A stretch of 64,000 nt of DNA from Acaryochloris sp. CCMEE 5410 (lineage in GTDB: Bacteria > Cyanobacteriota > Cyanobacteriia > Thermosynechococcales > Thermosynechococcaceae). The notes under the pieces are model-generated. The model saw only the letters and a program-made list of their open reading frames with translations. It searched no databases and was not told the DNA's origin. The position numbers were made by a program, and so were the translations under genes. How positions within the stretch are numbered: the stretch's first letter is position 1; the number at the start of each line of letters is the position of its first letter. Positions 1-64,000 of this stretch are shown here, in pieces. The stretch covers positions 1-64,000 of the forward strand of contig NZ_AFEJ02000005.1 in NCBI RefSeq assembly GCF_000238775.2, given 5' to 3'.

Positions 1-460
1 GCTGTGATCAGATTTCCGTCAACGACAACAGGTTCATTGACGTATATTGCACCAGCATTTTGGAGATCTTTATGAATCGATCGAGCACTCGTTGCATGCT
101 TATCGCGAAGTCGATCTGCTTCGATCAGTATCTGAGGGCCATAGCCCACAGCCGCTACCCAGATACCCTGGTCTATTGCTTGAGAAACCAACCGGACCAT
201 ATTGGGGTTGGCGCGAATGTGACCTCCAGGAATAACGATGGCGTCAAAATCCCCAGCCCTCACTTCAGTTGACGTAGCAACCGGTTTGACTGTAACGGTA
301 CCATGCTTGTCTTGGTACCCTCATTCATTCGGGAACCGATAACCGAGACAGTGACCCCTGCTTTGCGCAATGCAGTACTAGGAACTTGATATGCAGAGTC
401 TTCAAACTGGTTCTCCAGTAAAATAGCAACTCGTTTTCTCGGCGTTGGATGTTGTGACAT
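1..460 (-). pseudogene. DJ-1/PfpI-family protein, frameshifted and missing its catalytic cysteine
   Basis: Reading from ATG 460 (AGAGGT ribosome site upstream), the first ~45 residues (RVAILLENQFEDSAYQVP) match the start of PfpI/DJ-1 glutamine-amidotransferase-like proteins. The frame then shifts near position 325 and continues as FDAIVIPGGHIRANPNMVRL to the window edge, so the 3' end is cut off by the window. In this family the nucleophile elbow normally reads A-(I/V)-C-H-G-P. Here it reads A-V-G-Y-G-P, so both the Cys and the His are replaced. Frameshift plus lost nucleophile argue for a dead gene. The family assignment is firm; its original substrate is unknown. Confidence 0.75.
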
Positions 461-490
461 GAGAGTAACCTCTGATTCGCCATTTGATAA

Positions 491-841
491 CTAACTCAAA
501 CGCAAGATCGTCTGAGTACCGTTGTGATCCAAAATATCTATTGCCACTACTTGTCCTGAGATATCTTTGGCAACCCATACGGCCTTGGGCGCATTGACTG
601 TATGTGCATAGGTCACCTGATCACCTCCAATCGCAATCATCAAATCGTTCCCCTTCGCGGGTGGATCGTAAGTGATGGACGCTAGGGGTGACTGTTGAAC
701 GAGATTTTCATCTCCAACGTCTTCGTCAGTTACTTCAATTGCAAGGGAACATCCCCTGTAACTCTTCGTAAGGTGATCGAAAAAAGCTAACCACTGGTCT
801 TGAGGGATTTGCTGGGTTTCTTGAATAGTGTGTTCAGTCAT
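491..841 (-). CDS. DUF5335 family protein
   Basis: A 116-residue soluble protein with the IPQDQWLAFFDHLTKSYRG start followed by a beta-rich body, which resembles DUF5335 proteins (about 110 residues, function unknown). The ATG at 841 is preceded by a GGGAG ribosome site. It lies 30 bases downstream of the PfpI-like relic on the same strand, so the two may once have been co-transcribed. No signal peptide or membrane segment is visible. Nothing in the sequence indicates a reaction. Confidence 0.6.
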   Translation of the reverse strand: MTEHTIQETQQIPQDQWLAFFDHLTKSYRGCSLAIEVTDEDVGDENLVQQSPLASITYDPPAKGNDLMIAIGGDQVTYAHTVNAPKAVWVAKDISGQVVAIDILDHNGTQTILRLS

Positions 842-875
842 AATCCGCTCCCTAGGAGTCTAAAGCTCCCCACCA

Positions 876-1834
876 TCAAGGGCTATCTTTCAACTTAGAA
901 AGTAAAATTGAGAAACTTGTGAAGGCATTGCCACGCCAAACGCTGCCTGTTATAGCGCTACGAATAAACGTTAGGACATTCCTTGAAAGCAGCATCGACA
1001 CAGCCTCGAAAGGTGTCAATTCATCCCATCGCTGCCTCATCCAGTTTTTAAGCACAAACCACCAGTGCTCAATTTGTTGAGGTCTGGCGAATAGGGCGGC
1101 AGATACCAAATCTCGCAACCCGCCTCAGCTACGATTTCCTCAATCGCTTGGCCTTTGTGAAAACTGGCATTGTCAATGACGATGACATCACCTGGCTCTA
1201 ACTGGGGTAGAAGACACTCCTGGAGCCACATCTCAAATAAGCTGCGGTTGCATGACCCTTCAAACGTCATTGGGGCAAATAGGTCTTTCTCCCTAAGTGC
1301 CGCAATAAAGCTCACTCGCTCGGTCCGCTTCCCTGATTTGAGACTATGAAAACGCTCACCTTTGGGACAGTATCCATAGGGTACTCATCTCGGTTATCAA
1401 TACCCGATTCGTCAACATAGCTATCTGCTCTGGACGCTTTGTACTCAAGCGCTCGATAAAGGCTTGGCGCTGAGCTTCATCGCGCTCTTGGTAGCCATAG
1501 GTCTTTTTTTTCGAGTGATGCCAAGTTGCGCATTGCATCGCTGATGTTCTGCTGGGTGACGCCCTCGCCCCACAGCTTTGCCATTTGACCTTGGGTTTTA
1601 TCGCCATGCTCTTGAACAAACGCTCGAAAGCGAGGCCAATCTGTGATTTTGTGGCGATTACCTTTGATAGCGTGTAATGGCCTGACAGTCGCCCGTCTCC
1701 TGCTCACGCTTGAGCCATAGGTCTAGGGTATTGCGACTGATGTGCAAGGTTGTGCACACAGTCGTTTTGCGCTCTCCGCGTTTGACGGCATCAATGGCCT
1801 TGCGGCGCAGATCATAACTGTAGGGGGCTGACAT
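876..1834 (-). pseudogene. IS630-family transposase, multiply frameshifted
   Basis: The reading frame starts at ATG 1834 (MSAPYSYDLRRKAIDAVKRG, helix-turn-helix region) but is broken into at least four pieces in different frames. Recognisable IS630 DDE parts remain: VIVIDNASFHKG and YLPPYSPDLNK near 1085-1180. The catalytic Glu segment IEHWWFVLKNW near 1050-1075 sits in another frame because one base is missing after the codons for LNK. No intact product is possible. Terminal inverted repeats were not identified with confidence. It is unrelated in sequence detail to the intact IS630 element at 5381-6522. Confidence 0.85.
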
Positions 1835-2103
1835 ACATACTCCGTGAGACTCATCACATATGTCCTAGCATGAATTCGTAACGCTATATGTGTTCACAGA
1901 TATTGCAATGCTGGGACTATATCCTTGCCCCAACCCCATAAGCCATTCATTGAACAAAGGGTGCTCAGAATATTACTAGTGAACACCCTTGAAAGCATTG
2001 GCAGTAACTAAAAAATTGCCTGCCTCATAAGTTCTTCAATATTAGTATTTACTGTTCCAGGTGACTGGCTCATCTGAAGTTCATTTGAGAAGGCTCTAAG
2101 ACT

Positions 2104-2215
2104 GTAGATTACTTAATCATCGGAAGTGGCTTATCTTCTCTAGTGTTCGGAGCACTGATGGCTAACGCTGGCAAAAAAAAGTCAAAATCTTAGAATCTCA
2201 CGAGCACCCAGGAGA
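2104..2215 (+). pseudogene. N-terminal scrap of an FAD/NAD(P)-dependent oxidoreductase
   Basis: About 37 codons read VDYLIIGSGLSSLVFGALMA and then, after a one-base shift in an A8 run (2173-2180), VKILESHEHPG. This is the dinucleotide-binding Rossmann start (GxGxxS/G) seen in phytoene-desaturase/CrtISO-like amine oxidoreductases. Everything after the first beta-alpha-beta unit is missing, and the lipase relic begins 20 bases later. The homopolymer shift and truncation mark it as a fossil. The exact enzyme cannot be named. Confidence 0.6.
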
Positions 2216-2234
2216 TTTGGGGCAGTGCAGCACA

Positions 2235-2838
2235 ATGAAGATCCTCTTAGTTCATGGCCTGGGTAGGACACCGATGTCAATGATGGGCCTCTCAAATTAC
2301 CGCGATCAGTCTGGCTATCAAATAGAATTTTTTGGCTACACTGCCTTTGCTGAATCTTACGAACAGATCGTAACGCGTTTGCGAGATCGATTCCGACTGT
2401 TGTCAACTCAATGCCCCTACGAGATTGTAGCTCATTCTCTCGGTGGGATATTGACCCGCTCAACCCAAGCTCTATCTAGAAGCCTCCCCCGCCATATTGA
2501 GATATTGAGATTCTAGGCACGCCCAATCAACCCCCACGCTTAGCAAAAATAGTCTGGAATCTATGGCCCTTCCACTGGTTCCCGAGAACCAGTGGTTTTA
2601 TGCATCTCTGCCCAATTTGCACGCCTCCTGTACCATCATTGCGGGTACCAGCGGTCCTCGTGGTCCCTGGAGCCCCTTTGGTATGGAGTTGAACGATGGG
2701 CTTGTGGTTCTGAATGAAACTCGTCTCCTGGAATCCGATCAACCCATAACATTTCCAGGAATCTATGGTTTTATGATGAATCAAGCAACCGTTCAGATAG
2801 CGGTAGCTCAAGTCTTTCAACACTCTTCATCTAGATGA
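2235..2838 (+). pseudogene. Alpha/beta hydrolase (lipase-like), inactivated by an 8-bp duplication
   Basis: Starts at ATG 2235 with MKILLVHGLGRTPMSMMGL, the oxyanion-hole HGLGR motif, followed by the nucleophile elbow AHSLGG. The frame is destroyed at 2495-2510, where ATATTGAG occurs twice in tandem. Removing one copy restores IEILGTPNQPPRLAK. A second shift near 2560-2600 leads into TIIAGTSGPRGPWSPFG and GIYGFMMNQATVQIAVAQ, the family's C-terminal part. The product would have been a ~200-residue cytosolic esterase/lipase. Family call is good; substrate unknown. Confidence 0.75.
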
Positions 2839-2980
2839 ATAATGGCAATGGCCCTAAACACTTTAGGGATTTGGGTTAGGGACTTTTTTGGAGTGATTCG
2901 TTCGCTGAGTTGTAATCCAGTGGTAAAACAATGATCCAAACATTAGCGAAATGATAAACAAAAATGGATTCCAAATGGGA

Positions 2981-3146
2981 TCTTGTCCTCTTTTGGTGAT
3001 CAGAGTAAGAAATACAATTTAGAGCCTCATAACTTACCAATTTGACTGAGAATCATAACGGTAGATCAAGGGGTTCAGCCTTGTTTAGTTTTTATCTGTG
3101 AGCAGAATTACAACACATTTTTCTGGATCACCAAAAGAGGACAAGA
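2981..3146. repeat. ~166-bp MITE-like element with 21-bp terminal inverted repeats
   Basis: TCTTGTCCTCTTTTGGTGAT(C) at 2981-3001 recurs as its exact reverse complement at 3126-3146, so the two copies bound a 166-bp segment with no gene of its own. Part of the segment (3101-3125, reverse strand CAGAAAAATGTGTTGTAATT...) recurs at 28005-28029, and the terminal repeat recurs at 26875-26895 and in part at 27938-27950. The element provides the last residues and the stop codon of the neighbouring YeeE-like gene. Confidence 0.7.
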
Positions 3147-3495
3147 CTCTCCAAATGCCTAAAACTAAGGCGACTAGACCAGGACCAGGGCAGTAACCTG
3201 CCATTCCCCAACCAATGCCAAAGATAGCTGATCCGATAAGTAACTGCCAATCGATAGTCTGTTTAGTGGGTAGATAAAACTTAGGGCTAAAGATAGGCGT
3301 GGAACGTCCCAGAACACATCTAAAAGTGAGGATTGTTACTCCAACAGCTCCACCTAAAGTAAATAGAAGCGTGGGATCCCAAGTCCCCGTTACATCCAGA
3401 AAACCGAGGACACGCTCGCGATCAATCATTGGAGATATTCCCAAACCAAGTCCGAAGAATATTCCTGAGATTAAGGCAATAAGTTGTTGTTTCAT
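3085..3495 (-). CDS. YeeE/YedE-type sulfur transporter half, DUF6691, 3' end replaced by a repeat
   Basis: A membrane protein with about four hydrophobic segments and the motif GWGMAGYCPGPGLVALV, whose conserved Cys is characteristic of the YeeE/YedE (thiosulfate or sulfur-compound uptake) fold. It is the second half of a two-gene transporter; the other half lies immediately upstream. From about residue 117 on, the protein (FGDPEKCVVILLTDKN) is encoded by the inserted MITE-like element, so the natural C-terminus is lost. It may still be expressed, but function is doubtful. Start ATG 3495. Confidence 0.65.
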   Translation of the reverse strand: MKQQLIALISGIFFGLGLGISPMIDRERVLGFLDVTGTWDPTLLFTLGGAVGVTILTFRCVLGRSTPIFSPKFYLPTKQTIDWQLLIGSAIFGIGWGMAGYCPGPGLVALVLGIWRVLSSFGDPEKCVVILLTDKN

Positions 3496-3526
3496 GCCAC
3501 TGCCTCTTTATCTAAGAGATGCCCCA

Positions 3527-3948
3527 TCAATTTGGTAATACCTGGTGGGTCACCCAAACCGTTGATATCGCAGTCAAGATAAATGTCAACACTGCTGCCA
3601 GGGATCTCACAGACAAGCGCCCTAAACCACAAACACCGTGACCACTGGTGCAGCCATTCCCCATACGAGTCCCAAAACCTACCAAAAATCCACCAATGAT
3701 CATCATCCTAGGAGAAAAAGTAGAGGTGGGTGTGGGTTGGGGAGCCAAAACATATTCGTAGAGAGCCCCCCCCATAAAGAGTCCTAAGATAAAGGTCCAA
3801 CGCCAGCGTTCGTGGGGGGTAAGCTTGATCGCACCATTAACCATACCGCTCATACCAGCAATACGACCATTGAAGAGTAGTAAGATTGTCGCACTCAGAC
3901 CGATTAGGATACCTCCTAACAAGCCCTAACCCAGTAAAATGTACCCAT
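3527..3948 (-). CDS. YeeE/YedE-type sulfur transporter half
   Basis: A hydrophobic protein with the signature GNGCTSGHGVCGLGRLSVRS, the conserved Cys-containing pore motif of YeeE/YedE transporters of thiosulfate or related sulfur compounds. The uninterrupted frame runs 3922-3527 from a TTG. A good ribosome site (AAGGAGAAAC) instead precedes an ATG at 3948, which reaches a stop after ten codons and is out of frame with LLGGILIGL. This suggests a small N-terminal frameshift. It pairs with the DUF6691 half 30 bases downstream and lies in a sulfur-detoxification cluster. Confidence 0.65.
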
Positions 3949-4000
3949 TGGTTTCTCCTTATTCAATTACAGCCCAGCGCTAGCATGGCCTGATGAGTGC

Positions 4001-5378
4001 TTAGAAAGATGCGTTCTCGACCCAGCTTTCCACAAAATCTGTCTTCTCTAGCTGATCCATCACTGGACCTTTGACTTCAGCTAAATAGACCCACACTCCA
4101 GCAGAGTTCAAATCAGCAAACAGTGCTTCAAGCGTTTCCAATGCGCTCGCATCAATGAAGTTGATGGCACTACAGATCAGTACAAGATGTTGCAAATCAG
4201 ATATGTGAGACACAGCATGCAGCACATAGTCTTCCAAAGCTTTTATATTGGCAAAATAGAGACTTTCATCCACACGAATTGCTAACACATGTGGGTAGGT
4301 TTTTACAGGATTCCGTAGCACATTCCTAAAATGCTCAGAGCCCTCAATTCGACCAACAACTGCTAAATGGGGATGGCTGGTCCGCCATAAATACAGGCAT
4401 AGAGAGGCCAGAACTCCTACGAGAATTCCAGCTTCAATCCCTAACCCCAACACAGCACCAAATGTGATCAGTAATGAAGCCGCATCTGCACGATTGTATT
4501 GCCACATGCGTTGCAGTGATGTGAAATCTATCAAATTCAAGACAGCAACGATAATGATCGCTGCCAATACAGCCTGAGGCAAAAAATAAAATAAGGGTGT
4601 GAAAAATAGAACCGTTAAGGCAATGAGCAAAGCTGTGATGATGGATGCTAACCCAGTGTTGGCCCCAGCACTAAAATTAACCACGGTTCGACTTAATCCC
4701 CCAGTTACTGGATATCCACCAGTGAAGGCTGCGCTCAGGTTTGCAGCTCCTAGACCGATCAACTCTTGGTTGGCATCAATTTTTTGCCGACGTTTACTAG
4801 CCAGGGACTTAGCCACAGCAATACTTTCCATAAATCCCACAAGACTAATTGCAACGGCAGTAGGCATAAGAGCTTGCCAACTCTTCAAGTCAAAGGTGGG
4901 CAGCGTCAAGGGCGGCAAACCCGCTGGAATCTCACCAATAATCTTGACCTGAGCCACTTCATGGAGTTGGAGTCCCCACACCAAAACTGTATTAACGAGC
5001 ACCAGCAGCAATGGTCCACTTCTGGTCAAGGGAGAATCAATTTGGAGGCAACCCTTGCTTCTTTAGCAGTGGCTGCAATTGATGGTTGAAGACCAGCAAC
5101 ACAACTAGGCTAGTGAGACCAAGGATCAGGGTAATGCTATTACTCTGAGGAAGGTGCTGCCAAATCTCCTGTAGTAATTCTGGAAAGGACTCGGTCTTTG
5201 GAAGCTGCAATCCCAAAAGGTGTTTGAGTTGGCTAAAACCAATAATGATGGCAGCTGCACTCGTGAAGCCAGAAATTACGGCATGACTGAGAAGTTCACC
5301 AGAAAACCGAGTCGAACCACTCCCATCAGCACTTGTAGGATGCCTACTAAAAGGGCCAACATCATAGCCAAAGTTAGG
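4001..5378 (-). pseudogene. SulP-family permease, 3' part (split by IS630, two frameshifts)
   Basis: Carries most SulP membrane segments (VISGFTSAAAIIIGFSQLKH, LVGFMESIAVAKSLASKRR, GLSRTVVNFSAGA) and a C-terminal STAS domain (LVLICSAINFIDASALETLE). SulP proteins move sulfate, bicarbonate or other anions. The frame breaks twice besides the IS insertion: one base is lost near 5285 (LVNF/LSHAVISG) and another shift occurs near 5035. The longest intact stretch is 4001-5029. The N-terminal part lies beyond the IS at 6525-6839. Not a working transporter as read. Confidence 0.85.
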
Positions 5379-5380
5379 TA

Positions 5381-6522
5381 TACTGCGGACGACTTGCGGC
5401 TTAACATTGTAGTGGAGAGATTTGGCAGACTGGGAGTATCCTCAACCGACTCCCCTATTTGCATGATTAAAATTGATTTCACCGCAGAGGAAATCCAACA
5501 CCTCAATTACGAACGCTATCATCACCCTCACCCACGGGTACAGCGACGGATGGAAGTCCTCTACTTAAAGAGTCAAGGTCTTGCCCATGCCCAGATCTGC
5601 CAGCTTTGTCAGATTAGCCGTCCGACCTTAGCCAAAACCCTTCGTTTGTATCAACAAGGAGGAATTGAAGGACTGAAGACCCTGGAATATAAAGGTCAAC
5701 CCAGTTCACTCAACGCTCATAGCGATAGTGTGAGAGCCTATTTTGAGCAACACCCGCCCCGCACCAGTGCAGAAGCCCAAGCAGTCATTGAACAATTGAC
5801 AGGTATTAAGCGTTCTCCAACCCAGATCAAAGCCTTCCTCAAGCGCATCGGTTGTCGCTATCGAAAAGTGGGGTATGTGCCGGGAAAGTCGAGTCTGCCC
5901 GAGAAAATTGAGGAACAAGAGCAGTTTCGACAAACTCGCCTTGAACCCTTATTAGAGGAAGCTCAACGCCAAGAGCGTCTTGTCTTTTTTGTGGATGCTG
6001 CTCATTTTGTTCACCGGGCTTATCTGGGGTTTCTCTGGTGCCTTCGTCGGATCTTCATCCCTTCTCCTTCTGGCCGTCAACGATTCAATGTTCTCGGTGC
6101 ACTCAACGCTGTCACCAAAGACGTCATCAGTATCACCAACCACACCTACATCAACTCTCATAGCATGTGTCTGTTGCTAGCCAAGCTCGCACTACTCGAC
6201 CCAGTCATACCCATCAGCGTCATTTTAGACAATGCCCGATATCAAAAATGCCAGCTGGTGACTGACTTTGCTGAGATCGTCGATATTGAGTTAGTCTATT
6301 TGCCCTCCTATTCACCCCATTTGAATTTAATTGAGCGGCTCTGGCGCTTTGTGCGCAAAGAATGTCTCTACTCAAAGTATTATGCTGATTTCCCCGCCTT
6401 TAAGGGAGCCATTCAACAGTGCCTCGACCAGTGCAATGGTGAGCATAAGGCGAAACTCACAAGCCTGCTATCACTCAAGTTTCAGTCCTTTAAGAAAGTT
6501 AATATCTTAGCCGTCTAGAGTA
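5381..6522 (+). mobile_element. Intact IS630-family element inserted in the SulP gene
   Basis: The element is 1142 bp and is flanked by TA on both sides (5379-5380 and 6523-6524), the usual IS630/Tc1 target. Its ends are imperfect inverted repeats starting TACTGCGGACGACTT and TACTCTAGACGGCTA. Removing the element plus one TA rejoins the SulP frame as TSEYLTLAMMLALLVG, with the insertion inside a Tyr codon. This fixes the boundaries to the base, apart from the TA ambiguity. Confidence 0.88.
5463..6518 (+). CDS. IS630-family transposase
   Basis: 351 residues. It has an N-terminal helix-turn-helix region ([20 protein letters not shown]) and a DDE catalytic core: FVDAAHF near residue 177, VILDNARYQ near 253 and [20 protein letters not shown] with the third acidic residue near 289. 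ATG 5463 is preferred over upstream in-frame starts, because the extra N-terminal residues would be read through the element's own end and the SulP gene. No frameshift or stop is present, so the element may be active. It catalyses cut-and-paste transposition into TA. Confidence 0.88.
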
Positions 6523-6524
6523 TA

Positions 6525-6839
6525 TTCAGACGTATTTGGTTGAGCGAGTTGTCCTACCCCCGTGGCCACTAACAGCGAAACGATGGCGACGGGACCCACA
6601 GCCAAAGTTCTGCTTGTCCCCAAAAGCGCATACAGTATCAGTGGCATGATGCTGGCATAGAGGCCAATCTGAGGGGGTAAACCAGCCAGCAATGCATAGG
6701 CCATGCCTTGAGGAACCAGCATGATCGCTACTATGACTCCCGCCATTAAATCGCCAATAAGGTGCTGAGAACGGTATTCCAGAAACCATTCTAGGAAGGG
6801 CAGATAGCGACTTAAGTGAGTGAGTCTATGAAGAGGCAT
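6525..6839 (-). pseudogene. SulP-family permease, 5' part
   Basis: Encodes the N-terminal ~105 residues of the SulP protein: [20 protein letters not shown], then [22 protein letters not shown], the conserved first membrane segments. ATG 6839 is the natural start. The frame runs into the IS630 element after Glu-Tyr and ends in a stop inside it. Together with 4001-5378 it would have made a transporter of about 560 residues. Confidence 0.88.
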
Positions 6840-6902
6840 ACACTTTGAATCAGCCTAAAATCGGGTCTAATCTGCTCCCTGTGAGGAAGGCGTCGAGAAA
6901 TT

Positions 6903-7385
6903 TCAATTGTTGCTTACCCCTATCAAGACAAGACTCCCCCCCACAACAATACTAAGAAGTACAAACCATGGAGATAGCGTTGACCCCAAACTAGTCCCAA
7001 GGAGAACACAAGAGCCCGTTAAAATTTGGGCTAAACGAAGTATGTTTATGGATTGCTTGCCCTGAGTGGGATATCCAGCAGCCTTCCAAGCAGCTAAACC
7101 GCCTTGAAGATGGTTAACATGGCTAAATCCTGCCTGCAACATTTGATGTGCAGCCTGGGTCGAACGGTTGCCAGATTGACACTGAAGGACAATCCTTTGC
7201 CCCTGGAGACGAGGGACTGTGGCGGGGTCAAACTTGTCGATCGGTATCAGTTTTGCTCCAGGAATATGACTTTTTTCAAACTCCTGGGGTTTGCTGACAT
7301 CAATCAATAACACCTCATTCCTATCCATCCATTGCTTGAGCGTTAGGGCATCAATTTCTTTTAGATTGTGCATTGCAAATGTCAT
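6903..7385 (-). CDS. Rhodanese-domain protein with C-terminal membrane segments
   Basis: 160 residues from ATG 7385, which has an AAAGAGGGA ribosome site; the longer frame to 7457 starts at a TTG without one. A single rhodanese domain (VLLIDVSKPQEFEKSHIPGA) carries the active-site loop CQSGNRS, whose Cys forms the persulfide. Two hydrophobic segments follow (LTGSCVLLGTSLG and FVLLSIVVGGSLVLIGV), as in rhodanese-DUF2892 proteins of sulfur-oxidation clusters. It probably passes sulfane sulfur at the membrane to the adjacent persulfide dioxygenase pathway. Confidence 0.85.
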   Translation of the reverse strand: MTFAMHNLKEIDALTLKQWMDRNEVLLIDVSKPQEFEKSHIPGAKLIPIDKFDPATVPRLQGQRIVLQCQSGNRSTQAAHQMLQAGFSHVNHLQGGLAAWKAAGYPTQGKQSINILRLAQILTGSCVLLGTSLGSTLSPWFVLLSIVVGGSLVLIGVSNN

Positions 7386-7476
7386 TGTCTTCCCTCTTTG
7401 AAATGAGCCCATTAGGCTGATGGGATTGGTAAAGAACTGATCTTTTGGAGTTAGCAATCCAGTATTCCAAGTATCA

Positions 7477-8202
7477 TTAAGCAGTAATCACTTGACCACA
7501 TCGTTCATTAGCTGGGACCGCTTCCATGATCTTTTGTGGATCAGGAAGATCCAAAGCGTTCATAAACTCAATAAAAGTGTTGCGATCTCTTCCTTTAAAC
7601 CGGGGATTCCATTGCTTCTCTTCACCAATCGAGGAGAGGGTAAGTCCACGATAGTCATGCCCTGGATAGACCAGAATCTCCTCCGGCAGCGTAAATAATT
7701 TCTGGGTGACTGAGTCATAAAGTGTTCCTGCGTCACCGCTTTGGAAGTCCGTACGACCACAACCGCGAATGAACAAAGCATCTCCCGTTAGTACACGATC
7801 TCCATTGACCAAATAGGCATTATGACTATCTGTGTGACCGGGCGTCGCAATGGCTTGGATAGGGATAGTCCCCAAAGTTAGTGTTTCCCCATCTTGTAAG
7901 TAACGATCAGCACAGGCGGCATGAGCATGCTCTGGCACGATCCCCTGACACCCTGTTTTTGCCCGTAATGCTTCAGTTCCCGTAATGTGATCAGCATGGA
8001 TGTGGGTTTCTAGACAGAATTGGAGTTTTAAGCCCAATTCGTGTATCAGTTTTAAATCTCGTTCTACTTGCTCTAAAACAGGATCCACTAACAGTGCTGT
8101 TTTGGTCTCAGGATCAGCTATCAGATAGGTATAGGTGTTAGATTGCTGGTCGAAAAGCTGTCTAAATAACCATATTTCGTTATGTGAATGTCTTGCCATC
8201 AT
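7477..8202 (-). CDS. Persulfide dioxygenase (ETHE1-like metallo-beta-lactamase fold)
   Basis: 241 residues. The iron-binding motifs of ETHE1/BLH enzymes are present in order: THIHADHITG, TPGHTDSHNAY, TGDALFIRGCGRTDFQ and VYPGHDYRG. These enzymes oxidise glutathione persulfide to sulfite. ATG 8202, with a TAGGGAGC site upstream, is chosen over the longer start at 8259, which would overlap the upstream gene. Co-directional rhodanese, YeeE/YedE and SulP genes downstream support a role in removing sulfide or persulfide. The gene appears intact. Confidence 0.9.
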   Translation of the reverse strand: MMARHSHNEIWLFRQLFDQQSNTYTYLIADPETKTALLVDPVLEQVERDLKLIHELGLKLQFCLETHIHADHITGTEALRAKTGCQGIVPEHAHAACADRYLQDGETLTLGTIPIQAIATPGHTDSHNAYLVNGDRVLTGDALFIRGCGRTDFQSGDAGTLYDSVTQKLFTLPEEILVYPGHDYRGLTLSSIGEEKQWNPRFKGRDRNTFIEFMNALDLPDPQKIMEAVPANERCGQVITA

Positions 8203-8240
8203 CACTATGCTCCCTATCAGATTATCTTCAGCTACTTGCT

Positions 8241-8795
8241 TTAGGGACATGCGCCCCAATTACTCCAAACCGGAATACCCTCTTGATCGCGAAGCTTTAA
8301 GGTCACATCGGCTTTGGTAACTGCAGCTGCAATCACAGCTGGCTGATTATCAACCTCCACTCTTGAACCCGTGAGGGTAATCTTATCTCCCTTCTGAACG
8401 ATGAAATTTTGCTCCTCAAAGTACCAAGTGGGTCCTAGACGGATTTCGACATTACCCTCATCAGCCCTAAGCTGAAGATGAACCCCTGTGGACATTCCCC
8501 AACGAGGGGTAACCGTATCTACTTGTATGACCTGCCCCTGAATAGTCTCAACTGTGCTTGGATTGTAGAGTCTGCTGTATTGACCATAATTTTGCCTTCT
8601 ATGGCGTCTCTGCCATCTTGGCGGCGAGTTAAGGCACTCTGATTCTGAGGCAGGGGAAGAATTGGTTTGGGTATTACTTTGTGCAGGGAATTGCTCAAAG
8701 CTAGATTCCATAGACTGTTGACAGGCGGTCAGTAGCAGCAAGAGTAACCCCGTCAAAAGAACCGTAACAATGGCCTTAGCATAGTTGGATTTCAT
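8241..8795 (-). CDS. Predicted lipoprotein with an OB-like C-terminal domain
   Basis: 184 residues from ATG 8795, preceded by a strong GGAGGGAAAATC site. A signal peptide ends in a lipobox LLLLTAC, so the protein is probably anchored on the outer face of the inner membrane. A low-complexity S/Q/N linker and a basic patch (RWQRRHRRQ) follow. The C-terminal ~100 residues (ETIQGQVIQVDTV, GDKITLTGSRVEV) look like small beta-barrel DUF5666-type domains. It is upstream of and close to the persulfide dioxygenase gene; function unknown. Confidence 0.6.
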   Translation of the reverse strand: MKSNYAKAIVTVLLTGLLLLLLTACQQSMESSFEQFPAQSNTQTNSSPASESECLNSPPRWQRRHRRQNYGQYSRLYNPSTVETIQGQVIQVDTVTPRWGMSTGVHLQLRADEGNVEIRLGPTWYFEEQNFIVQKGDKITLTGSRVEVDNQPAVIAAAVTKADVTLKLRDQEGIPVWSNWGACP

Positions 8796-8851
8796 GATTT
8801 TCCCTCCTGACATGATTCGATCAATCTCAAAGGAGTCTGCTCAAAGCAGGA

Positions 8852-9034
8852 TCAAGGCTGGGACCGTTGGGGTCTAGCTGCTAAATATTGGTAGAGAAGC
8901 CAACGGGTATTCACGTCTTGCTGAGCTTCTTGCAAGAGTTGTTGAGCCGTCTCTGGCTGGCTACGGGTTAGCATCTTGAATCGATTCTCGGCATACATGG
9001 ATGGGTTGATGGGAACCTTGGGAGCATGCGAATC
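8852..9034 (-). pseudogene. nifJ: 3' end of nifJ, separated by an IS
   Basis: Encodes DSHAPKVPINPSMYAENRFK and NTRWLLYQYLAAR, the conserved C-terminal tail of pyruvate:ferredoxin oxidoreductase. The insertion at 9042-10553 disconnects it from the main gene at 10554-13994. Excising the IS and one TAATACC copy joins NPLVL directly to DSHAPK in frame. Confidence 0.85.
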
Positions 9035-9041
9035 TAATACC

Positions 9042-10553
9042 CTGGAGTCTGGCAAAACTGCTTGATTGGCCATCAAAGACCACACCGTAGTAAATTCAGG
9101 CCATTAACCATCGTGTTTGCCCAAAGGTGTAGTCATTCTAAAAAGCATCATCCATCCAGACCAGGCTCTAAAACAGTACCTCTCACACTTGAGCATCCCG
9201 TTATCTAAACCTCAACAGCAGCATGTGCTGCGTATTGTTGAAGGATTGATTGTGGGCAATGGCCGCAAAACCCTTAGCCACTTGTATGCTCAGTGGGTTG
9301 ATGCTCCAGATGCCAGTGCAGTGGCTGACTTTTTACGAGTGAGTACCTGGTCTGAGCAATCTCTCGACAAACGCCTTGGGGAAATCAACCTGGCCGATGT
9401 CATAGAGCGCGTGCAGCGAGGAGGAAGTTCTCCTGTGGTGTATGTGAGTATTGATGACTCGACCAGTAGCAAAGATAAGGATACCCATGCCTTGGAAGGG
9501 GTGGATTGGCAGCATGACCACAATGCCAGTGGTCGCAATACTCCCAAGTACAAGAAAGGGATGGTGCATGTGAGTTGTCGGGTTCAAATTGGCAACCACA
9601 GTGTTCCCTTCGCCTATCGGCTCTATTTACGGGCAAAAACGGTTCGCAACTTGAACCGGGGACGTGCCAAGGAGGAGCGATTGCGCTTCCAAACCAAGTA
9701 TCAACTGGTCCGGGAGATGCTTCAGCAGCTCCAGCCTCTATTACCCAAAGAATGGCGGGTGTACGTTTTATTCGATAGCTGGTATGCCTCCGCCAAACTA
9801 CTCAAGTTTGTTCGGCGGCAAGGCAAGCGATGGTTTTGTTTGGGCGCTATCAAATCCAATCGCATTCTTGATGGCAAGCGTCTGAGTCAATGGAACAAAG
9901 ACCTCAAGCACAAACACTACGACTCAGTTGAGTTAAAAACAGTGACAGGCTCAAAGCACACCTACCTAACGCGCTCGATTACGGGCCGATTAAATGAGGT
10001 GCCTTTTGACGTCTGTGTGGTCATCTCCAAGCGGCACCCTCGGGATTCTCACCCGAAGTATTACCTGTGCACAGACACCTCATTGTCTGCGGCCAAAATA
10101 CTGAAACGCTACTCAAAGCGCTGGTCCATTGAAACAGATTATTGGTATCTCAAGCAATGTTTGGGATTGGGGGAGTTTCGCGTCCAACACTATGAAGCGA
10201 TTCACAAGTGGTACTCTTTGGTGCATTTAGCGTTGCATTTTTGTATGCTCAACTGCGCTGTTCTCAACAGAGGGATGATCCATTCATTTCAATTGCCCAA
10301 GTGATTGAACATCACCGACAGCAACAGGCTCAAGCGGTCTTAATGGCTGCTTGTGAGCAGGCCATCACGGATGGCAATACGCAAGGAGTCGTGAAGCGCT
10401 TCATTCTACCAACTCGGATTGCAGCCTAATGGCTTGAGAAACATTAGCTGAATTCGAGTTACTGCTCTGAGGCACACACTTCAGAGTAGGTTACCGCCTG
10501 TTCTGGCGGTAATGAAAGGAGGCTGAACTTTGATGAAATTTGCCAGACTCCAG
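9042..10553 (+). mobile_element. 1512-bp IS (IS4/IS701-type) inserted in nifJ
   Basis: Bounded by a perfect inverted repeat CTGGAGTCTGGCAAA (9042-9056 and reverse complement at 10539-10553) and flanked by a 7-bp direct repeat TAATACC (9035-9041 and 10554-10560). Both boundaries are confirmed by restoring the nifJ frame. One transposase gene fills it, with a frameshift near its end. The perfect target duplication points to a recent insertion. Confidence 0.9.
9117..10429 (+). CDS. IS4/IS701-superfamily transposase, -1 frameshift near the 3' end
   Basis: The first frame (9117-10304) has YVSIDDSTSSKDKDTHALEG (first Asp), VYVLFDSWYAS (second Asp) and KRYSKRWSIETDYWYLKQCL (catalytic Glu), all typical of RNase-H-fold IS4-like transposases. 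The expected C-terminus (ISIAQVIEHHRQQQAQAVLM) is in the -1 frame, ending at 10429. The switch lies at a T5 run near 10238 (CAT TTT TGT). It may be programmed slippage or a mutation. The start is a TTG at 9117, because an in-frame stop lies just upstream and no ATG is near. Confidence 0.8.
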
Positions 10554-13500
10554 TAATACCAAAGGATTTTGGCCTTGGGTCACTCGTCGAGGATCATGAC
10601 GATACAAGAGCCAACGCCCAGCATCCACCAAGGATTTTTGATGGTGCATGGCTGAAGACATCTCAATCCCATGAGCAATGCAATGGGAATAGGCAATGAT
10701 TAAGGAAGGACCTTCATAGGATTCAGCTTCGATAAAAGCTTTAAGGGTATGTTCATCCCGTGCCCCCATAGCAACACTAGCCACATAGACATTGCCGTAG
10801 GTCATCGCCATTAAACCCAGATCTTTCTTCGGGGTTGGCTTGCCTCCTGCGGCAAATTTGGCAACGGCAGCTCTTGGAGTGGACTTTGACATCTGTCCAC
10901 CCGTATTGGAATAAACTTCGGTATCCAGCACAAGGATATTGACGTTGCGCCCACTGGCCAAGACGTGATCTAGGCCGCCATAACCGATATCGTAGGCCCA
11001 ACCATCTCCACCAATAATCCAGACACTCTTTTTAACGAAATAGTCAGCCAGGGCCTTGAGCTGACTCATTTTTTCGATCAGCGAGTTATCCCGTCTGTCG
11101 TTTTTATGGGACTCCAGATGAATTTCCTGCTCCGTTAGCCATTGTTTCAATAGAACAACTTCTTGACGGATCTCAGCAATATCAGCTTCGTCATCTTGCT
11201 TGGCTGCTAAGAGTCGCTCAGCTAGAAACTGGATATAATCATGCTCGTCTTCTACGGTATTGACTACCTCCTCAAGAAGTTTACGAGCAAGTTCTTTTTG
11301 CTGATCAATCGCGACTCGGAAACCCAAACCAAACTCAGCATTATCCTCAAATAGGGAGTTAGACCAAGCAGGACCTCGGCCGTCAGCGTTTACGGTCCAA
11401 GGTGTTGTGGGTAGGTTGCCACCGTAAATAGAAGAACAACCTGTGGCATTAGCAACGACCATGCGATCGCCAAATAGTTGTGTTATCAGTTTGATGTAGG
11501 GTGTTTCTCCACACCCCGCACAAGCCCCAGAAAACTCAAATAAGGGTTCTTGCATTTGTTGATGACTAATTTTATGGAGATTGAGCGATTGACGTTGGGG
11601 ATGGGGCAGGGTTAAGAAATAATCCCAATTCTGAACCTCAGTTTCTCTCAAAGGACGTTGGGGTTCCATGTTGAGGGCTTTCAGTCGGGGTTTTGACTTA
11701 TTTTTCGCTGGGCAAACATCCACACAGATGCCGCATCCCGTGCAGTCTTCCGGTGCCACTTGAATGGAAAATTTAAGATCACTCCAAGCATGATCACGGG
11801 CCGCTGTACTCTTAAAGGTTGTTGGTGCTTTTTCAGTGTGTTCAGGGTCGTAGACTTTACTCCGAATGACACTGTGGGGACAAACCATGACACATTTCCC
11901 ACACTGTATACAGACCTCTGGATCCCAAACAGGAATAAACTGAGCAATATTCCTTTTTTCCCATTTGGCTGTGCCCGTGGGATAGGTACCATCAGCGGGT
12001 AACGCACTAACCGGGAGCATATCTCCCTGGCGCTGAATCATACAATTGATCACTTCACGGACAAACTTGGGAGCAGTTTCCGGCATCGTTGAGGCCTGAC
12101 TATTGTTTACCTTTATCTGGCCGATTGAATCGTCCATAGGGACTTTGTAGAGTTGTTCTAGAGCCGCATCTACTGCCTTAAGGTTCATGCGGACAATCTC
12201 TTCGCCCTTCTTGCCATAGGTTTGATGAATCGATTCCTTAATACAGGTAACTCCCACATCACGGGGCAAGATATTTGAAAGGACAAAAAAGCACACTTGC
12301 ATCACGGTATTGATGCGTCCCCCCATACCTACAGCCTGAGCTATTTGGTTGGCATTAATGCCATAGAGCTTTAGATGCTTGTGGAGTACTTGTTGCTGTA
12401 CATGGACAGGCAAGTGCTCCCAAATCTCTGTAGCTGGGTATGGACTATTTAGTAGGACAATAGCCTTGGGTTGGGCAGCTTTCAGAACATCAATTTTGTC
12501 TAGGAAGTCCCAATGATGACAGGCAATGAAGTTGGCTTGTTCAATTAAATAGGTTGACCGAATGGGGTCTGGTCCAAATCGGAGATGAGAAACGGTGACT
12601 GACCCAGATTTTTTGGAATCGTAGACGAAGTATCCTTGGGCATAGTTATCAGTATGCTCGCCAATGATCTTGATCGAGTTCTTATTAGCACCGACAGTAC
12701 CATCAGCCCCTAGGCCATAGAAGATAGCTCTCATTCCCTGATCTGATTCCGTGGAAAAAGAAGAATCATAGGGTAGGCTCGTCAGCGTGACATCATCGTT
12801 GATACCAATAGTGAAATGATTTTTGGGGTTGGTAGTCGCGAGATGGTCAAAGATTCCTTTGACCATGGCTGGGGTAAACTCTTTGGAGGACAGGCCATAG
12901 CGTCCCCCAACGACCTTTTGGACAGAGGGGTGGGGGGAATGTTCGTGAAGCGTCGCAAGGACATCTAGGTAAAGTGGTTCACCAAGGCTACCAGGTTCTT
13001 TAGTCCGATCTAAAACAGCAATGGCTTGAGTCGAAGGGGGTAAAGCAGAGATAAATCGCTGTGCATCCCAAGGACGATAAAGGCGTACTTTGATCACTCC
13101 AACTTGATCCCCTTGTCGGTTCAAAGCATCCACCGTTTCATGGACTGTTTCGCAACCGGAGCCCATCAGAACGATGATCCGTTCCGCCTCTGGATGGCCA
13201 TGGTATTCAAATAGCTGGTATTGTCGACCTGTTAATTGAGCAAAGTCGTTCATCACTGTTTGTGTAACCGTGGAGCAATCCAGATAGTAAGGATTGACTG
13301 TTTCTCGAGCTTGGAAGTAGATATCAGGATTTTGAGCGGTGCCACGTAGGACGGGATGATCAGGACTGAGGGCACGCGCACGGTGGGCCATAACTGACTT
13401 ATCCTGGATTAATTCCTTGAGGGTAGCGATGGGCAGTAGTTCTACTTTCTGGATCTCATGGGAAGTTCGAAAACCATCAAAAAAATGGAGGAAGGGAATT

Positions 13501-13994
13501 CGGGATTCTAGGGTTGCAGCGGTTGCGATCGCGGCAAAATCCTGGGCTTCCTGAACAGAAGCAGCACTCAACATTGCAAAGCCTGTCCCCCTCGCTGCCA
13601 TTACATCACTGTGGTCTCCAAAAATTGACAAGGCTTGGGCTGCAACAGAGCGTGCAGCAATATGAAATACCGTAGAGGTCAGTTCTCCCGCAATCTTAAA
13701 TAGGTTGGGAATCATTAACAGCAATCCCTGAGATGCAGTAAAAGTAGTCGTCAGTGCCCCCATTTGAAGGGCTCCATGGACTGCCCCTGCGACACCTGCT
13801 TCACTTTGCATTTCAACGACCAGAGGAACTACACCCCATAAATTTTTGTTATTAGCTTCTGTCCATGTATCAGCCCATTCAGCCATCGGTGATGCTGGAG
13901 TTATGGGGTAAATAGCAATCAACTCATTCAGAAAAAAGGCTATCCTCGCAACAGCTTCATTTCCATCAAGGGTTGTGCAGGTACTATTCTTCAT
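10554..13994 (-). pseudogene. nifJ: Pyruvate:ferredoxin (flavodoxin) oxidoreductase, C-terminus cut by IS
   Basis: About 1147 residues of the normal ~1200 remain. It has the N-terminal pyrimidine-binding domain (YPITPASPMAEWADTW), two [4Fe-4S] motifs, CIQCGKCVMVC near residue 696 and CTGCGICVDVC near 750, the ACAGCGETPY cluster region near 823, and the TPP-binding GGDGWAYDIGYGG near 998. The enzyme converts pyruvate and CoA to acetyl-CoA with ferredoxin reduction. ATG 13994 has an AGGAG site. After NPLVL the frame reads into the IS and stops at 10491, replacing the last ~60 residues with unrelated sequence. Confidence 0.92.
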
Positions 13995-14280
13995 TAGTCG
14001 ATACTCCTGGGCTTGCCATGCAATGACGACAGCTACATCCGCTTCTCGCTATGCTCAAGCAAACCCTAGGAAAAGAGTTTGAGAAAAATATGAAGATCGA
14101 ATCACTATGGCTTGAAATTCTTACCATGTGGAGATTGATTAAAAACGGGGAAAACTTTGATATACCAGTACATTGAGGGAAGGAATAGACCTTATCGGAA
14201 ATAAAATGGGTGAGAATAACTTCAAACGTCTATGTCGTAAGTCTTTGAGGCCGATTTTTCTCCAAAAATAAAACGCTTTA

Positions 14281-14654
14281 GGGGTTTTTTGTACAACCCC
14301 TCGAAAAGGTATATTCCAGGCTTTTGAAGTGTAAGTATAAACGAGTAAATTATGCCTAAGAACCTGTCATAGTATGAGTTTTAGTCATTTCCTGAAGATT
14401 AGCGTGGGTGCTGGAAGCCAGTCTCAAAAAGTATAGATTTCGTGACGGTGCATTGGGTATGTCTCAATTCATGTCTCACTATTAGCTTCTCAATTGGTCT
14501 AAGAAATTATGAGATATTGAAACGCCTGTTATATAAGCCCTTGAGCTTACTGTGTCAGAGTTTTTATCAAAACGATAAAAAATATATTCTGAAACGAGAT
14601 GAAAGGATTTGAAGTTGGAATATACCTTTCCGAGGGGATGTGCAAAAACCCCCC
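14281..14654. repeat. Internal inverted repeat pair, ~37 bp arms
   Basis: The arm at 14281-14317 (GGGGTTTTTTGTACAACCCC then TCGAAAAGGTATATTCC) is matched, with a few differences, by the reverse complement of 14617-14654. It sits inside the larger 14186-14808 element. Each arm also has its own GGGGTT/AACCCC hairpin potential. Confidence 0.65.
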
Positions 14655-14662
14655 TTTACCAG

Positions 14663-14776
14663 TAGACCTCTTGCAATATTCATTTCTTGATGTGTTAGTA
14701 ACTCAGTTGATGCTGCAATATGACTTAGATTTTTAGGCCACTACTATGTCGTTAGCTGAATTATGCAAGAGGTCTA
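14663..14776. repeat. 114-bp MITE-like element with 13-bp perfect inverted repeats
   Basis: TAGACCTCTTGCA at 14663-14675 and TGCAAGAGGTCTA at 14764-14776 bound a short gene-free segment. It lies between the inner repeat arm and the outer terminal repeat of the 14186-14808 element, so it probably inserted into it. The TAGACC start is shared with the outer repeat. Confidence 0.65.
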
Positions 14777-14822
14777 GTAAGGCTTTCAGCTATTTCCGAT
14801 AAGGTCTAATGAGTCGTCATTC

Positions 14823-15911
14823 CTATTTTCTTACCTCTGATGATTCATCAGAATTCTTCTGCCAAGAAATCGTCTCCGCCAATTTCGCAGAAGCCTTCTT
14901 CTGAAGCTGTTTGCGATTGTCATCATAGAACTTGAGCGTATTCAGATTGGCGTGTCGGGAATACGCCTGTGCTCCGCGCAAGTCCCCACCCGTCATCTCT
15001 AAATAGGTGGTTGTCCCACTATGGCGGACTTTGTGAGGTCCAAAGTTCTCACTTACCCCCGCCTTCTTCGCCAATGCCCGAACAATTCGATATACCGATG
15101 TCCCTGACAACCGCGACCCCCAATTCGCCCGATCCAACGAGATAAACAACGGCTCCGTGAGGGCATAAACCTCTCTTTGTTCCAGCCACTCTGAAATCGC
15201 TCGTACCCCACTTTCCGTCAAATCAATCCACTCTCTTTCGTTCCTTCCTTTCCCCAAAATCGACAACCGTTTTTGCTCCGAGTCAAAATGACGGACATCA
15301 CAGCCCACCAGCTCAGACCGTCGCAATCCCGCCTCCCACAACAGCGTCAACATTGCGAAATCCCGAGCCCCAGCCAAAGAAAACCGATTGACAAACACCA
15401 TCATCAGTCGAAATTGAGAGGCTGTAATTCCCCGAGTATCCCGATAAGGTTTTACCGTTAAGCCATCTACTTCCGCTAATGTCCAATCACACATCTCCAA
15501 ACGTCTGGCCATCCGCACCATGGACTTCACTGCGGACAATCTTCGATTGATTGTATTTGCCTGCAACCCTCGCTGCATCATACATTCCCGATACCGAGCG
15601 GCTAATTCCAAAGCCTTCAATCGGCCAATCCCCACAAAGGACTGACTCAGCCGGGATAGTTCCACCTTCACCTGCGCCTTTATCTCACTTTTGCGCTTCG
15701 GTCCCTCAACTCCATAGACCATTTCCCCTTGGGTCACGAATAAAAAGAAGTCCACCAGATCCTTGGTATACCCTTCCCGCGTGGAGGGTTTGGTTTTCTC
15801 CACCAAGACTGCTCTAAGCAAATCGACATCAACTGCCGACTCATCGATTTCTAAGCGAACTAACCCTGATGTTTCCATTGCGATCGCATCCCATCGATAT
15901 CCTTCATCCAC
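14823..15911 (-). CDS. Tyrosine recombinase / phage-type integrase
   Basis: 362 residues from a GTG at 15911; an ATG at 15878 is an alternative start. It has a SAM-like N-terminal core-binding domain (STREGYTKDLVDFFLF; QANTINRRLSAVKSMVRMAR) and the catalytic domain with AGLRRSEL (first Arg), GPHKVRHSGTTTY (His-x-x-Arg), SRHANLNTLKFYDD (second His and Tyr nucleophile). All active residues are present. Such enzymes resolve plasmid multimers or integrate elements. It borders the repeat nest and the toxin-antitoxin genes, fitting plasmid maintenance or integration. No att site was recognised. Confidence 0.85.
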   Translation of the reverse strand: MDEGYRWDAIAMETSGLVRLEIDESAVDVDLLRAVLVEKTKPSTREGYTKDLVDFFLFVTQGEMVYGVEGPKRKSEIKAQVKVELSRLSQSFVGIGRLKALELAARYRECMMQRGLQANTINRRLSAVKSMVRMARRLEMCDWTLAEVDGLTVKPYRDTRGITASQFRLMMVFVNRFSLAGARDFAMLTLLWEAGLRRSELVGCDVRHFDSEQKRLSILGKGRNEREWIDLTESGVRAISEWLEQREVYALTEPLFISLDRANWGSRLSGTSVYRIVRALAKKAGVSENFGPHKVRHSGTTTYLEMTGGDLRGAQAYSRHANLNTLKFYDDNRKQLQKKASAKLAETISWQKNSDESSEVRK

Positions 15912-15914
15912 CCA

Positions 15915-16337
15915 CTACCCTTGCAGCACAGACAAATAAGCCTGCTCTCCATATGCCAACAACTTTAGATCTTGGGTCACCAATGTCCCATTTAAGATCC
16001 GAGCCGTAGCTGCCAGTATCCGATCTGCTGGATCACCATGGATTTGCCCTGGCAACCGAGAGCTTTCAATCGCGATTTCAGGGGTTAGCGGCAATAGTCT
16101 CAAGCCAGGGGCAGTCAACGCTTCCCGCACCCAATCCAAACACCCCTTTGACAACCGCAGTCGTCCCTTTGACTCCAACATCCCCACCTCCCAAACAGAG
16201 ATGGCACTGACCCCCAACTGTGCCGATTGACTCGCCTTCTCAATGGCAGATAGTCCCTCAGATGACAGACGGCCTATATTCCCATTCAAGAGCCAAATCC
16301 AGATATGGGTATCCAACACGAGTAAGTCCTGAGACAC
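15915..16337 (-). CDS. vapC: PIN-domain toxin (VapC family)
   Basis: 140 residues starting at GTG 16337, which overlaps the antitoxin stop codon (TAGTG), so translation is probably coupled. The PIN fold acidic residues are seen in LLVLDTHIWIWLL (first Asp), SVWEVGMLESKGRL (Glu), GDPADRILAATA (Asp) and TLVTQDLKL (Asp). VapC proteins are RNases that cut tRNA or rRNA. Paired with the Phd-type antitoxin upstream. The integrase gene follows after three bases. Confidence 0.85.
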   Translation of the reverse strand: MSQDLLVLDTHIWIWLLNGNIGRLSSEGLSAIEKASQSAQLGVSAISVWEVGMLESKGRLRLSKGCLDWVREALTAPGLRLLPLTPEIAIESSRLPGQIHGDPADRILAATARILNGTLVTQDLKLLAYGEQAYLSVLQG

Positions 16338-16567
16338 TAGGTATCTGCCTCCCAAACCTCATTCACTGGCGAGACAATATCACCCGTCACCTGAACCGAG
16401 TCCTTCATATAGCCCAAAATTGACGTTTGGGAGTCATTCTCAACCGGCACTAACTTAGCCACCGGCTGCCCATGTTTAGTAATCACAATCTCTTCATGGG
16501 TCTGCTGCACCTGATCCATCAGCTTCAAACATTGGGCTTTGAATTGACCCGCTCCCATCTGCTGCAT
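16337..16567 (-). CDS. Phd/YefM-family antitoxin
   Basis: 76 residues from ATG 16567, with AAGGGG upstream. The N-terminal half (GAGQFKAQCLKLMDQVQQTHEEIVITKHGQPVAKLVP) is the DNA-binding Phd/YefM fold; the C-terminal part would wrap the VapC toxin. It overlaps the toxin gene by one codon. Such antitoxins repress their own operon, but no clear operator palindrome was found upstream of 16567. Confidence 0.85.
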   Translation of the reverse strand: MQQMGAGQFKAQCLKLMDQVQQTHEEIVITKHGQPVAKLVPVENDSQTSILGYMKDSVQVTGDIVSPVNEVWEADT

Positions 16568-16770
16568 GTTCAACCCCTTAAAAATTGATTATGCAAATAT
16601 TATAACCATGGTTATATTGATGTGACCTAATTTAGAAAATTAAGCTTACGTCAATGGCAATTTCCGTACACATAGCCCAATAAATCATTATTTGTACTTT
16701 GACTAAACTTTGACTAATAAGCATGATAGAGTGAGGTCATCTGCTATATCATCGCTGGAGAGAGAGGTGG

Positions 16771-16986
16771 ATGCCTAAGAAGATTCGTGAGATCAAGGCT
16801 ATGCTCAAGGAGGCTGGGTTTATCTCCCGACCGGGCAAAGGCTCTCACAGTAACTGGAAGCATCCTCAATTGCCCCAGGTGATCACGGTTGCCCGCAAAG
16901 ATGGGGCAGATGCCCCACTCTATTTGGAACGCAAAGTGCAGAAAGCGCTACAGCAATTGGAGGCGTTATCGAATGACTCAGACTAA
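16771..16986 (+). CDS. hicA: HicA-family toxin
   Basis: 71 residues with the HicA double-stranded-RNA-binding-like fold: IREIKAMLKEAGFISRPGKG, then the catalytic-His motif GSHSNWKHP and KVQKALQQL. HicA is an mRNA interferase. It overlaps hicB by 14 bases in the usual hicA-hicB order, so the two are co-translated. ATG 16771 follows a GAGAGAGGTG site. Confidence 0.85.
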   Translation: MPKKIREIKAMLKEAGFISRPGKGSHSNWKHPQLPQVITVARKDGADAPLYLERKVQKALQQLEALSNDSD

Positions 16987-17194
16987 GTATCGAATGGTGA
17001 TCGAGTGGTCGGAAGAGGATCAATGCTATGTAGTGTCGTTACCAGAATTTGACCGGGTGATGCAGCCCGTTACTGATGGCCAAACCTATGAAGAGGCTGC
17101 TAAACATGGGCAGGAAGCCATAGAATCCTTGATGGAATTCTACGAAGCGGAAGGCTGGACTTTGCCTGCCCCTCAAATGATGCAAATGGTTTAG
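16973..17194 (+). CDS. hicB: HicB-family antitoxin
   Basis: 73 residues from ATG 16973, inside the hicA 3' end. The partly degraded RNase-H-like HicB fold is recognisable: YRMVIEWSEEDQCYVVSLPEFD and TYEEAAKHGQEAIESLMEFYEAEG. No C-terminal helix-turn-helix is present, as in many short HicB proteins. It neutralises HicA. Confidence 0.85.
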   Translation: MTQTKYRMVIEWSEEDQCYVVSLPEFDRVMQPVTDGQTYEEAAKHGQEAIESLMEFYEAEGWTLPAPQMMQMV

Positions 17195-17198
17195 GACG

Positions 17199-17678
17199 AT
17201 GGCCCGTGCGATCGCAGAAAAATGCAGGCGGTGTTCCAAGCTACCCGTGGACCAAGCAAAGTTAAAGGAGTGCTGGGTGGGTCAGCGTTGCCATGTGCGA
17301 CGTTCCTCGTATAAACACCGCGATCGCTATAACCGAAACAAGAAACGGAAATATCAACTACAGACGGGGAAGCTGATTCCTGAAGTTACGGTGGAAGTCC
17401 CCGTCAAACCTGCGGCCATTCGACGGATGTATCGAGCGAGAAGGGATGCCCCCCTTCATGCCATGTCAGCGGAGCTGTGGATAGGTCAAAAGCGGGTTGC
17501 GATCGTTGAGCCTGTCCATACACTGGGGTGGACTAACTCTGATGTGACGAAGTACTCAAGGAATATACTCAACCGCTTCTCTGAGCATCTAGACGGAAAA
17601 GTACTTCATCAGTTTGATTCACAAGTCGAAGTGGATCCAAGTCAATGCCCGATTCGTCCTTGCCCTTTGTTCCCGTAG
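17199..17678 (+). CDS. Conserved hypothetical, cysteine-rich N-terminus
   Basis: 159 residues. The N-terminus (EKCRRCSKLP, KECWVGQRCH) has two Cys pairs that could bind zinc. A strongly basic region (HRDRYNRNKKRKYQ) and an acidic, His-containing C-terminal half follow. It starts four bases after hicB and may be in that operon. It ends just before the next unknown gene. I do not recognise a characterised family; the basic stretch would suit nucleic-acid contact. Confidence 0.55.
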   Translation: MARAIAEKCRRCSKLPVDQAKLKECWVGQRCHVRRSSYKHRDRYNRNKKRKYQLQTGKLIPEVTVEVPVKPAAIRRMYRARRDAPLHAMSAELWIGQKRVAIVEPVHTLGWTNSDVTKYSRNILNRFSEHLDGKVLHQFDSQVEVDPSQCPIRPCPLFP

Positions 17679-17691
17679 GAGGTTGTTCACG

Positions 17692-18357
17692 ATGGCATTG
17701 CAACTGGAACTCGATCTGTGGCAGCAGTTAAATCAAGCGGAAGCAGTTCCAGTGGAGAGTAACCTCCAGCAGTTACATGAGCGATTGGACTTAGTGGTAT
17801 CCCAATTGCCATTAGAGGAGAAATTGGCTACGGCAGGGACTGCTCTTTTGCAGATGGCGGAAATCTTAAGTCGACGAGCGGAGGTCTTTCTTAGGGACTG
17901 GCGAGATGCCCATAACGATGATGGCCCCATCCTTGATTTGGATGACGAAATGGGGATGGTTCGGCAATCCATGGTGTTAGACGATGATCTAATTGCTGAA
18001 CCCGACCCGGTGACTCGGCGAACATTGCCCAAAGAGGAGTGTGAGTCGATCGTTGTGCTCAAGGACAAGGCATCGTTGCTGGGAGAGCTGGAGACTGAGT
18101 TAAGGGTTGAGCAACTTGATGAAGTCTTGCAAGTCTTGGAAGAAGAGGATGTTTTGGCATGGGTACATGCCATCTCAACGTACTTACAGGGGACATCTGG
18201 GATGGTGCCTATTGCAGAGCTAATGCAGGAGCTACAGTTGTCACTTGTGCCCATCTGGCTAGGAATGCTACTCGGCGGATTCCAGTTTGAGCAACGGGGT
18301 GGGTTTTACGACCAGAATGTCTGGATTGAGGCAAAAATCTCTATCAGCAAATCTTGA
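17692..18357 (+). CDS. Hypothetical acidic protein (source of a later partial duplication)
   Basis: 221 residues from ATG 17692, after AGGAGG at 17678-17684. Helix-rich and acidic (LDLDDEMGMVRQ, VLQVLEEEDVLAWVHAISTY), with a more hydrophobic C-terminus (SLVPIWLGMLLGGFQFEQRG). The last ~110 codons recur almost unchanged at 21743-22069. It follows the Cys-rich unknown at a 13-base gap, suggesting an operon. No known domain recognised. Confidence 0.55.
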   Translation: MALQLELDLWQQLNQAEAVPVESNLQQLHERLDLVVSQLPLEEKLATAGTALLQMAEILSRRAEVFLRDWRDAHNDDGPILDLDDEMGMVRQSMVLDDDLIAEPDPVTRRTLPKEECESIVVLKDKASLLGELETELRVEQLDEVLQVLEEEDVLAWVHAISTYLQGTSGMVPIAELMQELQLSLVPIWLGMLLGGFQFEQRGGFYDQNVWIEAKISISKS

Positions 18358-18591
18358 AGTCAATCATTCTTCGTTTTTTTGTACTTATCATAAGTTCGTT
18401 AGCCAGTAACAGACTTGGCATTGTTAAATGCCCAATCATTTAGGAGAATACTTTTAAAATTTGCGACATTCCTTTAGAACCATTATCAAACAGTAGCTTA
18501 AAAGCTCTATCCTACTGTTAAGAGTGTTTACTTATTTCAGTAAAACAATTTTAGTGTTCAACTCATTGATTCTGAGGAATAACGATTGTTA

Positions 18592-19295
18592 ATGACTAAA
18601 ACTACTAAAATTATCAATCTAGTATTCACTAGTCTAATAGTAGGAATCTTACTCGGAATAATTGATTCCTACAATTTGAAGTATTCTAGTCCAAAATTTG
18701 CTGTAGCGATTCCAGTCACTGCCGATAGCCCCCGTCAACCAAAGTTAGCTTTGTCTGATTTACCTACTGGTTTTCGAGAAGTTCCAGCTCCAATCAGTTC
18801 ACTTATCCGTGGGGCAATATCTTCAACCATTAAAGATCATTTTGGTAGCAATGAGACTCAGATCAAAAATTTAGTCACTTATATGAATCTGAATCAATGG
18901 ACACTCATAATGGGTTTATTACCCCTCTTAATTCTCAAAATGCAGTTCAAAAGTTTGATATAGGGCTAGAACAACCTGATGCATTAGAAAAATATGTTTC
19001 GGGCATTAAAAAGAGTAATTACTATTTGGGTTCGGTAAATATTGTAGAAAAAAGAGTTGTTCCTTCCTTATCTCAGAAGGTTGGCCACATTTCTACAGGT
19101 ATGGCAGTTACTGCAAAGGCGAGAAATATGTCCTTGTTTTCTGAAATGGTTGCATTCCGAAGGAGTAATTTAGGCGCAATGCTAATTGTCGGACGCCTAA
19201 ATAACAACATCCCTCCCCTGACGACATCTAAGCTAGCTCAGAAATTCGACAATAATCTATTATATTTTCAGTCAAATTTATCCCAGTCAAATTAA
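18592..19295 (+). pseudogene. Cyanobacterial exported protein of unknown function, frameshifted
   Basis: Starts at ATG 18592 with a hydrophobic signal-like segment (IINLVFTSLIVGILLGII), then LALSDLPTGFREVP, a start pattern of a family of exported cyanobacterial proteins of unknown function. The first frame is lost near 18895-18905 and the homologous remainder (DTHNGFITPL, GHISTGMAVTAKAR, ASFRR-like VAFRRSNLGAMLIV) continues in another frame to 19295. One frameshift explains both parts. AT-rich compared with its neighbours. Confidence 0.6.
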
Positions 19296-19497
19296 CGGTA
19301 ACGGAAAAATCTAACCACCGGAAAAGGATCTGTCCCTTCAAATTATCTGGTGGATATGCGATTAATCGGTTGAAATACTTATGCAGCTTAACATTGTGAA
19401 CTTAACTATCATATTTTAAGTATTCCAAGGGCATTGCATTTATAGAGTGCAATAAGCTTATAAATTTTTATTTGACTTTAAAATAAATGAGCGGTAA

Positions 19498-20422
19498 GTG
19501 TTTGTGGTGGACGACAATTTTATCGGTAATAAACGGAATGCCAAAGTCTTTCTCAGGGCATTGATTCCTTGGATGGAGTCCCATCACTATCCCTTTATTC
19601 TTCTCACAGAAGCCTCACTCAACCTTGCCGAAGATGAGGAACTGATTGAGTTGATGGTAAATGCAGGTTTCACAATGGTATTCATGGGCATCGAAACCCC
19701 AGATACTGACAGTCTCGTGGGTATCCACAAGCTAAAGAATACCCGTCTTTCTCTCATTGAGTCTTGTCACAAAATCACTCGTAAAGGCATTCAAATTATG
19801 TCGGGCTTCATCATTGGTTTTGATAATGAACGCCCTGGTGCAGGCCAACGTATCGTTGATTTTATTGAGGAAACGGGCATCCCTCAATGTCAGTTTAGTT
19901 TGCTGCAAGTGCTGCAAAATACGGCAATGTGGAAACGTCTGCATGAGGAGGGTCGTCTCCGCAGTGGGAGCGTAGATACGTTTCATCAAGGTACAATCAT
20001 GAACTTCATTCCTACACGACCTGTGGAAGATATCACCGAGGAATATATTGATGCCTTTTGGCAGATTTATGAGCCCATGCCTTACCTCAAACGTACCTTA
20101 CGCCATATGATGATGATGAATGGGTGGTGCGGCAAAATACGACGTCGGATCACTACCATCGAACTGAGTGTATTTTTTAAATATTTGCTGGTGGCAGGGA
20201 ATTCTGCGTTCAACCCGCTTCCGCTTTTGGTGGCAGCAAATGACAATAGTTGTCCTAAAGCCCAGGCTCATCTTTGACTACCTGATTGCTTTGGGAGCTG
20301 GAGAACATTTCTTCTGCTTTCGGCATGAAGTGAAAGACCAATTAAGACAGCAACTAGCAGCACAGAAAGCGTCCCAACTCAATTCTCATAATGAGGGAGT
20401 TTTAGCGACTTCTCTGTGTTAA
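19498..20422 (+). pseudogene. B12-binding radical SAM protein, 5'-truncated and frameshifted
   Basis: The first bases read FVVDDNFIGNKRNAKVFLR, which is the middle of the radical-SAM barrel in this family, so the cobalamin-binding domain and the CxxxCxxC motif are missing. MGIETPDTDSLVGIHKLKN, MSGFIIGFDNERPGAGQRI and QNTAMWKRLHEEGRL follow. Near 20215 the frame shifts; the family's C-terminus (PRLIFDYLIALGAGEHFFCF) continues in the next frame to 20422. No active enzyme can be made. Confidence 0.8.
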
Positions 20423-20467
20423 CTAATCGAACCTTGTGGAAAATTTGACGTAGCTAATTGTAGATCA

Positions 20468-21142
20468 ATGGAAGAATTTACTTACTCCAAAATAGGTGAT
20501 TCGGTGATAGTTAAACCTGGTACGAAAGACCCCGATTTCAGCATTGAGATAGGTGGTTGGCAAGGTCGTGTGTCAGACGCCCCGTTTGATGAAGAAATTA
20601 TTGGTATCGAATGGGATAGTGAAACTTTAATGAACATGCCTTCATCCTTCATTGCAAAGTGTGAGCAACAAGGGTGGGGATGGGACCAAACTTATCTAGA
20701 TCCAAAAGACATTGAACCAACCACAGCACGCGATTCTCTAGAGGATGTAGAAAAAGCCTACCAACAAATACAAATCGAACATGCTTGGGACTTTCTGGGA
20801 CCAGAAGCAAAAGGTGTCAAGCAGGTCCTTGCTGGCATTGATCCTTACGATCAATGGAGTATGTTGAGCAAATGGGAACATCACCTCAGTAATGTTTTAA
20901 ATTTACCGTTTGAAGCGAAAGTAATAGATTTCCAGGAAGGATGCCCTTCAATGTCAAGAGAAAATCTTACTGTGCAAAATCTCGTTAAGGGCAATGTTAA
21001 GCAAGGTCTGCAAGTGATGGCCCATCGTAAAAGTCGTATTTATCAGTTGTCCCTTAGCAATTTAGAAGCCATTGATAGGGCATCATCAAATTACCAATAT
21101 TTAAGAGAATATGTTGTTTGGTTTACAAATAGGGGGTATTGA
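20468..21142 (+). CDS. Conserved hypothetical cyanobacterial protein
   Basis: 224 residues, soluble. The N-terminal ~85 residues (IGDSVIVKPGTKDPDFSIEI, GGWQGRVSDA, GIEWDSETLMNMP) look like an SH3-like small barrel also seen in other cyanobacterial unknowns. The rest is helical and includes a second barrel-like half. No catalytic motif is seen. It stands alone between broken genes yet appears intact. Confidence 0.55.
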   Translation: MEEFTYSKIGDSVIVKPGTKDPDFSIEIGGWQGRVSDAPFDEEIIGIEWDSETLMNMPSSFIAKCEQQGWGWDQTYLDPKDIEPTTARDSLEDVEKAYQQIQIEHAWDFLGPEAKGVKQVLAGIDPYDQWSMLSKWEHHLSNVLNLPFEAKVIDFQEGCPSMSRENLTVQNLVKGNVKQGLQVMAHRKSRIYQLSLSNLEAIDRASSNYQYLREYVVWFTNRGY

Positions 21143-21742
21143 AAGGCTGTTCAAATACCAAAATTCAACAGCTCATGTCACTTTGACGTTTGAAAGAGAA
21201 ATAAATCTGCTAAAAATCTTGGGTGATTTTATGGGTGATAGGTCTTAGTTCTTGAGAACTGGTAACAGTGTTGTCGCCTAGATTGACTTTATCCAATACA
21301 CCACTCATCACAATTACCAGAATAAAAATAGACCATCCACACACCATATTTTTTGAGGCTTGGGGTAGTTTGGGAGATCGCAATGGTTTGTACTCAAAAT
21401 TCATTTGTAATATGAGCATTCAAATTTTTTAGCTATATGTAGTATTTTTTATACTTAGATTTTTTTTTGAGCCACTATCAATTTCTTAAGAAAAAATTCT
21501 GAATCTCATTTTAATTTTGTACATAAATTAATTAGACTCAAGATTATGCTTATTGATGGTTTATATAGAGGCAATTGAGTTGCAATTGAATGCTCTTTGA
21601 TGCGAGGTAAACTAATAGAATTTTTATTCGGCAGGCCAATGGCCCATCATTGTTGTCAGAAAAAAGCTAGTGACATTAAGCTAGAAGGCAAGAAGCCGAT
21701 GACATCCATCGGAGAGAACTCCATTCATGGGCGATTACTCAG
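21143..21742. other. 600-bp AT-rich stretch with at most one tiny gene
   Basis: Mostly AT-rich, with A/T runs around 21425-21560. Only the doubtful 64-residue frame on the minus strand (21210-21404) is worth noting. The sequence becomes similar to the 18.0 kb gene at about 21743. Confidence 0.5.
21210..21404 (-). CDS. Possible small single-span membrane protein
   Basis: 64 residues with one hydrophobic segment (IFILVIVMSGVL) after a basic N-terminus (YKPLRSPKLPQASKN), an N-in topology pattern. There is no clear ribosome site and no recognisable family. It could equally be a chance frame or an N-terminal relic of a larger membrane protein. Confidence 0.3.
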   Translation of the reverse strand: MNFEYKPLRSPKLPQASKNMVCGWSIFILVIVMSGVLDKVNLGDNTVTSSQELRPITHKITQDF

Positions 21743-22069
21743 CAAACATTGCCCAAGGAGGAGTGTGAGTCGATCGTTGTGCTCAAGGACAAGGCATCGT
21801 TGCTGGGAGAGCTGGAGACTGAGTTAAGGGTTGAGCAACCTGATGAAGTCTTGCAAGTCTTGGAAGAAGAGGATGTTTTGGCATGGGTACATGCCATCTC
21901 AACGTACTTACAGGGGACATCTGGGATGGTGCCTTTGGTCGAGCTACAGCTATCACTTGTTCCTATCTGGCTAGGAATGCTACTCGGTGGATTTCAGTTT
22001 GAGCAGCGGGGTGGGTTTTACGATCAGACTGTCTGGATTGAAACGGATGCCTTGAACAGCCAGTCTTGA
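21743..22069 (+). pseudogene. Partial duplicate of the 17692-18357 gene (C-terminal half)
   Basis: From LPKEECESIVVLKDKASLLG to FEQRGGFYDQTVWIE the sequence is nearly identical to the C-terminal half of the gene at 17692-18357. It differs by a few substitutions and a short in-frame deletion at VELQLS. The N-terminal half and its start are absent. The similarity begins abruptly at about 21743, marking a duplication breakpoint. Confidence 0.8.
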
Positions 22070-22181
22070 TGACTTTCACCCTTTTTCGAAGGCCTCTGCA
22101 AGAAGCCGTACCTGGATAACTCGGATGAGATGCCAGTGATACACTCAATCAACGAATCAAATACGAATCACGGAGCAGCGG

Positions 22182-23102
22182 GTGACACAACAGGAGTCCA
22201 TTGACCATGATGGTCTGTTCAAAGAACTGATCGAGACGTTCTTTTGGGAATTCTTAGATTTGTTTTTACCCCAAGTCTTAGACTATGTGGAGCGTGGACC
22301 CGTCACGTTTTTGTATCAGGAAGTCTTCAGCAGTATTGGCGCGGAGGAGAAGCGTATCATTGACTTGCTGGCTCAAGTCCAGTTTCGAGGACAGGACAGC
22401 TACTTTCTATTTCACATAGAACCCCAATCGTCAGTTCAAGCGGACTTTGAGAAACGCATGTTCTACTACTTTGCACGATTGCATGAGAAATATGATTTGC
22501 CCATTTACCCAGTGGTGATTTTTTCTTATGACAGCCCCCAAAAGGAAGCAGACAATAGCTACAAAGTTGAGTTTCCCGATTTCCAGGTTCTGCAGTTCAA
22601 TTTTCGAGACATTCAACTGAATCGTTTGAACTGGAGAGATTTTCTGAAACGGGATAATCCTGTGGCGTCGGCATTAATGGCCAAGATGCAGATTGCTAAA
22701 GAGGATCGGCCACGAGTCAAAGTGGAGTGTTTGAGGATGCTGGCTACCTTGCAGCTTGATCCAGCTAGAACAGAGTTCATTTCTCAATTTATCGACACGT
22801 ATCTCCGACTAGAAGCAAACGAGGAGCAACGCTTTCAAATAGAAATTGATACATTAGAATTAGGAGAACGAGAAGCCATCATGCAAACTTTGACTAGCTG
22901 GGAAGAAAGGGGTTGGCAAAAAGGAGAGGTGAGTATTGTTCTACGTCAACTTAATCGGAAGTTTAATCAGCTTTCTCCCGAAATGGAAACTCAAATTCAA
23001 TCCTTAGAGGTTGATCAACTTGAATCACTGAGCGAAGCACTTTTGGAATTCGAGAGCTTAGATGATTTGAATGCTTGGTTGCAAAATTTGGAGAATTCCT
23101 AA
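22182..23102 (+). CDS. Rpn-family PD-(D/E)XK nuclease with DUF4351 C-terminus
   Basis: 306 residues from GTG 22182. The N-terminal nuclease-like domain (HDGLFKELIETFFWEFLDLF; RIIDLLAQVQFRGQDSYFLF; HIEPQSSVQADFEKRMFYY) matches the Rpn/transposase_31 group, recombination-promoting nucleases related to PD-(D/E)XK enzymes. The C-terminal helical hairpin (VLRQLNRKFNQLSPEMETQI and LSEALLEFESLDDLNAWL) is DUF4351. The family is widely multiplied in cyanobacteria. It appears complete. Confidence 0.82.
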   Translation: MTQQESIDHDGLFKELIETFFWEFLDLFLPQVLDYVERGPVTFLYQEVFSSIGAEEKRIIDLLAQVQFRGQDSYFLFHIEPQSSVQADFEKRMFYYFARLHEKYDLPIYPVVIFSYDSPQKEADNSYKVEFPDFQVLQFNFRDIQLNRLNWRDFLKRDNPVASALMAKMQIAKEDRPRVKVECLRMLATLQLDPARTEFISQFIDTYLRLEANEEQRFQIEIDTLELGEREAIMQTLTSWEERGWQKGEVSIVLRQLNRKFNQLSPEMETQIQSLEVDQLESLSEALLEFESLDDLNAWLQNLENS

Positions 23103-23211
23103 ATTAGCTCTGGGTAACTGGTTATGTTAGGTGTGTGTCGCTATTAACCAAGGCTTCACACAGATCAAGATACAATTTTTTGGTTATCACCTTATTCAAT
23201 TGAATAGAGAT

Positions 23212-24324
23212 ATGACAGCAACAGGAACATCCCCGACATTACTCAGCAGTTTCAATCTTCATAATTTGCCGCTTTCCAATCGGATAGTCATGGCTCCTAT
23301 GACAAGATCGCGAGCTGGGGAAGAAATGTTGGCGAATGCAATGATGGCTGAATACTACGCTCAACGGGCATCAACAGGCTTGATTGTCACAGAAGGAACC
23401 TTTATCTCAGACCAAGCCATCGGTTGGCAGCATGTCCCTGGAATTTACACCCAAGAGCAAACCCAAGCTTGGCAAGTAGTAACTAAAGCTGTTCATGAAA
23501 AAGGGGGTAAGATTTTTCTGCAACTTTGGCATTGTGGGCGAGCTTCTCACAGCAGCTTTCATCAGGATCATCAGCTTCCTGTAGCCCCCTCAGCTATCAA
23601 ACTTGAGGGGGACTCAATTCATACCCCACTAGGCAAGCAGCCCTATGAAACCCCACGTGCTTTAAGTACCGATGAGATTCCACTGGTTGTTGAGGATTAT
23701 CGACAAGCTGCTATCAATGCCAAAACGGCTGGCTTTGACGGTGTGGAAATTCACAGTGCCAACGGTTATCTGCTCGATAGCTTCCTGCAAAGTAAAACTA
23801 ATCAACGCCAAGATCGTTACGGTGGAACTTTGGAGAATCGCTATCGATTTCTAAAGGAAGTCGTAGAGGCAATTTCCCAAGTCTGGCCAACTCACCGCAT
23901 CGGTGTGCGGCTTTCGCCGAATGGCGTCTTTAACGACATGGGGTCACCAGACTATCGTGAAACTTTCTTGTATGTAGCTCAGCAGTTAAATGCCTTTGAT
24001 CTAGCTTATCTCCACATACTAGACGGTCTGGCCTTTGGATTCCATGAGTTAGGTGAACCCATGCAATTATCAGAATTCAGGTCTGTCTATAACGGAACCA
24101 TCATTGGCAATTGTGGTTACAGTCAAGAGGATGCAGACGATAGAATTTCGAACGGTAACGCTGACTTAATCGCTTTTGGCCGACCGTTCATCAGCAATCC
24201 AGATCTAGTGGAACGTTTCACAAACGGCTGGCCCTTAAACCCACCTGCAGAGCAGAGTATTTGGTATTCATTCGAGAGGGAAGGATACACAGACTTCCCA
24301 ATCTATTCAGAATCCCAAGCCTAA
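23212..24324 (+). CDS. Old-yellow-enzyme family NADH:flavin oxidoreductase (NemA-like)
   Basis: 370 residues, TIM barrel binding FMN. Seen motifs: NRIVMAPMTRSRA (substrate-side loop), FLQLWHCGRASHSSF, GFDGVEIHSANGYLLDSFLQ, the catalytic NxxxxDRYGGTLENRYRFL and the phosphate-binding IAFGRPFISNPDL. These enzymes reduce activated C=C bonds, nitro-compounds or N-ethylmaleimide with NAD(P)H. ATG 23212 follows two in-frame upstream options without ribosome sites. It stands alone and seems intact. Confidence 0.9.
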   Translation: MTATGTSPTLLSSFNLHNLPLSNRIVMAPMTRSRAGEEMLANAMMAEYYAQRASTGLIVTEGTFISDQAIGWQHVPGIYTQEQTQAWQVVTKAVHEKGGKIFLQLWHCGRASHSSFHQDHQLPVAPSAIKLEGDSIHTPLGKQPYETPRALSTDEIPLVVEDYRQAAINAKTAGFDGVEIHSANGYLLDSFLQSKTNQRQDRYGGTLENRYRFLKEVVEAISQVWPTHRIGVRLSPNGVFNDMGSPDYRETFLYVAQQLNAFDLAYLHILDGLAFGFHELGEPMQLSEFRSVYNGTIIGNCGYSQEDADDRISNGNADLIAFGRPFISNPDLVERFTNGWPLNPPAEQSIWYSFEREGYTDFPIYSESQA

Positions 24325-24467
24325 ACCACCTAATTCAGGATTTTCTACAATTGACTGATATCAATCGAGATTCTCTGTTTTTTGTTTATAAAAAAACGAC
24401 TCAACACCATCAAAGCGCCAGGGAACTGCGATGTTTGACGGGCCTGTGACTTTTGACAATTTCAAAC

Positions 24468-25451
24468 TTAGCGCTCCCAGCCATTAATCATCCTGGTTAT
24501 TTCCGCGATCTTGAATTCATTCCCTTGTTCTGACTTGTGCCAGAGCTCAAACCGTGCTTCGTATTTGTTGCTCCAATCTCCTTCATAGACCGTTACCTCA
24601 GCATTGTATGGAAAGAATGTCTCACCAGAATCCGACCAACCAACATAGCGCGTCGAGCGAGACGTCAGTTGTTCCTCAGATAAGCGTTGTCCGGTTTCTA
24701 CGTCATAGACCCTTGTGTAGACATATCCGGGAGTGGTTGGGTTAATAGCTCCGTTGAGCAAATATATTCCCGGCTGCATTCCGTCGGAAACCTTGAAGTG
24801 TGGGGAATTCGGGCGCTTACCTGGGTAACGCGATTCGACAGGCATTAAACCTGTTGTTTTGATTTCGTCTTGATGTTTCAGAACATCTGTTAATTCAGCG
24901 AATACCTCGGCTATTGCATTCTGTGTAAACTTTCGGGCAATCTCAGGTGCTTGGTCATAGATTTCGAGGTATAAGCGATCGCCTTCAATAATGACGTAGG
25001 ATGTGTTGCCGGGGTTACCTTCATGAGCACCTTCAACAATCACAGCCACATCGTCAGACCCTGCAATTGCTCGCGTTATATTGCCGCGATCCCGTCCTAT
25101 TCCGTATGGCTCTTCGAAGGCAATTAGCACACGGGTCTGGTGCACGGAATCGTCATCATCGTTGCTATAAAAGCCATTGAGGGTCGTTTTATATTCACCC
25201 ATGACCTTTTCCCGCCTTACTGCATATTTGATTCCACGTTTCTGACGAATCTCCCATCTGGAGTTACCAGCTAGATACCGAAACAGGATGGATCGGGACT
25301 CGGTGTCAAAGCTTGCCATTGGTTCGGCAGAGATATTAATACGCACCTCGTCTGACCGCGACAGATGCCCCCCATAGCTTGAACCGATCAGACTACAAGC
25401 AGGAAGCAACGAAATCAACAAAGCGGTGAAGATGGAAATGTTGTGATTCAT
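24468..25451 (-). CDS. Predicted lipoprotein of unknown function
   Basis: 327 residues. A signal peptide with lipobox SLLPAC(S) predicts lipid anchoring. The mature part is beta-rich, with two repeated-looking halves: ESRSILFRYLAGNSRWEIRQ and YVYTRVYDVETGQRLSEEQL. A DDDD patch sits in the loop near residue 97. No family recognised. No neighbour on the same strand within 300 bases; probably transcribed alone. Confidence 0.6.
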   Translation of the reverse strand: MNHNISIFTALLISLLPACSLIGSSYGGHLSRSDEVRINISAEPMASFDTESRSILFRYLAGNSRWEIRQKRGIKYAVRREKVMGEYKTTLNGFYSNDDDDSVHQTRVLIAFEEPYGIGRDRGNITRAIAGSDDVAVIVEGAHEGNPGNTSYVIIEGDRLYLEIYDQAPEIARKFTQNAIAEVFAELTDVLKHQDEIKTTGLMPVESRYPGKRPNSPHFKVSDGMQPGIYLLNGAINPTTPGYVYTRVYDVETGQRLSEEQLTSRSTRYVGWSDSGETFFPYNAEVTVYEGDWSNKYEARFELWHKSEQGNEFKIAEITRMINGWER

Positions 25452-25935
25452 CTAACTAGCTAAGTTTAAGTAGACCGAAACTTCCCACTATCATGTAATA
25501 AAGTGGCAGCTTGTCTACCTCTCAAATCCAAGCCTTTTCTACATTAGCATCACGACATAAAGACTCAGTATTAATGGAAATTCACCGAGTTAGCGTTCAT
25601 AAGGTCTGGGTTAAGGCAACTTAATAAGTATTATCTTTTTGCTTTTTAATACCTGCCATAGCCAATTGCTAGAAAGACTAAATATCTGTAGATTACAGCT
25701 TTTATACGAACAATCGAACTTCTTGAAATTAATAAATCAATATCAAATGGCTAAAACAATTTACATCTATCCCAGACCTAATAAACGCTTACATTTTTTT
25801 TCTAGGCTCAAACAGAGAGAGGTATTTTGGAAGAACCACCAAAAGTGACGAGTCGGGTAGAGAGGACTTGACTGACAGCATGATCCAAGAGCCCAACCAA
25901 GCGAAAAGAAACAGGTTTCTCGCTCTCTGGAGCCT
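25452..25935. other. Gene-free stretch upstream of an ISAzo13 relic
   Basis: About 480 bases with only chance frames (one of 69 codons at 25639-25848 on the plus strand has no recognisable family). It probably contains the promoter of the lipoprotein gene and the truncation boundary of the ISAzo13 relic near 25935. Confidence 0.5.
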
Positions 25936-26728
25936 GATCAGTCCTGGAGATTATCGACCATAAAATCGCTCGTTTTGTGAGAATGGCCAAAAATGATGTG
26001 TAACGTATCGGTGTCCTCCTCTAGGATGCCGCAGGGAATATATTTTGGCCCACTCCCCATATCGTGATCACAGGCTTTCGTTGGGGTTCGAGTCTTGCCC
26101 CGACGAGAGGACTCCCCTAGTTCAACTGTGGCTTTGCAATCGATGCTCAATCGTTTGACGGTACCGTCATGGTCTTTCAGGTCTTTGTGTTTGAGGTTGG
26201 CAAAGATGGCATCGGTTTCCGGCAGTTTTTTTGGGGTTTAGCTTTGAGGACAGGGCGAAGTCGATAGCCTAACCGATTCAAGACGACGGCCATGGTACTC
26301 TTTGCCGGTACAGACTTGGGGGGAAATCCTTGCGCTTTCAAGTGGGTGATAGCGGCAGCTGCTGTTAAGCGGGTATAGGCAGTTGAGCTGGAAAAGGTGG
26401 GGTCTTGTTGGCAATGAGCTTCTGCAAGCTCCCGTAAGGCGGCTGCGACCTCTGGGTGAAGGTCTTCCCAACGCTTCCTGCCACAGAAACCCGACTGAGC
26501 ACCTACACAAATCATGCCTGTTCGCTTCTCACCTAAACCTGTTGCCACCGTATTTCGACCCCAGCCAAAGATAATTTCTGTGAGATTGGGGTTCCCGTCA
26601 CAGTATTTGAGGGCGATGTCTGCCTGGAAAGCCCGGCGGCGGGCTCCTGTCATTTTCGAGGAGGCAAATTTCAGATCTTCAAGTTGATTCCAGGTTAATT
26701 GGTCACGCATGCTCAGAGTTAGATTCAA
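25936..26728 (-). pseudogene. ISAzo13-family transposase, frameshifted and 3'-truncated
   Basis: ATG 26728 opens DQLTWNQLEDLKFASSKMTG and then FGWGRNTVATGLGEKRTGM, the ISAzo13 signature. After RPVLKAKPQKN the frame is lost at an A7 run (26226-26232). The continuation in the next frame reads TDAIFANLKHKDLKDHDGTV, LSIDCKATVELGESSRRGK, KACDHDMG and TSDFMVDNL, then stops. The last third of the transposase is absent. A copy of the TCTTGTCCTC repeat lies ~150 bases upstream of the start. Confidence 0.85.
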
Positions 26729-27008
26729 TGCATCACTATTACATTCTGTGGTCAGAAGTATGTGAGGTCTTTCCTAGAAATCGCCTTATGTTGGCGAAAA
26801 CTTACGTAAAAAATTGACAATATCTCAACGTAATCGAATAACCCCCAAACATGTGGTTTTAAACAAAAGTTGAGTCTTGTCCTCTTTTGGTGATCTGAGA
26901 TGGGAGGTAGGGTAAATAACGACCAAGCTCACCGGACACAGTTAGTCTCTGCAACCTGGGCGACCAATTTAGTATGTTCCGGTACGGCGACTTGTTTTAC
27001 AGCGCAAC
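26729..27008. other. IS5'-flank with a terminal-repeat motif
   Basis: No gene. It contains the TCTTGTCCTCTTTTGGTGAT motif at 26875-26895, about 150 bases upstream of the ISAzo13 transposase start and oriented the same way as the 2981 copy. It may be the outer end of the insertion that brought in the relic. Confidence 0.5.
26875..26895 (+). repeat. Solo copy of the TCTTGTCCTC terminal repeat
   Basis: All 21 bases match the terminal inverted repeat of the 2981-3146 element. No second arm is found nearby, so this is a single end, either of the ISAzo13 relic or of a decayed MITE. Confidence 0.6.
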
Positions 27009-27338
27009 TTACGAGAGTGATTCTCGCAACAATGCTAACTTCTCTGGCAACATCCTGTAGTAGATCCATGTTCCTCGTCGCTCCCGCTCCAGCAAACCTA
27101 CCTTATACATCACCTTGAGATGATGACTCACGGTTGGTTGCGACAGTCCTAATGGCTCTGCTAACTCACACGCACAAACCTCTCCATTTGGCTGCGCTGC
27201 AATCAAACTAAGCATTCGCAACCGTGCAGGTTCACCTAAAACGCGAAAAGCAACAGCGAGGTGAGTCGCCTCATCTAGTGTCAGACGACCCGCCAGTAAA
27301 GAGGAGCAGCAAGATACAGCAGGTTTAGATAACTTCAT
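27009..27338 (-). CDS. arsR: ArsR/SmtB-family metalloregulator
   Basis: 109 residues from ATG 27338; the longer frame to 27362 starts with a weak codon inside the operator. Winged helix-turn-helix with FRVLGEPARLRMLSLIAAQP, VCACELAEPLGLSQPTVSHH and LLERERRGTWIYYRM. The CAC in the VCACELAE segment and the N-terminal CC pair may bind As(III). It is divergent from an arsI-like gene, with palindromes between. It should repress both genes until arsenical binds. Confidence 0.87.
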   Translation of the reverse strand: MKLSKPAVSCCSSLLAGRLTLDEATHLAVAFRVLGEPARLRMLSLIAAQPNGEVCACELAEPLGLSQPTVSHHLKVMYKVGLLERERRGTWIYYRMLPEKLALLRESLS

Positions 27339-27345
27339 GCCTCTT

Positions 27346-27410
27346 ATATTGACATATATCAATATAGCTTGCCAGAATATTGATGGATTTAAATATTGAT
27401 ATTTATCAAT
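27346..27410. promoter_or_regulatory. Two ArsR-type palindromic operators in the divergent promoter
   Basis: ATATTGACATATATCAATAT at 27346-27365 and ATTGATATTTATCAAT at 27395-27410 share the half-sites ATTGA/TCAAT. One lies next to the arsR start, the other just upstream of the AGGAGG ribosome site of the arsI-like gene. The spacing fits one ArsR dimer per promoter. Confidence 0.7.
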
Positions 27411-27427
27411 ACGAGGAGGCTCGAATT

Positions 27428-27841
27428 ATGTCTCGTGTTCAATTGGCTCTCAACGTTAGTAATATCGACTCTGCTGTTGATTTCTACAGCAAGTTATTTG
27501 CGACTGAGCCAGCAAAACGTCGTCAAGGCTATGCTAACTTCGCCATCGCTGAACCACCCTTGAAGCTAGTGCTGATTGAAAACCCTGAAGCAGTAGACAA
27601 GTTAAATCACCTGGGAATTGAGGTAGAGTCGCCTGAACAGGTTATACACGCCAGCGATCGCCTTCAGCAAACTGACTTATCCGTGACGCCTCAAACCCAA
27701 TCTACTTGCTGCTACGCTTTGCAAGACAAAGTTTGGGTGAAAGATCCAGACGGTGCTGACTGGGAAGTCTATGCTGTTTTGGAGGATTCTGCAACCTTTG
27801 GCATATCTCAGAAAACTGCATCGCCAGTTTGTTGCTCGTAG
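27428..27841 (+). CDS. arsI: ArsI-like C-As lyase / CadI-type vicinal oxygen chelate protein
   Basis: 137 residues from ATG 27428, with a strong GAGGAGG site. VOC (glyoxalase-like) fold: VQLALNVSNIDSAVDFYSKL, metal-ligand His in KLNHLGIEVES, the vicinal CC in TQSTCCYALQDKVWV and metal-ligand Glu in DGADWEVYAVLE. ArsI uses Fe(II) and oxygen to cleave methyl or aryl groups from trivalent organoarsenicals. The vicinal Cys pair and the C-terminal VCCS fit this better than a generic glyoxalase. Divergent from arsR. Confidence 0.82.
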   Translation: MSRVQLALNVSNIDSAVDFYSKLFATEPAKRRQGYANFAIAEPPLKLVLIENPEAVDKLNHLGIEVESPEQVIHASDRLQQTDLSVTPQTQSTCCYALQDKVWVKDPDGADWEVYAVLEDSATFGISQKTASPVCCS

Positions 27842-27937
27842 CTTGCTGATTGTGTGGTTTGGAGCGCATCTTCGCACAAAATTGCTGCCACACAAATAAG
27901 CTTCAAACCACTGCCCCGACTAATAACCCAAGCCGGG

Positions 27938-28029
27938 TCTTGTCCTCTTTGCATATTCTCACTTTCTTCGACACCCCTTTGTAGGGCAACTTCTTTTAAT
28001 GAAACAGAAAAATGTGTTGTAATTCTGCT
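27938..28029 (+). repeat. Degraded copy of the MITE-like repeat
   Basis: TCTTGTCCTCTTT (27938-27950) matches the start of the terminal repeat, and 28005-28029 (CAGAAAAATGTGTTGTAATT...) matches the internal part of the 2981-3146 element. In that element the two parts are adjacent; here they are ~55 bases apart. It is either a related element with extra sequence or two fused remnants. No gene lies in 27842-28131. Confidence 0.55.
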
Positions 28030-28131
28030 TACAAAAACTGTCCTCGTTCTCTTCATCGCAACTACTATTGCCGTTATTCTTGGAAATGGTCAGCGTCTCT
28101 ACCTCGCTTCGTAATCCATCAAGTCAGGAGA

Positions 28132-28848
28132 TTATTCGCATTTCAGTGTATAACCTACCCCTCGAACCGTATGGATGAGTTCATATCCTAATTGATCGGC
28201 TTTGAGCTTATTCCGTAGGCGAGACACATGGACATCAACTACTCGCGAGTCAACGATGCTCCCAGTACTATATCCCCACACTTTCTCTAACAGCTCTTGA
28301 CGAGAAACTACTGCTCCTGGGGTACTAGCCAATAGTTCTAACAGACTAAATTCCATGTGGGTTAGTATGATACGTTCTTGTCCTCTGAATACCTTCCGCT
28401 TGTTGGTGTCAATCCGGAGTGAACCGATGTTTATCACTCCGGTCACTCGATAATTAAAAGGTTTTAGAGAACCCATTCGGCGTATGATGCATCGCACTCG
28501 AGATTCTAGTTCCTTAGGTGAAAAGGGCTTGACCATGTAATCATCCGCACCCATTTCTAAGCCGGTAATCCGATCTCTTACCTCAGAAAGTGCCGTCAGC
28601 ATAATGATCGGAACTCTCGAGGTCTTGCGGATGGCCCGACAGACACCATATCCATCCAGCCTGGGCATCATCACATCCAGAACAATCAAATCAGGGTGTT
28701 GACGATCAAAGATTTCTAGTGCTTCTACACCATCAGCAGCAGTGAAGACCTGATAGCCCATCATGGATAGTCTAGTGTCTAAAATTCGTCGAATCGGCCC
28801 TTCATCATCAACTACCAAGATAGAATGCTGCTCATTGCTCTGATTATT
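28132..28848 (-). CDS. OmpR-family response regulator, RpaB/Ycf27-like
   Basis: 238 residues from ATG 28848. The receiver domain has the acidic pair VVDDEG, the phospho-acceptor Asp in LIVLDVMMPRLDGYGVCRAI and Lys in YMVKPFSPKEL. The winged-helix output domain reads RIILTHMEFSLLELLASTPG and VVDVHVSRLRNKLKAD. The IGSLRIDTNKRKVFRG linker resembles RpaB/Ycf27, the essential cyanobacterial regulator of high-light genes, but the identity looks lower than an orthologue's. No histidine kinase gene is nearby, so the cognate kinase must be elsewhere. Confidence 0.82.
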   Translation of the reverse strand, partial: NNQSNEQHSILVVDDEGPIRRILDTRLSMMGYQVFTAADGVEALEIFDRQHPDLIVLDVMMPRLDGYGVCRAIRKTSRVPIIMLTALSEVRDRITGLEMGADDYMVKPFSPKELESRVRCIIRRMGSLKPFNYRVTGVINIGSLRIDTNKRKVFRGQERIILTHMEFSLLELLASTPGAVVSRQELLEKVWGYSTGSIVDSRVVDVHVSRLRNKLKADQLGYELIHTVRGVGYTLKCE

Positions 28849-29055
28849 CATGAATTCAGGCATCTTTGGCTACGCTTTAGTTCAACGTAGCATTTATACC
28901 TAAGCAATAATGCTTAAGACGCTTGATAGAAATGATTCTTATGATTGGTCAATTTATGCGAAAGCATGACTCTTGCATCAACTACCCCTAATCCACCCCA
29001 CTCTCACCTTCACCTCTGGCTTGAATCACCCTAAATTGTTGGGAGGGAATCAATC

Positions 29056-31317
29056 TTATTGGTTGGTCAGATTCTTAGGCTGGCTGAATGCTACTCCTGG
29101 AAACCACTCCTCCCAATGCTGAGGTGCAAGCTCTCGTACTTGCTCCAGTACCTCTTTAGCAGCCAGACTCTTAGCCAATTTTTTCTTCTTCGCCACCCCG
29201 CTACCTTCCAGCCGTTCACCCAGAACATCCAGCTCACATTTACAGATAAACCAATCATCTGAGCTGCCCATTTCATACTCTGGATTCTCCCATCTCAATG
29301 TCTGGCAAACATCTAACAACATCCCAACAAAATTCTGACCACCACTGAGTGGTTTCATCAAAGCAGTCTGCATCGCTTTGGATAGGGAGGCTGCACTGTT
29401 GTTGCTAGGAGCTGAAGCTTTAGACGATAATTGATCCTCTGGTAACGGAGGCTGTACACGCGCTTCTGGAGTGACCAAGCTGTTCTGGAGATAGGCTTCT
29501 AACCACATCAAACATGCGTGATGACGAGCGGGTTGTTTGCGGGAATGAGTGGCGGGACGAATCGTCGTTATAGAGTCTCCTGATATGTTCACCTCTAACC
29601 AAACATGGAATGGTGGTTTATTCTCCGCTTCCAGATATTTAAATGCTTCCCAGTTCCCTTCTCGATTGGAGGCAATGGTGATCACACTCGCCGCATCATG
29701 GATATGGCCAGACAGATACTGAATCACTTGCTGATGTAGCTCAAGTTCTTTGGACTGAAAGAGCAATAGGTAGAGATCCTGTACGGCTAATTGCTCAGCG
29801 TCTAACCGGTTCACAAGTTCACTGCGAAGGTGATCAACCCCCTGAGACTCAACCGCATATTTCAGGAGTCGTGTGAATTCTTTCCCAGAGAGATTTGCTA
29901 AGTCTTCGGGGGTCTGAAGTTGCTCCTGGTAGACCTTTTGATGGGCTGCTTTGAAGAACTCCGAGGCCTGCTCTTTATGCTCATCCTTGACTTGGGCAAT
30001 ATGCTGTCCCAATTCTGCCAGTTCAGACTGGGTATAGGGTAGGTCTTGCTGCTTGAGGCGGGCTTTGACAATCCGATGGTTGATCAGGTCTGCAACTCTG
30101 CGAATCGGACTGGTGAAGTGGCAATAGGCGGGAAGGTTCAGGGCAAAGTGCCCTATCAAGACGGGGCTATACACGGCCCGGTTCATCCAACTGTGCAACC
30201 GCTGTCGAATGGCAGCATTAGACCCCAGCGTCAACAACGTCTGGTACATCGTTTCCCGATCTGGGGCAATGGCTCTGGCGGTATGATTCCGATACAGCGC
30301 TGGGATATCCTGATCGGCCAGCCATTGAGCGACGGCGAGGTTCGCCAGGATCATAAATTCTTGAATAAGGATATGACTGGGATGAAGTTTGCCTTGGATA
30401 AGGCTACCTTCTTCCGTGAGCCACTGACCTTGAGCCGTCTGGGTCGCGCCAATTGAACCGGATGTCAGCCGATTTCGGTATAGATGGGAGGCCCATAGAT
30501 GGGCCATTTCCAGTGTGTTTTGAAAAGGAGTGGATGATTTAGGCTGAGAAGCTTCGGCATAGGTAAAGCGTTTTTGACTCACCAGCCAGGACTCAAAGAG
30601 TTTGACGTCAACCATCTGGGCGTTCGGGTCGAGGGTAACCTGAACGGTAACGGTGGGTCGGGCTTTGCCTTCCAGCAGGCTCAGCTTATCTTCGGACAAG
30701 GGTCTGGGCAGCATGGGTGCATTCCCATTGCTGAAATAGCGCGTGACTGTGCGAGAGAGGGCCACTTTGTCCAATATTGAGCCCATCTCCACCAGTTCGG
30801 AGACATCAGCAATATGCACAGAGAGGACTGCCCCTGATTCAGTCGCTTCTATCCAGATAGCGTCATCTAGGTCCCGTGAAGTAGGACCATCGATGGTGAT
30901 GCCTTTGACCTGGGGACGATTCCAGAGTTCATCCGCGAGGACGAGCTGCTTGGCTACTCTGAAAACGTCAGGTGAGAAGCGGGTCTTATTCTTGGGTGTT
31001 TCTTCAGGCTTTGCTATAGAAGAGTCTTGTCGGGGAGAAGAAGGCCGCTCTTTTGGAGGTTGCGACTCCTGATTTGTGGGTGGTGGGGGTTTTAGCGTTG
31101 TGCGTTGCTGTTGTGAGGCTTTCTGTTTGGCCTGTTTCTGAGATGGCCTGAGTGCGGCTTGCCGTTGATCTATCTTGGATGCTTGGGCCTGGCCTGTGCC
31201 TAACTGAGCCTCAAGTTTTGCAATCGTACTTTTGAGTAGCTTGGCAGCAATTGGGTTGCTGCAGTCGTGGAGCTGCGCTCGGAGCTGGTTTAGCTTCTCA
31301 GAAGTAGCAGTAGGCAT
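29056..31317 (-). CDS. RNase II/R-type (RNB) exoribonuclease with dsRNA-binding domains
   Basis: 753 residues. N-terminal coiled coil and Q/K/P-rich linker (1-110), then the RNB catalytic domain. Active-site acidic cluster in IDGPTSRDLDDAIWIEATE (near residue 150) and the conserved TSPIRRVADLINHR (near 402). Instead of the usual S1/cold-shock domains, the C-terminus has a degenerate dsRBD-like segment (~550-615) and a clear dsRBD (FVGMLLDVCQTLRWENPEY to VAKKKKLAKSLAAKEVL, ~675-740). It is a 3'-5' RNA exonuclease, perhaps directed to structured RNA. ATG 31317. Closest same-strand upstream gene is the GNAT protein, 80 bases away. Confidence 0.82.
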   Translation of the reverse strand: MPTATSEKLNQLRAQLHDCSNPIAAKLLKSTIAKLEAQLGTGQAQASKIDQRQAALRPSQKQAKQKASQQQRTTLKPPPPTNQESQPPKERPSSPRQDSSIAKPEETPKNKTRFSPDVFRVAKQLVLADELWNRPQVKGITIDGPTSRDLDDAIWIEATESGAVLSVHIADVSELVEMGSILDKVALSRTVTRYFSNGNAPMLPRPLSEDKLSLLEGKARPTVTVQVTLDPNAQMVDVKLFESWLVSQKRFTYAEASQPKSSTPFQNTLEMAHLWASHLYRNRLTSGSIGATQTAQGQWLTEEGSLIQGKLHPSHILIQEFMILANLAVAQWLADQDIPALYRNHTARAIAPDRETMYQTLLTLGSNAAIRQRLHSWMNRAVYSPVLIGHFALNLPAYCHFTSPIRRVADLINHRIVKARLKQQDLPYTQSELAELGQHIAQVKDEHKEQASEFFKAAHQKVYQEQLQTPEDLANLSGKEFTRLLKYAVESQGVDHLRSELVNRLDAEQLAVQDLYLLLFQSKELELHQQVIQYLSGHIHDAASVITIASNREGNWEAFKYLEAENKPPFHVWLEVNISGDSITTIRPATHSRKQPARHHACLMWLEAYLQNSLVTPEARVQPPLPEDQLSSKASAPSNNSAASLSKAMQTALMKPLSGGQNFVGMLLDVCQTLRWENPEYEMGSSDDWFICKCELDVLGERLEGSGVAKKKKLAKSLAAKEVLEQVRELAPQHWEEWFPGVAFSQPKNLTNQ

Positions 31318-31398
31318 AGGGAGCTAACTGGGACAAACTTTCGGTCATTCTAATGCAGAGCGGTGGGCTTTGTCCGTTGATGATGAGAAGTCAATCTG

Positions 31399-32175
31399 TT
31401 AGGACAGTTCACGAGTATAAGTGGCTTCAAAGGCCACTTCCTGACGGTCTACTTCAGCCTGCCATTGCTCCACTTCAGATGCCAAACGGGACAGGTCTTT
31501 CTCCGGGAGTTGACCAAGTTTTTCCTGTCGCCATAATTCATGCTGAGCATGCCGGTAAAATAGACGAGCGACGAACAAGTCGAGCTGATCCTGGAATCCA
31601 AATCGATGGTGCCAGTTTCTGCTCGCTTCATTCGCCAGGAAATATCGACTCTCTAGCTGGGTAAATGGAGTGCTAACGAGCTGGTTGAGTATTGTCGCCA
31701 TTAGGCTGGTTGCGACACCTCGGCGTTGCCAAGATGGGGAGACGCCTAACAACCGAAGATAGGGATACCGTTCAGGCTGCTCAATTATGAGAGCTATGCC
31801 AATGAGTTCCCCCTCAGGTGAAATGGCAACGCATGACACTTTTGAGGGTTCACCTTTGACTGCGGCAAAATAGTTGTCAATACAGCTTTGGGCTGATTCT
31901 TGAATATCCCGCTCTTCATAATTGCAATATTCAACGGAGTCGTGAAAGATCTCAAAGAATAGATGCTTGAGCTCAAGTACATCCGTTGACACAACAGGTC
32001 GGATCTTGAAGGACTGCGGGGTATCGTTTCGGGGGGCAACCTCGATGACGGTCAGAACAGATTGCTGTCTGGGCGTGAGGTAAGCCATCCCATTGAAATA
32101 TTCATGCTTCCAGCCCAACCGCCAAGGCATGAGTTCATACTCTTCCCAGGACATGACGATGGGTTCACTCTTCAC
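31399..32175 (-). CDS. GNAT acetyltransferase with a Uma2-like N-terminal segment
   Basis: 258 residues. The first ~35 residues (MSWEEYELMPWRLGWKHEYF) resemble the start of Uma2/DUF820 nucleases. Residues ~55-195 are a GNAT domain with ISPEGELIGIALIIEQPERY and the acetyl-CoA loop VSPSWQRRGVATSLMATIL. The C-terminus is charged and helical. Substrate unknown. ATG 32175 overlaps the stop of the small gene upstream (ATGA-type overlap), so the two are translationally coupled. Confidence 0.75.
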   Translation of the reverse strand: MKSEPIVMSWEEYELMPWRLGWKHEYFNGMAYLTPRQQSVLTVIEVAPRNDTPQSFKIRPVVSTDVLELKHLFFEIFHDSVEYCNYEERDIQESAQSCIDNYFAAVKGEPSKVSCVAISPEGELIGIALIIEQPERYPYLRLLGVSPSWQRRGVATSLMATILNQLVSTPFTQLESRYFLANEASRNWHHRFGFQDQLDLFVARLFYRHAQHELWRQEKLGQLPEKDLSRLASEVEQWQAEVDRQEVAFEATYTRELS

Positions 32176-32375
32176 TCCACCTCCAAGGAATTCTCCACGA
32201 GAAAGCGTCCTGCTTCTAATGCCACTCGGCTATTCACGTAGAATTCTCCATCAGTGTGAACCTGTCTTTCTGGGGTAATGACCCAGCACTGATAGCCCCA
32301 CTCTAAATCAAGTGAGACTCCGACGAGCCAGCCACCAGAGAATCCTAACAGTTCAGCAAGTGTATCTGTTGCCAT
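32172..32375 (-). CDS. Small hypothetical protein, coupled to the GNAT gene
   Basis: 67 residues starting at ATG 32375, compact and likely soluble (GGWLVGVSLDLEWGYQCWVI). It overlaps the GNAT gene by four bases. Divergent from recA, with ~115 bases between the starts. No family recognised. Confidence 0.5.
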   Translation of the reverse strand: MATDTLAELLGFSGGWLVGVSLDLEWGYQCWVITPERQVHTDGEFYVNSRVALEAGRFLVENSLEVE

Positions 32376-32420
32376 TACAACCTCACCATGTGGAGGTAAA
32401 ACATGAACAAAAGTATCTTA

Positions 32421-32449
32421 TTGACACCATTTTAGTACAAGATTACTAT
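32421..32449 (+). promoter_or_regulatory. recA promoter with a LexA-like box
   Basis: TTGACA (32421-32426), a 17-base spacer and TACTAT (32444-32449) form a consensus-like sigma70 promoter 44 bases before recA. AGTACAAGATTACT (32434-32447) fits the cyanobacterial LexA consensus RGTACNNNDGTWCB with one mismatch and overlaps the spacer and -10, a position suited to repression. Confidence 0.65.
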
Positions 32450-32492
32450 ATTGGTCTAGCGTCCCCCAATTCACACCTTTGGAGATTCACTC

Positions 32493-33566
32493 ATGAGTGC
32501 CAAAAATGAAATGACTGAGAAGCAAAAGGCCCTCGACTTGGTGATGAAAAACGTTGAAAAGACGTTTGGCAAAGGGGCCATCATGCGATTGGGTGATGCC
32601 ACTCGGATGCAGATCGAGACCATCTCTAGTGGGGCATTGACTCTAGACTTAGCGCTAGGAGGTGGTCTTCCTAGAGGACGCGTCATTGAAATCTATGGAC
32701 CTGAGAGTTCGGGGAAAACCACCGTAGCCCTGCATGCGATTTCTCAGATCCAAAAGACCGGTGGAGTCGCTGCCTTTGTTGACGCTGAACATGCCCTTGA
32801 TCCAGTTTATGCAGCAGCACTGGGTGTGGATATATCAGAGCTGCTTGTAAGCCAGCCTGATTCAGGGGAAATGGCTTTAGAAATCGTGGATCAACTCGTT
32901 CGTTCAAGTGCGGTGGATCTCGTCGTGGTCGATTCCGTTGCTGCTCTTACTCCCAGAGCTGAGATTGAGGGAGATATGGGAGATTCCCATATGGGGTTGC
33001 AAGCTCGGTTGATGAGTCAAGCGCTGCGTAAGATTACAAGCAATATTGCCAAGTCAGGTAGCACCGTCATTTTCCTGAACCAACTGCGACAGAAGATTGG
33101 GGTCACCTATGGCAGTCCAGAGGTGACCACGGGAGGTAATGCCCTCAAGTTCTATGCCTCCGTTCGCTTGGATATTCGTCGAATTCAGACCCTGAAGAAA
33201 GGCACCGATATGTATGGCATCCGCGCTAAGGTCAAGGTTGCCAAGAATAAGGTTGCACCTCCGTTTCGGATTGCAGAGTTTGACATCCTGTTTGGCCAGG
33301 GGATCTCAACCATGGGTTGTCTGGTCGATATGGCGGAGGAAACAGATATCATTGTCCGCAAAGGAGCTTGGTATAGCTATGACGGTAGCAATATAGGCCA
33401 GGGTCGGGAGAATACCATTCAATACTTTCTGGATAACCCAGAGTTCGCCCAAAATGTAGAACAACAAGTACGCCAGAAGCTGGAGTTAGGCTCCAAAGTT
33501 TCTGCAAATTCCATCACGACCGTTGAGATAGAACCGGCTGATACAGAGGAAGTTGATGCATCTTAA
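32493..33566 (+). CDS. recA: Recombinase RecA
   Basis: 357 residues, full length for RecA. Walker [10 protein letters not shown] at 69-77, Walker [13 protein letters not shown], loop L1 [37 protein letters not shown] and L2 [16 protein letters not shown] are all intact. It forms filaments on single-stranded DNA, drives strand exchange and triggers LexA self-cleavage. GGAGA precedes ATG 32493. A recD2-type helicase gene follows 67 bases downstream in the same direction. A second, chromosomal recA is expected if this is a plasmid. Confidence 0.97.
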
Positions 33567-33633
33567 GAACATCGACCTTTCAGGAGTATATTGCTGTAAA
33601 GAAGCCAAGCATCAAGCCTTAAGGTAGCTACCC

Positions 33634-35895
33634 ATGCCCAGTAGTTCTGCTCATCCAGGGTCTCCCCCCATTGAACAACTACAAGGGGTTGTGGAGCGAT
33701 TGACCTTCCATTCTGATGAGTCGGGCTATACCGTTGCCCGCCTCAAAGCACCACGGACCCGTGAATTGATTACCATCGTGGGCAGCTTCGCCAATATCCA
33801 AGCAGGCCAAACACTTCAACTACAGGGGATATGGCGAGACCATCCTAAGTACGGTCCTCAATTCCAGGTCAAACAGTATAAGGAAACAAAGCCAGCGACT
33901 CTCACGGGCATTGAGAAATACCTCGGCAGTGGCTTAATCAAGGGCGTGGGTCCCGTGACGGCAAAACGCATCGTAGCTCACTTTGGGCTAGATACCCTCG
34001 ATATTATTGAAACCCATATTGAACGATTGATTGAAGTTCCTGGCATCGCCAAAAAGCGCGTCAAACTGATTCAGACCGCCTGGGATAGCCAGAAGGCAAT
34101 CAAAGAAGTCATGGTCTTTCTCCAAGGGCATGGCGTATCCACCACTTATGCCGTCAAGATCTTCAAGCAGTATGGGGATGAGTCCATTGAAACCGTCACC
34201 CATAACCCCTATCGACTGGCAACAGATGTCTATGGCATTGGATTTGTGACCGCAGATGAGATTGCTCGCAGTCTGGGCATCTCACCTCATTCTGAATACC
34301 GCTATCGAAGTGGTCTACTACATGTCTTGAGTGAATCCGCAGAAGAAGGGCATTGTTATTTACCTCAACCAGAATTGATTGATCTAGCGGTGAAGAGATT
34401 AGCTCTCCCTGACTATCAGCCCAAACCCGATCAAGTGGAGTACCTGATCCATGCCATGATCTCTGATGCTGAGCTAATCGTCGAACGGTTAGCCCATGAG
34501 GGCTCGACGAAACTGCTTTGCTACGCACCTCCCTTCTTTCAAGCAGAATTTCACTTGTCTCGACGAGTCCTCCAGCTGCTGGCCAGCTCTCTAGTTGTCG
34601 ATAATGAACGGGTAAGGGCTTGGTTAGACCGCTTCATGGCTCAAACAGATGTGAGTCTCTCAAAACAGCAGCAGCAAGCCGTGGAAATGGCAGCGAGTCA
34701 GCGTGTTGTGATCCTTACGGGTGGACCCGGAACGGGGAAGACTTTTACCACCCGCACAATCGTAGCGCTCTGGAAAGCAATGGGGAAAGACATCGTATTA
34801 GCATCCCCGACAGGTCGAGCCGCGCAACGCCTCAGTGAAGTGACGGGTCATGAAGCAAAAACGATTCATCGCCTCTTGGAATTTGACCCCAAGACAATGA
34901 AGTTTCAACGGAACTCAGATAACCCGATCCCCGCTGACGCAGTGGTGATTGATGAAGCCTCCATGCTGGATCTGTTCTTAGCCAATTCCCTGATCAAGGC
35001 TATTGATACCAACACTCAACTCTTGCTCGTGGGGGATACAGACCAGTTACCCAGTGTGGGACCAGGAAATATCCTATTAGATCTGATAACCTCTGGGAGA
35101 ATTCCCATTATTGAACTAACGGAGGTCTTTCGTCAGGCCCAAGCCAGTCACATCATCCGTAACGCCCATCGCATTAATCAAGGCCAGTTTCCCAACTTGG
35201 AATCCGTAAGTCCTTCGCCCAAAACAGATTGTCTCTGGTTAGGTGCCCCCGAACCTGAGAACGGTGTGCAAGCGATCCAGGAACTGATCAACGATCTTCT
35301 CCCTGAACTTGGGTTCCAGCCAGCACGAGATGTGCAAGTCCTATGCCCCATGACGAGGGGCGAAGTCGGTACTCGTAAACTCAATCAAGTGTTGCAAGCT
35401 TTGATTAATCCTCCTTGCCCCGATAAGCCTGAGTTGACGAGAGGAGGTCTGATACTCAGGGTGGGAGATCGTGTTCTGCAGCAGGTCAATGATTACAACC
35501 GAGAAGTATTCAACGGCGATATGGGAGTGATCGAGGATATCAATGTAGAAGAGATTGCCGTGACGGTTCAGTATGCGGAGCGGTCAGTCTCCTACGATTT
35601 GGCTGACTTGAATGAAATTGGTTTAGCCTGGGCCGTCACGATCCATAAGAGCCAGGGGTCGGAATATCCCGTCGTCATTCTGCCCCTGTACATGCAGCAT
35701 TACATTATGCTCAGCCGTAACTTGCTCTATACCGGACTGACACGGGCGAAGAAACTGGCGATTCTCGTAGGCCCCAAGAATGCCATCAGCATGGCCGTCA
35801 GGCAGATCAAAGATAGGCAACGATACACCTTGCTTGAGCGGCGTTTGGGAGGTGTTCCCAAGGCCAACGAATCACTAGCTTCCGCAATTCTTTAA
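33634..35895 (+). CDS. recD2: RecD2-type DNA helicase
   Basis: 753 residues. An OB-like N-terminus (GVVERLTFHSDESGYTVARL), then helix-hairpin-helix repeats (GSGLIKGVGPVTAKRIVAHF; IEVPGIAKKRVKLI), typical of RecBC-independent RecD2. Superfamily 1B helicase motifs follow: Walker A LTGGPGTGKTFTTRT near residue 362, VVIDEASML near 438, QLLLVGDTDQLPSVGPGNI and C-terminal AVTIHKSQGSEYPVV. It is a 5'-3' helicase with roles in repair. Downstream of recA, probably co-transcribed. Confidence 0.93.
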   Translation: MPSSSAHPGSPPIEQLQGVVERLTFHSDESGYTVARLKAPRTRELITIVGSFANIQAGQTLQLQGIWRDHPKYGPQFQVKQYKETKPATLTGIEKYLGSGLIKGVGPVTAKRIVAHFGLDTLDIIETHIERLIEVPGIAKKRVKLIQTAWDSQKAIKEVMVFLQGHGVSTTYAVKIFKQYGDESIETVTHNPYRLATDVYGIGFVTADEIARSLGISPHSEYRYRSGLLHVLSESAEEGHCYLPQPELIDLAVKRLALPDYQPKPDQVEYLIHAMISDAELIVERLAHEGSTKLLCYAPPFFQAEFHLSRRVLQLLASSLVVDNERVRAWLDRFMAQTDVSLSKQQQQAVEMAASQRVVILTGGPGTGKTFTTRTIVALWKAMGKDIVLASPTGRAAQRLSEVTGHEAKTIHRLLEFDPKTMKFQRNSDNPIPADAVVIDEASMLDLFLANSLIKAIDTNTQLLLVGDTDQLPSVGPGNILLDLITSGRIPIIELTEVFRQAQASHIIRNAHRINQGQFPNLESVSPSPKTDCLWLGAPEPENGVQAIQELINDLLPELGFQPARDVQVLCPMTRGEVGTRKLNQVLQALINPPCPDKPELTRGGLILRVGDRVLQQVNDYNREVFNGDMGVIEDINVEEIAVTVQYAERSVSYDLADLNEIGLAWAVTIHKSQGSEYPVVILPLYMQHYIMLSRNLLYTGLTRAKKLAILVGPKNAISMAVRQIKDRQRYTLLERRLGGVPKANESLASAIL

Positions 35896-36115
35896 CGGAT
35901 CATTAACACAGTCATCGATACTCTGGGTTGTTTAACTAACTCATGAAATCCCCATATTGTTGAGTTACTTTGCAGAGATGATGGTTCTTTAAGAACGAGC
36001 GTAAAGCTTTGGTTGAATATGGGCAGACTTTAGGTATAGAAAGCTTCTCAGTCATTTTTTAGCAGTAACCTCACACTCTAAATTTAGTGTGTTAAGGTTG
36101 CCCATTCATACATCC

Positions 36116-38026
36116 ATGTCATCTAGTGCCACTTCTCCTCGGGACTTCTCCTCTAGATCAACCTCCACCCTCTTTTTAAGGGGGATAGGCAATGCTACCT
36201 TGACCACCATATTGACCCTGACCCTCCTAGGAAGTGCTGGCTTAGCAGGAGGACTGATGGGGGTAGCGATTAGTTATCGTGATCTGCCTGATGTGACTTC
36301 ATTAGCTAGCTTTTCACCCAACGAAACAACCTATATCTATGACATCAACGGCAAGTTACTCACGGGCTTGCATGAGGAAGAGAATCGCCAGGTCGTCCCT
36401 CTAGCTAAAATCTCGCCCCACCTAAAACTATCTGTACTCGCCATTGAAGATAGCAACTTTTATCAGCATGACGGCATTAATCCGGTCGGTATTCTACGGG
36501 CAGCCATCACCAATTACCAGGCAGGCCAAACGGTGCAAGGGGCTTCAACCCTGAGTATGCAGCTGGCTAAAAACCTCTATTTGACCCCAGAAAGAGCTTT
36601 TAGCCGCAAACTCGCAGAAGCAGTGCTAGCCCTGAGAATTGATCAATTACTCAGTAAAGATGAAATCCTACAGTTGTACCTCAACCAGGTGTATTGGGGC
36701 CATAACACCTATGGGGTAGAAACGGCTGCCCGGAGCTATTTCAATAAGTCTGCTGAAGATCTGACCTTAGCTGAATCCGCCATGATGGCTGGGATTATCA
36801 AAGCACCAGAAGGGTATAGTCCATTTGTGGATTTAGACCTGGCCAAAGAACAACAGAACATCGTTCTCGGACGTTTGGAGGAGCTGAAATGGATTACACC
36901 CGCTGAAGCTGAAGCGGCTCGGGCTGAGAAAATCACTCTAGGAGAAATTACCTCCTATCAACGGAGCCAAGCTCCTGATGTTACCAATACCGTCATTCAA
37001 GAATTAACGGAAAGATTTGGTCGAGAGGCATTGGTTAGAGGGGGATTCCGAGTTCAAACGACCCTCGACTGGAAAATGCAGAAAATCGCTGAGGAGACCG
37101 TTCGCAGGAATCATCAACACTATGCCTATGCCGCAGACCAAATGGCATTAGTCGCGGTTGATCCAAGAACGCACTTCATCAAGGCTATTGTCGGTGGAGT
37201 GGACAATAAAAAGAGTGAATTTAATCGAGCGACTCAGGCGTATCGACAACCTGGCTCGGCCTTTAAACCCTTGGTGTATTACACAGCCTTTGCAACAGGG
37301 AAGTACACCCCAGACTCTATGGTTAAAGACTCTCCCGTGAGCTTCAATGATGGTGGGCTCCAGCGATATAAGCCTCAAAACTACGACCGCAGCTTTCAGG
37401 GCTCGATGTCCATTCGTCAAGCGCTCGCGCAATCGCGCAATGTGCCTGCCATTGTCATGGGGCAAAAAGTAGGCATCAAGAATGTGATAGATGTCAGTCG
37501 CAAATTAGGGATTACCAGCCCGATCCCCAATGTGATTTCACTTCCCTTAGGGGCAGTAGACTTAACACCCGTAGAGATGGCTTCAGCCTATGCCACCTTT
37601 GCCAATAATGGCTGGCAGTCCAAAACAACAGCCATTTTGCAAGTCACAGATCCTACGGGTAAAGTGTTGATTAACAATACCCCACAACCCAAGTTGGTGC
37701 TCAATCCTTGGGCTGCTGCTGCCGTGAACAGTACGTTGCAAACCGTCGTGCAATCAGGGACGGGGGTAGCAGCCCAGATTGGTCGCCCCGCAGCTGGAAA
37801 GACGGGGACCACTTCTTCCGAGCGGGATGTTTGGTTTGTGGGCTATGTGCCTCAACTTTCAGTGGCCGTGTGGGCTGGCAATGACAATTACTCCCGGATT
37901 GGGTCTGGGGCAACGGGTGGAGGATGGATGGCCCCTGTGTGGCGAGAGTTTATGAGTGAGGCGTTAAAAGATACACCTGTTCAGTATTTTGAGCCACCTT
38001 CCAAGTTCCCCAAACCCCAGGGTTAA
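36116..38026 (+). CDS. Class A penicillin-binding protein (PBP1A-like)
   Basis: 636 residues. One N-terminal membrane anchor (TTILTLTLLGSAGLAGGLMG), a GT51 glycosyltransferase domain with the catalytic EDSNFYQHDGINPVGILRA and GASTLSMQLAKNLYL, and a transpeptidase domain with the SxxK serine in RQPGSAFKPLVYY (near 378), SRN (SxN motif) and AGKTGTTSSERD (KTG, near 561). It polymerises and cross-links peptidoglycan on the periplasmic side. ATG 36116 is preferred to GTG 36089. An imperfect palindrome (36072-36091) lies just upstream. A complete copy on an accessory element is unusual. Confidence 0.93.
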   Translation: MSSSATSPRDFSSRSTSTLFLRGIGNATLTTILTLTLLGSAGLAGGLMGVAISYRDLPDVTSLASFSPNETTYIYDINGKLLTGLHEEENRQVVPLAKISPHLKLSVLAIEDSNFYQHDGINPVGILRAAITNYQAGQTVQGASTLSMQLAKNLYLTPERAFSRKLAEAVLALRIDQLLSKDEILQLYLNQVYWGHNTYGVETAARSYFNKSAEDLTLAESAMMAGIIKAPEGYSPFVDLDLAKEQQNIVLGRLEELKWITPAEAEAARAEKITLGEITSYQRSQAPDVTNTVIQELTERFGREALVRGGFRVQTTLDWKMQKIAEETVRRNHQHYAYAADQMALVAVDPRTHFIKAIVGGVDNKKSEFNRATQAYRQPGSAFKPLVYYTAFATGKYTPDSMVKDSPVSFNDGGLQRYKPQNYDRSFQGSMSIRQALAQSRNVPAIVMGQKVGIKNVIDVSRKLGITSPIPNVISLPLGAVDLTPVEMASAYATFANNGWQSKTTAILQVTDPTGKVLINNTPQPKLVLNPWAAAAVNSTLQTVVQSGTGVAAQIGRPAAGKTGTTSSERDVWFVGYVPQLSVAVWAGNDNYSRIGSGATGGGWMAPVWREFMSEALKDTPVQYFEPPSKFPKPQG

Positions 38027-38166
38027 GTACTACGGGAAAAATTTCTAAACGCCCCAGAAATCCCAAATTAGCCCATTAATGATTAGATACAAAGGAAGTT
38101 AATTCTGGGAATGCTATAGGTTAGCTTTCTTACCTTTGCTAAAACTACACTAATCTACGACAAACT

Positions 38167-39069
38167 ATGGCTGCTGACAACAAATACTCCACAGTACTAC
38201 TTGAGCTAAAGACTCACTACCAGGAGACACTCGCTGAACTTGAAGCTCAAACGATTCAACTCAAGACTAAAATCACCTCTCTAGATACGTTGATTGAAGA
38301 TCCATTGTTAGGCTCTGATATCCTTTCAATCCTTCAAGGTGAAGCAAACTCAATAGAATCAGAAGCACCAGGCTCAACAGTTGCCAACACAGTAGAACCT
38401 AAAGCCAAGTCTAAGAAAACTACTCAAAAAGCTGCTTCAAAGAAGAAGTCTGCAACTCCTAAGAAGCCAGTTTCAACTGCAAAGACAAAGGGGACAGTAA
38501 AACCGGAAGTTGAAGCTACAGCTACCCCAAAGAAAGCTGCACAAAAGGCGTCACCCTCATCCGGGAAAAGAAAATCTCCAACATCCAAAAAATCAGCCTC
38601 TGCACCAAAATCGACACAAAAGGTAGAGCCTAAAGCTGAAGCTACTTCCCCTCAAGTTGCTCAAAAAGCTTCATCCAAAAAATCCTCAACCTCTAAGAAC
38701 ATAGCTTCTCAGAACAAGGCCAAGAAAACTAAGAGACAAGGAAGACGTTCTTCATCCACTGTTCTGAAGATGAACAAACCCTATGACAAGATGACCAAGA
38801 TTGATGCAATCTCAAAGATTATGCAGGAAAATCCTGGGAAAGTCATGCACACTGATGATTTGAGCTTGATATTGTTTGGTAAATTGACCCCAGAGCAAAA
38901 TAAAGCTGAACGAGCAAGAATGAAAACCTTGATGTATCGAGGTGTTGATCAGAATCGTTGGCTCAAAGTACCCAAAAAGCAGATGCGCTATGTCTTTGAA
39001 TCGAGTAGAAATGTTGGGCCAACAGAATCTGGTTCATCTAAGAATCAAAAGTCTCAAAAGAAGACTTGA
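38167..39069 (+). CDS. Histone-H1-like Lys/Ala/Ser-rich protein with a HARE-HTH-like domain
   Basis: 300 residues. N-terminal coiled coil (ELKTHYQETLAELEAQTIQL), then ~120 residues of K/S/A/P/T repeats (KKPVSTAKTK, KKSASAPKS) like eukaryotic histone H1 tails or bacterial Hc1. The C-terminal ~75-residue winged-helix-like domain (KIDAISKIMQENPGKVMHTD, LKVPKKQMRYVF) is of the HARE-HTH/HB1 kind. It probably binds DNA or RNA without strong sequence specificity. Convergent with sepF, with a long hairpin between. Confidence 0.7.
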   Translation: MAADNKYSTVLLELKTHYQETLAELEAQTIQLKTKITSLDTLIEDPLLGSDILSILQGEANSIESEAPGSTVANTVEPKAKSKKTTQKAASKKKSATPKKPVSTAKTKGTVKPEVEATATPKKAAQKASPSSGKRKSPTSKKSASAPKSTQKVEPKAEATSPQVAQKASSKKSSTSKNIASQNKAKKTKRQGRRSSSTVLKMNKPYDKMTKIDAISKIMQENPGKVMHTDDLSLILFGKLTPEQNKAERARMKTLMYRGVDQNRWLKVPKKQMRYVFESSRNVGPTESGSSKNQKSQKKT

Positions 39070-39084
39070 GACGTTTCAGAGTAT

Positions 39085-39136
39085 CATCATTCCTGATCTC
39101 AAGTAGATGCCATCATTCTTGAGATCAGGAATGATG
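39085..39136. terminator. Bidirectional hairpin between convergent genes
   Basis: CATCATTCCTGATCTCAAG (39085-39103) and its perfect reverse complement (39118-39136) form a 19-bp stem with a 14-base loop. It overlaps the last codons of sepF. There is no long T run, so factor-independent termination is likely but not proven. Confidence 0.55.
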
Positions 39137-39458
39137 GTGGAGCAAATAGAAAAACGCCTCTACCAATCTCCATTCGCTCTCCTGATAGCGCAAAAGTACT
39201 ACCAGCTAAGTAGTCTGTTAGCCTCTGAGCCAGCTTATTTTCCAAAGCCGCCAAATTCACTAGAAGCATATCATCCGTTTTCATCGCGTTGATTGCTTCT
39301 TGAGCATCTTCAAATGACTGGGGGTGAAACACACGGATCATATGGGGTGAAATTGCTTGCAAGGGAAGAAGATTGTTCATAAACCAGTGCTCCTCTGCGA
39401 CCAAGTCCAGGCACATTCTCAACGTTTCGTGAATACTCCAGGCAGTCTGTTCATACAT
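39099..39458 (-). CDS. sepF: Short SepF-like cell-division protein
   Basis: 119 residues from ATG 39458. The C-terminal ~80 residues (VFHPQSFEDAQEAINAMKTD, LVNLAALENKLAQRLTDYLA, GSTFALSGERMEIGRGVFLF) are the SepF globular domain, which polymerises and binds the FtsZ tail. The N-terminus (SIHETLRMCLDLVAEEHWF) lacks the long linker of full-length cyanobacterial SepF/Cdv2. The last residues lie in an inverted repeat and differ from the usual end. It may act on division as an accessory or interfering copy. Confidence 0.8.
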   Translation of the reverse strand: MYEQTAWSIHETLRMCLDLVAEEHWFMNNLLPLQAISPHMIRVFHPQSFEDAQEAINAMKTDDMLLVNLAALENKLAQRLTDYLAGSTFALSGERMEIGRGVFLFAPPSFLISRMMAST

Positions 39459-39526
39459 GCTCAAGCCTAGGATCGTATCTCATCGGTTACTCCCAATGAC
39501 ACTAGAAGGAGCCAATAGTTCCGCAG

Positions 39527-40192
39527 CTACCGCATCAACCCTAGATCAATTCGCTGCATCAGTTCCTGAGCAAGAGGGACAAAAATTTCCTGTCGCTGTT
39601 TGGCTTTTGGATCAAATCCGGTATCAGCTAGCTCGTAGTCAATTTGAGCTTGATTTCCACGATGAGGTTTGACGACAATTCGACCCAGTTTCCCTAACTT
39701 CTGATGCGTGAAGTTGTAGATAAAAACCTGTCCTTGTTGTTCGGAGCGAATCTTGACTCCAGAGGGCAATTTGATTGAGGTCTGTTCCACTTCTTGGACC
39801 TCTATAAGATCCATATCTTCTGCTGCAGTTGCATGAAATAACTGAGCTGTCGGGAACACCACCATGACCACCACTGCTTCGTAACTGGGGTCATACTCAT
39901 CAACTTGTTGAGCAACTTTGCGCTTAAAGGAGACGGCAGTCATCCACAATGCTGGGATTATACTCTGCTGCTGTACATAAAAGAATTTCTTAGAACTGGC
40001 ACTCTCTAACCCCAGAACGATTCCCTTCCCTCCCACTTCGTATAGTGTGATCGCAACTTGGCGAGCTGCCTCTCCAAACTTCTCTATAAGGGGAAGGCTA
40101 GGGTCGGTGATCCGCTCCATCTGCTCATCAATCAAATGGTTGATAGGGTCTGAGATCGGCCCCTGGTTATCTTTAGAAGGTTGAGAAGGCAT
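39527..40192 (-). CDS. Hypothetical protein
   Basis: 221 residues, soluble. An N-terminal helical part (MERITDPSLPLIEKFGEAAR) is followed by a beta-rich region with a hydrophobic strand (YEAVVVMVVFPTAQLFHATA) and a C-terminal KQRQEIFVPLAQELMQRID. It lies 68 bases upstream of sepF on the same strand, so an operon is plausible. No known domain recognised. Confidence 0.55.
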   Translation of the reverse strand: MPSQPSKDNQGPISDPINHLIDEQMERITDPSLPLIEKFGEAARQVAITLYEVGGKGIVLGLESASSKKFFYVQQQSIIPALWMTAVSFKRKVAQQVDEYDPSYEAVVVMVVFPTAQLFHATAAEDMDLIEVQEVEQTSIKLPSGVKIRSEQQGQVFIYNFTHQKLGKLGRIVVKPHRGNQAQIDYELADTGFDPKAKQRQEIFVPLAQELMQRIDLGLMR

Positions 40193-40431
40193 GGATAATG
40201 CTGTCAGAGAGAACGATTACCAGAATTACTACTGACAGTAGCACCAGACGGAACTTCAACCCATAACTTTCAGATGCGCAATAATGAGATCTCTGGGCAC
40301 AAGATCAAGAGTTTTTAACAATCACAGTAGATCTTAGACCGCTTGGTCATCAGCCCAGAGAAGGGAGAAAAATGGTTTTGTACTGAGTCGGAAGCAATCT
40401 CCAACGGTTGGCGCAAAGCACCAAGGTAACT

Positions 40432-41041
40432 TCACCCCCAAATCTCCTTCACCCGCTCCCGCTCCAACCACACTCCGACCATCTCCCCGATCCGCTCCAT
40501 CGTCTCCGGTGGCCTCAGCTCAATCACTTCCCCAATCTCAAAGTTCTCCTCAATCTCAACCGCGCACTCCCAGCAAAATTCCGGTGTAGCAAACGATTCC
40601 CTCACGAAAGGCTTCCCCGTTCCCGCCACCGTAATCCAGTACTGCCCCGATCCATTCTTGGCTACAGCCAGATACTCCAGCTCCCCTCTCTTACTGACTT
40701 GCTCAACTAGATTCTTTTGCCCCAACTCCAGATTCCTGAATCGCCTCTCCAGCTCTGCCGAAATCCTAGGGGTTCTCGGCTGACTAGCCTGGGCAGCTTC
40801 TGAGGATTTAGTCTTAGGAGTGTACTCAGGTTTGGCTGATCGGGGAGTTCGCCTAACACTCCGACGTATTCCTCCCAGCTCCCTGTGTCTTGGTTCTTGC
40901 TCGGCTGATCGGGTTCCCTCTGGTGCTCTTTTTGGGAAGGTTGTTTTACTTAAGAGCTTGGGTGTGGAAGGAGCGGGCTTGGGTTGGCCTGGGGTGGTTT
41001 GAGGGATGGGCTTAGGGTTAAGGCTGATGATTGGGGAAGTC
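40432..41041 (-). CDS. Hypothetical plasmid-type protein with basic linker
   Basis: 202 residues from ATG 41041; the longer frame starts at 41088. A Pro/Lys/Arg/Thr-rich disordered half (PKPIPQTTPGQPKPAPSTPK, RRSVRRTPRSAKPEYTPK) precedes a coiled coil (AELERRFRNLELGQKNLVEQ) and a folded C-terminus (YLAVAKNGSGQYWITVAGTG, AVEIEENFEIGEVIELRPPE). No family recognised. GC content and codon use are higher than the AT-rich flanks. Confidence 0.55.
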
Positions 41042-41268
41042 ATGGGGGGGAGTCCTCTACACAAAGCCAGTTTATCGACTAGGCTCACTGATTGGAGAGG
41101 GATTGTTGTAAAAGCTTACGGGTGAGATCTCATCGTGATCAGCATGGGTGTAGTTAGCGCTATTCCCGCTAAGATCTAGCTCTGTCTCTGGTCAAGGCTG
41201 AAGGACAAGAGCGAGTTGCAGTAGATATTCCTTTTGATTTATCTTAAGCTTCAGACAACAACTTCATC

Positions 41269-42081
41269 ATGAGCCACATGAAGAAGAAACAGCTCATTAC
41301 TAAGAGCCAGTTGATTCAAGATCTCAAGAAATTAGGAGTCTGCAAGAAGCAGACGATCATGCTTCATTCCTCTGTTCGGAATATTGGATGGGTTGTGGGT
41401 GGACCAGATGTTGTGCTGGCAGCTATTCTGTCACTCCTAACAGACTCTGGCACTTTAATGATGATGGCAAGCTGGGAAGATAATCCCTACGATTTGTCCC
41501 GATGGCCCAAACACAGGCAAGAAGCCTATCTGTGCGAATGCCCAGCCTATGATCCGTCTCGGTCTCGTGCCGATTGGAGAGAAATGGGAATTCTCACCGA
41601 ATATCTTCGGACTTGGCCAGGTGCGCATAGGAGCCGTCATCCGTTCTCATACGTCGCGGTGGGTGAACTTGCCCAATGGATCACAGCCGAACAGCCTTGG
41701 CAATATCGGGATGGTCCGGGTTCACCGCTAGCAAAACTCTGTGAGGTGAGTGGCTCTGTGCTTCTGCTGGGTTCACCTATTGGTGACGTCACCCTGCTCC
41801 ACCATGCTGAGCATTTGGCTGATGTGCCTAATAAGTGGATTGATCGCTACCGAATGCCCATACTCCAGAATGGTCAACGGGTGTGGATGGACTTTGAAGA
41901 ATTTGATACGACTAATGGGATTGTGGACTGGCCAGACAATTACTTCGAGACTATCGTCAAAGATTATTTGGCAACCCACCCTGCTCAGACAGGAAAGGTC
42001 GGCGGGGCAAAATCGTACCTATTGGATGCTCAGTCTCTAACTCAATTTGGGGTTCAGTGGATGGAAGAGAACTTCAATTAA
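41269..42081 (+). CDS. AAC(3)-family aminoglycoside N-acetyltransferase-like protein
   Basis: 270 residues. KLGVCKKQTIMLHSSVRNIG, GPDVVLAAILSLLTDSGTLM, HRSRHPFSYVAVGELA (with the conserved H-P) and LLLGSPIGDVTLLHHAEHLA match the Antibiotic_NAT/AAC(3) fold. Known members transfer acetyl groups from acetyl-CoA to the 3-amino group of aminoglycosides; many environmental relatives have unknown substrates. Transcribed alone. Whether it confers resistance cannot be told from sequence. Confidence 0.85.
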   Translation: MSHMKKKQLITKSQLIQDLKKLGVCKKQTIMLHSSVRNIGWVVGGPDVVLAAILSLLTDSGTLMMMASWEDNPYDLSRWPKHRQEAYLCECPAYDPSRSRADWREMGILTEYLRTWPGAHRSRHPFSYVAVGELAQWITAEQPWQYRDGPGSPLAKLCEVSGSVLLLGSPIGDVTLLHHAEHLADVPNKWIDRYRMPILQNGQRVWMDFEEFDTTNGIVDWPDNYFETIVKDYLATHPAQTGKVGGAKSYLLDAQSLTQFGVQWMEENFN

Positions 42082-42150
42082 GCCCCTCAACATTTTGTTC
42101 ACAGTACCGATTGAAATGTTGAAGAATGATTTTATGATAATGCTTAAATC

Positions 42151-42435
42151 CTATATCGTTGACCTATCGTCAGCTTGCTTTTGCTGTATCCAAAGTTTAG
42201 GTTGTAATGAGCTGGTCTTACCATTACAAGATCGAGGTGGCCCCATTTGTATCATTGAATGACCTAGCCGCTGAAACTTCCTCAGCCGCTCAGCGTGTTC
42301 AGCTATGCCCTCTTCATTAGACTTTGCCTGAATAGACTGAGGCTCCTCTGATGACTGAACTTCAGAAGGTCGAGGAACAAGAGTATGGGAAGACTTCGAA
42401 GCTCGCTTTTTATGAGCGTATTGATGAGTTCTCAT
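42151..42435 (-). CDS. Small hypothetical protein
   Basis: 94 residues, hydrophilic and low in order (KKRASKSSHTLVPRPSEVQS, then AEHAERLRKFQRLGHSMIQM). The RLRKFQRLGHSMIQMGPP segment faintly recalls the N-terminal tags of some cyanobacterial DUF4157/eCIS-associated proteins, but the core domain is absent. It may be a truncated relic of a larger gene. No ribosome site stands out. Confidence 0.4.
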   Translation of the reverse strand: MRTHQYAHKKRASKSSHTLVPRPSEVQSSEEPQSIQAKSNEEGIAEHAERLRKFQRLGHSMIQMGPPRSCNGKTSSLQPKLWIQQKQADDRSTI

Positions 42436-42519
42436 TACAAGCTTCCTAATTTCAGTAGGTTACTTGTATTCTCTCTTTGTTCTATTTTTGTTTTAGCTAC
42501 TGTTATTAACCTAAATCCG

Positions 42520-42978
42520 TCAGTTCAGAAACTCTACCCCAACCCGCCCCAACAACTCCTCCGCAGCCTTCACCTTCGCTTCCTTCTTCGACCGCCCTTC
42601 ACCAACACCCCGCAATCCCATCGCCAGCACTGAACAGCGAAATCCTTCCGGTATTACCTCAAACTCATATCTGGGCATAGAGATTTGCTGACGCTGGCAT
42701 AACTCCTGTAAGGCTCCAATCGGATTCTCCACCACATCACCAGACAAGCTCACGGATTCCTCTTGGTCTTCCTCCTGGTCCTCGGCTTGCTCCTGGTCTA
42801 GGTGTAGGACTCTCGCTTGATGTTCTGCTCTGCGAATGGCTCGGTTTCGGGCGCTATCAAGGAGCTTGATCAGTGCGTCTTCTGGATCTTCGTTAGGGTA
42901 TCGGTAGGCAAGAATCCAAGTTGTTCGGGAGTGAGGTCGATGGTCAGGCTGGAGGTTCGTTGGGGGGTTGACATCCAA
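42520..42978 (-). CDS. Double-stranded RNA-binding domain protein
   Basis: The C-terminal ~65 residues (NPIGALQELCQRQQISMPRY, FRCSVLAMGLRGVG, GRSKKEAKVKAAEELLGRVG) form a complete dsRBD with the KKxAK motif of the second RNA-contacting helix. An acidic Q/E/D-rich linker (EQAEDQEEDQEE) and an N-terminal part (WILAYRYPNEDPEDALIKLL) precede it. The start is unclear: TTG 42978 is in frame, while an ATG at 42974 in the next frame encodes a plausible MSTPQRTSSLTIDLTPEQL, so a small frameshift is possible. Divergent from the DUF29 gene. Confidence 0.7.
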   Translation of the reverse strand: MDVNPPTNLQPDHRPHSRTTWILAYRYPNEDPEDALIKLLDSARNRAIRRAEHQARVLHLDQEQAEDQEEDQEESVSLSGDVVENPIGALQELCQRQQISMPRYEFEVIPEGFRCSVLAMGLRGVGEGRSKKEAKVKAAEELLGRVGVEFLN

Positions 42979-43032
42979 TAGTGCATTTAAGTGGATTTGG
43001 ATAGAATAGTCTAGAACAGTGCATCGATGCTC

Positions 43033-43473
43033 ATGCAAACCACCACTCTCTATGATCAAGACTTCTACGCTTGGACTCAGCGTCAAATAGACCTGTTGAA
43101 AACTCAGCAATGGGAGCAAGTGGATGTCGATAACTTGATCGAGGAGATTGATTCGTTGGGTAAGCAGGAACGGCGTGAGCTTTGCAACCGATTAGGTATA
43201 CTGCTTGGACATCTCCTTAAATGGCACTATCAACCAGAGGCTCGATCTAAGAGTTGGTTTTATACGATCAAAGAGCAGAGGATTAGAATTATCCGCCACT
43301 TAAAAGATAACCCGAGCCTCAAACCCTACCTGGATGAGGCGATCATCATTGGTTATGAGGATGGGCTACTACTATTTGGCAAAGAAACCCCCCTTGATCC
43401 TAAGCAGCTCCCCCAAGCCTGCCCTTTTTCTAAAGCCCAAATCTTTGAGGAGCCTGTGGAATTGGAGCTGTAA
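43033..43473 (+). CDS. DUF29 family protein
   Basis: 146 residues. LYDQDFYAWTQRQIDLLKTQ, VDNLIEEIDSLGKQERRELC and HLLKWHYQPE are the DUF29 signature. The family is all-helical, widely multiplied in cyanobacteria and without a known function. ATG 43033 or the in-frame codon at 43027 may start it. It is complete. Confidence 0.85.
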   Translation: MQTTTLYDQDFYAWTQRQIDLLKTQQWEQVDVDNLIEEIDSLGKQERRELCNRLGILLGHLLKWHYQPEARSKSWFYTIKEQRIRIIRHLKDNPSLKPYLDEAIIIGYEDGLLLFGKETPLDPKQLPQACPFSKAQIFEEPVELEL

Positions 43474-43498
43474 CCGAAGGTCTTTAGCTGGATTGCCA

Positions 43499-43873
43499 TC
43501 AAGATTTTAGCCATCGACGAAAGAGCTTCATTAGTTGTGGCATCACAACATAGGTTAGTAACAATGCGACTAACCCTGTTGTAATCAACTGACTGAGTAG
43601 CAGGGGTAACTTCGATAGGAGAGGAGCCATAATCCGCGTCAAAATGGCTAGAACAATAAATACTCCAAGCCAGGTTACTAGCACCATTTTGTATCGAGGG
43701 TGCGGAGACTTGTGTGGCTTTTGAGGCAGTATAAACCAAGTTTCTATTCCGCTAATCGCTTGAATATCTTCTGGTCTTGCTATTAAAGGCTGCAGATGCT
43801 CAATCCATTCACTTCGAGTATCCGATTCTAGCCAATCTTTGAAATTGCTTGAGCAGTCAAAGCGAAGCACTAA
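43499..43873 (-). pseudogene. Antibiotic-biosynthesis-monooxygenase-like membrane protein, N-terminus removed by IS1380
   Basis: The remaining ~123 codons cover LRFDCSSNFKDWLESDTRSE (end of the ABM-like ferredoxin fold) and two membrane segments (MVLVTWLGVFIVLAILTRIM; LITTGLVALLLTYVVMPQLM), a known ABM-membrane architecture. The IS1380 element at 43874-45347 cuts it. Beyond the IS, reverse strand RRSPIQEEL joins in frame to VLRFD when the IS and one 4-base copy are removed. An in-frame stop soon follows upstream, so the 5' end was already lost or frameshifted. Confidence 0.7.
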
Positions 43874-45347
43874 CCTGGATTATTCATGACCCTATGGGAT
43901 GCGAGTCTAAAGTGAGTGGCATTGGGTCACATAAACGTTGAGCAATTAAGCGAATCTCTTTTTCAAAGGGACAAAATGTTGCAAGCTCTACAAGGACCCG
44001 TCGAACAGACACTCTGACCCGAGCAGCCCCTTTAATCAGGGCACATCGTAGACGTTCCACTTGAGCCGTCGCTAACTCCGTTCCCTGGGCAGCCTGTCGT
44101 AACGTAATCATCAGCAAATACGCAGCCTGTGCTAACAGGAGACGAAATTGATTTGCCGTGAAACGGTGGCAACTGAGTCGGTCTGCTTGAATGCCCCGCT
44201 TGAGTTCTTTAATGGGATGCTCACTATCTCCACCACGCTGAACATAGAACGTGTCGTAGAGCTGCTGTGGACTGAGCATCATATTGGTCAGGACAAACCG
44301 AGGATTGGCCCCTTTTGGGAGATACTCAGCCTTCATCACCAGACGTCGAGGATAGTCCCAGGTCGCAGCAGCATAGTAAACATCGTCAAATATTCGGGCC
44401 TTTTGTTGGGTTCGACAATACTGGAGTCGGGCCTGCTCTAGTAAATTAGAGATTTTTCGCTTCAGCACAGCATTCGAGCTAAAGCCAATGGCATAGTGAA
44501 TGCCAGAACGCTCACAAACCGTCAGTATTTCTGGAAGAGCAAATCCAGCATCAGCACGCAGCACAAGAGTCACATTAGGCCAAGCCCGTTTGAGACGCCA
44601 AAACAGCCAACGCAGAATCCCAGCTACGGCTTTACCGGGATGAGAGTTGCCTCGACGCAATTGGCATACCAAGGGAAAGCCACTCTGAGCTTCATTGATT
44701 AACACAGGAAAATACATATGCTGGCCATAATAGCCATGAAACGCACTCCCTTCCTGGTCACCATGAGTCGGGTCATCCCAACCATCAATGTCTAAAACGA
44801 TAGTCGATGGGGGGTGAGGATAGCTGGCAATGAACCTGTCAATAAATTGACGACGCATTGCTGCAGTCTGGTCAGTTGTGACCTGATTTTCTAGACGACT
44901 GATAGTCGGTTGACTCGCCAGTAAGTTCGACTCAGGAATAGGCAAGTGCTCGCAGGCGATTTTGAAGATGGGGTCATGGCGTAAACTATCGCTATCATTG
45001 GCATCCTCGTAGCCTCCGATGAGTTGGTAAACCCGTTGAGCCACTAACTGAGGCAAGGGGTGGGTGAGTTTGTCAGGATCTCGCCATTCTTCAATACAGT
45101 CTGCGATATCTTGGCAAATGTGGATTCGTGACTCGGCTTGAGCAGCGAGTAAAATGCCAACATCTGAACTCAAGTCAAGGTCTGAAAATTGAACACATAA
45201 CGGATGTTCTTGATAGAAGTCAAGGGTTACATCACTGTCACACGGTGTCATGGCACAATAAAGCTATAAATTTCTTGGAGAGCTTGAGTCTACTATGGTT
45301 CAAGCTCTTTTCTCTATGACACTCAAATACCTCGTGAATAATCCAGG
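43874..45347 (-). mobile_element. IS1380-family element, intact
   Basis: The element is 1474 bp with inverted ends CCTGGATTATTCATGA (43874-43889) and, on the reverse strand at the other end, CCTGGATTATTCACGA (45332-45347). One mismatch separates them. The flanks on the minus strand are CTAG and TTAG, a probable 4-bp target duplication with one change, which restores the ABM-like gene frame. Confidence 0.85.
43884..45251 (-). CDS. IS1380-family transposase
   Basis: 455 residues, normal for the family. DDE-type catalytic motifs: VLDIDGWDDPTHGDQEGSAF (first Asp), LVLRADAGFALPE (second Asp) and GGDSEHPIKELKRGIQADRL (Glu), followed by FRLLLAQAAYLLMITLRQAA. No interruption. It fills the 43874-45347 element and is probably active. 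Confidence 0.92.
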   Translation of the reverse strand: MTPCDSDVTLDFYQEHPLCVQFSDLDLSSDVGILLAAQAESRIHICQDIADCIEEWRDPDKLTHPLPQLVAQRVYQLIGGYEDANDSDSLRHDPIFKIACEHLPIPESNLLASQPTISRLENQVTTDQTAAMRRQFIDRFIASYPHPPSTIVLDIDGWDDPTHGDQEGSAFHGYYGQHMYFPVLINEAQSGFPLVCQLRRGNSHPGKAVAGILRWLFWRLKRAWPNVTLVLRADAGFALPEILTVCERSGIHYAIGFSSNAVLKRKISNLLEQARLQYCRTQQKARIFDDVYYAAATWDYPRRLVMKAEYLPKGANPRFVLTNMMLSPQQLYDTFYVQRGGDSEHPIKELKRGIQADRLSCHRFTANQFRLLLAQAAYLLMITLRQAAQGTELATAQVERLRCALIKGAARVRVSVRRVLVELATFCPFEKEIRLIAQRLCDPMPLTLDSHPIGS

Positions 45348-45448
45348 CTAGTTCTTCTTGAATTGGAGAACGACGCACCAAGATTTATATGTGACTAATA
45401 TAGAAAAAGATAGCCACTTTTCTGGTGGTCTGACTTACTCTTGCAATT

Positions 45449-45475
45449 CCCAGCCCCAGGTTTGGCTGGGTTTTT
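45449..45475 (+). terminator. Rho-independent terminator (plus strand)
   Basis: CCCAGCC, an 8-base loop, GGCTGGG and then TTTTT. It is just outside the IS1380 element and would stop transcripts leaving it rightward. Confidence 0.75.
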
Positions 45476-45488
45476 CATAACTAACAAA

Positions 45489-45520
45489 AACTCCCCAGCA
45501 TAAGACCATACAGGGGAGTT
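45489..45520 (-). terminator. Rho-independent terminator of the cyAbrB gene
   Basis: AACTCCCC and GGGGAGTT form an 8-bp stem; on the minus strand it is followed by TTTTTGTTAG. It lies 24 bases after the cyAbrB stop. Confidence 0.75.
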
Positions 45521-45543
45521 TGTTGCATCAGCACTTCAATGGA

Positions 45544-45921
45544 CTAAGCAACCTTGGTCAAATGAATATGCTTGCGACCTACCGAGATTTCAAATTCATC
45601 TCCAGGCTCAAGTTCTAATTCTTGGGTATAAGTACGACCCACCAAAATATTGCCATTGGTCTGCACACTGACTTTATAACTGGCTTTGCGCCCACCATTG
45701 CCATTTCCGTTAGGAGGTTGGCTATCTAAATCGATGCCTTCCGCATCCAATAGAGCATTGAGAAACGCGATAGTTTTAATTCGTTCAGAGCCACCTTTGT
45801 CATTAGAAACGTATCCGCAAGCTTTCGCTTTTTCCTCACGAGTGTAATCACTCAGTTGTTTGACTTTTGCTACTAAGTCTTTTCCTGTTAAGGGTTTAGC
45901 TTGCTTTTTCTTTCTCGGCAT
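45544..45921 (-). CDS. cyAbrB-type transcription regulator
   Basis: 125 residues. PLTGKDLVAKVKQLSDYTRE, KACGYVSNDKGGSERIKTIA and the C-terminal AbrB-like swapped-hairpin region VGRTYTQELELEPGDEFEISVGRK match the cyanobacterial AbrB (cyAbrB) family. Chromosomal members control nitrogen, carbon and redox genes and may organise DNA. Its own terminator follows. An extra accessory copy could cross-talk with the chromosomal paralogues. Confidence 0.87.
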   Translation of the reverse strand: MPRKKKQAKPLTGKDLVAKVKQLSDYTREEKAKACGYVSNDKGGSERIKTIAFLNALLDAEGIDLDSQPPNGNGNGGRKASYKVSVQTNGNILVGRTYTQELELEPGDEFEISVGRKHIHLTKVA

Positions 45922-46095
45922 GGGTTAAAAAATCTCTCTGGCAGCATCACTTGAACCACTAAATGATTACATAGAGTTTTTGGTTTGTGGTAAGCGGATA
46001 ACCGACCCTATTAGTCAGGATGATATCGGATATCGAATTTTTACATAAGAAGCTTCAACTAAAATAGGATGAACGATTCTGTTAGTAACTCAGCT

Positions 46096-46338
46096 TTAAA
46101 CATTCGATAATTCCTTGGTTTTAACCGTAGACCCAGAATTTTGCCCTTGAGTAGCATCCTGTTTGTAAAAGTCCAAGTCCAGAGCCGAACCAATGACCTG
46201 CCCGTTCGAAGATAGCTCATACCACTGACTTGTGAACAGATGCTGAGCAATCGTTGCATGAGACATCCCACACCGAGATATCCCCTCTGGCTTGTCCTTC
46301 AGAGGAATACCTTTGATAGGCTCTTGAGTGCTGGGCAT
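46096..46338 (-). CDS. Small hypothetical protein
   Basis: 80 residues from ATG 46338 with a GGGGAGAT site nearby. Polar, no membrane segment (SHATIAQHLFTSQWYELSSN). It follows the next upstream gene (46385-46813) by 46 bases on the same strand. Unknown family. Confidence 0.45.
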   Translation of the reverse strand: MPSTQEPIKGIPLKDKPEGISRCGMSHATIAQHLFTSQWYELSSNGQVIGSALDLDFYKQDATQGQNSGSTVKTKELSNV

Positions 46339-46384
46339 TTGGAATATCTCCCCAGTTCAATCATCTGAACACATGCTAGCAACC

Positions 46385-46813
46385 CTACTCGGGCATCTTC
46401 AGATTTCCCATCAGTACGTCCATAGCCAGCTCCATGTCGCTTTTACCTAGAATGCTGTCGATGGTTTTACCCTTGATGTCGTCTGCAATGTTCAGAATGC
46501 CCGTGAGCGCTTGGTCAATTTTATCCACCTGCTGCTCAAGCCTGTTGATATCCTTCAACTGTTGAGGTGTGGGGCTTTCCTGTTTCCAGCGAGAGAACTG
46601 CTCCCGATAAACCCACAAGAATTCATGCTGCTCAGAGTAAACGTCAATGACCCTTTGAATGGTGGCATCATCCATCGTATGAGGTTTCTTCTGGGCTTCC
46701 AGCATATTGTTGTGCTGGCTTTGCACCTCCTCCAACATGCCATCGACCATCGGAATACACTCGTGCATCACCCTAATGGGTTGCCATTGTGGGGACTCAG
46801 ATTGCTGTGACAT
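46385..46813 (-). CDS. Hypothetical helical protein
   Basis: 142 residues, almost entirely helical with coiled-coil character (MLEEVQSQHNNMLEAQKKPH; INRLEQQVDKIDQALTGILN). No signal peptide, no known motif. Likely co-transcribed with the small gene downstream. Function unknown. Confidence 0.5.
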   Translation of the reverse strand: MSQQSESPQWQPIRVMHECIPMVDGMLEEVQSQHNNMLEAQKKPHTMDDATIQRVIDVYSEQHEFLWVYREQFSRWKQESPTPQQLKDINRLEQQVDKIDQALTGILNIADDIKGKTIDSILGKSDMELAMDVLMGNLKMPE

Positions 46814-46897
46814 GGTGATGATTTAATCAGAGGGTTGATGACAAATTATCAGATTTTGCGTTGTGTCAAACAGCTTGGTTTGTTAATTTTGTCCCCT

Positions 46898-47296
46898 TCA
46901 GTAAAGCAACCTGCCTAGCAAATCATTCACGGAAGTTTGCCATAGTTCAAAATCATCTGAATCCTTCCACAACTTTTTGAGTTCAGACTTTTCTGAAATG
47001 GCTTCGGCAACATATCTCGCTTGAGAAATCATTGTTGCGGGTGGGGCTGGCCGTCCTTCTACCCATACCTCTACCTCCTCTGGGCAATCGTCAGAGGGTT
47101 CTCCCATCCATGCAGCCACAACCTCCAACGCTGCAATGGCAACCGCACAATCAGGGGCTTCTGGGGACTCGTCTGCTTGGTCGATGACGGTGTTTAGAGC
47201 ATCAATGATCGGATTGTCGTCATCTGAATCGGCCAGTTCAGCCATCCAGTCCAATGCGTCGTCATTCTCGAAGCTGCCTGGTCCCCATATGCTCAT
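46898..47296 (-). CDS. DUF4259 family protein
   Basis: 132 residues. The start MSIWGPGSFENDDALDWMAE is the DUF4259 signature, and a long acidic helical body follows. The family occurs in many bacteria, often near toxin or immunity genes, and has no assigned role. It sits beside a HigB/HigA-type pair. Intact. Confidence 0.8.
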   Translation of the reverse strand: MSIWGPGSFENDDALDWMAELADSDDDNPIIDALNTVIDQADESPEAPDCAVAIAALEVVAAWMGEPSDDCPEEVEVWVEGRPAPPATMISQARYVAEAISEKSELKKLWKDSDDFELWQTSVNDLLGRLLY

Positions 47297-47471
47297 CGCT
47301 TATCCCCTGGTGAGTTCCAGGGACAATTTACCGTGAGGAAAGAGGATAAGCCAAGGGTGCAGGGGTTGGACAGTTATGGGGCAAGACAATAACGAATGAT
47401 GATTTTTTCGGGCTAGGCACGAAAAACCCCAAAGATTTTAAATGCTGGTTTCACATCTAGAGGTCGCTTCG

Positions 47472-47771
47472 TCAATTAGGTTTAAAGTCGATTGAAAGGT
47501 CCACCGCATTCAAGATCGCTGCCAATGTCTCCAAAGTTGGATTGCCATTGCCTGATAACAATCGATGAAGATGTTGACGTGTGATGTCGGCTGCCGTAGC
47601 AATATCCTTGACATTGCCCTTGGCTTCGATCACATTCTTGAGTGCCAGCAAGAACGCCTCTGTATTGCCGTCCTCAAGGGTTTCGTCGAGAGCAATCTTC
47701 AGATATCTTGCGGCATAATCGGAATTCGAAAGTCTGATCAGTAGGTCATCTTGATAGCTTTTTACGGGCAT
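47472..47771 (-). CDS. HigA-type antitoxin (addiction-module antidote)
   Basis: 99 residues. The C-terminal helix-turn-helix (VKDIATAADITRQHLHRLLS) preceded by TEAFLLALKNVIEAKGN is typical of COG3636 antidote proteins. It starts three bases after the toxin stop, so the order is toxin then antitoxin. It would bind and block the RelE-like toxin and repress the operon. Confidence 0.83.
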   Translation of the reverse strand: MPVKSYQDDLLIRLSNSDYAARYLKIALDETLEDGNTEAFLLALKNVIEAKGNVKDIATAADITRQHLHRLLSGNGNPTLETLAAILNAVDLSIDFKPN

Positions 47772-47774
47772 CGT

Positions 47775-48113
47775 CTAAGCTCCTCCTTGTTCATCTTTGT
47801 AAGCAGCCCATAGCTTTTGTGCCGTTTTGATATCCTTGTTTTGCTGTTTTTTGGACCCTCCCAAGAGTAAGAGAATGATTTGCCCCTTCATCTTGCCAAA
47901 ATAGAGTCGGTAGCCTGGACCGAAAAAGAATCGCAATTCATAGATCCCTGCTCCTACCTGCTTGTGATCCCCAAAATTTCCTAACCTCAGCCGATCTAGC
48001 CGAACATCAATTCTTGCTTGGGAGTTAGGATCAAGGTTATCAAACCATTCATCAAAAGGGCATTGACCAGCAACCGTGACATATTTTTGAATGTCCCACT
48101 GCTGTTGATTCAT
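47775..48113 (-). CDS. RelE/ParE-superfamily toxin (HigB/COG3657 type)
   Basis: 112 residues. CPFDEWFDNLDPNSQARIDV, LRLGNFGDHKQVGAGIYELR and FFFGPGYRLYFGKMKGQIIL match the phage-derived Gp49/COG3657 RelE-like toxins, which cut mRNA at the ribosome. ATG 48113 with an AGGAGG-like site (GGAGGTAGC). Paired with the antitoxin downstream. Confidence 0.85.
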   Translation of the reverse strand: MNQQQWDIQKYVTVAGQCPFDEWFDNLDPNSQARIDVRLDRLRLGNFGDHKQVGAGIYELRFFFGPGYRLYFGKMKGQIILLLLGGSKKQQNKDIKTAQKLWAAYKDEQGGA

Positions 48114-48312
48114 GCTACCTCCTATTTATGAGTGTCGCATAAATGTGACAGTAATGGACATCTTCAACTTTTAGGTCGCGAATGTATCCCTGATGCTACT
48201 ACCTCTCAAAATTCCTCGATAGCCTGGTTAAGCGCTAGAGGCAGACCCCAGAAATTCCTAGGATAAGTCCAAGGATAGGGTTGTAGTTTCTGATTACTTT
48301 TCTTAGTACTTT

Positions 48313-48606
48313 CTAAGACGTTGGGTTTCCCCCTCGGCCTATTTCTCCATCTCTAGAAAGAAGATAGTCAACGGCACGTTTAAGTTGTTTTGCTTCTTCA
48401 CGAGTCTCTAGCATGGCTTCAGATAACACACCCATTTGAGCTTGTAATCCCAGTTGCCCTTCCATGAGACGTTCAAAGGCAGATTGTTGCTTTTCCTGCA
48501 CTTGGAGAACACTTTCAATGGAACGTTGCTGATTGTCTTGAATATTAACCAAGCGTTCAAGCATTTGTTCAATGCGATCCAGTCGATCCGGTTGGCTAGC
48601 AGTCAT
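48313..48606 (-). CDS. Coiled-coil protein coupled to the XRE regulator
   Basis: 97 residues, a continuous heptad pattern (RIEQMLERLVNIQDNQQRSI; LLQAQ-type repeats to LKRAVDYLLSRDGEIG). Its ATG overlaps the stop of the upstream XRE gene by four bases. Similar small coiled-coil proteins often accompany XRE regulators in cyanobacterial accessory DNA. Function unknown. Confidence 0.55.
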   Translation of the reverse strand: MTASQPDRLDRIEQMLERLVNIQDNQQRSIESVLQVQEKQQSAFERLMEGQLGLQAQMGVLSEAMLETREEAKQLKRAVDYLLSRDGEIGRGGNPTS

Positions 48607-48839
48607 ATTTGAACTCCCTCAACGTCATCAGGTTCCCAGTCAATTTCAACCAAGTCAGCAATTGTTTTCAGTCCAAAGTATTTGCAAAGTTGGGTGACGG
48701 TATGGTTATCAATCCGGTCAAAATGTCCGCGATAGATTTTTCCAACCGTAGTCGGACTAAGCCCGGTTCGAGCAGAGAGGGTTTTTTGGTCAATCCCCAC
48801 CTGTTCCATTAATTCTGGCAATTTAGTAATCACTTTCAT
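48603..48839 (-). CDS. XRE-family repressor
   Basis: 78 residues. Cro/C1-type helix-turn-helix: LMEQVGIDQKTLSARTGLSP and TTVGKIYRGHFDRIDNHTVT, then QLCKYFGLKTIADLVEIDWE. The gene starts next to a palindrome-rich promoter region at 48868-48912 and faces a leader transcript going right, as in a phage-type or TA-type switch. Likely represses itself and the divergent promoter. Confidence 0.8.
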   Translation of the reverse strand: MKVITKLPELMEQVGIDQKTLSARTGLSPTTVGKIYRGHFDRIDNHTVTQLCKYFGLKTIADLVEIDWEPDDVEGVQI

Positions 48840-48867
48840 AACTCCATCGTACTATCCAACGATAACA

Positions 48868-48912
48868 CGATATCAGTTTCATGTTGACATGATATTAGTA
48901 TCGTGGTATTAT
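48868..48912 (+). promoter_or_regulatory. Strong divergent promoter with repressor-type palindrome
   Basis: CACGATA (48868-48874) and TATCGTG (48899-48905) form an inverted repeat around CATGttgaCATG (48880-48891). Inside it, TTGACA (48884-48889), a 17-base spacer and TATTAT (48907-48912) make a near-consensus promoter reading right. The palindrome overlapping the promoter suits binding by the adjacent XRE protein. Confidence 0.7.
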
Positions 48913-48917
48913 CAGAG

Positions 48918-49128
48918 CATACCGAAGGAAAAGGAAAGCGCCTTAAGAAAGGCTTCCACCACAACCAAAGACCGGGCGACAGCGACCTTCCCCCAACTGC
49001 TAGCAACCACCTGAAGCTGGTGCCGCGACCGTAAGGCGATGCCTTCTAAGGCTAAAAACTAGAGACGATTCAAAAAACTTTCATTGACGAGAGCCGCTGC
49101 ACTTCCGGCAAGAACTTCAGCGGCTCTC
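48918..49128 (+). ncRNA. Structured leader or small RNA, ending in a strong hairpin
   Basis: Downstream of the strong promoter lies ~210 bases with no reading frame but several possible stems (GCCTT/AAGGC pairs near 48952-49050, CACC/GGTG near 49008-49025). It ends in an 11-bp perfect stem, GAGAGCCGCTG (49089-49099) with CAGCGGCTCTC (49118-49128). The U tract after it is weak. It could be a regulatory RNA or an attenuator for the small gene at 49157. Confidence 0.4.
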
Positions 49129-49156
49129 TTGCACACCTACAAAGAGGTATTAGCCA

Positions 49157-49339
49157 ATGCTAAACGATCCGATGACCCAGGCTTGGCAACCCTGGACTGA
49201 TGCTGAGATGTCTGAGCGAAATAAAGCTGTTTCCGGTAACTGGATTCTAGCCTTTTTCCAAGATGGCTATTCTCACGACACTATTGATTCTGGGGATTCT
49301 AAGGATTGCGTACCAGATACCCATCCAGAGGATAACTAG
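49157..49339 (+). CDS. Small hypothetical protein behind a structured leader
   Basis: 60 residues, acidic and soluble (MTQAWQPWTDAEMSERNKAV, GDSKDCVPDTHPEDN), with an AAAGAGGT site before ATG 49157. No family recognised. Its position directly after the leader hairpin suggests control by attenuation. Confidence 0.45.
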   Translation: MLNDPMTQAWQPWTDAEMSERNKAVSGNWILAFFQDGYSHDTIDSGDSKDCVPDTHPEDN

Positions 49340-49431
49340 CTCACTCCGTTCTTATTCCGCGCCCTGGTCCTGACTGGGGCGCAGCGGGAGCTGATTAACG
49401 ATAAATCTGTCACTTAGGCTAGGATCGATTC

Positions 49432-49692
49432 ATGACATCAACGACTAACGATCACAACCCATTTCTAAAAACCGCCACACAGATTGCAACGATAACGCTG
49501 GCAGTCCTTGCTGTACTAACCACCTTTGGCGCAGTCCTTGTATTCGTTATCCACTCAGTCATCGCCACGGATGTTGCCCCAAGGTTAGATCGACTTGAGG
49601 TTGCAGTGAATGATTTGAATGTCCGGGTTGAGCGCCTAGAGACAGGTCAACAAGACATCATCAAGCTGTTGACCTCTAAAAAGAATCTCTAA
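49432..49692 (+). CDS. Small membrane protein with coiled-coil tail
   Basis: 86 residues. One membrane segment (ATITLAVLAVLTTFGAVLVF) followed by a heptad coiled coil (RLDRLEVAVNDLNVRVERLE). A terminator follows 25 bases after the stop. The layout resembles small phage or plasmid membrane-anchored coiled-coil proteins. Function unknown. Confidence 0.55.
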   Translation: MTSTTNDHNPFLKTATQIATITLAVLAVLTTFGAVLVFVIHSVIATDVAPRLDRLEVAVNDLNVRVERLETGQQDIIKLLTSKKNL

Positions 49693-49717
49693 CCCCATCC
49701 TTTTCCCCAATACTTCC

Positions 49718-49749
49718 AAAATCCCCTGGTAAGTGAACCAGGGGATTTT
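49718..49749 (+). terminator. Rho-independent terminator
   Basis: AAAATCCCCTGG and CCAGGGGATTTT form a 12-bp stem with an 8-base loop. It closes the 49432-49692 gene. Confidence 0.75.
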
Positions 49750-49813
49750 GCTATACCCTCTCTCCGTCCCTGCAGTTTTTCAAAGGAACCCCCTGGAAAG
49801 GAGGTATTTTATT

Positions 49814-50161
49814 ATGCTGCTAAATATTCAACAAATTGCGATCTCTCAAATCACCCAGGACGATGTACACAGACTCTTAGAAGCCAAACCATCTGATGGG
49901 AAAGCTCTCGTCTACTCCTCTCACTGCCTAGCTTGTGGGTTGATTGTCCTCATATCTGAAGAAGATGAGTATCGGCAGTCGGATTTCGCGGATTACTCCT
50001 CAGCTATGCAACGGGTAATAGAGTGGGCACACCAGCGAGGGGCCTCATATCTAATGCTTTCTGAAGATGGCGAAGAGGTGGACCTTGTTGATACTTCATA
50101 CAATGCTTCAACCCACTATGATGAGGTCATGGAGGCACAACATGAAACGCATCAAGGTTGA
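49814..50161 (+). CDS. Hypothetical protein, DUF5983-like
   Basis: 115 residues from ATG 49814, with a strong AAAGGAGGT site. ITQDDVHRLLEAKPSDGKAL and MQRVIEWAHQRGASYLMLSE suggest a compact alpha/beta fold, similar in feel to DUF5983 proteins of plasmids, but this is weak. It overlaps the next gene by 20 bases, starting a run of overlapping genes. Confidence 0.5.
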   Translation: MLLNIQQIAISQITQDDVHRLLEAKPSDGKALVYSSHCLACGLIVLISEEDEYRQSDFADYSSAMQRVIEWAHQRGASYLMLSEDGEEVDLVDTSYNASTHYDEVMEAQHETHQG

Positions 50162-50660
50162 GAGATGGTATTTGGATCAACAGCTCCGCATTAGTCACCC
50201 TTCAGGAGTAAATAAGACAGTCATCCGCTATACCCCATCACTTGAGTATGATGATTTACCGTGGTGCAATCGCCGAAAAAGCGAACTAAAGGTCATTGGA
50301 ACTGAAGATATTGCCAAGCTAGCACTTTATGCAGGTGCATACTCCCGCTTGTGGATTGGCCCTTTGGATGGAATTGTTGCCCCAATGGACATTCAACCAG
50401 AAGGATGGACCTATGCCAGCGGAGATCCTTTAGAGCCTTCATGGTGGTGGCAATGGCATCCCTCTGATACGGCGAAGGAATTAATCATGGGGGATCTGTC
50501 TGAGCGTAACCCATTAGAGGTGAAGACTTTTAAGCATATGGCACCTATTCAATTGCAGAGAAAAACTGGACCATTGACGGATGTCCAGGCAATAGATGTG
50601 ATTCGATTACCTGGACTTATAAAAAATGGCGTGCCATTTATCTTTGAGACCGAATTATGA
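50142..50660 (+). CDS. Hypothetical protein
   Basis: 172 residues from ATG 50142. Soluble, Trp-rich (DPLEPSWWWQWHPSDTAKEL), basic at the N-terminus (MKRIKVERWYLDQQLRI). Overlaps both neighbours (20 and 4 bases), so it belongs to one operon with 49814-51028. No domain recognised. Confidence 0.5.
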   Translation: MKRIKVERWYLDQQLRISHPSGVNKTVIRYTPSLEYDDLPWCNRRKSELKVIGTEDIAKLALYAGAYSRLWIGPLDGIVAPMDIQPEGWTYASGDPLEPSWWWQWHPSDTAKELIMGDLSERNPLEVKTFKHMAPIQLQRKTGPLTDVQAIDVIRLPGLIKNGVPFIFETEL

Positions 50661-51028
50661 AGAAGCTCACTAACCTACAAAAGGCTTTAGCTAGCAAATC
50701 TGGAAAGGTATGCGTGACAATTATCCGAGATGATGTCCTAAAAGTCGTTTTTGGAGCAACTCCTGAGTTAGATATTGTTGATGAGCTACAGACGCTTACT
50801 AGAAACGAATGTTTTGAGTTAATTCCCGGATCATCTATTCAATACTGGAACTTTAAAGTATCGAAACCACAAAGCGCCTTTGAAGTGGGCAAGGCTATTG
50901 TTCAGGACTTAAAAGAGAAAGGCATTGAAGTTGAAGTTGAAATTGGAACGGGTCGTTTCCAAAACCTAACTTTTTCAACTGTAGATACAGATACTTTTCT
51001 CCAGTCCTCAATTGATGACAAAAGGTAG
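50657..51028 (+). CDS. Hypothetical protein
   Basis: 123 residues, starting in an ATGA overlap with the previous gene. Alpha/beta composition (KVCVTIIRDDVLKVVFGATP; GKAIVQDLKEKGIEVEVEIG). No recognised family. About 110 bases separate it from the next gene. Confidence 0.5.
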   Translation: MKKLTNLQKALASKSGKVCVTIIRDDVLKVVFGATPELDIVDELQTLTRNECFELIPGSSIQYWNFKVSKPQSAFEVGKAIVQDLKEKGIEVEVEIGTGRFQNLTFSTVDTDTFLQSSIDDKR

Positions 51029-51137
51029 AAGGAAGTACCTAATTATCCCCACTCAATTCACACCTATTAATTGATTTCACACCTATTAATTCCCCTGGCT
51101 GATTCGCTGGGGGTTTCGCATATCTGGAGAAAATCCT

Positions 51138-51719
51138 ATGACCGTATCAATCCCACCACTCACCCTCAAAAGCCCAGTCAACCTTGTCAGCCACAGTATC
51201 AACCCCGATGATCGCCCCATCCTCGAACAGATCTCAAGAATCGCCCCGAATCTTTCCCAGGACGAACTTGCGGCCCTTAGTATCGCTTCTTTGTATGGAG
51301 GCTACGAACCTAGATCTGTGGATGTGGATTTAGCTGTTTGTACTTCTAGTACTTTCGAGCAGTGCATCAACCTAATCCAAGACCTCTCGCAATCTGGCAA
51401 GGTCGCCTTAGTGCGAAGTATCACTGAACTGCTAGCAGCATCACACATCACCCCCGATGTTGCTTTGCCAGTCCTGCCCCTAGTCCCACCAACTCATCCT
51501 GAGAATGCTTGGTGTGTGCTGTCGATAGAGCAAGCGATTGCCTTTGCCAAGGCTGGACGGATGGACCCATCTATCCTGGTCTGGGGTTTCTCTCAGCAGT
51601 CGCTCCAAGTGATTCCCCCTGATCTTCTGGCTGCTGCCAATGAGAGCTTGCCAGGACTCCTAGAATCCCTCACTCTACCCCTTCATCAAGAGGCCACTAA
51701 TGATGCAAACCCAAGATAG
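51138..51719 (+). CDS. Hypothetical protein
   Basis: 193 residues. LEQISRIAPNLSQDELAALS and two similar helical halves with proline-rich joints (VALPVLPLVPPTHPENAWCV). No signal peptide. Overlaps the next gene by 20 bases. Unknown family; likely a plasmid operon component. Confidence 0.5.
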   Translation: MTVSIPPLTLKSPVNLVSHSINPDDRPILEQISRIAPNLSQDELAALSIASLYGGYEPRSVDVDLAVCTSSTFEQCINLIQDLSQSGKVALVRSITELLAASHITPDVALPVLPLVPPTHPENAWCVLSIEQAIAFAKAGRMDPSILVWGFSQQSLQVIPPDLLAAANESLPGLLESLTLPLHQEATNDANPR

Positions 51720-52218
51720 GCCCCAAGCCCCACCCCAACAGCAAGCCCATGTCCGACCCCTCGGATTTGGTGAAAGTCCCAGTGGCCTTGCGATATTCTG
51801 CAATCGGGCCAATACCAATACTTGGTATACCCTTAATCAAGCTTCCCAACCGGAAGAACTCCCTTACCCTGCCCTCACGGGTTATCTCCAAAGTATTGAA
51901 TTTATCAAGACCGAGTACAAAGGAAAACCCAAGACCAAACTCAGGTTTAAGATGATGGCTCATCGTCCCTGTACTCTGGAAGCGGGTTCTGAGTCCACGT
52001 TTACGAAGGGATTCTTGAGTGCGATCGCAAGTTTGACACCGGAACATCTCCGCTACCCCATCACCATTGAGGCCGTCCCCGCTGATGAAGAGAAAGTGCT
52101 GTTCTGCGCTGTGTGGCTGATGGGTCAGAAGGTCAGAACGCAATGGGACGAGCAAACGAACTGGCGGGAGGTCGCTAGACGAGCCAAGGATAATGTGGCG
52201 CAGCTTCAGCGTGAGTGA
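51700..52218 (+). CDS. Hypothetical protein, possibly OB-fold
   Basis: 172 residues. After a Q/P-rich start (PQAPPQQQAHVRP) the body (LAIFCNRANTNTWYTLN; TGYLQSIEFIKTEYKGKPKT; EKVLFCAVWLMGQKVRT) alternates strands like a small beta barrel of the kind found in single-strand DNA-binding proteins. This is only a pattern impression. It is coupled to both neighbours by overlaps. Confidence 0.45.
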   Translation: MMQTQDRPQAPPQQQAHVRPLGFGESPSGLAIFCNRANTNTWYTLNQASQPEELPYPALTGYLQSIEFIKTEYKGKPKTKLRFKMMAHRPCTLEAGSESTFTKGFLSAIASLTPEHLRYPITIEAVPADEEKVLFCAVWLMGQKVRTQWDEQTNWREVARRAKDNVAQLQRE

Positions 52219-52517
52219 TGAATCCGATCATCGACTGGCAATCCCTGAAGAACCTGACGGAGTATTGCCGGGAGGATATCAAGGGCTTCTGTGAGGATGA
52301 GGGGCTTCCGGTTTATCCCGGTCGCCTTCATCCCTTCCAAGCTCTGTTTCTCCGCAATTTGCTGTTGTGCAACTGGTCGGTGCGTGAGGGGTATTTCGCT
52401 TATTACTGGCAGGCTCAGCAAGCCTTCGAATTGTTCTGGGCAGAGTTACCGGATGATGTCACCGATTGCCAGTTGGCGGCATCTTGGATGGTCTGGTGTG
52501 AGGGGAGCTTGAAATAA
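52218..52517 (+). CDS. Hypothetical protein
   Basis: 99 residues; the ATG overlaps the preceding TGA. Helical, aromatic-rich (RNLLLCNWSVREGYFAYYWQ). Last gene of the 51138-52517 run, followed by a small hairpin (ACAGCTTC/GAAGCTGT, 52521-52544). No family recognised. Confidence 0.5.
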   Translation: MNPIIDWQSLKNLTEYCREDIKGFCEDEGLPVYPGRLHPFQALFLRNLLLCNWSVREGYFAYYWQAQQAFELFWAELPDDVTDCQLAASWMVWCEGSLK

Positions 52518-52966
52518 AAAACAGCTTCGGTAAGGAGAAGCTGTCGAGATCCACTTTTTTGGTGAAGCGATGGAATTATCTATTCTCACCCTTCTATTAG
52601 TGAGGATGCCCAACTTGAGGCGAAGAATGACAAAGCAGTATGGAAAAGGGCGACCTGGAGTATATTAGACCGCCCTCAAATGATTGCTGTTCATACAATC
52701 TGAATGAAATTTAACACAGTCTCAGATTCTATGTTTTGGGTTTTAACAAATTAGTCTAACCGAATGAGTAAAAGGGCAATCCATAGTCAGGAAAATTGCC
52801 CCGACTAAAGCATAAGATGCTTCTGTTTCATACCTACAAATCTATCACGTTCACCAAGATAATCCTTACTATCTATACATTTCTGCATTTTCATGACTGC
52901 TGTATTTATGAAGAATTAGGGCAATTAAAATAGCCTTGATTCCCGCTTTATTTTGGGAAAATCATT
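52518..52966. other. 450-bp gap with a hairpin and no gene
   Basis: An 8-bp stem (52521-52528 with 52537-52544) just after the previous stop may end that operon. The rest is AT-rich with no convincing frame or repeat, and presumably holds the promoter for the modification module. Confidence 0.5.
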
Positions 52967-53350
52967 ATGACAATCACCGTCGTTAATCTTCGCCACAATC
53001 GCAATGTCAAGGGCTACCGCTGCGACCGTGCCAGCGTCCTTGGTAATCCCTTTCATATGTTCCATGAATCTGAGCGAATGGCAGTGGTCGCAGCGTTCCG
53101 TGAATACCTCCATGAAGTCGCCAACCTGGGAGCCAATCCCGTTGATGTGGTTTCAGGGCTAGCTGAAAAGTACAACGTCCAGGTCTCAGGCATGTGGAAG
53201 CGCCCCAATCGTACTCAAGTGATGGCAGAGCTAGCCAAGCTGGAGGCCATGCCAGAAGTGAAGTTGCTCTGCTGGTGCGCTCCCTTGGCCTGCCACGGCG
53301 ATGTCATTAAGTCCTACCTGGCGTGGAAGCACAAGGAAGCTGGCAGGTAG
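52967..53350 (+). CDS. DUF4326 family protein
   Basis: 127 residues. VVNLRHNRNVKGYRCDRASV, LGNPFHM and the C-terminal LLCWCAPLACHGDVIKSYL are the DUF4326 signature, with conserved Cys and His that may form a metal or active site. The family is frequent in phages and plasmids and is suspected to act in nucleotide or DNA-base metabolism, without biochemical proof. First gene of the modification-type module. Confidence 0.85.
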   Translation: MTITVVNLRHNRNVKGYRCDRASVLGNPFHMFHESERMAVVAAFREYLHEVANLGANPVDVVSGLAEKYNVQVSGMWKRPNRTQVMAELAKLEAMPEVKLLCWCAPLACHGDVIKSYLAWKHKEAGR

Positions 53351-53442
53351 GTCTGTAGTGAACCAATCGAACAAAGAGGCGACCCACGGTTAGAGAGAAT
53401 CGCCTCAGCTAAAACCAATAAACATTCTAGGAGAAACGTAAC

Positions 53443-53727
53443 ATGTTTACCCGTAATGTGCGGCGGCTCTATCAGCCGTCCGTTAAACAATGCTGCGATT
53501 GTCACGAGTATAAAGTGGCAATTGCCTACCAAATCATTCCCCTGCGTCGTACAGGTGGCAACCACATCTGGTGGCTATGCCGGGACTGTGGGGCATCACG
53601 AGGAATCTTTCCCACCCCAGAGTTGAGCAGACGGCTAATGCGACTGGAAGAAAAGGAACGCTCTGAGCAACGAGCAAAAGTCGTAACTCTTGCCCCTCGA
53701 CCTGCCGCTCTCTCATCAGGGGCGTAA
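53443..53727 (+). CDS. Small zinc-finger-like protein
   Basis: 94 residues, AGGAG before ATG 53443. Two CxxC pairs, QCCDCHEYK and LCRDCGASR, 30 residues apart, should bind one zinc ion. A charged helical tail follows (RRLMRLEEKERSEQRAKVV). Probably nucleic-acid-binding or a partner protein of the module. No named family. Confidence 0.6.
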   Translation: MFTRNVRRLYQPSVKQCCDCHEYKVAIAYQIIPLRRTGGNHIWWLCRDCGASRGIFPTPELSRRLMRLEEKERSEQRAKVVTLAPRPAALSSGA

Positions 53728-53810
53728 GACGTGACCTTCCACGCCGATGTCGGCCTAAGACTCACTTTTGAACATCTGAAAAATCGCATCACTCAAATAG
53801 GAGGTAAATC

Positions 53811-54113
53811 ATGCCATGCCTTGAACCATTGACAGCCTCAATCGAGATTTTGGAGTTGCGGGAAGTGGACTGTGATTGGATGGGTGACCTGCTCGGTTAC
53901 TTTGCTATGGGTCATTATGAGCCAGCCACTTTTGCTCAGGCGGTCAACGCTGAATATGATCCAGACATCCCGGCTGAAGCCCATCAGATCTGCCATGAGT
54001 TTTGGGTTGAAGTTTCCTTAGAGCCAGATGAACTGGACTGTAACTGCACTTGCCTTAAGACCTGTAAGGCGGATGTGGATGGTGCATTTGCCGTTACCTA
54101 TATCGAACTTTAA
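53811..54113 (+). CDS. Small acidic hypothetical protein
   Basis: 100 residues, acidic, with a Cys cluster near the C-terminus (LDCNCTCLKTCKADVDG) that could bind a metal. AGGAGG precedes the ATG. No family recognised. Confidence 0.5.
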   Translation: MPCLEPLTASIEILELREVDCDWMGDLLGYFAMGHYEPATFAQAVNAEYDPDIPAEAHQICHEFWVEVSLEPDELDCNCTCLKTCKADVDGAFAVTYIEL

Positions 54114-54161
54114 CGGTAACCACAACCCCAATTAGCCAATTGAATATTGGAGGAAAATCCC

Positions 54162-54377
54162 ATGAGCAATTTAGTGTACTCGCCTCAGCATCATCTGGTG
54201 TACTTCCTCGGGACGCTCAGAAGACAAAACGGCACCCGTCTCAAGGTGTTCTCAACAGTCTCCAGACAGCACGTTCTGATGATTGCCAAGGACAAATCCG
54301 GGGAGTGGAGTAAGAACTTCACCACAGTCAAAATCACAGATTTACGCCCCGCTGTTCGACTCAAGTTGTGTTGTTAG
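54162..54377 (+). CDS. Small hypothetical protein
   Basis: 71 residues from ATG 54162, preceded by GGAGGAAAATCCC. Small beta-rich protein (HHLVYFLGTLRRQNGTRLKV, VKITDLRPAVRLKLCC). It ends 10 bases before the PAPS-reductase-like gene, so it is in the same operon. Unknown function. Confidence 0.5.
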   Translation: MSNLVYSPQHHLVYFLGTLRRQNGTRLKVFSTVSRQHVLMIAKDKSGEWSKNFTTVKITDLRPAVRLKLCC

Positions 54378-54387
54378 GGGCAGGATC

Positions 54388-55437
54388 ATGAGCGCCACCC
54401 AAATGGTCTTGCCCCTCCAGGTGCCCGGTGTTTCGACGCTCCCCGATCTGTCCACCTATGACCGTATCTTGGTTGCGTTCTCTGGTGGTAAGGATTCGAT
54501 CTGTTGTCTGCTTCGACTACTGGAATTAGGCGTACCCAAGGGCAGGATTGAATTGCATCATCACCTTGTCGATGGTCTAAGCAATACTCCAGTCAATTCC
54601 CAAATCTCCACTTTGTTCGATTGGCCTATCACGGAAAGCTACAGCCGAAAGTTTGCCCAAGCCTTCGACCTTCCGATTTACATGAGCTGGCTGGAGGGTG
54701 GTCTAGAACGAGAAATGTGCCGCGACAACCAACCCAAGGCACCCACTCACTTCCAGACGCCTGATGGTGAGCAGGTCTCTGGAGGGCAAGGCAAGCCTGG
54801 AACTCGTTGCAAGTTTCCTGCCAAAGTTGCGGACCTTAAGACCCGTTGGTGTTCTTCGTATCTGAAGATTGATGTTCTCAGCACCGCCATTGCCAACCAA
54901 TCTCGGTTCAATCATTCCCGAACTCTGGTGGTTACAGGGGAGCGGGCACAAGAGAGTGCAGCTAGGGCCAAGTATCAGAGTTTTGAGCCTCACCGGACTG
55001 ATCGGCGGGACAGCCCCAAACTCAGACGGCATATTGACCACTGGCGTCCGGTCCATGCTTATTCTTCAGAGCAAGTTTGGGAAACAATCCAGCGTTGGGG
55101 AGTGCAAGCCCATCCTGCCTATTACCTGGGCTGGGGTCGGCTGAGCTGCCAATTCTGTATCTTCGGCTCACCTAACCAGTGGGCTTCCAATGCGGCCATC
55201 TCGCCAGAGCGTTCAGAGCGGCTGCACCAGTACGAGCAAGCGTTTCAGCACACCCTCGACAACAAGCTTTCTATACCAGAGATGGCGGCTAGGGGCAAAG
55301 TCTATGAGGCCATCCACCAGAACCCTGACCAGCTCCGGTTAGCCCTCAGCCAAGACTATACACTGCCCATCCTCGTTGACCCAGATACCTGGACCCTGCC
55401 TGCGGGGGCATTTGGGGAGGATGCAGGACCGACTTAA
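54388..55437 (+). CDS. PAPS-reductase-like PP-loop protein (DndC-type architecture)
   Basis: 349 residues. The ATP-pyrophosphatase PP-loop is seen as RILVAFSGGKDSICCLLRLL (near residue 35). The middle has KTRWCSSYLKIDVL and TGERAQESAARAKYQSF, as in sulfonucleotide reductases and the DNA phosphorothioation protein DndC. A CQFCIFG pair near 255 could hold a cluster or zinc. Such proteins adenylate or reduce, often moving sulfur onto a nucleotide or RNA base. In this context a role in nucleic-acid modification is inferred; metabolic sulfate reduction is less likely. Confidence 0.8.
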   Translation: MSATQMVLPLQVPGVSTLPDLSTYDRILVAFSGGKDSICCLLRLLELGVPKGRIELHHHLVDGLSNTPVNSQISTLFDWPITESYSRKFAQAFDLPIYMSWLEGGLEREMCRDNQPKAPTHFQTPDGEQVSGGQGKPGTRCKFPAKVADLKTRWCSSYLKIDVLSTAIANQSRFNHSRTLVVTGERAQESAARAKYQSFEPHRTDRRDSPKLRRHIDHWRPVHAYSSEQVWETIQRWGVQAHPAYYLGWGRLSCQFCIFGSPNQWASNAAISPERSERLHQYEQAFQHTLDNKLSIPEMAARGKVYEAIHQNPDQLRLALSQDYTLPILVDPDTWTLPAGAFGEDAGPT

Positions 55438-55448
55438 GGAGATTAGAC

Positions 55449-55610
55449 ATGAAATCAGAACACAGCTTTTTGCATCGCATTTTCCAGGCCATCAAGCGAG
55501 GTCTTAGCCCCAAAGCCAAGCAACAATGCCGTGCCTGTGGCGAGTGGCACAGACCCTCAAGGCTCGATAGTAAAGGATTCTGCCGGGAATGTAATCGTTT
55601 GGGAGCTTAG
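55449..55610 (+). CDS. 53-residue zinc-ribbon-like protein
   Basis: Short frame beginning MKSEHSFLHRIFQAIKRGLS with two CxxC pairs, QCRACGEWH and FCRECNRLG, a minimal zinc ribbon. AGGAGATTAG precedes the ATG. It ends two bases before the methyltransferase start, so the two are coupled. Possibly a DNA-binding partner. Confidence 0.6.
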   Translation: MKSEHSFLHRIFQAIKRGLSPKAKQQCRACGEWHRPSRLDSKGFCRECNRLGA

Positions 55611-55612
55611 CC

Positions 55613-56965
55613 ATGAAGAAGAAATCTTACATCACCGTCACTGATCAGTTTTGCGGTTGCGGTGGTTCGAGCAGTGGTGCTTCCCAAGCAGGATGCGAGA
55701 TCGTCATGGCGATTAACCATTGGGATAAAGCGGTGGAAACCCACAATACCAACTTCCCCGATACTGCCCATGATTGCACAGACATCAGTGCTTGCGACCC
55801 TCGCCGCTATCCAAGTACTGACATTTTGATTACCAGCCCTGAGTGTACAAATCATAGTTTAGCTAAAGGGAAAAAGCGCAAGAACTTGGGCCAAATGGAC
55901 TTGTTCAACCCCCAAACCATTGACCCGGAGGCAGAGAGGTCAAGGGCCACGCTCTGGGATGTCGTCAGATTTTCGGAGGTTCATCAGTACAACTTTGTCG
56001 TTGTCGAGAATGTGGTCGAGGTGCGCCACTGGATCTTGTTCGATAGCTGGCTCAATGCCATGCATACCTTGGGGTATGACCATGAGGCGATTTTCTTCAA
56101 CAGCATGTTTGCTGAAGCACCTCAAAGTAGAGACCGGGTGTACATCGTCTTCTGGAGGAGAAACAACCCCAAACCTAACCTCAGCTTTACCCCGCTGGCC
56201 CACTGCTCCCAATGCGGTGAAGTCGAGGCTATTCAGTCCTGGAAAAACCCATTTAAGAAGTGGGGGCGCTACGGCAAGCGCAATCAATATGTATACCGCT
56301 GTCCCAGTTGTGCTCAGGTGGTGGAGCCATACTTTACCCCAGCCTATACCGTGATTGATTGGAGTTATCCCAGTACAAAGGTGGGGGATCGTAAAAGGCC
56401 CCTGAAGTCAGCGACCCTGGAAAGAATTCGTAAAGGACTGCAGAAGTTCTGCTCTCCAGTGTTGGTGGAAACAGCTTACGGCAAAGACACGAGTAATCGG
56501 GTTCGGAGTGTGGATGGAATTCTACCCACCCAGACGGCCCGCCAAACAATGGCCTTGGCAACACCGTTTATTGTGCGGAACTACACCGGGGCGCAGGCTG
56601 CTAGCATCCGTGACCCACTGCCCACAATCACCACAGTTGACCATAATTCGCTGGTGCAACCGTTTCTGACCAGTTATTACAGTGGCTCAGCTCAGGTCTG
56701 TGGGATGGATGCTGCCATTCCCACTATTACTGCTGCGGATCGTCATGCTCTGGTGCAACCGGATCATTCCATCTCTGTTGAAGATTGCTATTTCCGTATG
56801 CTTCAGCCCCATGAAATCCAGGCAGCAATGGCTTTCGCTCAAGATTACAAAGTTTTGGGAAATAAACGAGAGAGGGTCAAGCAGCTTGGTAATGCTGTCA
56901 CCCCACCAGTAATGCAGATGATTCTGACTCGTTGCCTTGATTCCCTGTCATCCCCACATTTTTGA
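55613..56965 (+). CDS. C5 cytosine DNA methyltransferase
   Basis: 450 residues. Motif I reads DQFCGCGGSSSGA, motif IV ITSPECTNHSLAKG (the catalytic Cys within P-E-C, not the usual P-P-C), motif VI VVVENVVEVRHW, motif VIII SRDRVYIVFWRR and motif X LGNAVTPPVMQMI. Between VIII and the target region there is a zinc-ribbon insert (CSQCGEVEAI ... YRCPSCAQVV). It methylates carbon 5 of cytosine in an unknown sequence, or a related dC position. No restriction endonuclease gene is adjacent, so it is a solitary or modification-module enzyme. Confidence 0.9.
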   Translation: MKKKSYITVTDQFCGCGGSSSGASQAGCEIVMAINHWDKAVETHNTNFPDTAHDCTDISACDPRRYPSTDILITSPECTNHSLAKGKKRKNLGQMDLFNPQTIDPEAERSRATLWDVVRFSEVHQYNFVVVENVVEVRHWILFDSWLNAMHTLGYDHEAIFFNSMFAEAPQSRDRVYIVFWRRNNPKPNLSFTPLAHCSQCGEVEAIQSWKNPFKKWGRYGKRNQYVYRCPSCAQVVEPYFTPAYTVIDWSYPSTKVGDRKRPLKSATLERIRKGLQKFCSPVLVETAYGKDTSNRVRSVDGILPTQTARQTMALATPFIVRNYTGAQAASIRDPLPTITTVDHNSLVQPFLTSYYSGSAQVCGMDAAIPTITAADRHALVQPDHSISVEDCYFRMLQPHEIQAAMAFAQDYKVLGNKRERVKQLGNAVTPPVMQMILTRCLDSLSSPHF

Positions 56966-57018
56966 AACCACTAATCATTTCAGAATCCAGCGAGATTCTG
57001 AAAACTCAGGAGGCAGTT

Positions 57019-57120
57019 ATGAATAGCTACATCTTTCTCTGGTGGCTGCTCTGGCAGTCCCTCTACTTCGGCATGTTTCTTTATTTCTTCCTTAGTGATG
57101 CCTTAAGGAGTCACCCATGA
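57019..57120 (+). CDS. 33-residue membrane peptide
   Basis: MNSYIFLWWLLWQSLYFGMF then LYFFLSDALRSHP: one strongly hydrophobic, aromatic segment. AGGAGG lies 7 bases before the ATG, and its stop overlaps the next gene's start (ATGA). The ribosome site and coupling support real translation despite the small size. Function unknown. Confidence 0.5.
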   Translation: MNSYIFLWWLLWQSLYFGMFLYFFLSDALRSHP

Positions 57121-58244
57121 TTCACGTACTTAATTTGGGGCTTGGCGTTGACTCAACGGCAATTTTGCTTTCCTGGATTTACGAACCCAAAAGCCGACCA
57201 TTTAATAGCTTTGACGAACTGCTGCTGATAACCGCTCAGACAGGCAACGAACATCAATCCACCAAGAGTCTGGTCGAGACTCACATCTTGCCATTACTGC
57301 GACAGCGCCAGATCCGCTTTGTCCAGGTCGCCAAGGCGGGCCATTCTAAACGAGATGGCTACACCGTCTTGAGCGACACTCGAAACCCCCAGATTTGCCA
57401 TATCGAAGGCGATTACACTCTCGGCCATTCCCTGAGAATTGCAGGCACAAGCCAACCTGTGAGTGGTGCCCATACTTGCGCGATGAAGTTCAAAGGTGTC
57501 GTTATCGATAGCTGGATAACCGATCATCTCTCTGGTGAGGCCATCGGTCCTTACCTGGGCTATTGCAAAGGAGAAGAGAAGCGCTCAACTAAATGTGCTG
57601 AGTATCCATGCATGGGTTCAGAATATCGATTCCCTTTGCAGGAATGGGGCTGGGACAGGGAGACTTGCATCAACTATATCCGCGAGAAAACTGGGGCTGA
57701 TTGGCTCAAGTCAGCCTGTGTGTTCTGTCCCTTCTGCAAGCCAGAACAGGCAGGCCAGCGCTGGGAAGCTGAACCAGAAGCGGGCCTGTATGCCCTGGTC
57801 TTGGAAGCTGCGGCGCTTGCTCTCAACCCTCGGATGAAGCTGTTTGCCAGTCGCTCTGCCTGGGAGGTTGCCCCCCAGTCCGTCAGAGAGTTGGCCGTGA
57901 ATCACCTGGACTCAATTGATTGGGCTGTTTACCGAGTCGAGCGCATTTATCAAGGCAAGCAGATCAGTAGGCGAGTCATGAGAGTGTCTAAGCCGATGCC
58001 TCGCCGTGCAGCCGATGAGCAGGTCAGTGTGATTGCCAAGCAACACGGCTGTGCTTGCGATACCTCAGACCCGACCTATATCAGAGCTTACGAGTATCAC
58101 AGAAAGCCCAACGAGTCCCTGACCTGTGAAGGGTTCTGGGTTGCGGCCCCTGGCTTTATCCAGAACAAGGTGCATCGACCGAATTACTTTGAGCAGACCT
58201 GGCAAGAGGCAACCGGGAAGGTCAAGCAGCTCTCGCTAGTTTGA
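57117..58244 (+). CDS. Second PAPS-reductase-like PP-loop protein, divergent
   Basis: 375 residues. The N-terminus HVLNLGLGVDSTAILLSWIY is a PP-loop variant (LGLGVDS in place of SGGKDS). Further on: GAHTCAMKFKGVVIDSWITD, CAEYPCMGSEYRFPL and SACVFCPFCKPEQAG, the last a CxxC pair likely for a cluster or zinc. It shares the fold but little sequence with the 54388-55437 protein. Phage proteins of this type are annotated as PAPS reductases without proof. Probably acts with the same module. Confidence 0.78.
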   Translation: MIHVLNLGLGVDSTAILLSWIYEPKSRPFNSFDELLLITAQTGNEHQSTKSLVETHILPLLRQRQIRFVQVAKAGHSKRDGYTVLSDTRNPQICHIEGDYTLGHSLRIAGTSQPVSGAHTCAMKFKGVVIDSWITDHLSGEAIGPYLGYCKGEEKRSTKCAEYPCMGSEYRFPLQEWGWDRETCINYIREKTGADWLKSACVFCPFCKPEQAGQRWEAEPEAGLYALVLEAAALALNPRMKLFASRSAWEVAPQSVRELAVNHLDSIDWAVYRVERIYQGKQISRRVMRVSKPMPRRAADEQVSVIAKQHGCACDTSDPTYIRAYEYHRKPNESLTCEGFWVAAPGFIQNKVHRPNYFEQTWQEATGKVKQLSLV

Positions 58245-58327
58245 ATTACTTTGACCAGACAGAGAGCGGTCGTCTGTGAGTGCTGCCACTCTCCCCATGA
58301 CAACCTTATTCATCATTGGAATCACCC

Positions 58328-58960
58328 ATGAAAACCATGTATGCACCGACCGACAAGCGTGGGCAGCAGAAGCTTGCTATCACGCTCAACCTTGTTCCGA
58401 ACACTCCACCCCTTCCCGTGGGTGCCTTCTCCCTGATTGTGGCTGATCCGCCGTGGTTATATCACCTGAGAGAAAGTGAAAAAAAGCACCGAGGGCGATG
58501 TCCTTATCCAGCCATGACCGACGAGGAAATTTTGGCGATGCCCGTGAGTTCGATTGCCGCTCCAGATTCATATTTGTTGTTGTGGACGACAAACAACCAT
58601 CTGCCAGTGGCGTTCAGAGTTATGGAGGCATGGGGATTTGAGTACAAAGCCATACATACGTGGGTGAAGACGACATTAGACAGGTCCAAGATTAGATTCG
58701 GTGTAGGACATTACGGTCGAAATGCAACTGAACACGTTCTTATAGGCCGCAAAGGAAAGGCTAAAACCTTTATGGCACTGGGATTGACTAATATTCCCAC
58801 CGCATTCCAGGCTCCCCTTGGTCAGCACTCTCAAAAGCCAGAAGAGTTCTACCAGATGGCGGATCGGCTAGGTGATGCTCTCGGCGGGCAGCGGATTGAG
58901 TTGTTTGCCCGGTGTCCTCGTCCTGGCTGGGAGAGTTGGGGTGCGGAGGTGGAGGCATGA
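58328..58960 (+). CDS. MT-A70 family adenine methyltransferase
   Basis: 210 residues from ATG 58328. The catalytic DPPW is in SLIVADPPWLYHLRESEKKH, and LLLWTTNNHLPVAFRVMEAW, GHYGRNATEHVLIGRKG and QAPLGQHSQKPEEFYQM follow the MT-A70 order. These enzymes make N6-methyladenine in DNA or RNA; small members are common in phages and plasmids. Overlaps the ASCH gene by four bases. Confidence 0.9.
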   Translation: MKTMYAPTDKRGQQKLAITLNLVPNTPPLPVGAFSLIVADPPWLYHLRESEKKHRGRCPYPAMTDEEILAMPVSSIAAPDSYLLLWTTNNHLPVAFRVMEAWGFEYKAIHTWVKTTLDRSKIRFGVGHYGRNATEHVLIGRKGKAKTFMALGLTNIPTAFQAPLGQHSQKPEEFYQMADRLGDALGGQRIELFARCPRPGWESWGAEVEA

Positions 58961-59406
58961 AAATCATCACGCTCTGGCAACCTTGGGCAACCTTCATTGC
59001 TCTGAACTTCAAGCAATTTGAGACTCGCTCTTGGGGCACTGGCTACCGGGGCAAGCTGGCAATCCATGCGGCCAAACGGCATATCGACCCGGATGGGAAG
59101 TATGCAGCAAGCCAGGTGTATGAACTGACCAATGGCAAATTGGCTCTCAAGCGACGGGATTATCCACTGGGCTGCATCGTGGCGATTGCGGATCTAGTGG
59201 ATTGTCTCCAAATGGACTCAAGTCTGATCAGCAGACAAACCGAACTGGAGTTGGCCGTGGGCAATTGGCAACCGGGACGCTTTGCTTGGCAGCTAGAGAA
59301 CATCGTTGCTCTGAGTGTACCCATTCCCTATCGAGGGTCTCAGGGACTCCGGGATGTTCGGCCCGATGTACTGAAAATTTTGATGGAGTTAACCAATGGA
59401 GAATAG
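58957..59406 (+). CDS. ASCH-domain protein
   Basis: 149 residues, starting in an ATGA overlap. LWQPWATFIALNFKQFETRS, YRGKLAIHAAKR and LGCIVAIADLVDC are typical of the ASCH (PUA-like) fold; some bind RNA, some act as RNases or on modified bases (YqfB type). The conserved Trp/Lys positions are present. Its location between two modification-type genes supports a base-recognition role. Confidence 0.85.
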   Translation: MKIITLWQPWATFIALNFKQFETRSWGTGYRGKLAIHAAKRHIDPDGKYAASQVYELTNGKLALKRRDYPLGCIVAIADLVDCLQMDSSLISRQTELELAVGNWQPGRFAWQLENIVALSVPIPYRGSQGLRDVRPDVLKILMELTNGE

Positions 59407-60166
59407 CAAAATTGAGTGGACCCACCACACGTTCAATTCTTGGATCGGCTGCGCCCACAACAGTCCCGGCTGTGCGAATTGCTATGCCGAAACCCTAATG
59501 GACACACGATACCATCGCGTAAAGTGGGGCAAAAATGGAACCAGATCACGCACCTCTGAATCTTACTGGAAGCAACCTCATAAATGGAATCGCAAGGCTG
59601 CTGAGCGAGGGGTTCTTGAAACCGTTTTCTGTGCGTCCCTGGCCGATGTGTTCGAGGACCGGGATGATCTGATTGATTGGCGGTTGGACCTGTTTGATGG
59701 TGTTATCGACAAAACCCCAAACCTGATCTGGTTGCTACTGACCAAGCGGGTGGATGTCGCGGCTAAGTTTCTCCAGTTCAGGCGAGTACCGCCCAATGTC
59801 TGGCTGGGCCATAGCATCTGCACCCAGCGTGAATGCGATGTCGTCATTCCCAAGCTGGCGAAGTTGCGGAAGTATATTGGCGGTGCCTTTCTGAGTTGCG
59901 AACCCCTGCTCGAACCCTTGGACCTGGGTGCCCTTCCCGCGAATTGGATTATTGCCGGGGGTGAGTCTGGTCCTGGGGCACGGCCTTGTGATGTGGACTG
60001 GATTCGCTCCATCCGGGACCAGTGTAAATCAGCAGAAATTCCCGTGTTTATCAAGCAGATCGGTAGTAAACCCGTGGGGGTTCCCAAGCTCCGTTCAGCG
60101 AAGGGTGGGGATACCGAGGAATGGCCCAAGGATCTTCGGGTGAGAGAGTTTCCTGAGTTCGGGTGA
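59396..60166 (+). CDS. DUF5131 / phage Gp37-Gp68 family protein
   Basis: 256 residues. KIEWTHHTFNSWIGCAHNSP and GCANCYAETL carry the three-Cys cluster of the family, which is thought to be a radical-SAM relative. FCASLADVFEDRD, WLLLTKR, WLGHSICTQRE and WIIAGGESGPGARPCDVDW follow in the usual order. Function unproven; frequent in phage and plasmid modification islands. It overlaps the ASCH gene by 11 bases. Confidence 0.88.
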   Translation: MENSKIEWTHHTFNSWIGCAHNSPGCANCYAETLMDTRYHRVKWGKNGTRSRTSESYWKQPHKWNRKAAERGVLETVFCASLADVFEDRDDLIDWRLDLFDGVIDKTPNLIWLLLTKRVDVAAKFLQFRRVPPNVWLGHSICTQRECDVVIPKLAKLRKYIGGAFLSCEPLLEPLDLGALPANWIIAGGESGPGARPCDVDWIRSIRDQCKSAEIPVFIKQIGSKPVGVPKLRSAKGGDTEEWPKDLRVREFPEFG

Positions 60167-60181
60167 GGGAGGTGATTGTGG

Positions 60182-60529
60182 ATGAAGAGTGACGAAATCG
60201 AAGGGTGGCGAGTAGGTCTGAAGTCTGAGACTCAAGTCGGCATTGAATCTCAGACTTTGGAAATCTCTGGGCCGGGAAATTTGAAAATCGAAATCCAACG
60301 CTTCAAGTCTGTAGAGGTTACCATTGAAGGCTTTGTGAATCTGGAAATGGCCCCAACCAAGTTTTTTGAGTTGTCCTGTAAGTGTTACGACTCGGTGAAT
60401 AAATGCAAGGTCAGCCTCGATTATTATTTCACCGGAGAACCAGAAGCGTATCTGATCGTGGGATGCGCTCATTGGGTGATACCCATACCCTTTGCACAGC
60501 AACTCGTGCATGTTTTCTTGCTGGGCTAG
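60182..60529 (+). CDS. Hypothetical protein
   Basis: 115 residues from ATG 60182, after GGGAGGTG. Beta-rich (ISGPGNLKIEIQRFKSVEVT, CKVSLDYYFTGEPEAYLIVG). It closes the co-directional run that began at 52967. No family recognised. Confidence 0.5.
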   Translation: MKSDEIEGWRVGLKSETQVGIESQTLEISGPGNLKIEIQRFKSVEVTIEGFVNLEMAPTKFFELSCKCYDSVNKCKVSLDYYFTGEPEAYLIVGCAHWVIPIPFAQQLVHVFLLG

Positions 60530-61142
60530 GTATTGACCAATGCTCTGTTATACATTCAACACAATTGACAAAACATGCCCATTTTGTCAGCACAGGAGAC
60601 GAAAAAATCCTGTTCTCAATCTCGTGTTCTATCTCAGCTATCATCAAAGTACGCGCGTCCAACCTTTCAACACAGCCAATTGAGGGAAGCACACAAATCC
60701 TAAACCCCTAAGCTTTGTAACACGTTCGCCACTAGCATCCACTGCCTCTTCGTCCCCATTGCCTACTTAATTTTTAACGAATTGGATGGATTCAGGTCTA
60801 TATCTAGAATAAAGAAAGATATTCGATTGTAATCCGCGCTAACACTGATATTTTCTACTAAAAATCTCTTAAATTTCAGTGATTCTTCGGTTTAATTTGT
60901 ATTACATCGGTAGCTACAGTAGATGTATTGAGCTGTCATACCCCCCACGCCAGCTCAGTTTAAGTCCCCGAAATGGCAACTTGCACCGAAAGGGTAAGAC
61001 GCAGATTAGCAGACCTAAAGTCCAAGCATTACGGGGTATGGATGCTGCTAGTGTCGAAGGGACTTTCTTTATTTCTCAACAATGCCCTCTACCACTGTGT
61101 AGAGGGCATTGTTGTTGTGGTAAATTTTTCGTGAGAGCTGCA
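60530..61142. other. 610-bp gap without a clear gene, ending in a terminator
   Basis: No frame with a recognisable product. A short frame near 60974-61125 (MATCTERVRRRLADLKSKHY...) is uncertain. AT-rich around 60770-60900. Confidence 0.45.
61081..61110. terminator. Strong hairpin downstream of the nuclease gene
   Basis: AATGCCCTCTAC and GTAGAGGGCATT form a 12-bp perfect stem with a 6-base loop. It lies 33 bases beyond the 3' end of the nuclease gene at 61143 and ahead of it on the plus strand, so it can serve convergent transcripts. Confidence 0.65.
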
Positions 61143-61931
61143 TCAAATCCCCAACACTAATTGAACCTGCCGCGCTTCCTTCGTCCCCTCCGGTAATGGC
61201 TCTGGCTTCTTGGACTTCGCGGGACAGTACTTCTGATATCCACAGTGGTTGCAGTGCCCACCAACTTCCGGTTTCCACTCATCATCTGCTCTGAGTCTTA
61301 CTGCTATATCCCCGATCAACTCCCGGACCTGCTGGTGATGGTCAGGGGTCACATCCAACGAAACTTTCTGCCCCTGCCGTAGATAAATCAGACTCAGGGT
61401 TTCAAGAGCTTCTGGGTAGATCTGCTCCAGAATCAAAAAGTACAATCCCAGCTGTAGATCTATTCCATCAGATGGGCCAATCGTCTTGCTGGTCTTATAA
61501 TCAATCAGCTCCAGACCCTTATCGGTATAGTCTAAGCGGTCATAACGGCCTGTGATGGAAAACTCGATATTGTTCACCTGGAAGCTGGCCTTGATCTTCC
61601 CCTCGACGCCAAGCGGTTTACGGATCTGGGGTAGTGGGGCAACGTATTTCTCGTAATAGAGCCGCAAGGCCATCCACCCTTCATGAATCTGAGCAGGTTT
61701 CAGCTCTCCAGTATGTGCCTGCCAGCAAACGGCGAACCAGTCGAGGGAAGGGAGGGGGTAATCGTAATTCCAGTCTTTGTAGATATCTGCGAGAGTTTTG
61801 TGAAGGGCAATCCCAAAGGCAGGCGAACCGAAGGCAGAGGGTGAAGAGAGTCCCCGCTCATATCTGAAGTTGTAGGCTTTGGGGCATTGCTGGTAGGTGA
61901 TGAGTTTAGTGGCTGAGAGGGGATAAGCCAT
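61143..61931 (-). CDS. Cas4/RecB-like PD-(D/E)XK nuclease
   Basis: 262 residues. GIALHKTLADIY (motif with His), VEGKIKASFQVNNIEFSITG, RYDRLDYTDKGLELIDYKTSK (D and DxK active site) and QLGLYFLILEQIY match PDDEXK_1/Cas4/AddB nucleases. A Cys near residue 16 (YQQCPKAYNF) and a C-terminal CNHCGYQKYC triplet form the four-Cys Fe-S site. It is probably an exonuclease on single-stranded ends. No CRISPR array or cas gene is in the window; a solitary repair or plasmid/phage role is more likely. Confidence 0.83.
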   Translation of the reverse strand: MAYPLSATKLITYQQCPKAYNFRYERGLSSPSAFGSPAFGIALHKTLADIYKDWNYDYPLPSLDWFAVCWQAHTGELKPAQIHEGWMALRLYYEKYVAPLPQIRKPLGVEGKIKASFQVNNIEFSITGRYDRLDYTDKGLELIDYKTSKTIGPSDGIDLQLGLYFLILEQIYPEALETLSLIYLRQGQKVSLDVTPDHHQQVRELIGDIAVRLRADDEWKPEVGGHCNHCGYQKYCPAKSKKPEPLPEGTKEARQVQLVLGI

Positions 61932-62324
61932 CGATTTGCACTGGGGGTATATTTCAATCGTAGTTCAAGACGCTCTGACACCCTTTAGCGATGACTGATT
62001 AGTGGATGGTCTCATTAACTTCAATATTGTGATTTCTGATGAATTACCAAGTGCTTGAAAATAGGTGAATCTCAATGGATTCTGTTGATACTTCAGTTGA
62101 GAAATTTCTCAACTGAGACTATGCGAGATAACCCCGACACCTTCACGAGAGAATTGTTAGTATACGTAGAATATAGGTTTTAGCGGTCATAGCTCAATGT
62201 TCAGTTTGAACTTGAACATGGCTCTGAAGAAAAGCAATTATATCTCTATTGAGAATATATCTTAATTTAGATTTAACCTCAACGTTGAGATTTTTGAGTA
62301 AGGGCCAGCTCTCAGGACGCACCA
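61932..62324. other. 390-bp regulatory gap with palindromes
   Basis: No gene. It carries a 24-bp perfect palindrome (62093-62116) and a 12-bp palindrome (62278-62289), reported separately. It contains the promoters of the divergent nuclease and Crp-family genes. Confidence 0.6.
62093..62116. promoter_or_regulatory. 24-bp perfect palindrome with CTCAAC/GTTGAG half-sites
   Basis: TCAGTTGAGAAA followed by its exact reverse complement. The GTTGAG/CTCAAC half-site also forms CTCAACGTTGAG at 62278-62289, 36 bases before the Crp-family start. Sites of this kind suit a dimeric regulator, possibly the adjacent gene's product. Confidence 0.5.
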
Positions 62325-62966
62325 ATGCCACAAACACAGATTTCACCAGCACTCTCCTCTTTCCATTGGTCGCAGTTACTTGAAGAGGTTTATCAAGGAC
62401 GACAAACCTATGATTACAAGAGGGGTTTCAACATCGTTTTGCATTCCTACGATATTTGGATCGTGTGTCGAGGAATCGTTCAACTACATACATCGGATGG
62501 TGAGGGGAATGAAGCAATCTTGGGATTGGCTTGTCCAGAAATGCCCTTTGGTTTGCCCTTGACTCAAGTTTATCCCTATACAGCGACTGCGTTAACGGAT
62601 GTCGTACTCATGCGTATCAGTCAGCAAGAGTTGGAGCAGTCGCCTGTTCTGGCACAAGGCATTCAAGTTCAATTGAATCGACGACTCCAGCAAACTGAGG
62701 CTTTATTAGCTCTAAATCTTCATCGTCGTGTGAGCGAACGCTTTCAGGAATTACTGTTATTGCTGGCAAGGGAAATAGGGGAACAGGTCCCAAATGGCTG
62801 TCGGATTGGTGCTCGATTAACTCATCAACAAATTGCAGGTCTGATAGGGGCTACTCGTGTTACGGCTACTCGCATCCTTGGTGAACTGCGAAAGGAAGGA
62901 TGGCTATCGGTCGATAAAACTCGCCATATCATCCTCCACGAATCTTCTGTTGTGGATCTCCAGTAA
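62325..62966 (+). CDS. Crp/Fnr-family transcription regulator
   Basis: 213 residues. The N-terminal half is a cyclic-nucleotide-binding-like beta barrel (FNIVLHSYDIWIVCRGIVQL; EAILGLACPEMPFGLPL); the residues that bind cAMP phosphate are not obvious. The C-terminal winged helix has LTHQQIAGLIGATRVTATRI as recognition region. No Fnr Cys cluster. Likely a global-type regulator of the element. Palindromes upstream may be its own sites. Confidence 0.85.
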   Translation: MPQTQISPALSSFHWSQLLEEVYQGRQTYDYKRGFNIVLHSYDIWIVCRGIVQLHTSDGEGNEAILGLACPEMPFGLPLTQVYPYTATALTDVVLMRISQQELEQSPVLAQGIQVQLNRRLQQTEALLALNLHRRVSERFQELLLLLAREIGEQVPNGCRIGARLTHQQIAGLIGATRVTATRILGELRKEGWLSVDKTRHIILHESSVVDLQ

Positions 62967-63279
62967 TGCTTAGCATCTGCACACTAATCATTAGCTCTGC
63001 CTAGTATCCTCCCTCCATCGATCAGGAACTCTAATCCCCCCATCCTTGTAGCACCAAGCTATCCACGCTACCCTAGTGGCTAGGCAGTGGGGTATTCCCA
63101 CCCAAAGTTTTTCTCCAAATCCACCTCACTACGGCTCAAAATCGAGCCTGATTTTTCCCGAGGGTATATTCCCCAAGAGGCAAAGACCACCTTTGCATTT
63201 TCTCAATATCAACATGGCCGACTCGGTTGCACTTGCCAGTCGTGCCCTATCCACTATTCATTCTTAAAGGACAAAAATT
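62967..63279. other. 313-bp gap without a gene
   Basis: Only short chance frames. A GGGTATATTCCCC-like short palindrome near 63161-63173 is the single notable feature. It presumably contains the promoter of the next gene. Confidence 0.45.
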
Positions 63280-63930
63280 ATGAAGCTCATCACTTCTGTC
63301 AAGATCCAACAAGCCGACCACACCGAAGTCATCGACAGTGCCGCTACCCAAGTGGGTCAAGCTGCAAATAAAGCCTTCCTGTTCGTCATTCGCAAGGAGA
63401 TCCAGGGCTGGAAAAACTTCACTGCTCTCTGCTCCTGGGGCCTATCCAAAGTGAGCCAGAAGCACGGCCCCATCTTTGAGGAGGTCAAGGAACGTACTGT
63501 GGCGGTCTACCGCAAGGGCTGTCAGCAAGAGACGGCATTCGTCCAAGCGCTAATCAAAACTCAGCTCACGGATCGAATTGATGCCCACTGGGAACTCCAT
63601 GATAAGGCTATCGATTGGTTCAAGGCCCAGACTCAGGCATTCCTAGCCGACAGTCCGGTTAAGGAGGCTTCTGAAGTCGAGGCTGAGGATCTGGCTCCTG
63701 ACATTTCGGCTGATCTGGGGGAGGCTGAACCTATGGCTGAGGATGAGGAGACCATCTTGGATGAGTCCCCGGTCCTAGATCCACCTGTTGATCCTGACCC
63801 ACTGGATGATGAGTTGGCCGTACCTCAAGACCCGACTCCTGCTGTGGCTAGTGGTGGGAGTAAGCGTCGGACTGGGAGCAAGCGAGTGACCCTAGCTGAT
63901 GTGATGAAGCAAGAAGCTGCTAAATCCTAG
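63280..63930 (+). CDS. Hypothetical protein with acidic tail
   Basis: 216 residues. A folded N-terminal half (KLITSVKIQQADHTEVIDSA; FVIRKEIQGWKNFTALCSWG), then a very acidic, Pro-rich segment (DLAPDISADLGEAEPMAEDE; LDPPVDPDPLDDELAVPQD) and a basic C-terminus (SKRRTGSKRVTLADVMKQEA). The charge layout suits a DNA-mimic or a scaffold. AGGAC lies upstream. No family recognised. A terminator hairpin follows. Confidence 0.55.
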   Translation: MKLITSVKIQQADHTEVIDSAATQVGQAANKAFLFVIRKEIQGWKNFTALCSWGLSKVSQKHGPIFEEVKERTVAVYRKGCQQETAFVQALIKTQLTDRIDAHWELHDKAIDWFKAQTQAFLADSPVKEASEVEAEDLAPDISADLGEAEPMAEDEETILDESPVLDPPVDPDPLDDELAVPQDPTPAVASGGSKRRTGSKRVTLADVMKQEAAKS

Positions 63931-63946
63931 GCAGACCATAGACCTG

Positions 63947-63967
63947 GCCTCCGGGATTTCTGGAGGC
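63947..63967 (+). terminator. Short GC-rich hairpin after the last gene
   Basis: GCCTCC and GGAGGC form a 6-bp stem with a 9-base loop, 17 bases after the stop. There is no good T tract, so it is a weak call. Confidence 0.4.
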
Positions 63968-64000
63968 TGGGGGCAAAATATGGGGTTTGTGGGGCAATGG

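Follow-up and report, generated by a model that had tools for sequence, protein, structure and literature searches.

The question raised by this locus is what occupies the space between a strong promoter and the short gene behind it. In the 64,000-nucleotide stretch analysed here (the window; Acaryochloris sp. CCMEE 5410, contig NZ_AFEJ02000005.1), a promoter that diverges from an XRE-type regulator gene is followed by ~240 non-coding bases, an 11-bp hairpin among them, and then by a 60-codon gene. The contig is apparently a plasmid, with reading frames at 32493-33566 (+) and 33634-35895 (+) that are presumably RecA-like and RecD2-like. The first-pass annotation had likened the locus to an immunity switch, an antisense or attenuator RNA, or a copy-number control locus. 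The reading preferred here, to which we give about an even chance, is that of a cis-acting structured leader RNA that would head repressor-controlled, leading-region-like operons, mostly on plasmids. The structured leader is probably an undescribed control element, because searches of Rfam and of those portions of the open-licence PMC literature that were covered gave no match to it.

Table 1. Features of the window and of related loci (locus or replicon named where the feature lies outside the window).
Feature	Position	Strand	Basis
XRE gene (Cro/C1-type HTH), putative repressor, divergent	48603-48839	-	PF13443, E 6.6e-12
Interrupted palindrome, putative operator, centred on the -35 box	48866-48905	.	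half-site matching and shuffles
Outer arms of palindrome, CACGATA and TATCGTG	48866-48872, 48899-48905
Sigma70-type promoter TTGACA-17-TATTAT	48884-48912	+	sequence; score 11/12
-35 box TTGACA	48884-48889	+
-10 box TATTAT	48907-48912	+
5' module hairpin	48933-48957	+	alignment; hairpin in predicted fold
Hairpin 1, AGCG in loop	48974-48988	+	arms assigned by eye
Conserved core	49003-49063	+	covariance model R2 34.1 bits, E 9.3e-9; covariation
Hairpin 2	49008-49011/49019-49022	+	part of conserved core
Hairpin 3	49026-49030/49035-49038	+	part of conserved core
Hairpin 4	49041-49043/49050-49052	+	part of conserved core
AAAAACT motif	49054-49060	+	part of conserved core
Hairpin 5, 11-bp stem 49089-49099 with 49118-49128	49089-49128	+	sequence
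Probable ribosome binding site AGAGGT	49143-49148	+	by eye
60-codon first gene, without family match	49157-49339	+	ORF; related ORFs behind six other copies
Co-directional run of reading frames	49157-60166	+	ORFs; Pfam, PADLOC and PHROGs searches
Intrinsic-terminator-like hairpin between second and third genes of run	49718-49749	+	-20.4 kcal/mol
Second leader core	L004:1501-1730	-	sequence comparison
Second leader core	L009:306-520	-	sequence comparison
Second leader core	pMB03 98174-98316; pREC3 52705-52843		sequence comparison

The promoter had been described as strong and as facing away from the XRE gene, and it is indeed found in that arrangement, with the PF13443 gene on the opposite strand. 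It ranks first among the 9 sigma70-like sites in a scan of 48300-62400, a region without general enrichment of such sites (9 against a shuffle mean of 15.0), and its score is reached by 0/200 shuffles of its own 160-nt upstream stretch. The palindrome is an interrupted one of 20+20 with 15/20 half-site matches, and 1/2000 shuffles of 48840-48920 is equally good; the whole promoter had been placed inside it, but only the -35 box is central and the -10 box lies just outside. A divergent regulator with a palindrome looks like an immunity-type switch at the level of sequence, and to this extent the earlier comparison holds. The Rfam search returned over the promoter palindrome only two sub-threshold microRNA matches (26.1 of 80 and 15.3 of 70 bits), which are taken as chance.

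The leader behind this promoter is composed of several parts. By alignment, the 5' module hairpin is common to the window and to loci L002 and L010, and is partly present in L004. Hairpin 1, which has no statistical count of its own, has a C.A third pair in the window, and its arms elsewhere read, by eye, AACC/GGUU, AACU/AGUU, CCG/CGG, CUCU/AGAG or GCAG/CUGC. The 11-bp hairpin reported ahead of the 60-codon gene lies where it had been placed, as does the gene itself, which has zero matches in Pfam, PADLOC and PHROGs. The leader had also been called stem-rich, and this is borne out for the linker and hairpin 5, the only stretch with unusual stability (z -3.7), but not for the leader as a whole (48915-49160, z -1.16, 25/200 shuffles equally stable) or for the window core (z +1.32).

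Structure in the core is accepted because of covariation and not because of stability, in which it does not exceed shuffles (mean z over 32 copies -0.07 for one strand and -0.12 for the other). The order of its elements is hairpin 1, an CAAACUGC-type hairpin 2, a CGGG-type hairpin 3, GAU, a GCC-type hairpin 4 and AAAACU. Two alignments bear on helices 2-4. Alignment A7, fitted to model R2, holds 34 matches from 34 loci (L115 twice, L119 none; L005 and L007 aligned only partly, L002 not included) in 30 distinct rows; 94.2% of its cells are paired, both sides have changed in 58/311, and covariation is 0.455 against 0.108 shuffled (0/500 as high), with slid controls at or below 0.057, while the number of further pair types is unremarkable (138/500 shuffles). 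Alignment A6, made by MAFFT independently of any model fit, has 10 rows (9 distinct) and omits L021, L058, the second L013 copy and the window-type copies, the last because MAFFT had misaligned them in alignment A5; here 96.0% are paired and covariation is 0.298 against 0.108 shuffled (0/500), with two of the five measures, double-change pairs (129/500) and further pair types (362/500), unremarkable. Compensatory changes in relatives, the lack of which had been named beforehand as grounds for giving up the structure, are therefore found in both alignments. Helix 2, for instance, occurs as CUGC/GCAG, CACC/GGUG, CUUG/CAAG and CUCC/GGAG; the third pair of helix 3 is unpaired in 9 A7 rows, mostly of the window's own type, and helices 2-4 are incomplete in L065, L095, L097, L117 and L118 (= L101). 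The pair types, 3 G-U against 6 A-C in the 30 distinct rows, are no guide to the strand that folds, and on this count an argument from wobble pairs for the minus strand, drawn from the first 11-12 copies (alignment A1 has 11 and A2 has 12), was withdrawn.

That early wobble argument is the reason why R1 is a minus-strand model; model R2 (62 positions, 11 pairs) was built on the sense strand, and both were searched against both strands. R1 has matches in 14/388 cyanobacterial genomes (E<=0.1) and R2 in 15/388 (E<=1e-6; families f1, f13, f16, f24 and f32), of which 8 supplied rows of the R2 alignment and are found by construction, and the others (G000, G004, G013, G206, G282, G307 and G332) had no role in the model. 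At E<=0.05, R2 matches 107/388 genomes, most of them probably noise; remaining R2 matches with E >1e-4, except L101, were counted as noise, and inspection by eye dismissed five weak model hits as false (L066, L067, which lies in an integrase-like frame, L099, L100 and L102). An exact-pattern scan of genome contigs returned 34 stretches, with the core in 4 (L019, L021, L031 and L033) and chance, by eye, as the verdict on the other 30; in viral contigs it returned 2, chance by eye, and a second pattern gave 0.

Searches by blastn find two more long copies on other contigs of the window's own genome, with a shorter hairpin-module match, and copies on plasmids pREC1-3 of Acaryochloris marina MBIC10699 (second copies on pREC2 and on pREC1, the latter pair at 67.1 and 217.5 kb), on pMB01, pMB05 and also pMB03 of Acaryochloris sp. 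'Moss Beach', on pNSMS102 of Nostoc sp. MS1, on p057_G of Nostoc sp. C057 (a second copy there by model) and on plasmid1 of Leptolyngbya sp. NIES-3755. A plasmid location need not be true of every copy; the L097 copy is found 2.02 Mb into its contig. The core had no match among the Rfam 15 families, in the window or at 10 loci. The 32 copies counted below exclude L119 and the second L013 copy, and since they include near-identical relatives the counts are not of independent events.

Across these copies the surroundings of the core vary in a characteristic way. A promoter-like site of at least 9/12 lies within 160 nt upstream in 21/32 copies, the promoter call is matched by at most 5/200 shuffles in only 8/32, and 5/32 have no promoter-like site in those 160 nt at the thresholds used. 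Among the 27 copies with a site, the distance from the -10 end to the core is 40-58 nt in 14, 88-90 nt in 5, 104 nt in 2 and something else, between 4 and 128 nt, in the remaining 6; the spacer is 17 nt in 22/27, a length that the script prefers in ties. Since promoter-like sites lie upstream of it, the core would be transcribed. The promoter sequences and the regulators upstream vary between copies while the core is kept: the regulators are divergent XRE genes, RelE/ParE-type pairs and other small proteins, with the exception of L094, L097 and the second L115 copy, where an HTH gene lies on the same strand, and of some further copies in which divergent frames are absent or of no known family. 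On the 3' side, a hairpin of -9 kcal/mol or below stands 16-33 nt from the core in 22/32 copies, and hairpin 5 is missing, weak or misplaced in the other 10/32; the hairpin 5 stretch has z<-2 in 22/32, and hairpin 5 itself has similar sequences among Acaryochloris copies and different ones elsewhere. The start codon follows 76-108 nt 3' of the core in 19/32 copies, 15 found by script and L010, L012, L014 and L116 by annotation; the script's sixteenth pick, in the first L115 copy, was excluded because no gene is annotated there.

The genes that follow are diverse. When the first genes of 26 copies are compared by blastp (E<=1e-3), 12 groups emerge, including DUF932, the 60-codon family, a zinc-ribbon-like protein and families of no known kind, so that no single gene goes with the leader; L021, L058, L094, L095, L098 and the first L115 copy, where no clear first gene is seen, were omitted from the 32. 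In the window, the co-directional run would form one transcript and consists mostly of small genes without known family, its named matches being DUF5983, DUF4326, DUF5131, a C5 DNA methylase, an MT-A70 methylase and two PAPS-reductase-like genes, one of which is also DndC-like. Just 3' of the run, a match to the c-di-GMP-I riboswitch was recorded at 60965-61058 (+), 36 bits against a gathering threshold of 35; the setting is to our knowledge unusual.

A cis-acting leader RNA fits these observations best because the core stands just behind varying promoters and the spacing to the start codon is kept. Without its repressor, as when the plasmid has just reached a new cell, the putative promoter would fire, and the nascent leader would fold at the emerging 5' end of the transcript; the core and hairpin 5 might then decide on polymerase read-through or on expression of the first gene, in a manner like antitermination or attenuation. 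Action on read-through, translation or stability would each be compatible with a leader, and, given a leader RNA, we favour read-through control, putting it at roughly the same odds as the other mechanisms together. Antitermination is unproven because, over 43 kb of gene runs, terminator-like hairpins number 12 in the sense direction against 19 antisense, which is no enrichment. Behind the core of L114 and of one L115 copy stand terminator-like hairpins with a T run; most copies of hairpin 5 have no such run.

The explanation that survives best beside the leader RNA, though we consider it unlikely, is a single-stranded DNA element of the Frpo/ssi or EGeRS1 kind, in which the incoming strand of conjugation would fold and thereby set off early transcription, or priming, of genes in the leading region. 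It would suit the leading-region-like genes near the copies (DUF932, DUF3768, methylases and toxin-antitoxin pairs), the presence of more than one copy on several plasmids such as pREC1, and the inverted repeats that EGeRS1, in the portions of its description that were available, has ahead of establishment operons (PMC8708921). The relaxase gene is opposite in strand to the nearest core copy in 6/6 replicons having both (C4 and C5 of the window's own genome, pREC1, pREC2, pMB01 and pMB03, which are related and hence not independent), and lies 18-28 kb upstream of that copy in 5/6. On the window's own contig, however, the relaxase is 122 kb downstream of the core and the second pREC1 copy is 169 kb from its relaxase, oriT was not located, and the plasmids with copies are of mixed types, MOBF, MOBV and MOBP. 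For the copies on C6, pREC3 and pMB05 there is no relaxase among the matches listed, which are partly the best 30 of 187 records; pREC3 is typed MOBF, and its relaxase may lie beyond the 30 of 187. The start-codon spacing is constrained and the promoter hexamers lie outside the conserved unit, both of which speak against such an element. A Frpo-type promoter in particular was set aside: in the folded template strand of the 22 copies examined (of the 27 with a promoter site among the 32), the -35 and -10 boxes, whose joint pairing defines such a promoter, are both paired (mean >0.7) in 0/22, L063 coming nearest with 0.74 and 0.69, in a comparison for which a known Frpo was not run as control. 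Some 7 kb from mobF on pREC1, a diversity-generating retroelement (reverse transcriptase and Avd) with adjacent transposase genes was also observed (L082, 23321-26485).

A ligand-sensing riboswitch or protein-bound attenuator with hairpin 5 as its expression platform is distinctly unlikely. The near-fixed spacing of core and hairpin 5 would agree with it, as would the T runs behind the terminator-like hairpins of L114 and L115, but the 12 groups of first genes show no common metabolism, the core helices and hairpin 5 do not overlap in the window, and the core is without an Rfam match. Still less probable is a 5' stabiliser shielding the mRNA against decay, a reading that the strong hairpin 5 of the leader would suit but that gives no obvious role to the three hairpins of the conserved core and its AAACT and GAT motifs. 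An RNA from the opposite strand, either a TnpB omegaRNA remnant or an antisense copy-control RNA, is highly improbable: the L021 core does overlap, by eye, the 3' end of a decayed TnpB-like frame (L021:2940-3371, -), but no other copy with its flanks read lies at a tnpB end (the L115 tnpB is 2 kb downstream), the four PF07282 genes of the window's own genome are without the core by eye, and an IS200/IS605 right end was dropped on the same grounds. The antisense RNA suggested in the first-pass annotation loses further ground in that the leader has no opposite-strand promoter-like site at the scan thresholds, antisense copy-control RNAs being marked by a convergent antisense promoter next to rep. 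Copy-number control is likewise disfavoured, with several copies on some plasmids heading different operons and no replication gene in a Pfam scan of the 20 proteins around the window copy, although the Nostoc pNSMS102 copy lies ~3 kb from a plasmid replication gene, which counts against dismissing it.

The leader RNA may also not be the only one of its kind. In L004, from the window's own genome, and in L009, a different core is framed by a similar 5' module on one side and the same hairpin-5 module on the other; it occurs on pMB03 together with a reduced copy of the present core, also on pREC3, and partially on Nostoc C052 plasmids. The L004 gene behind this second core is 67% identical to the L014 gene behind the present one. 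These could be exchangeable leader cassettes with at least two core types, cyanobacteria-wide, that mark a plasmid establishment regulon and act at entry, possibly by a dual DNA and RNA fold, an extension that we regard as rather doubtful. Should the leader RNA itself be real, it would be a new structured element and a tag by which the early operons of cyanobacterial plasmids, of anti-defence type and here with genes mostly without family match, could be recognised. It would also suggest that cyanobacterial plasmids use leader-based control for operons of this type, which the portions of the literature covered describe only in other bacteria.

Among known systems, the put RNA of phage HK022 and EAR are RNAs that let polymerase pass downstream terminators. 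With these the leader shares a place beside the promoter of a long mobile-element operon, as it does with conAn, described in the part of the source drawn on as a bipartite antitermination system of Gram-positive conjugation operons (PMC8955417); it differs in that terminator-like hairpins are not enriched here and antitermination is only proposed. The cyanobacterial leader RNAs of Rfam named in the available text of PMC2864571 (glnA, Downstream-peptide and psaA) are structured too, and Downstream-peptide precedes short open reading frames of no known family, whereas the present core has no Rfam match and stands in plasmid-type contexts. The operon of the window resembles the plasmid leading-region islands of PMC11541004, so far as its consulted sections describe them, and the Frpo/ssi elements treated there are likewise found in several copies on some plasmids with leading-region-like genes downstream, but here the -35 and -10 boxes are not both in a template-strand duplex. 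By description, and within the sections of PMC8708921 that were consulted, the likeness extends to EGeRS1 and EGeRS2 of the pLS20/p576 plasmids of Bacillus, in which a conserved sequence is repeated before several establishment operons, with transient expression on plasmid entry, as the cyanobacterial leader is repeated before several operons. EGeRS1 is a sequence of 400-600 bp without a strong promoter, in contrast to the promoter and separate structured part of ~60-110 nt found here, whereas EGeRS2 promoters have the operators of a small repressor on their flanks (PMC8708921), an arrangement resembled by the putative operator palindrome and divergent XRE gene of the window.
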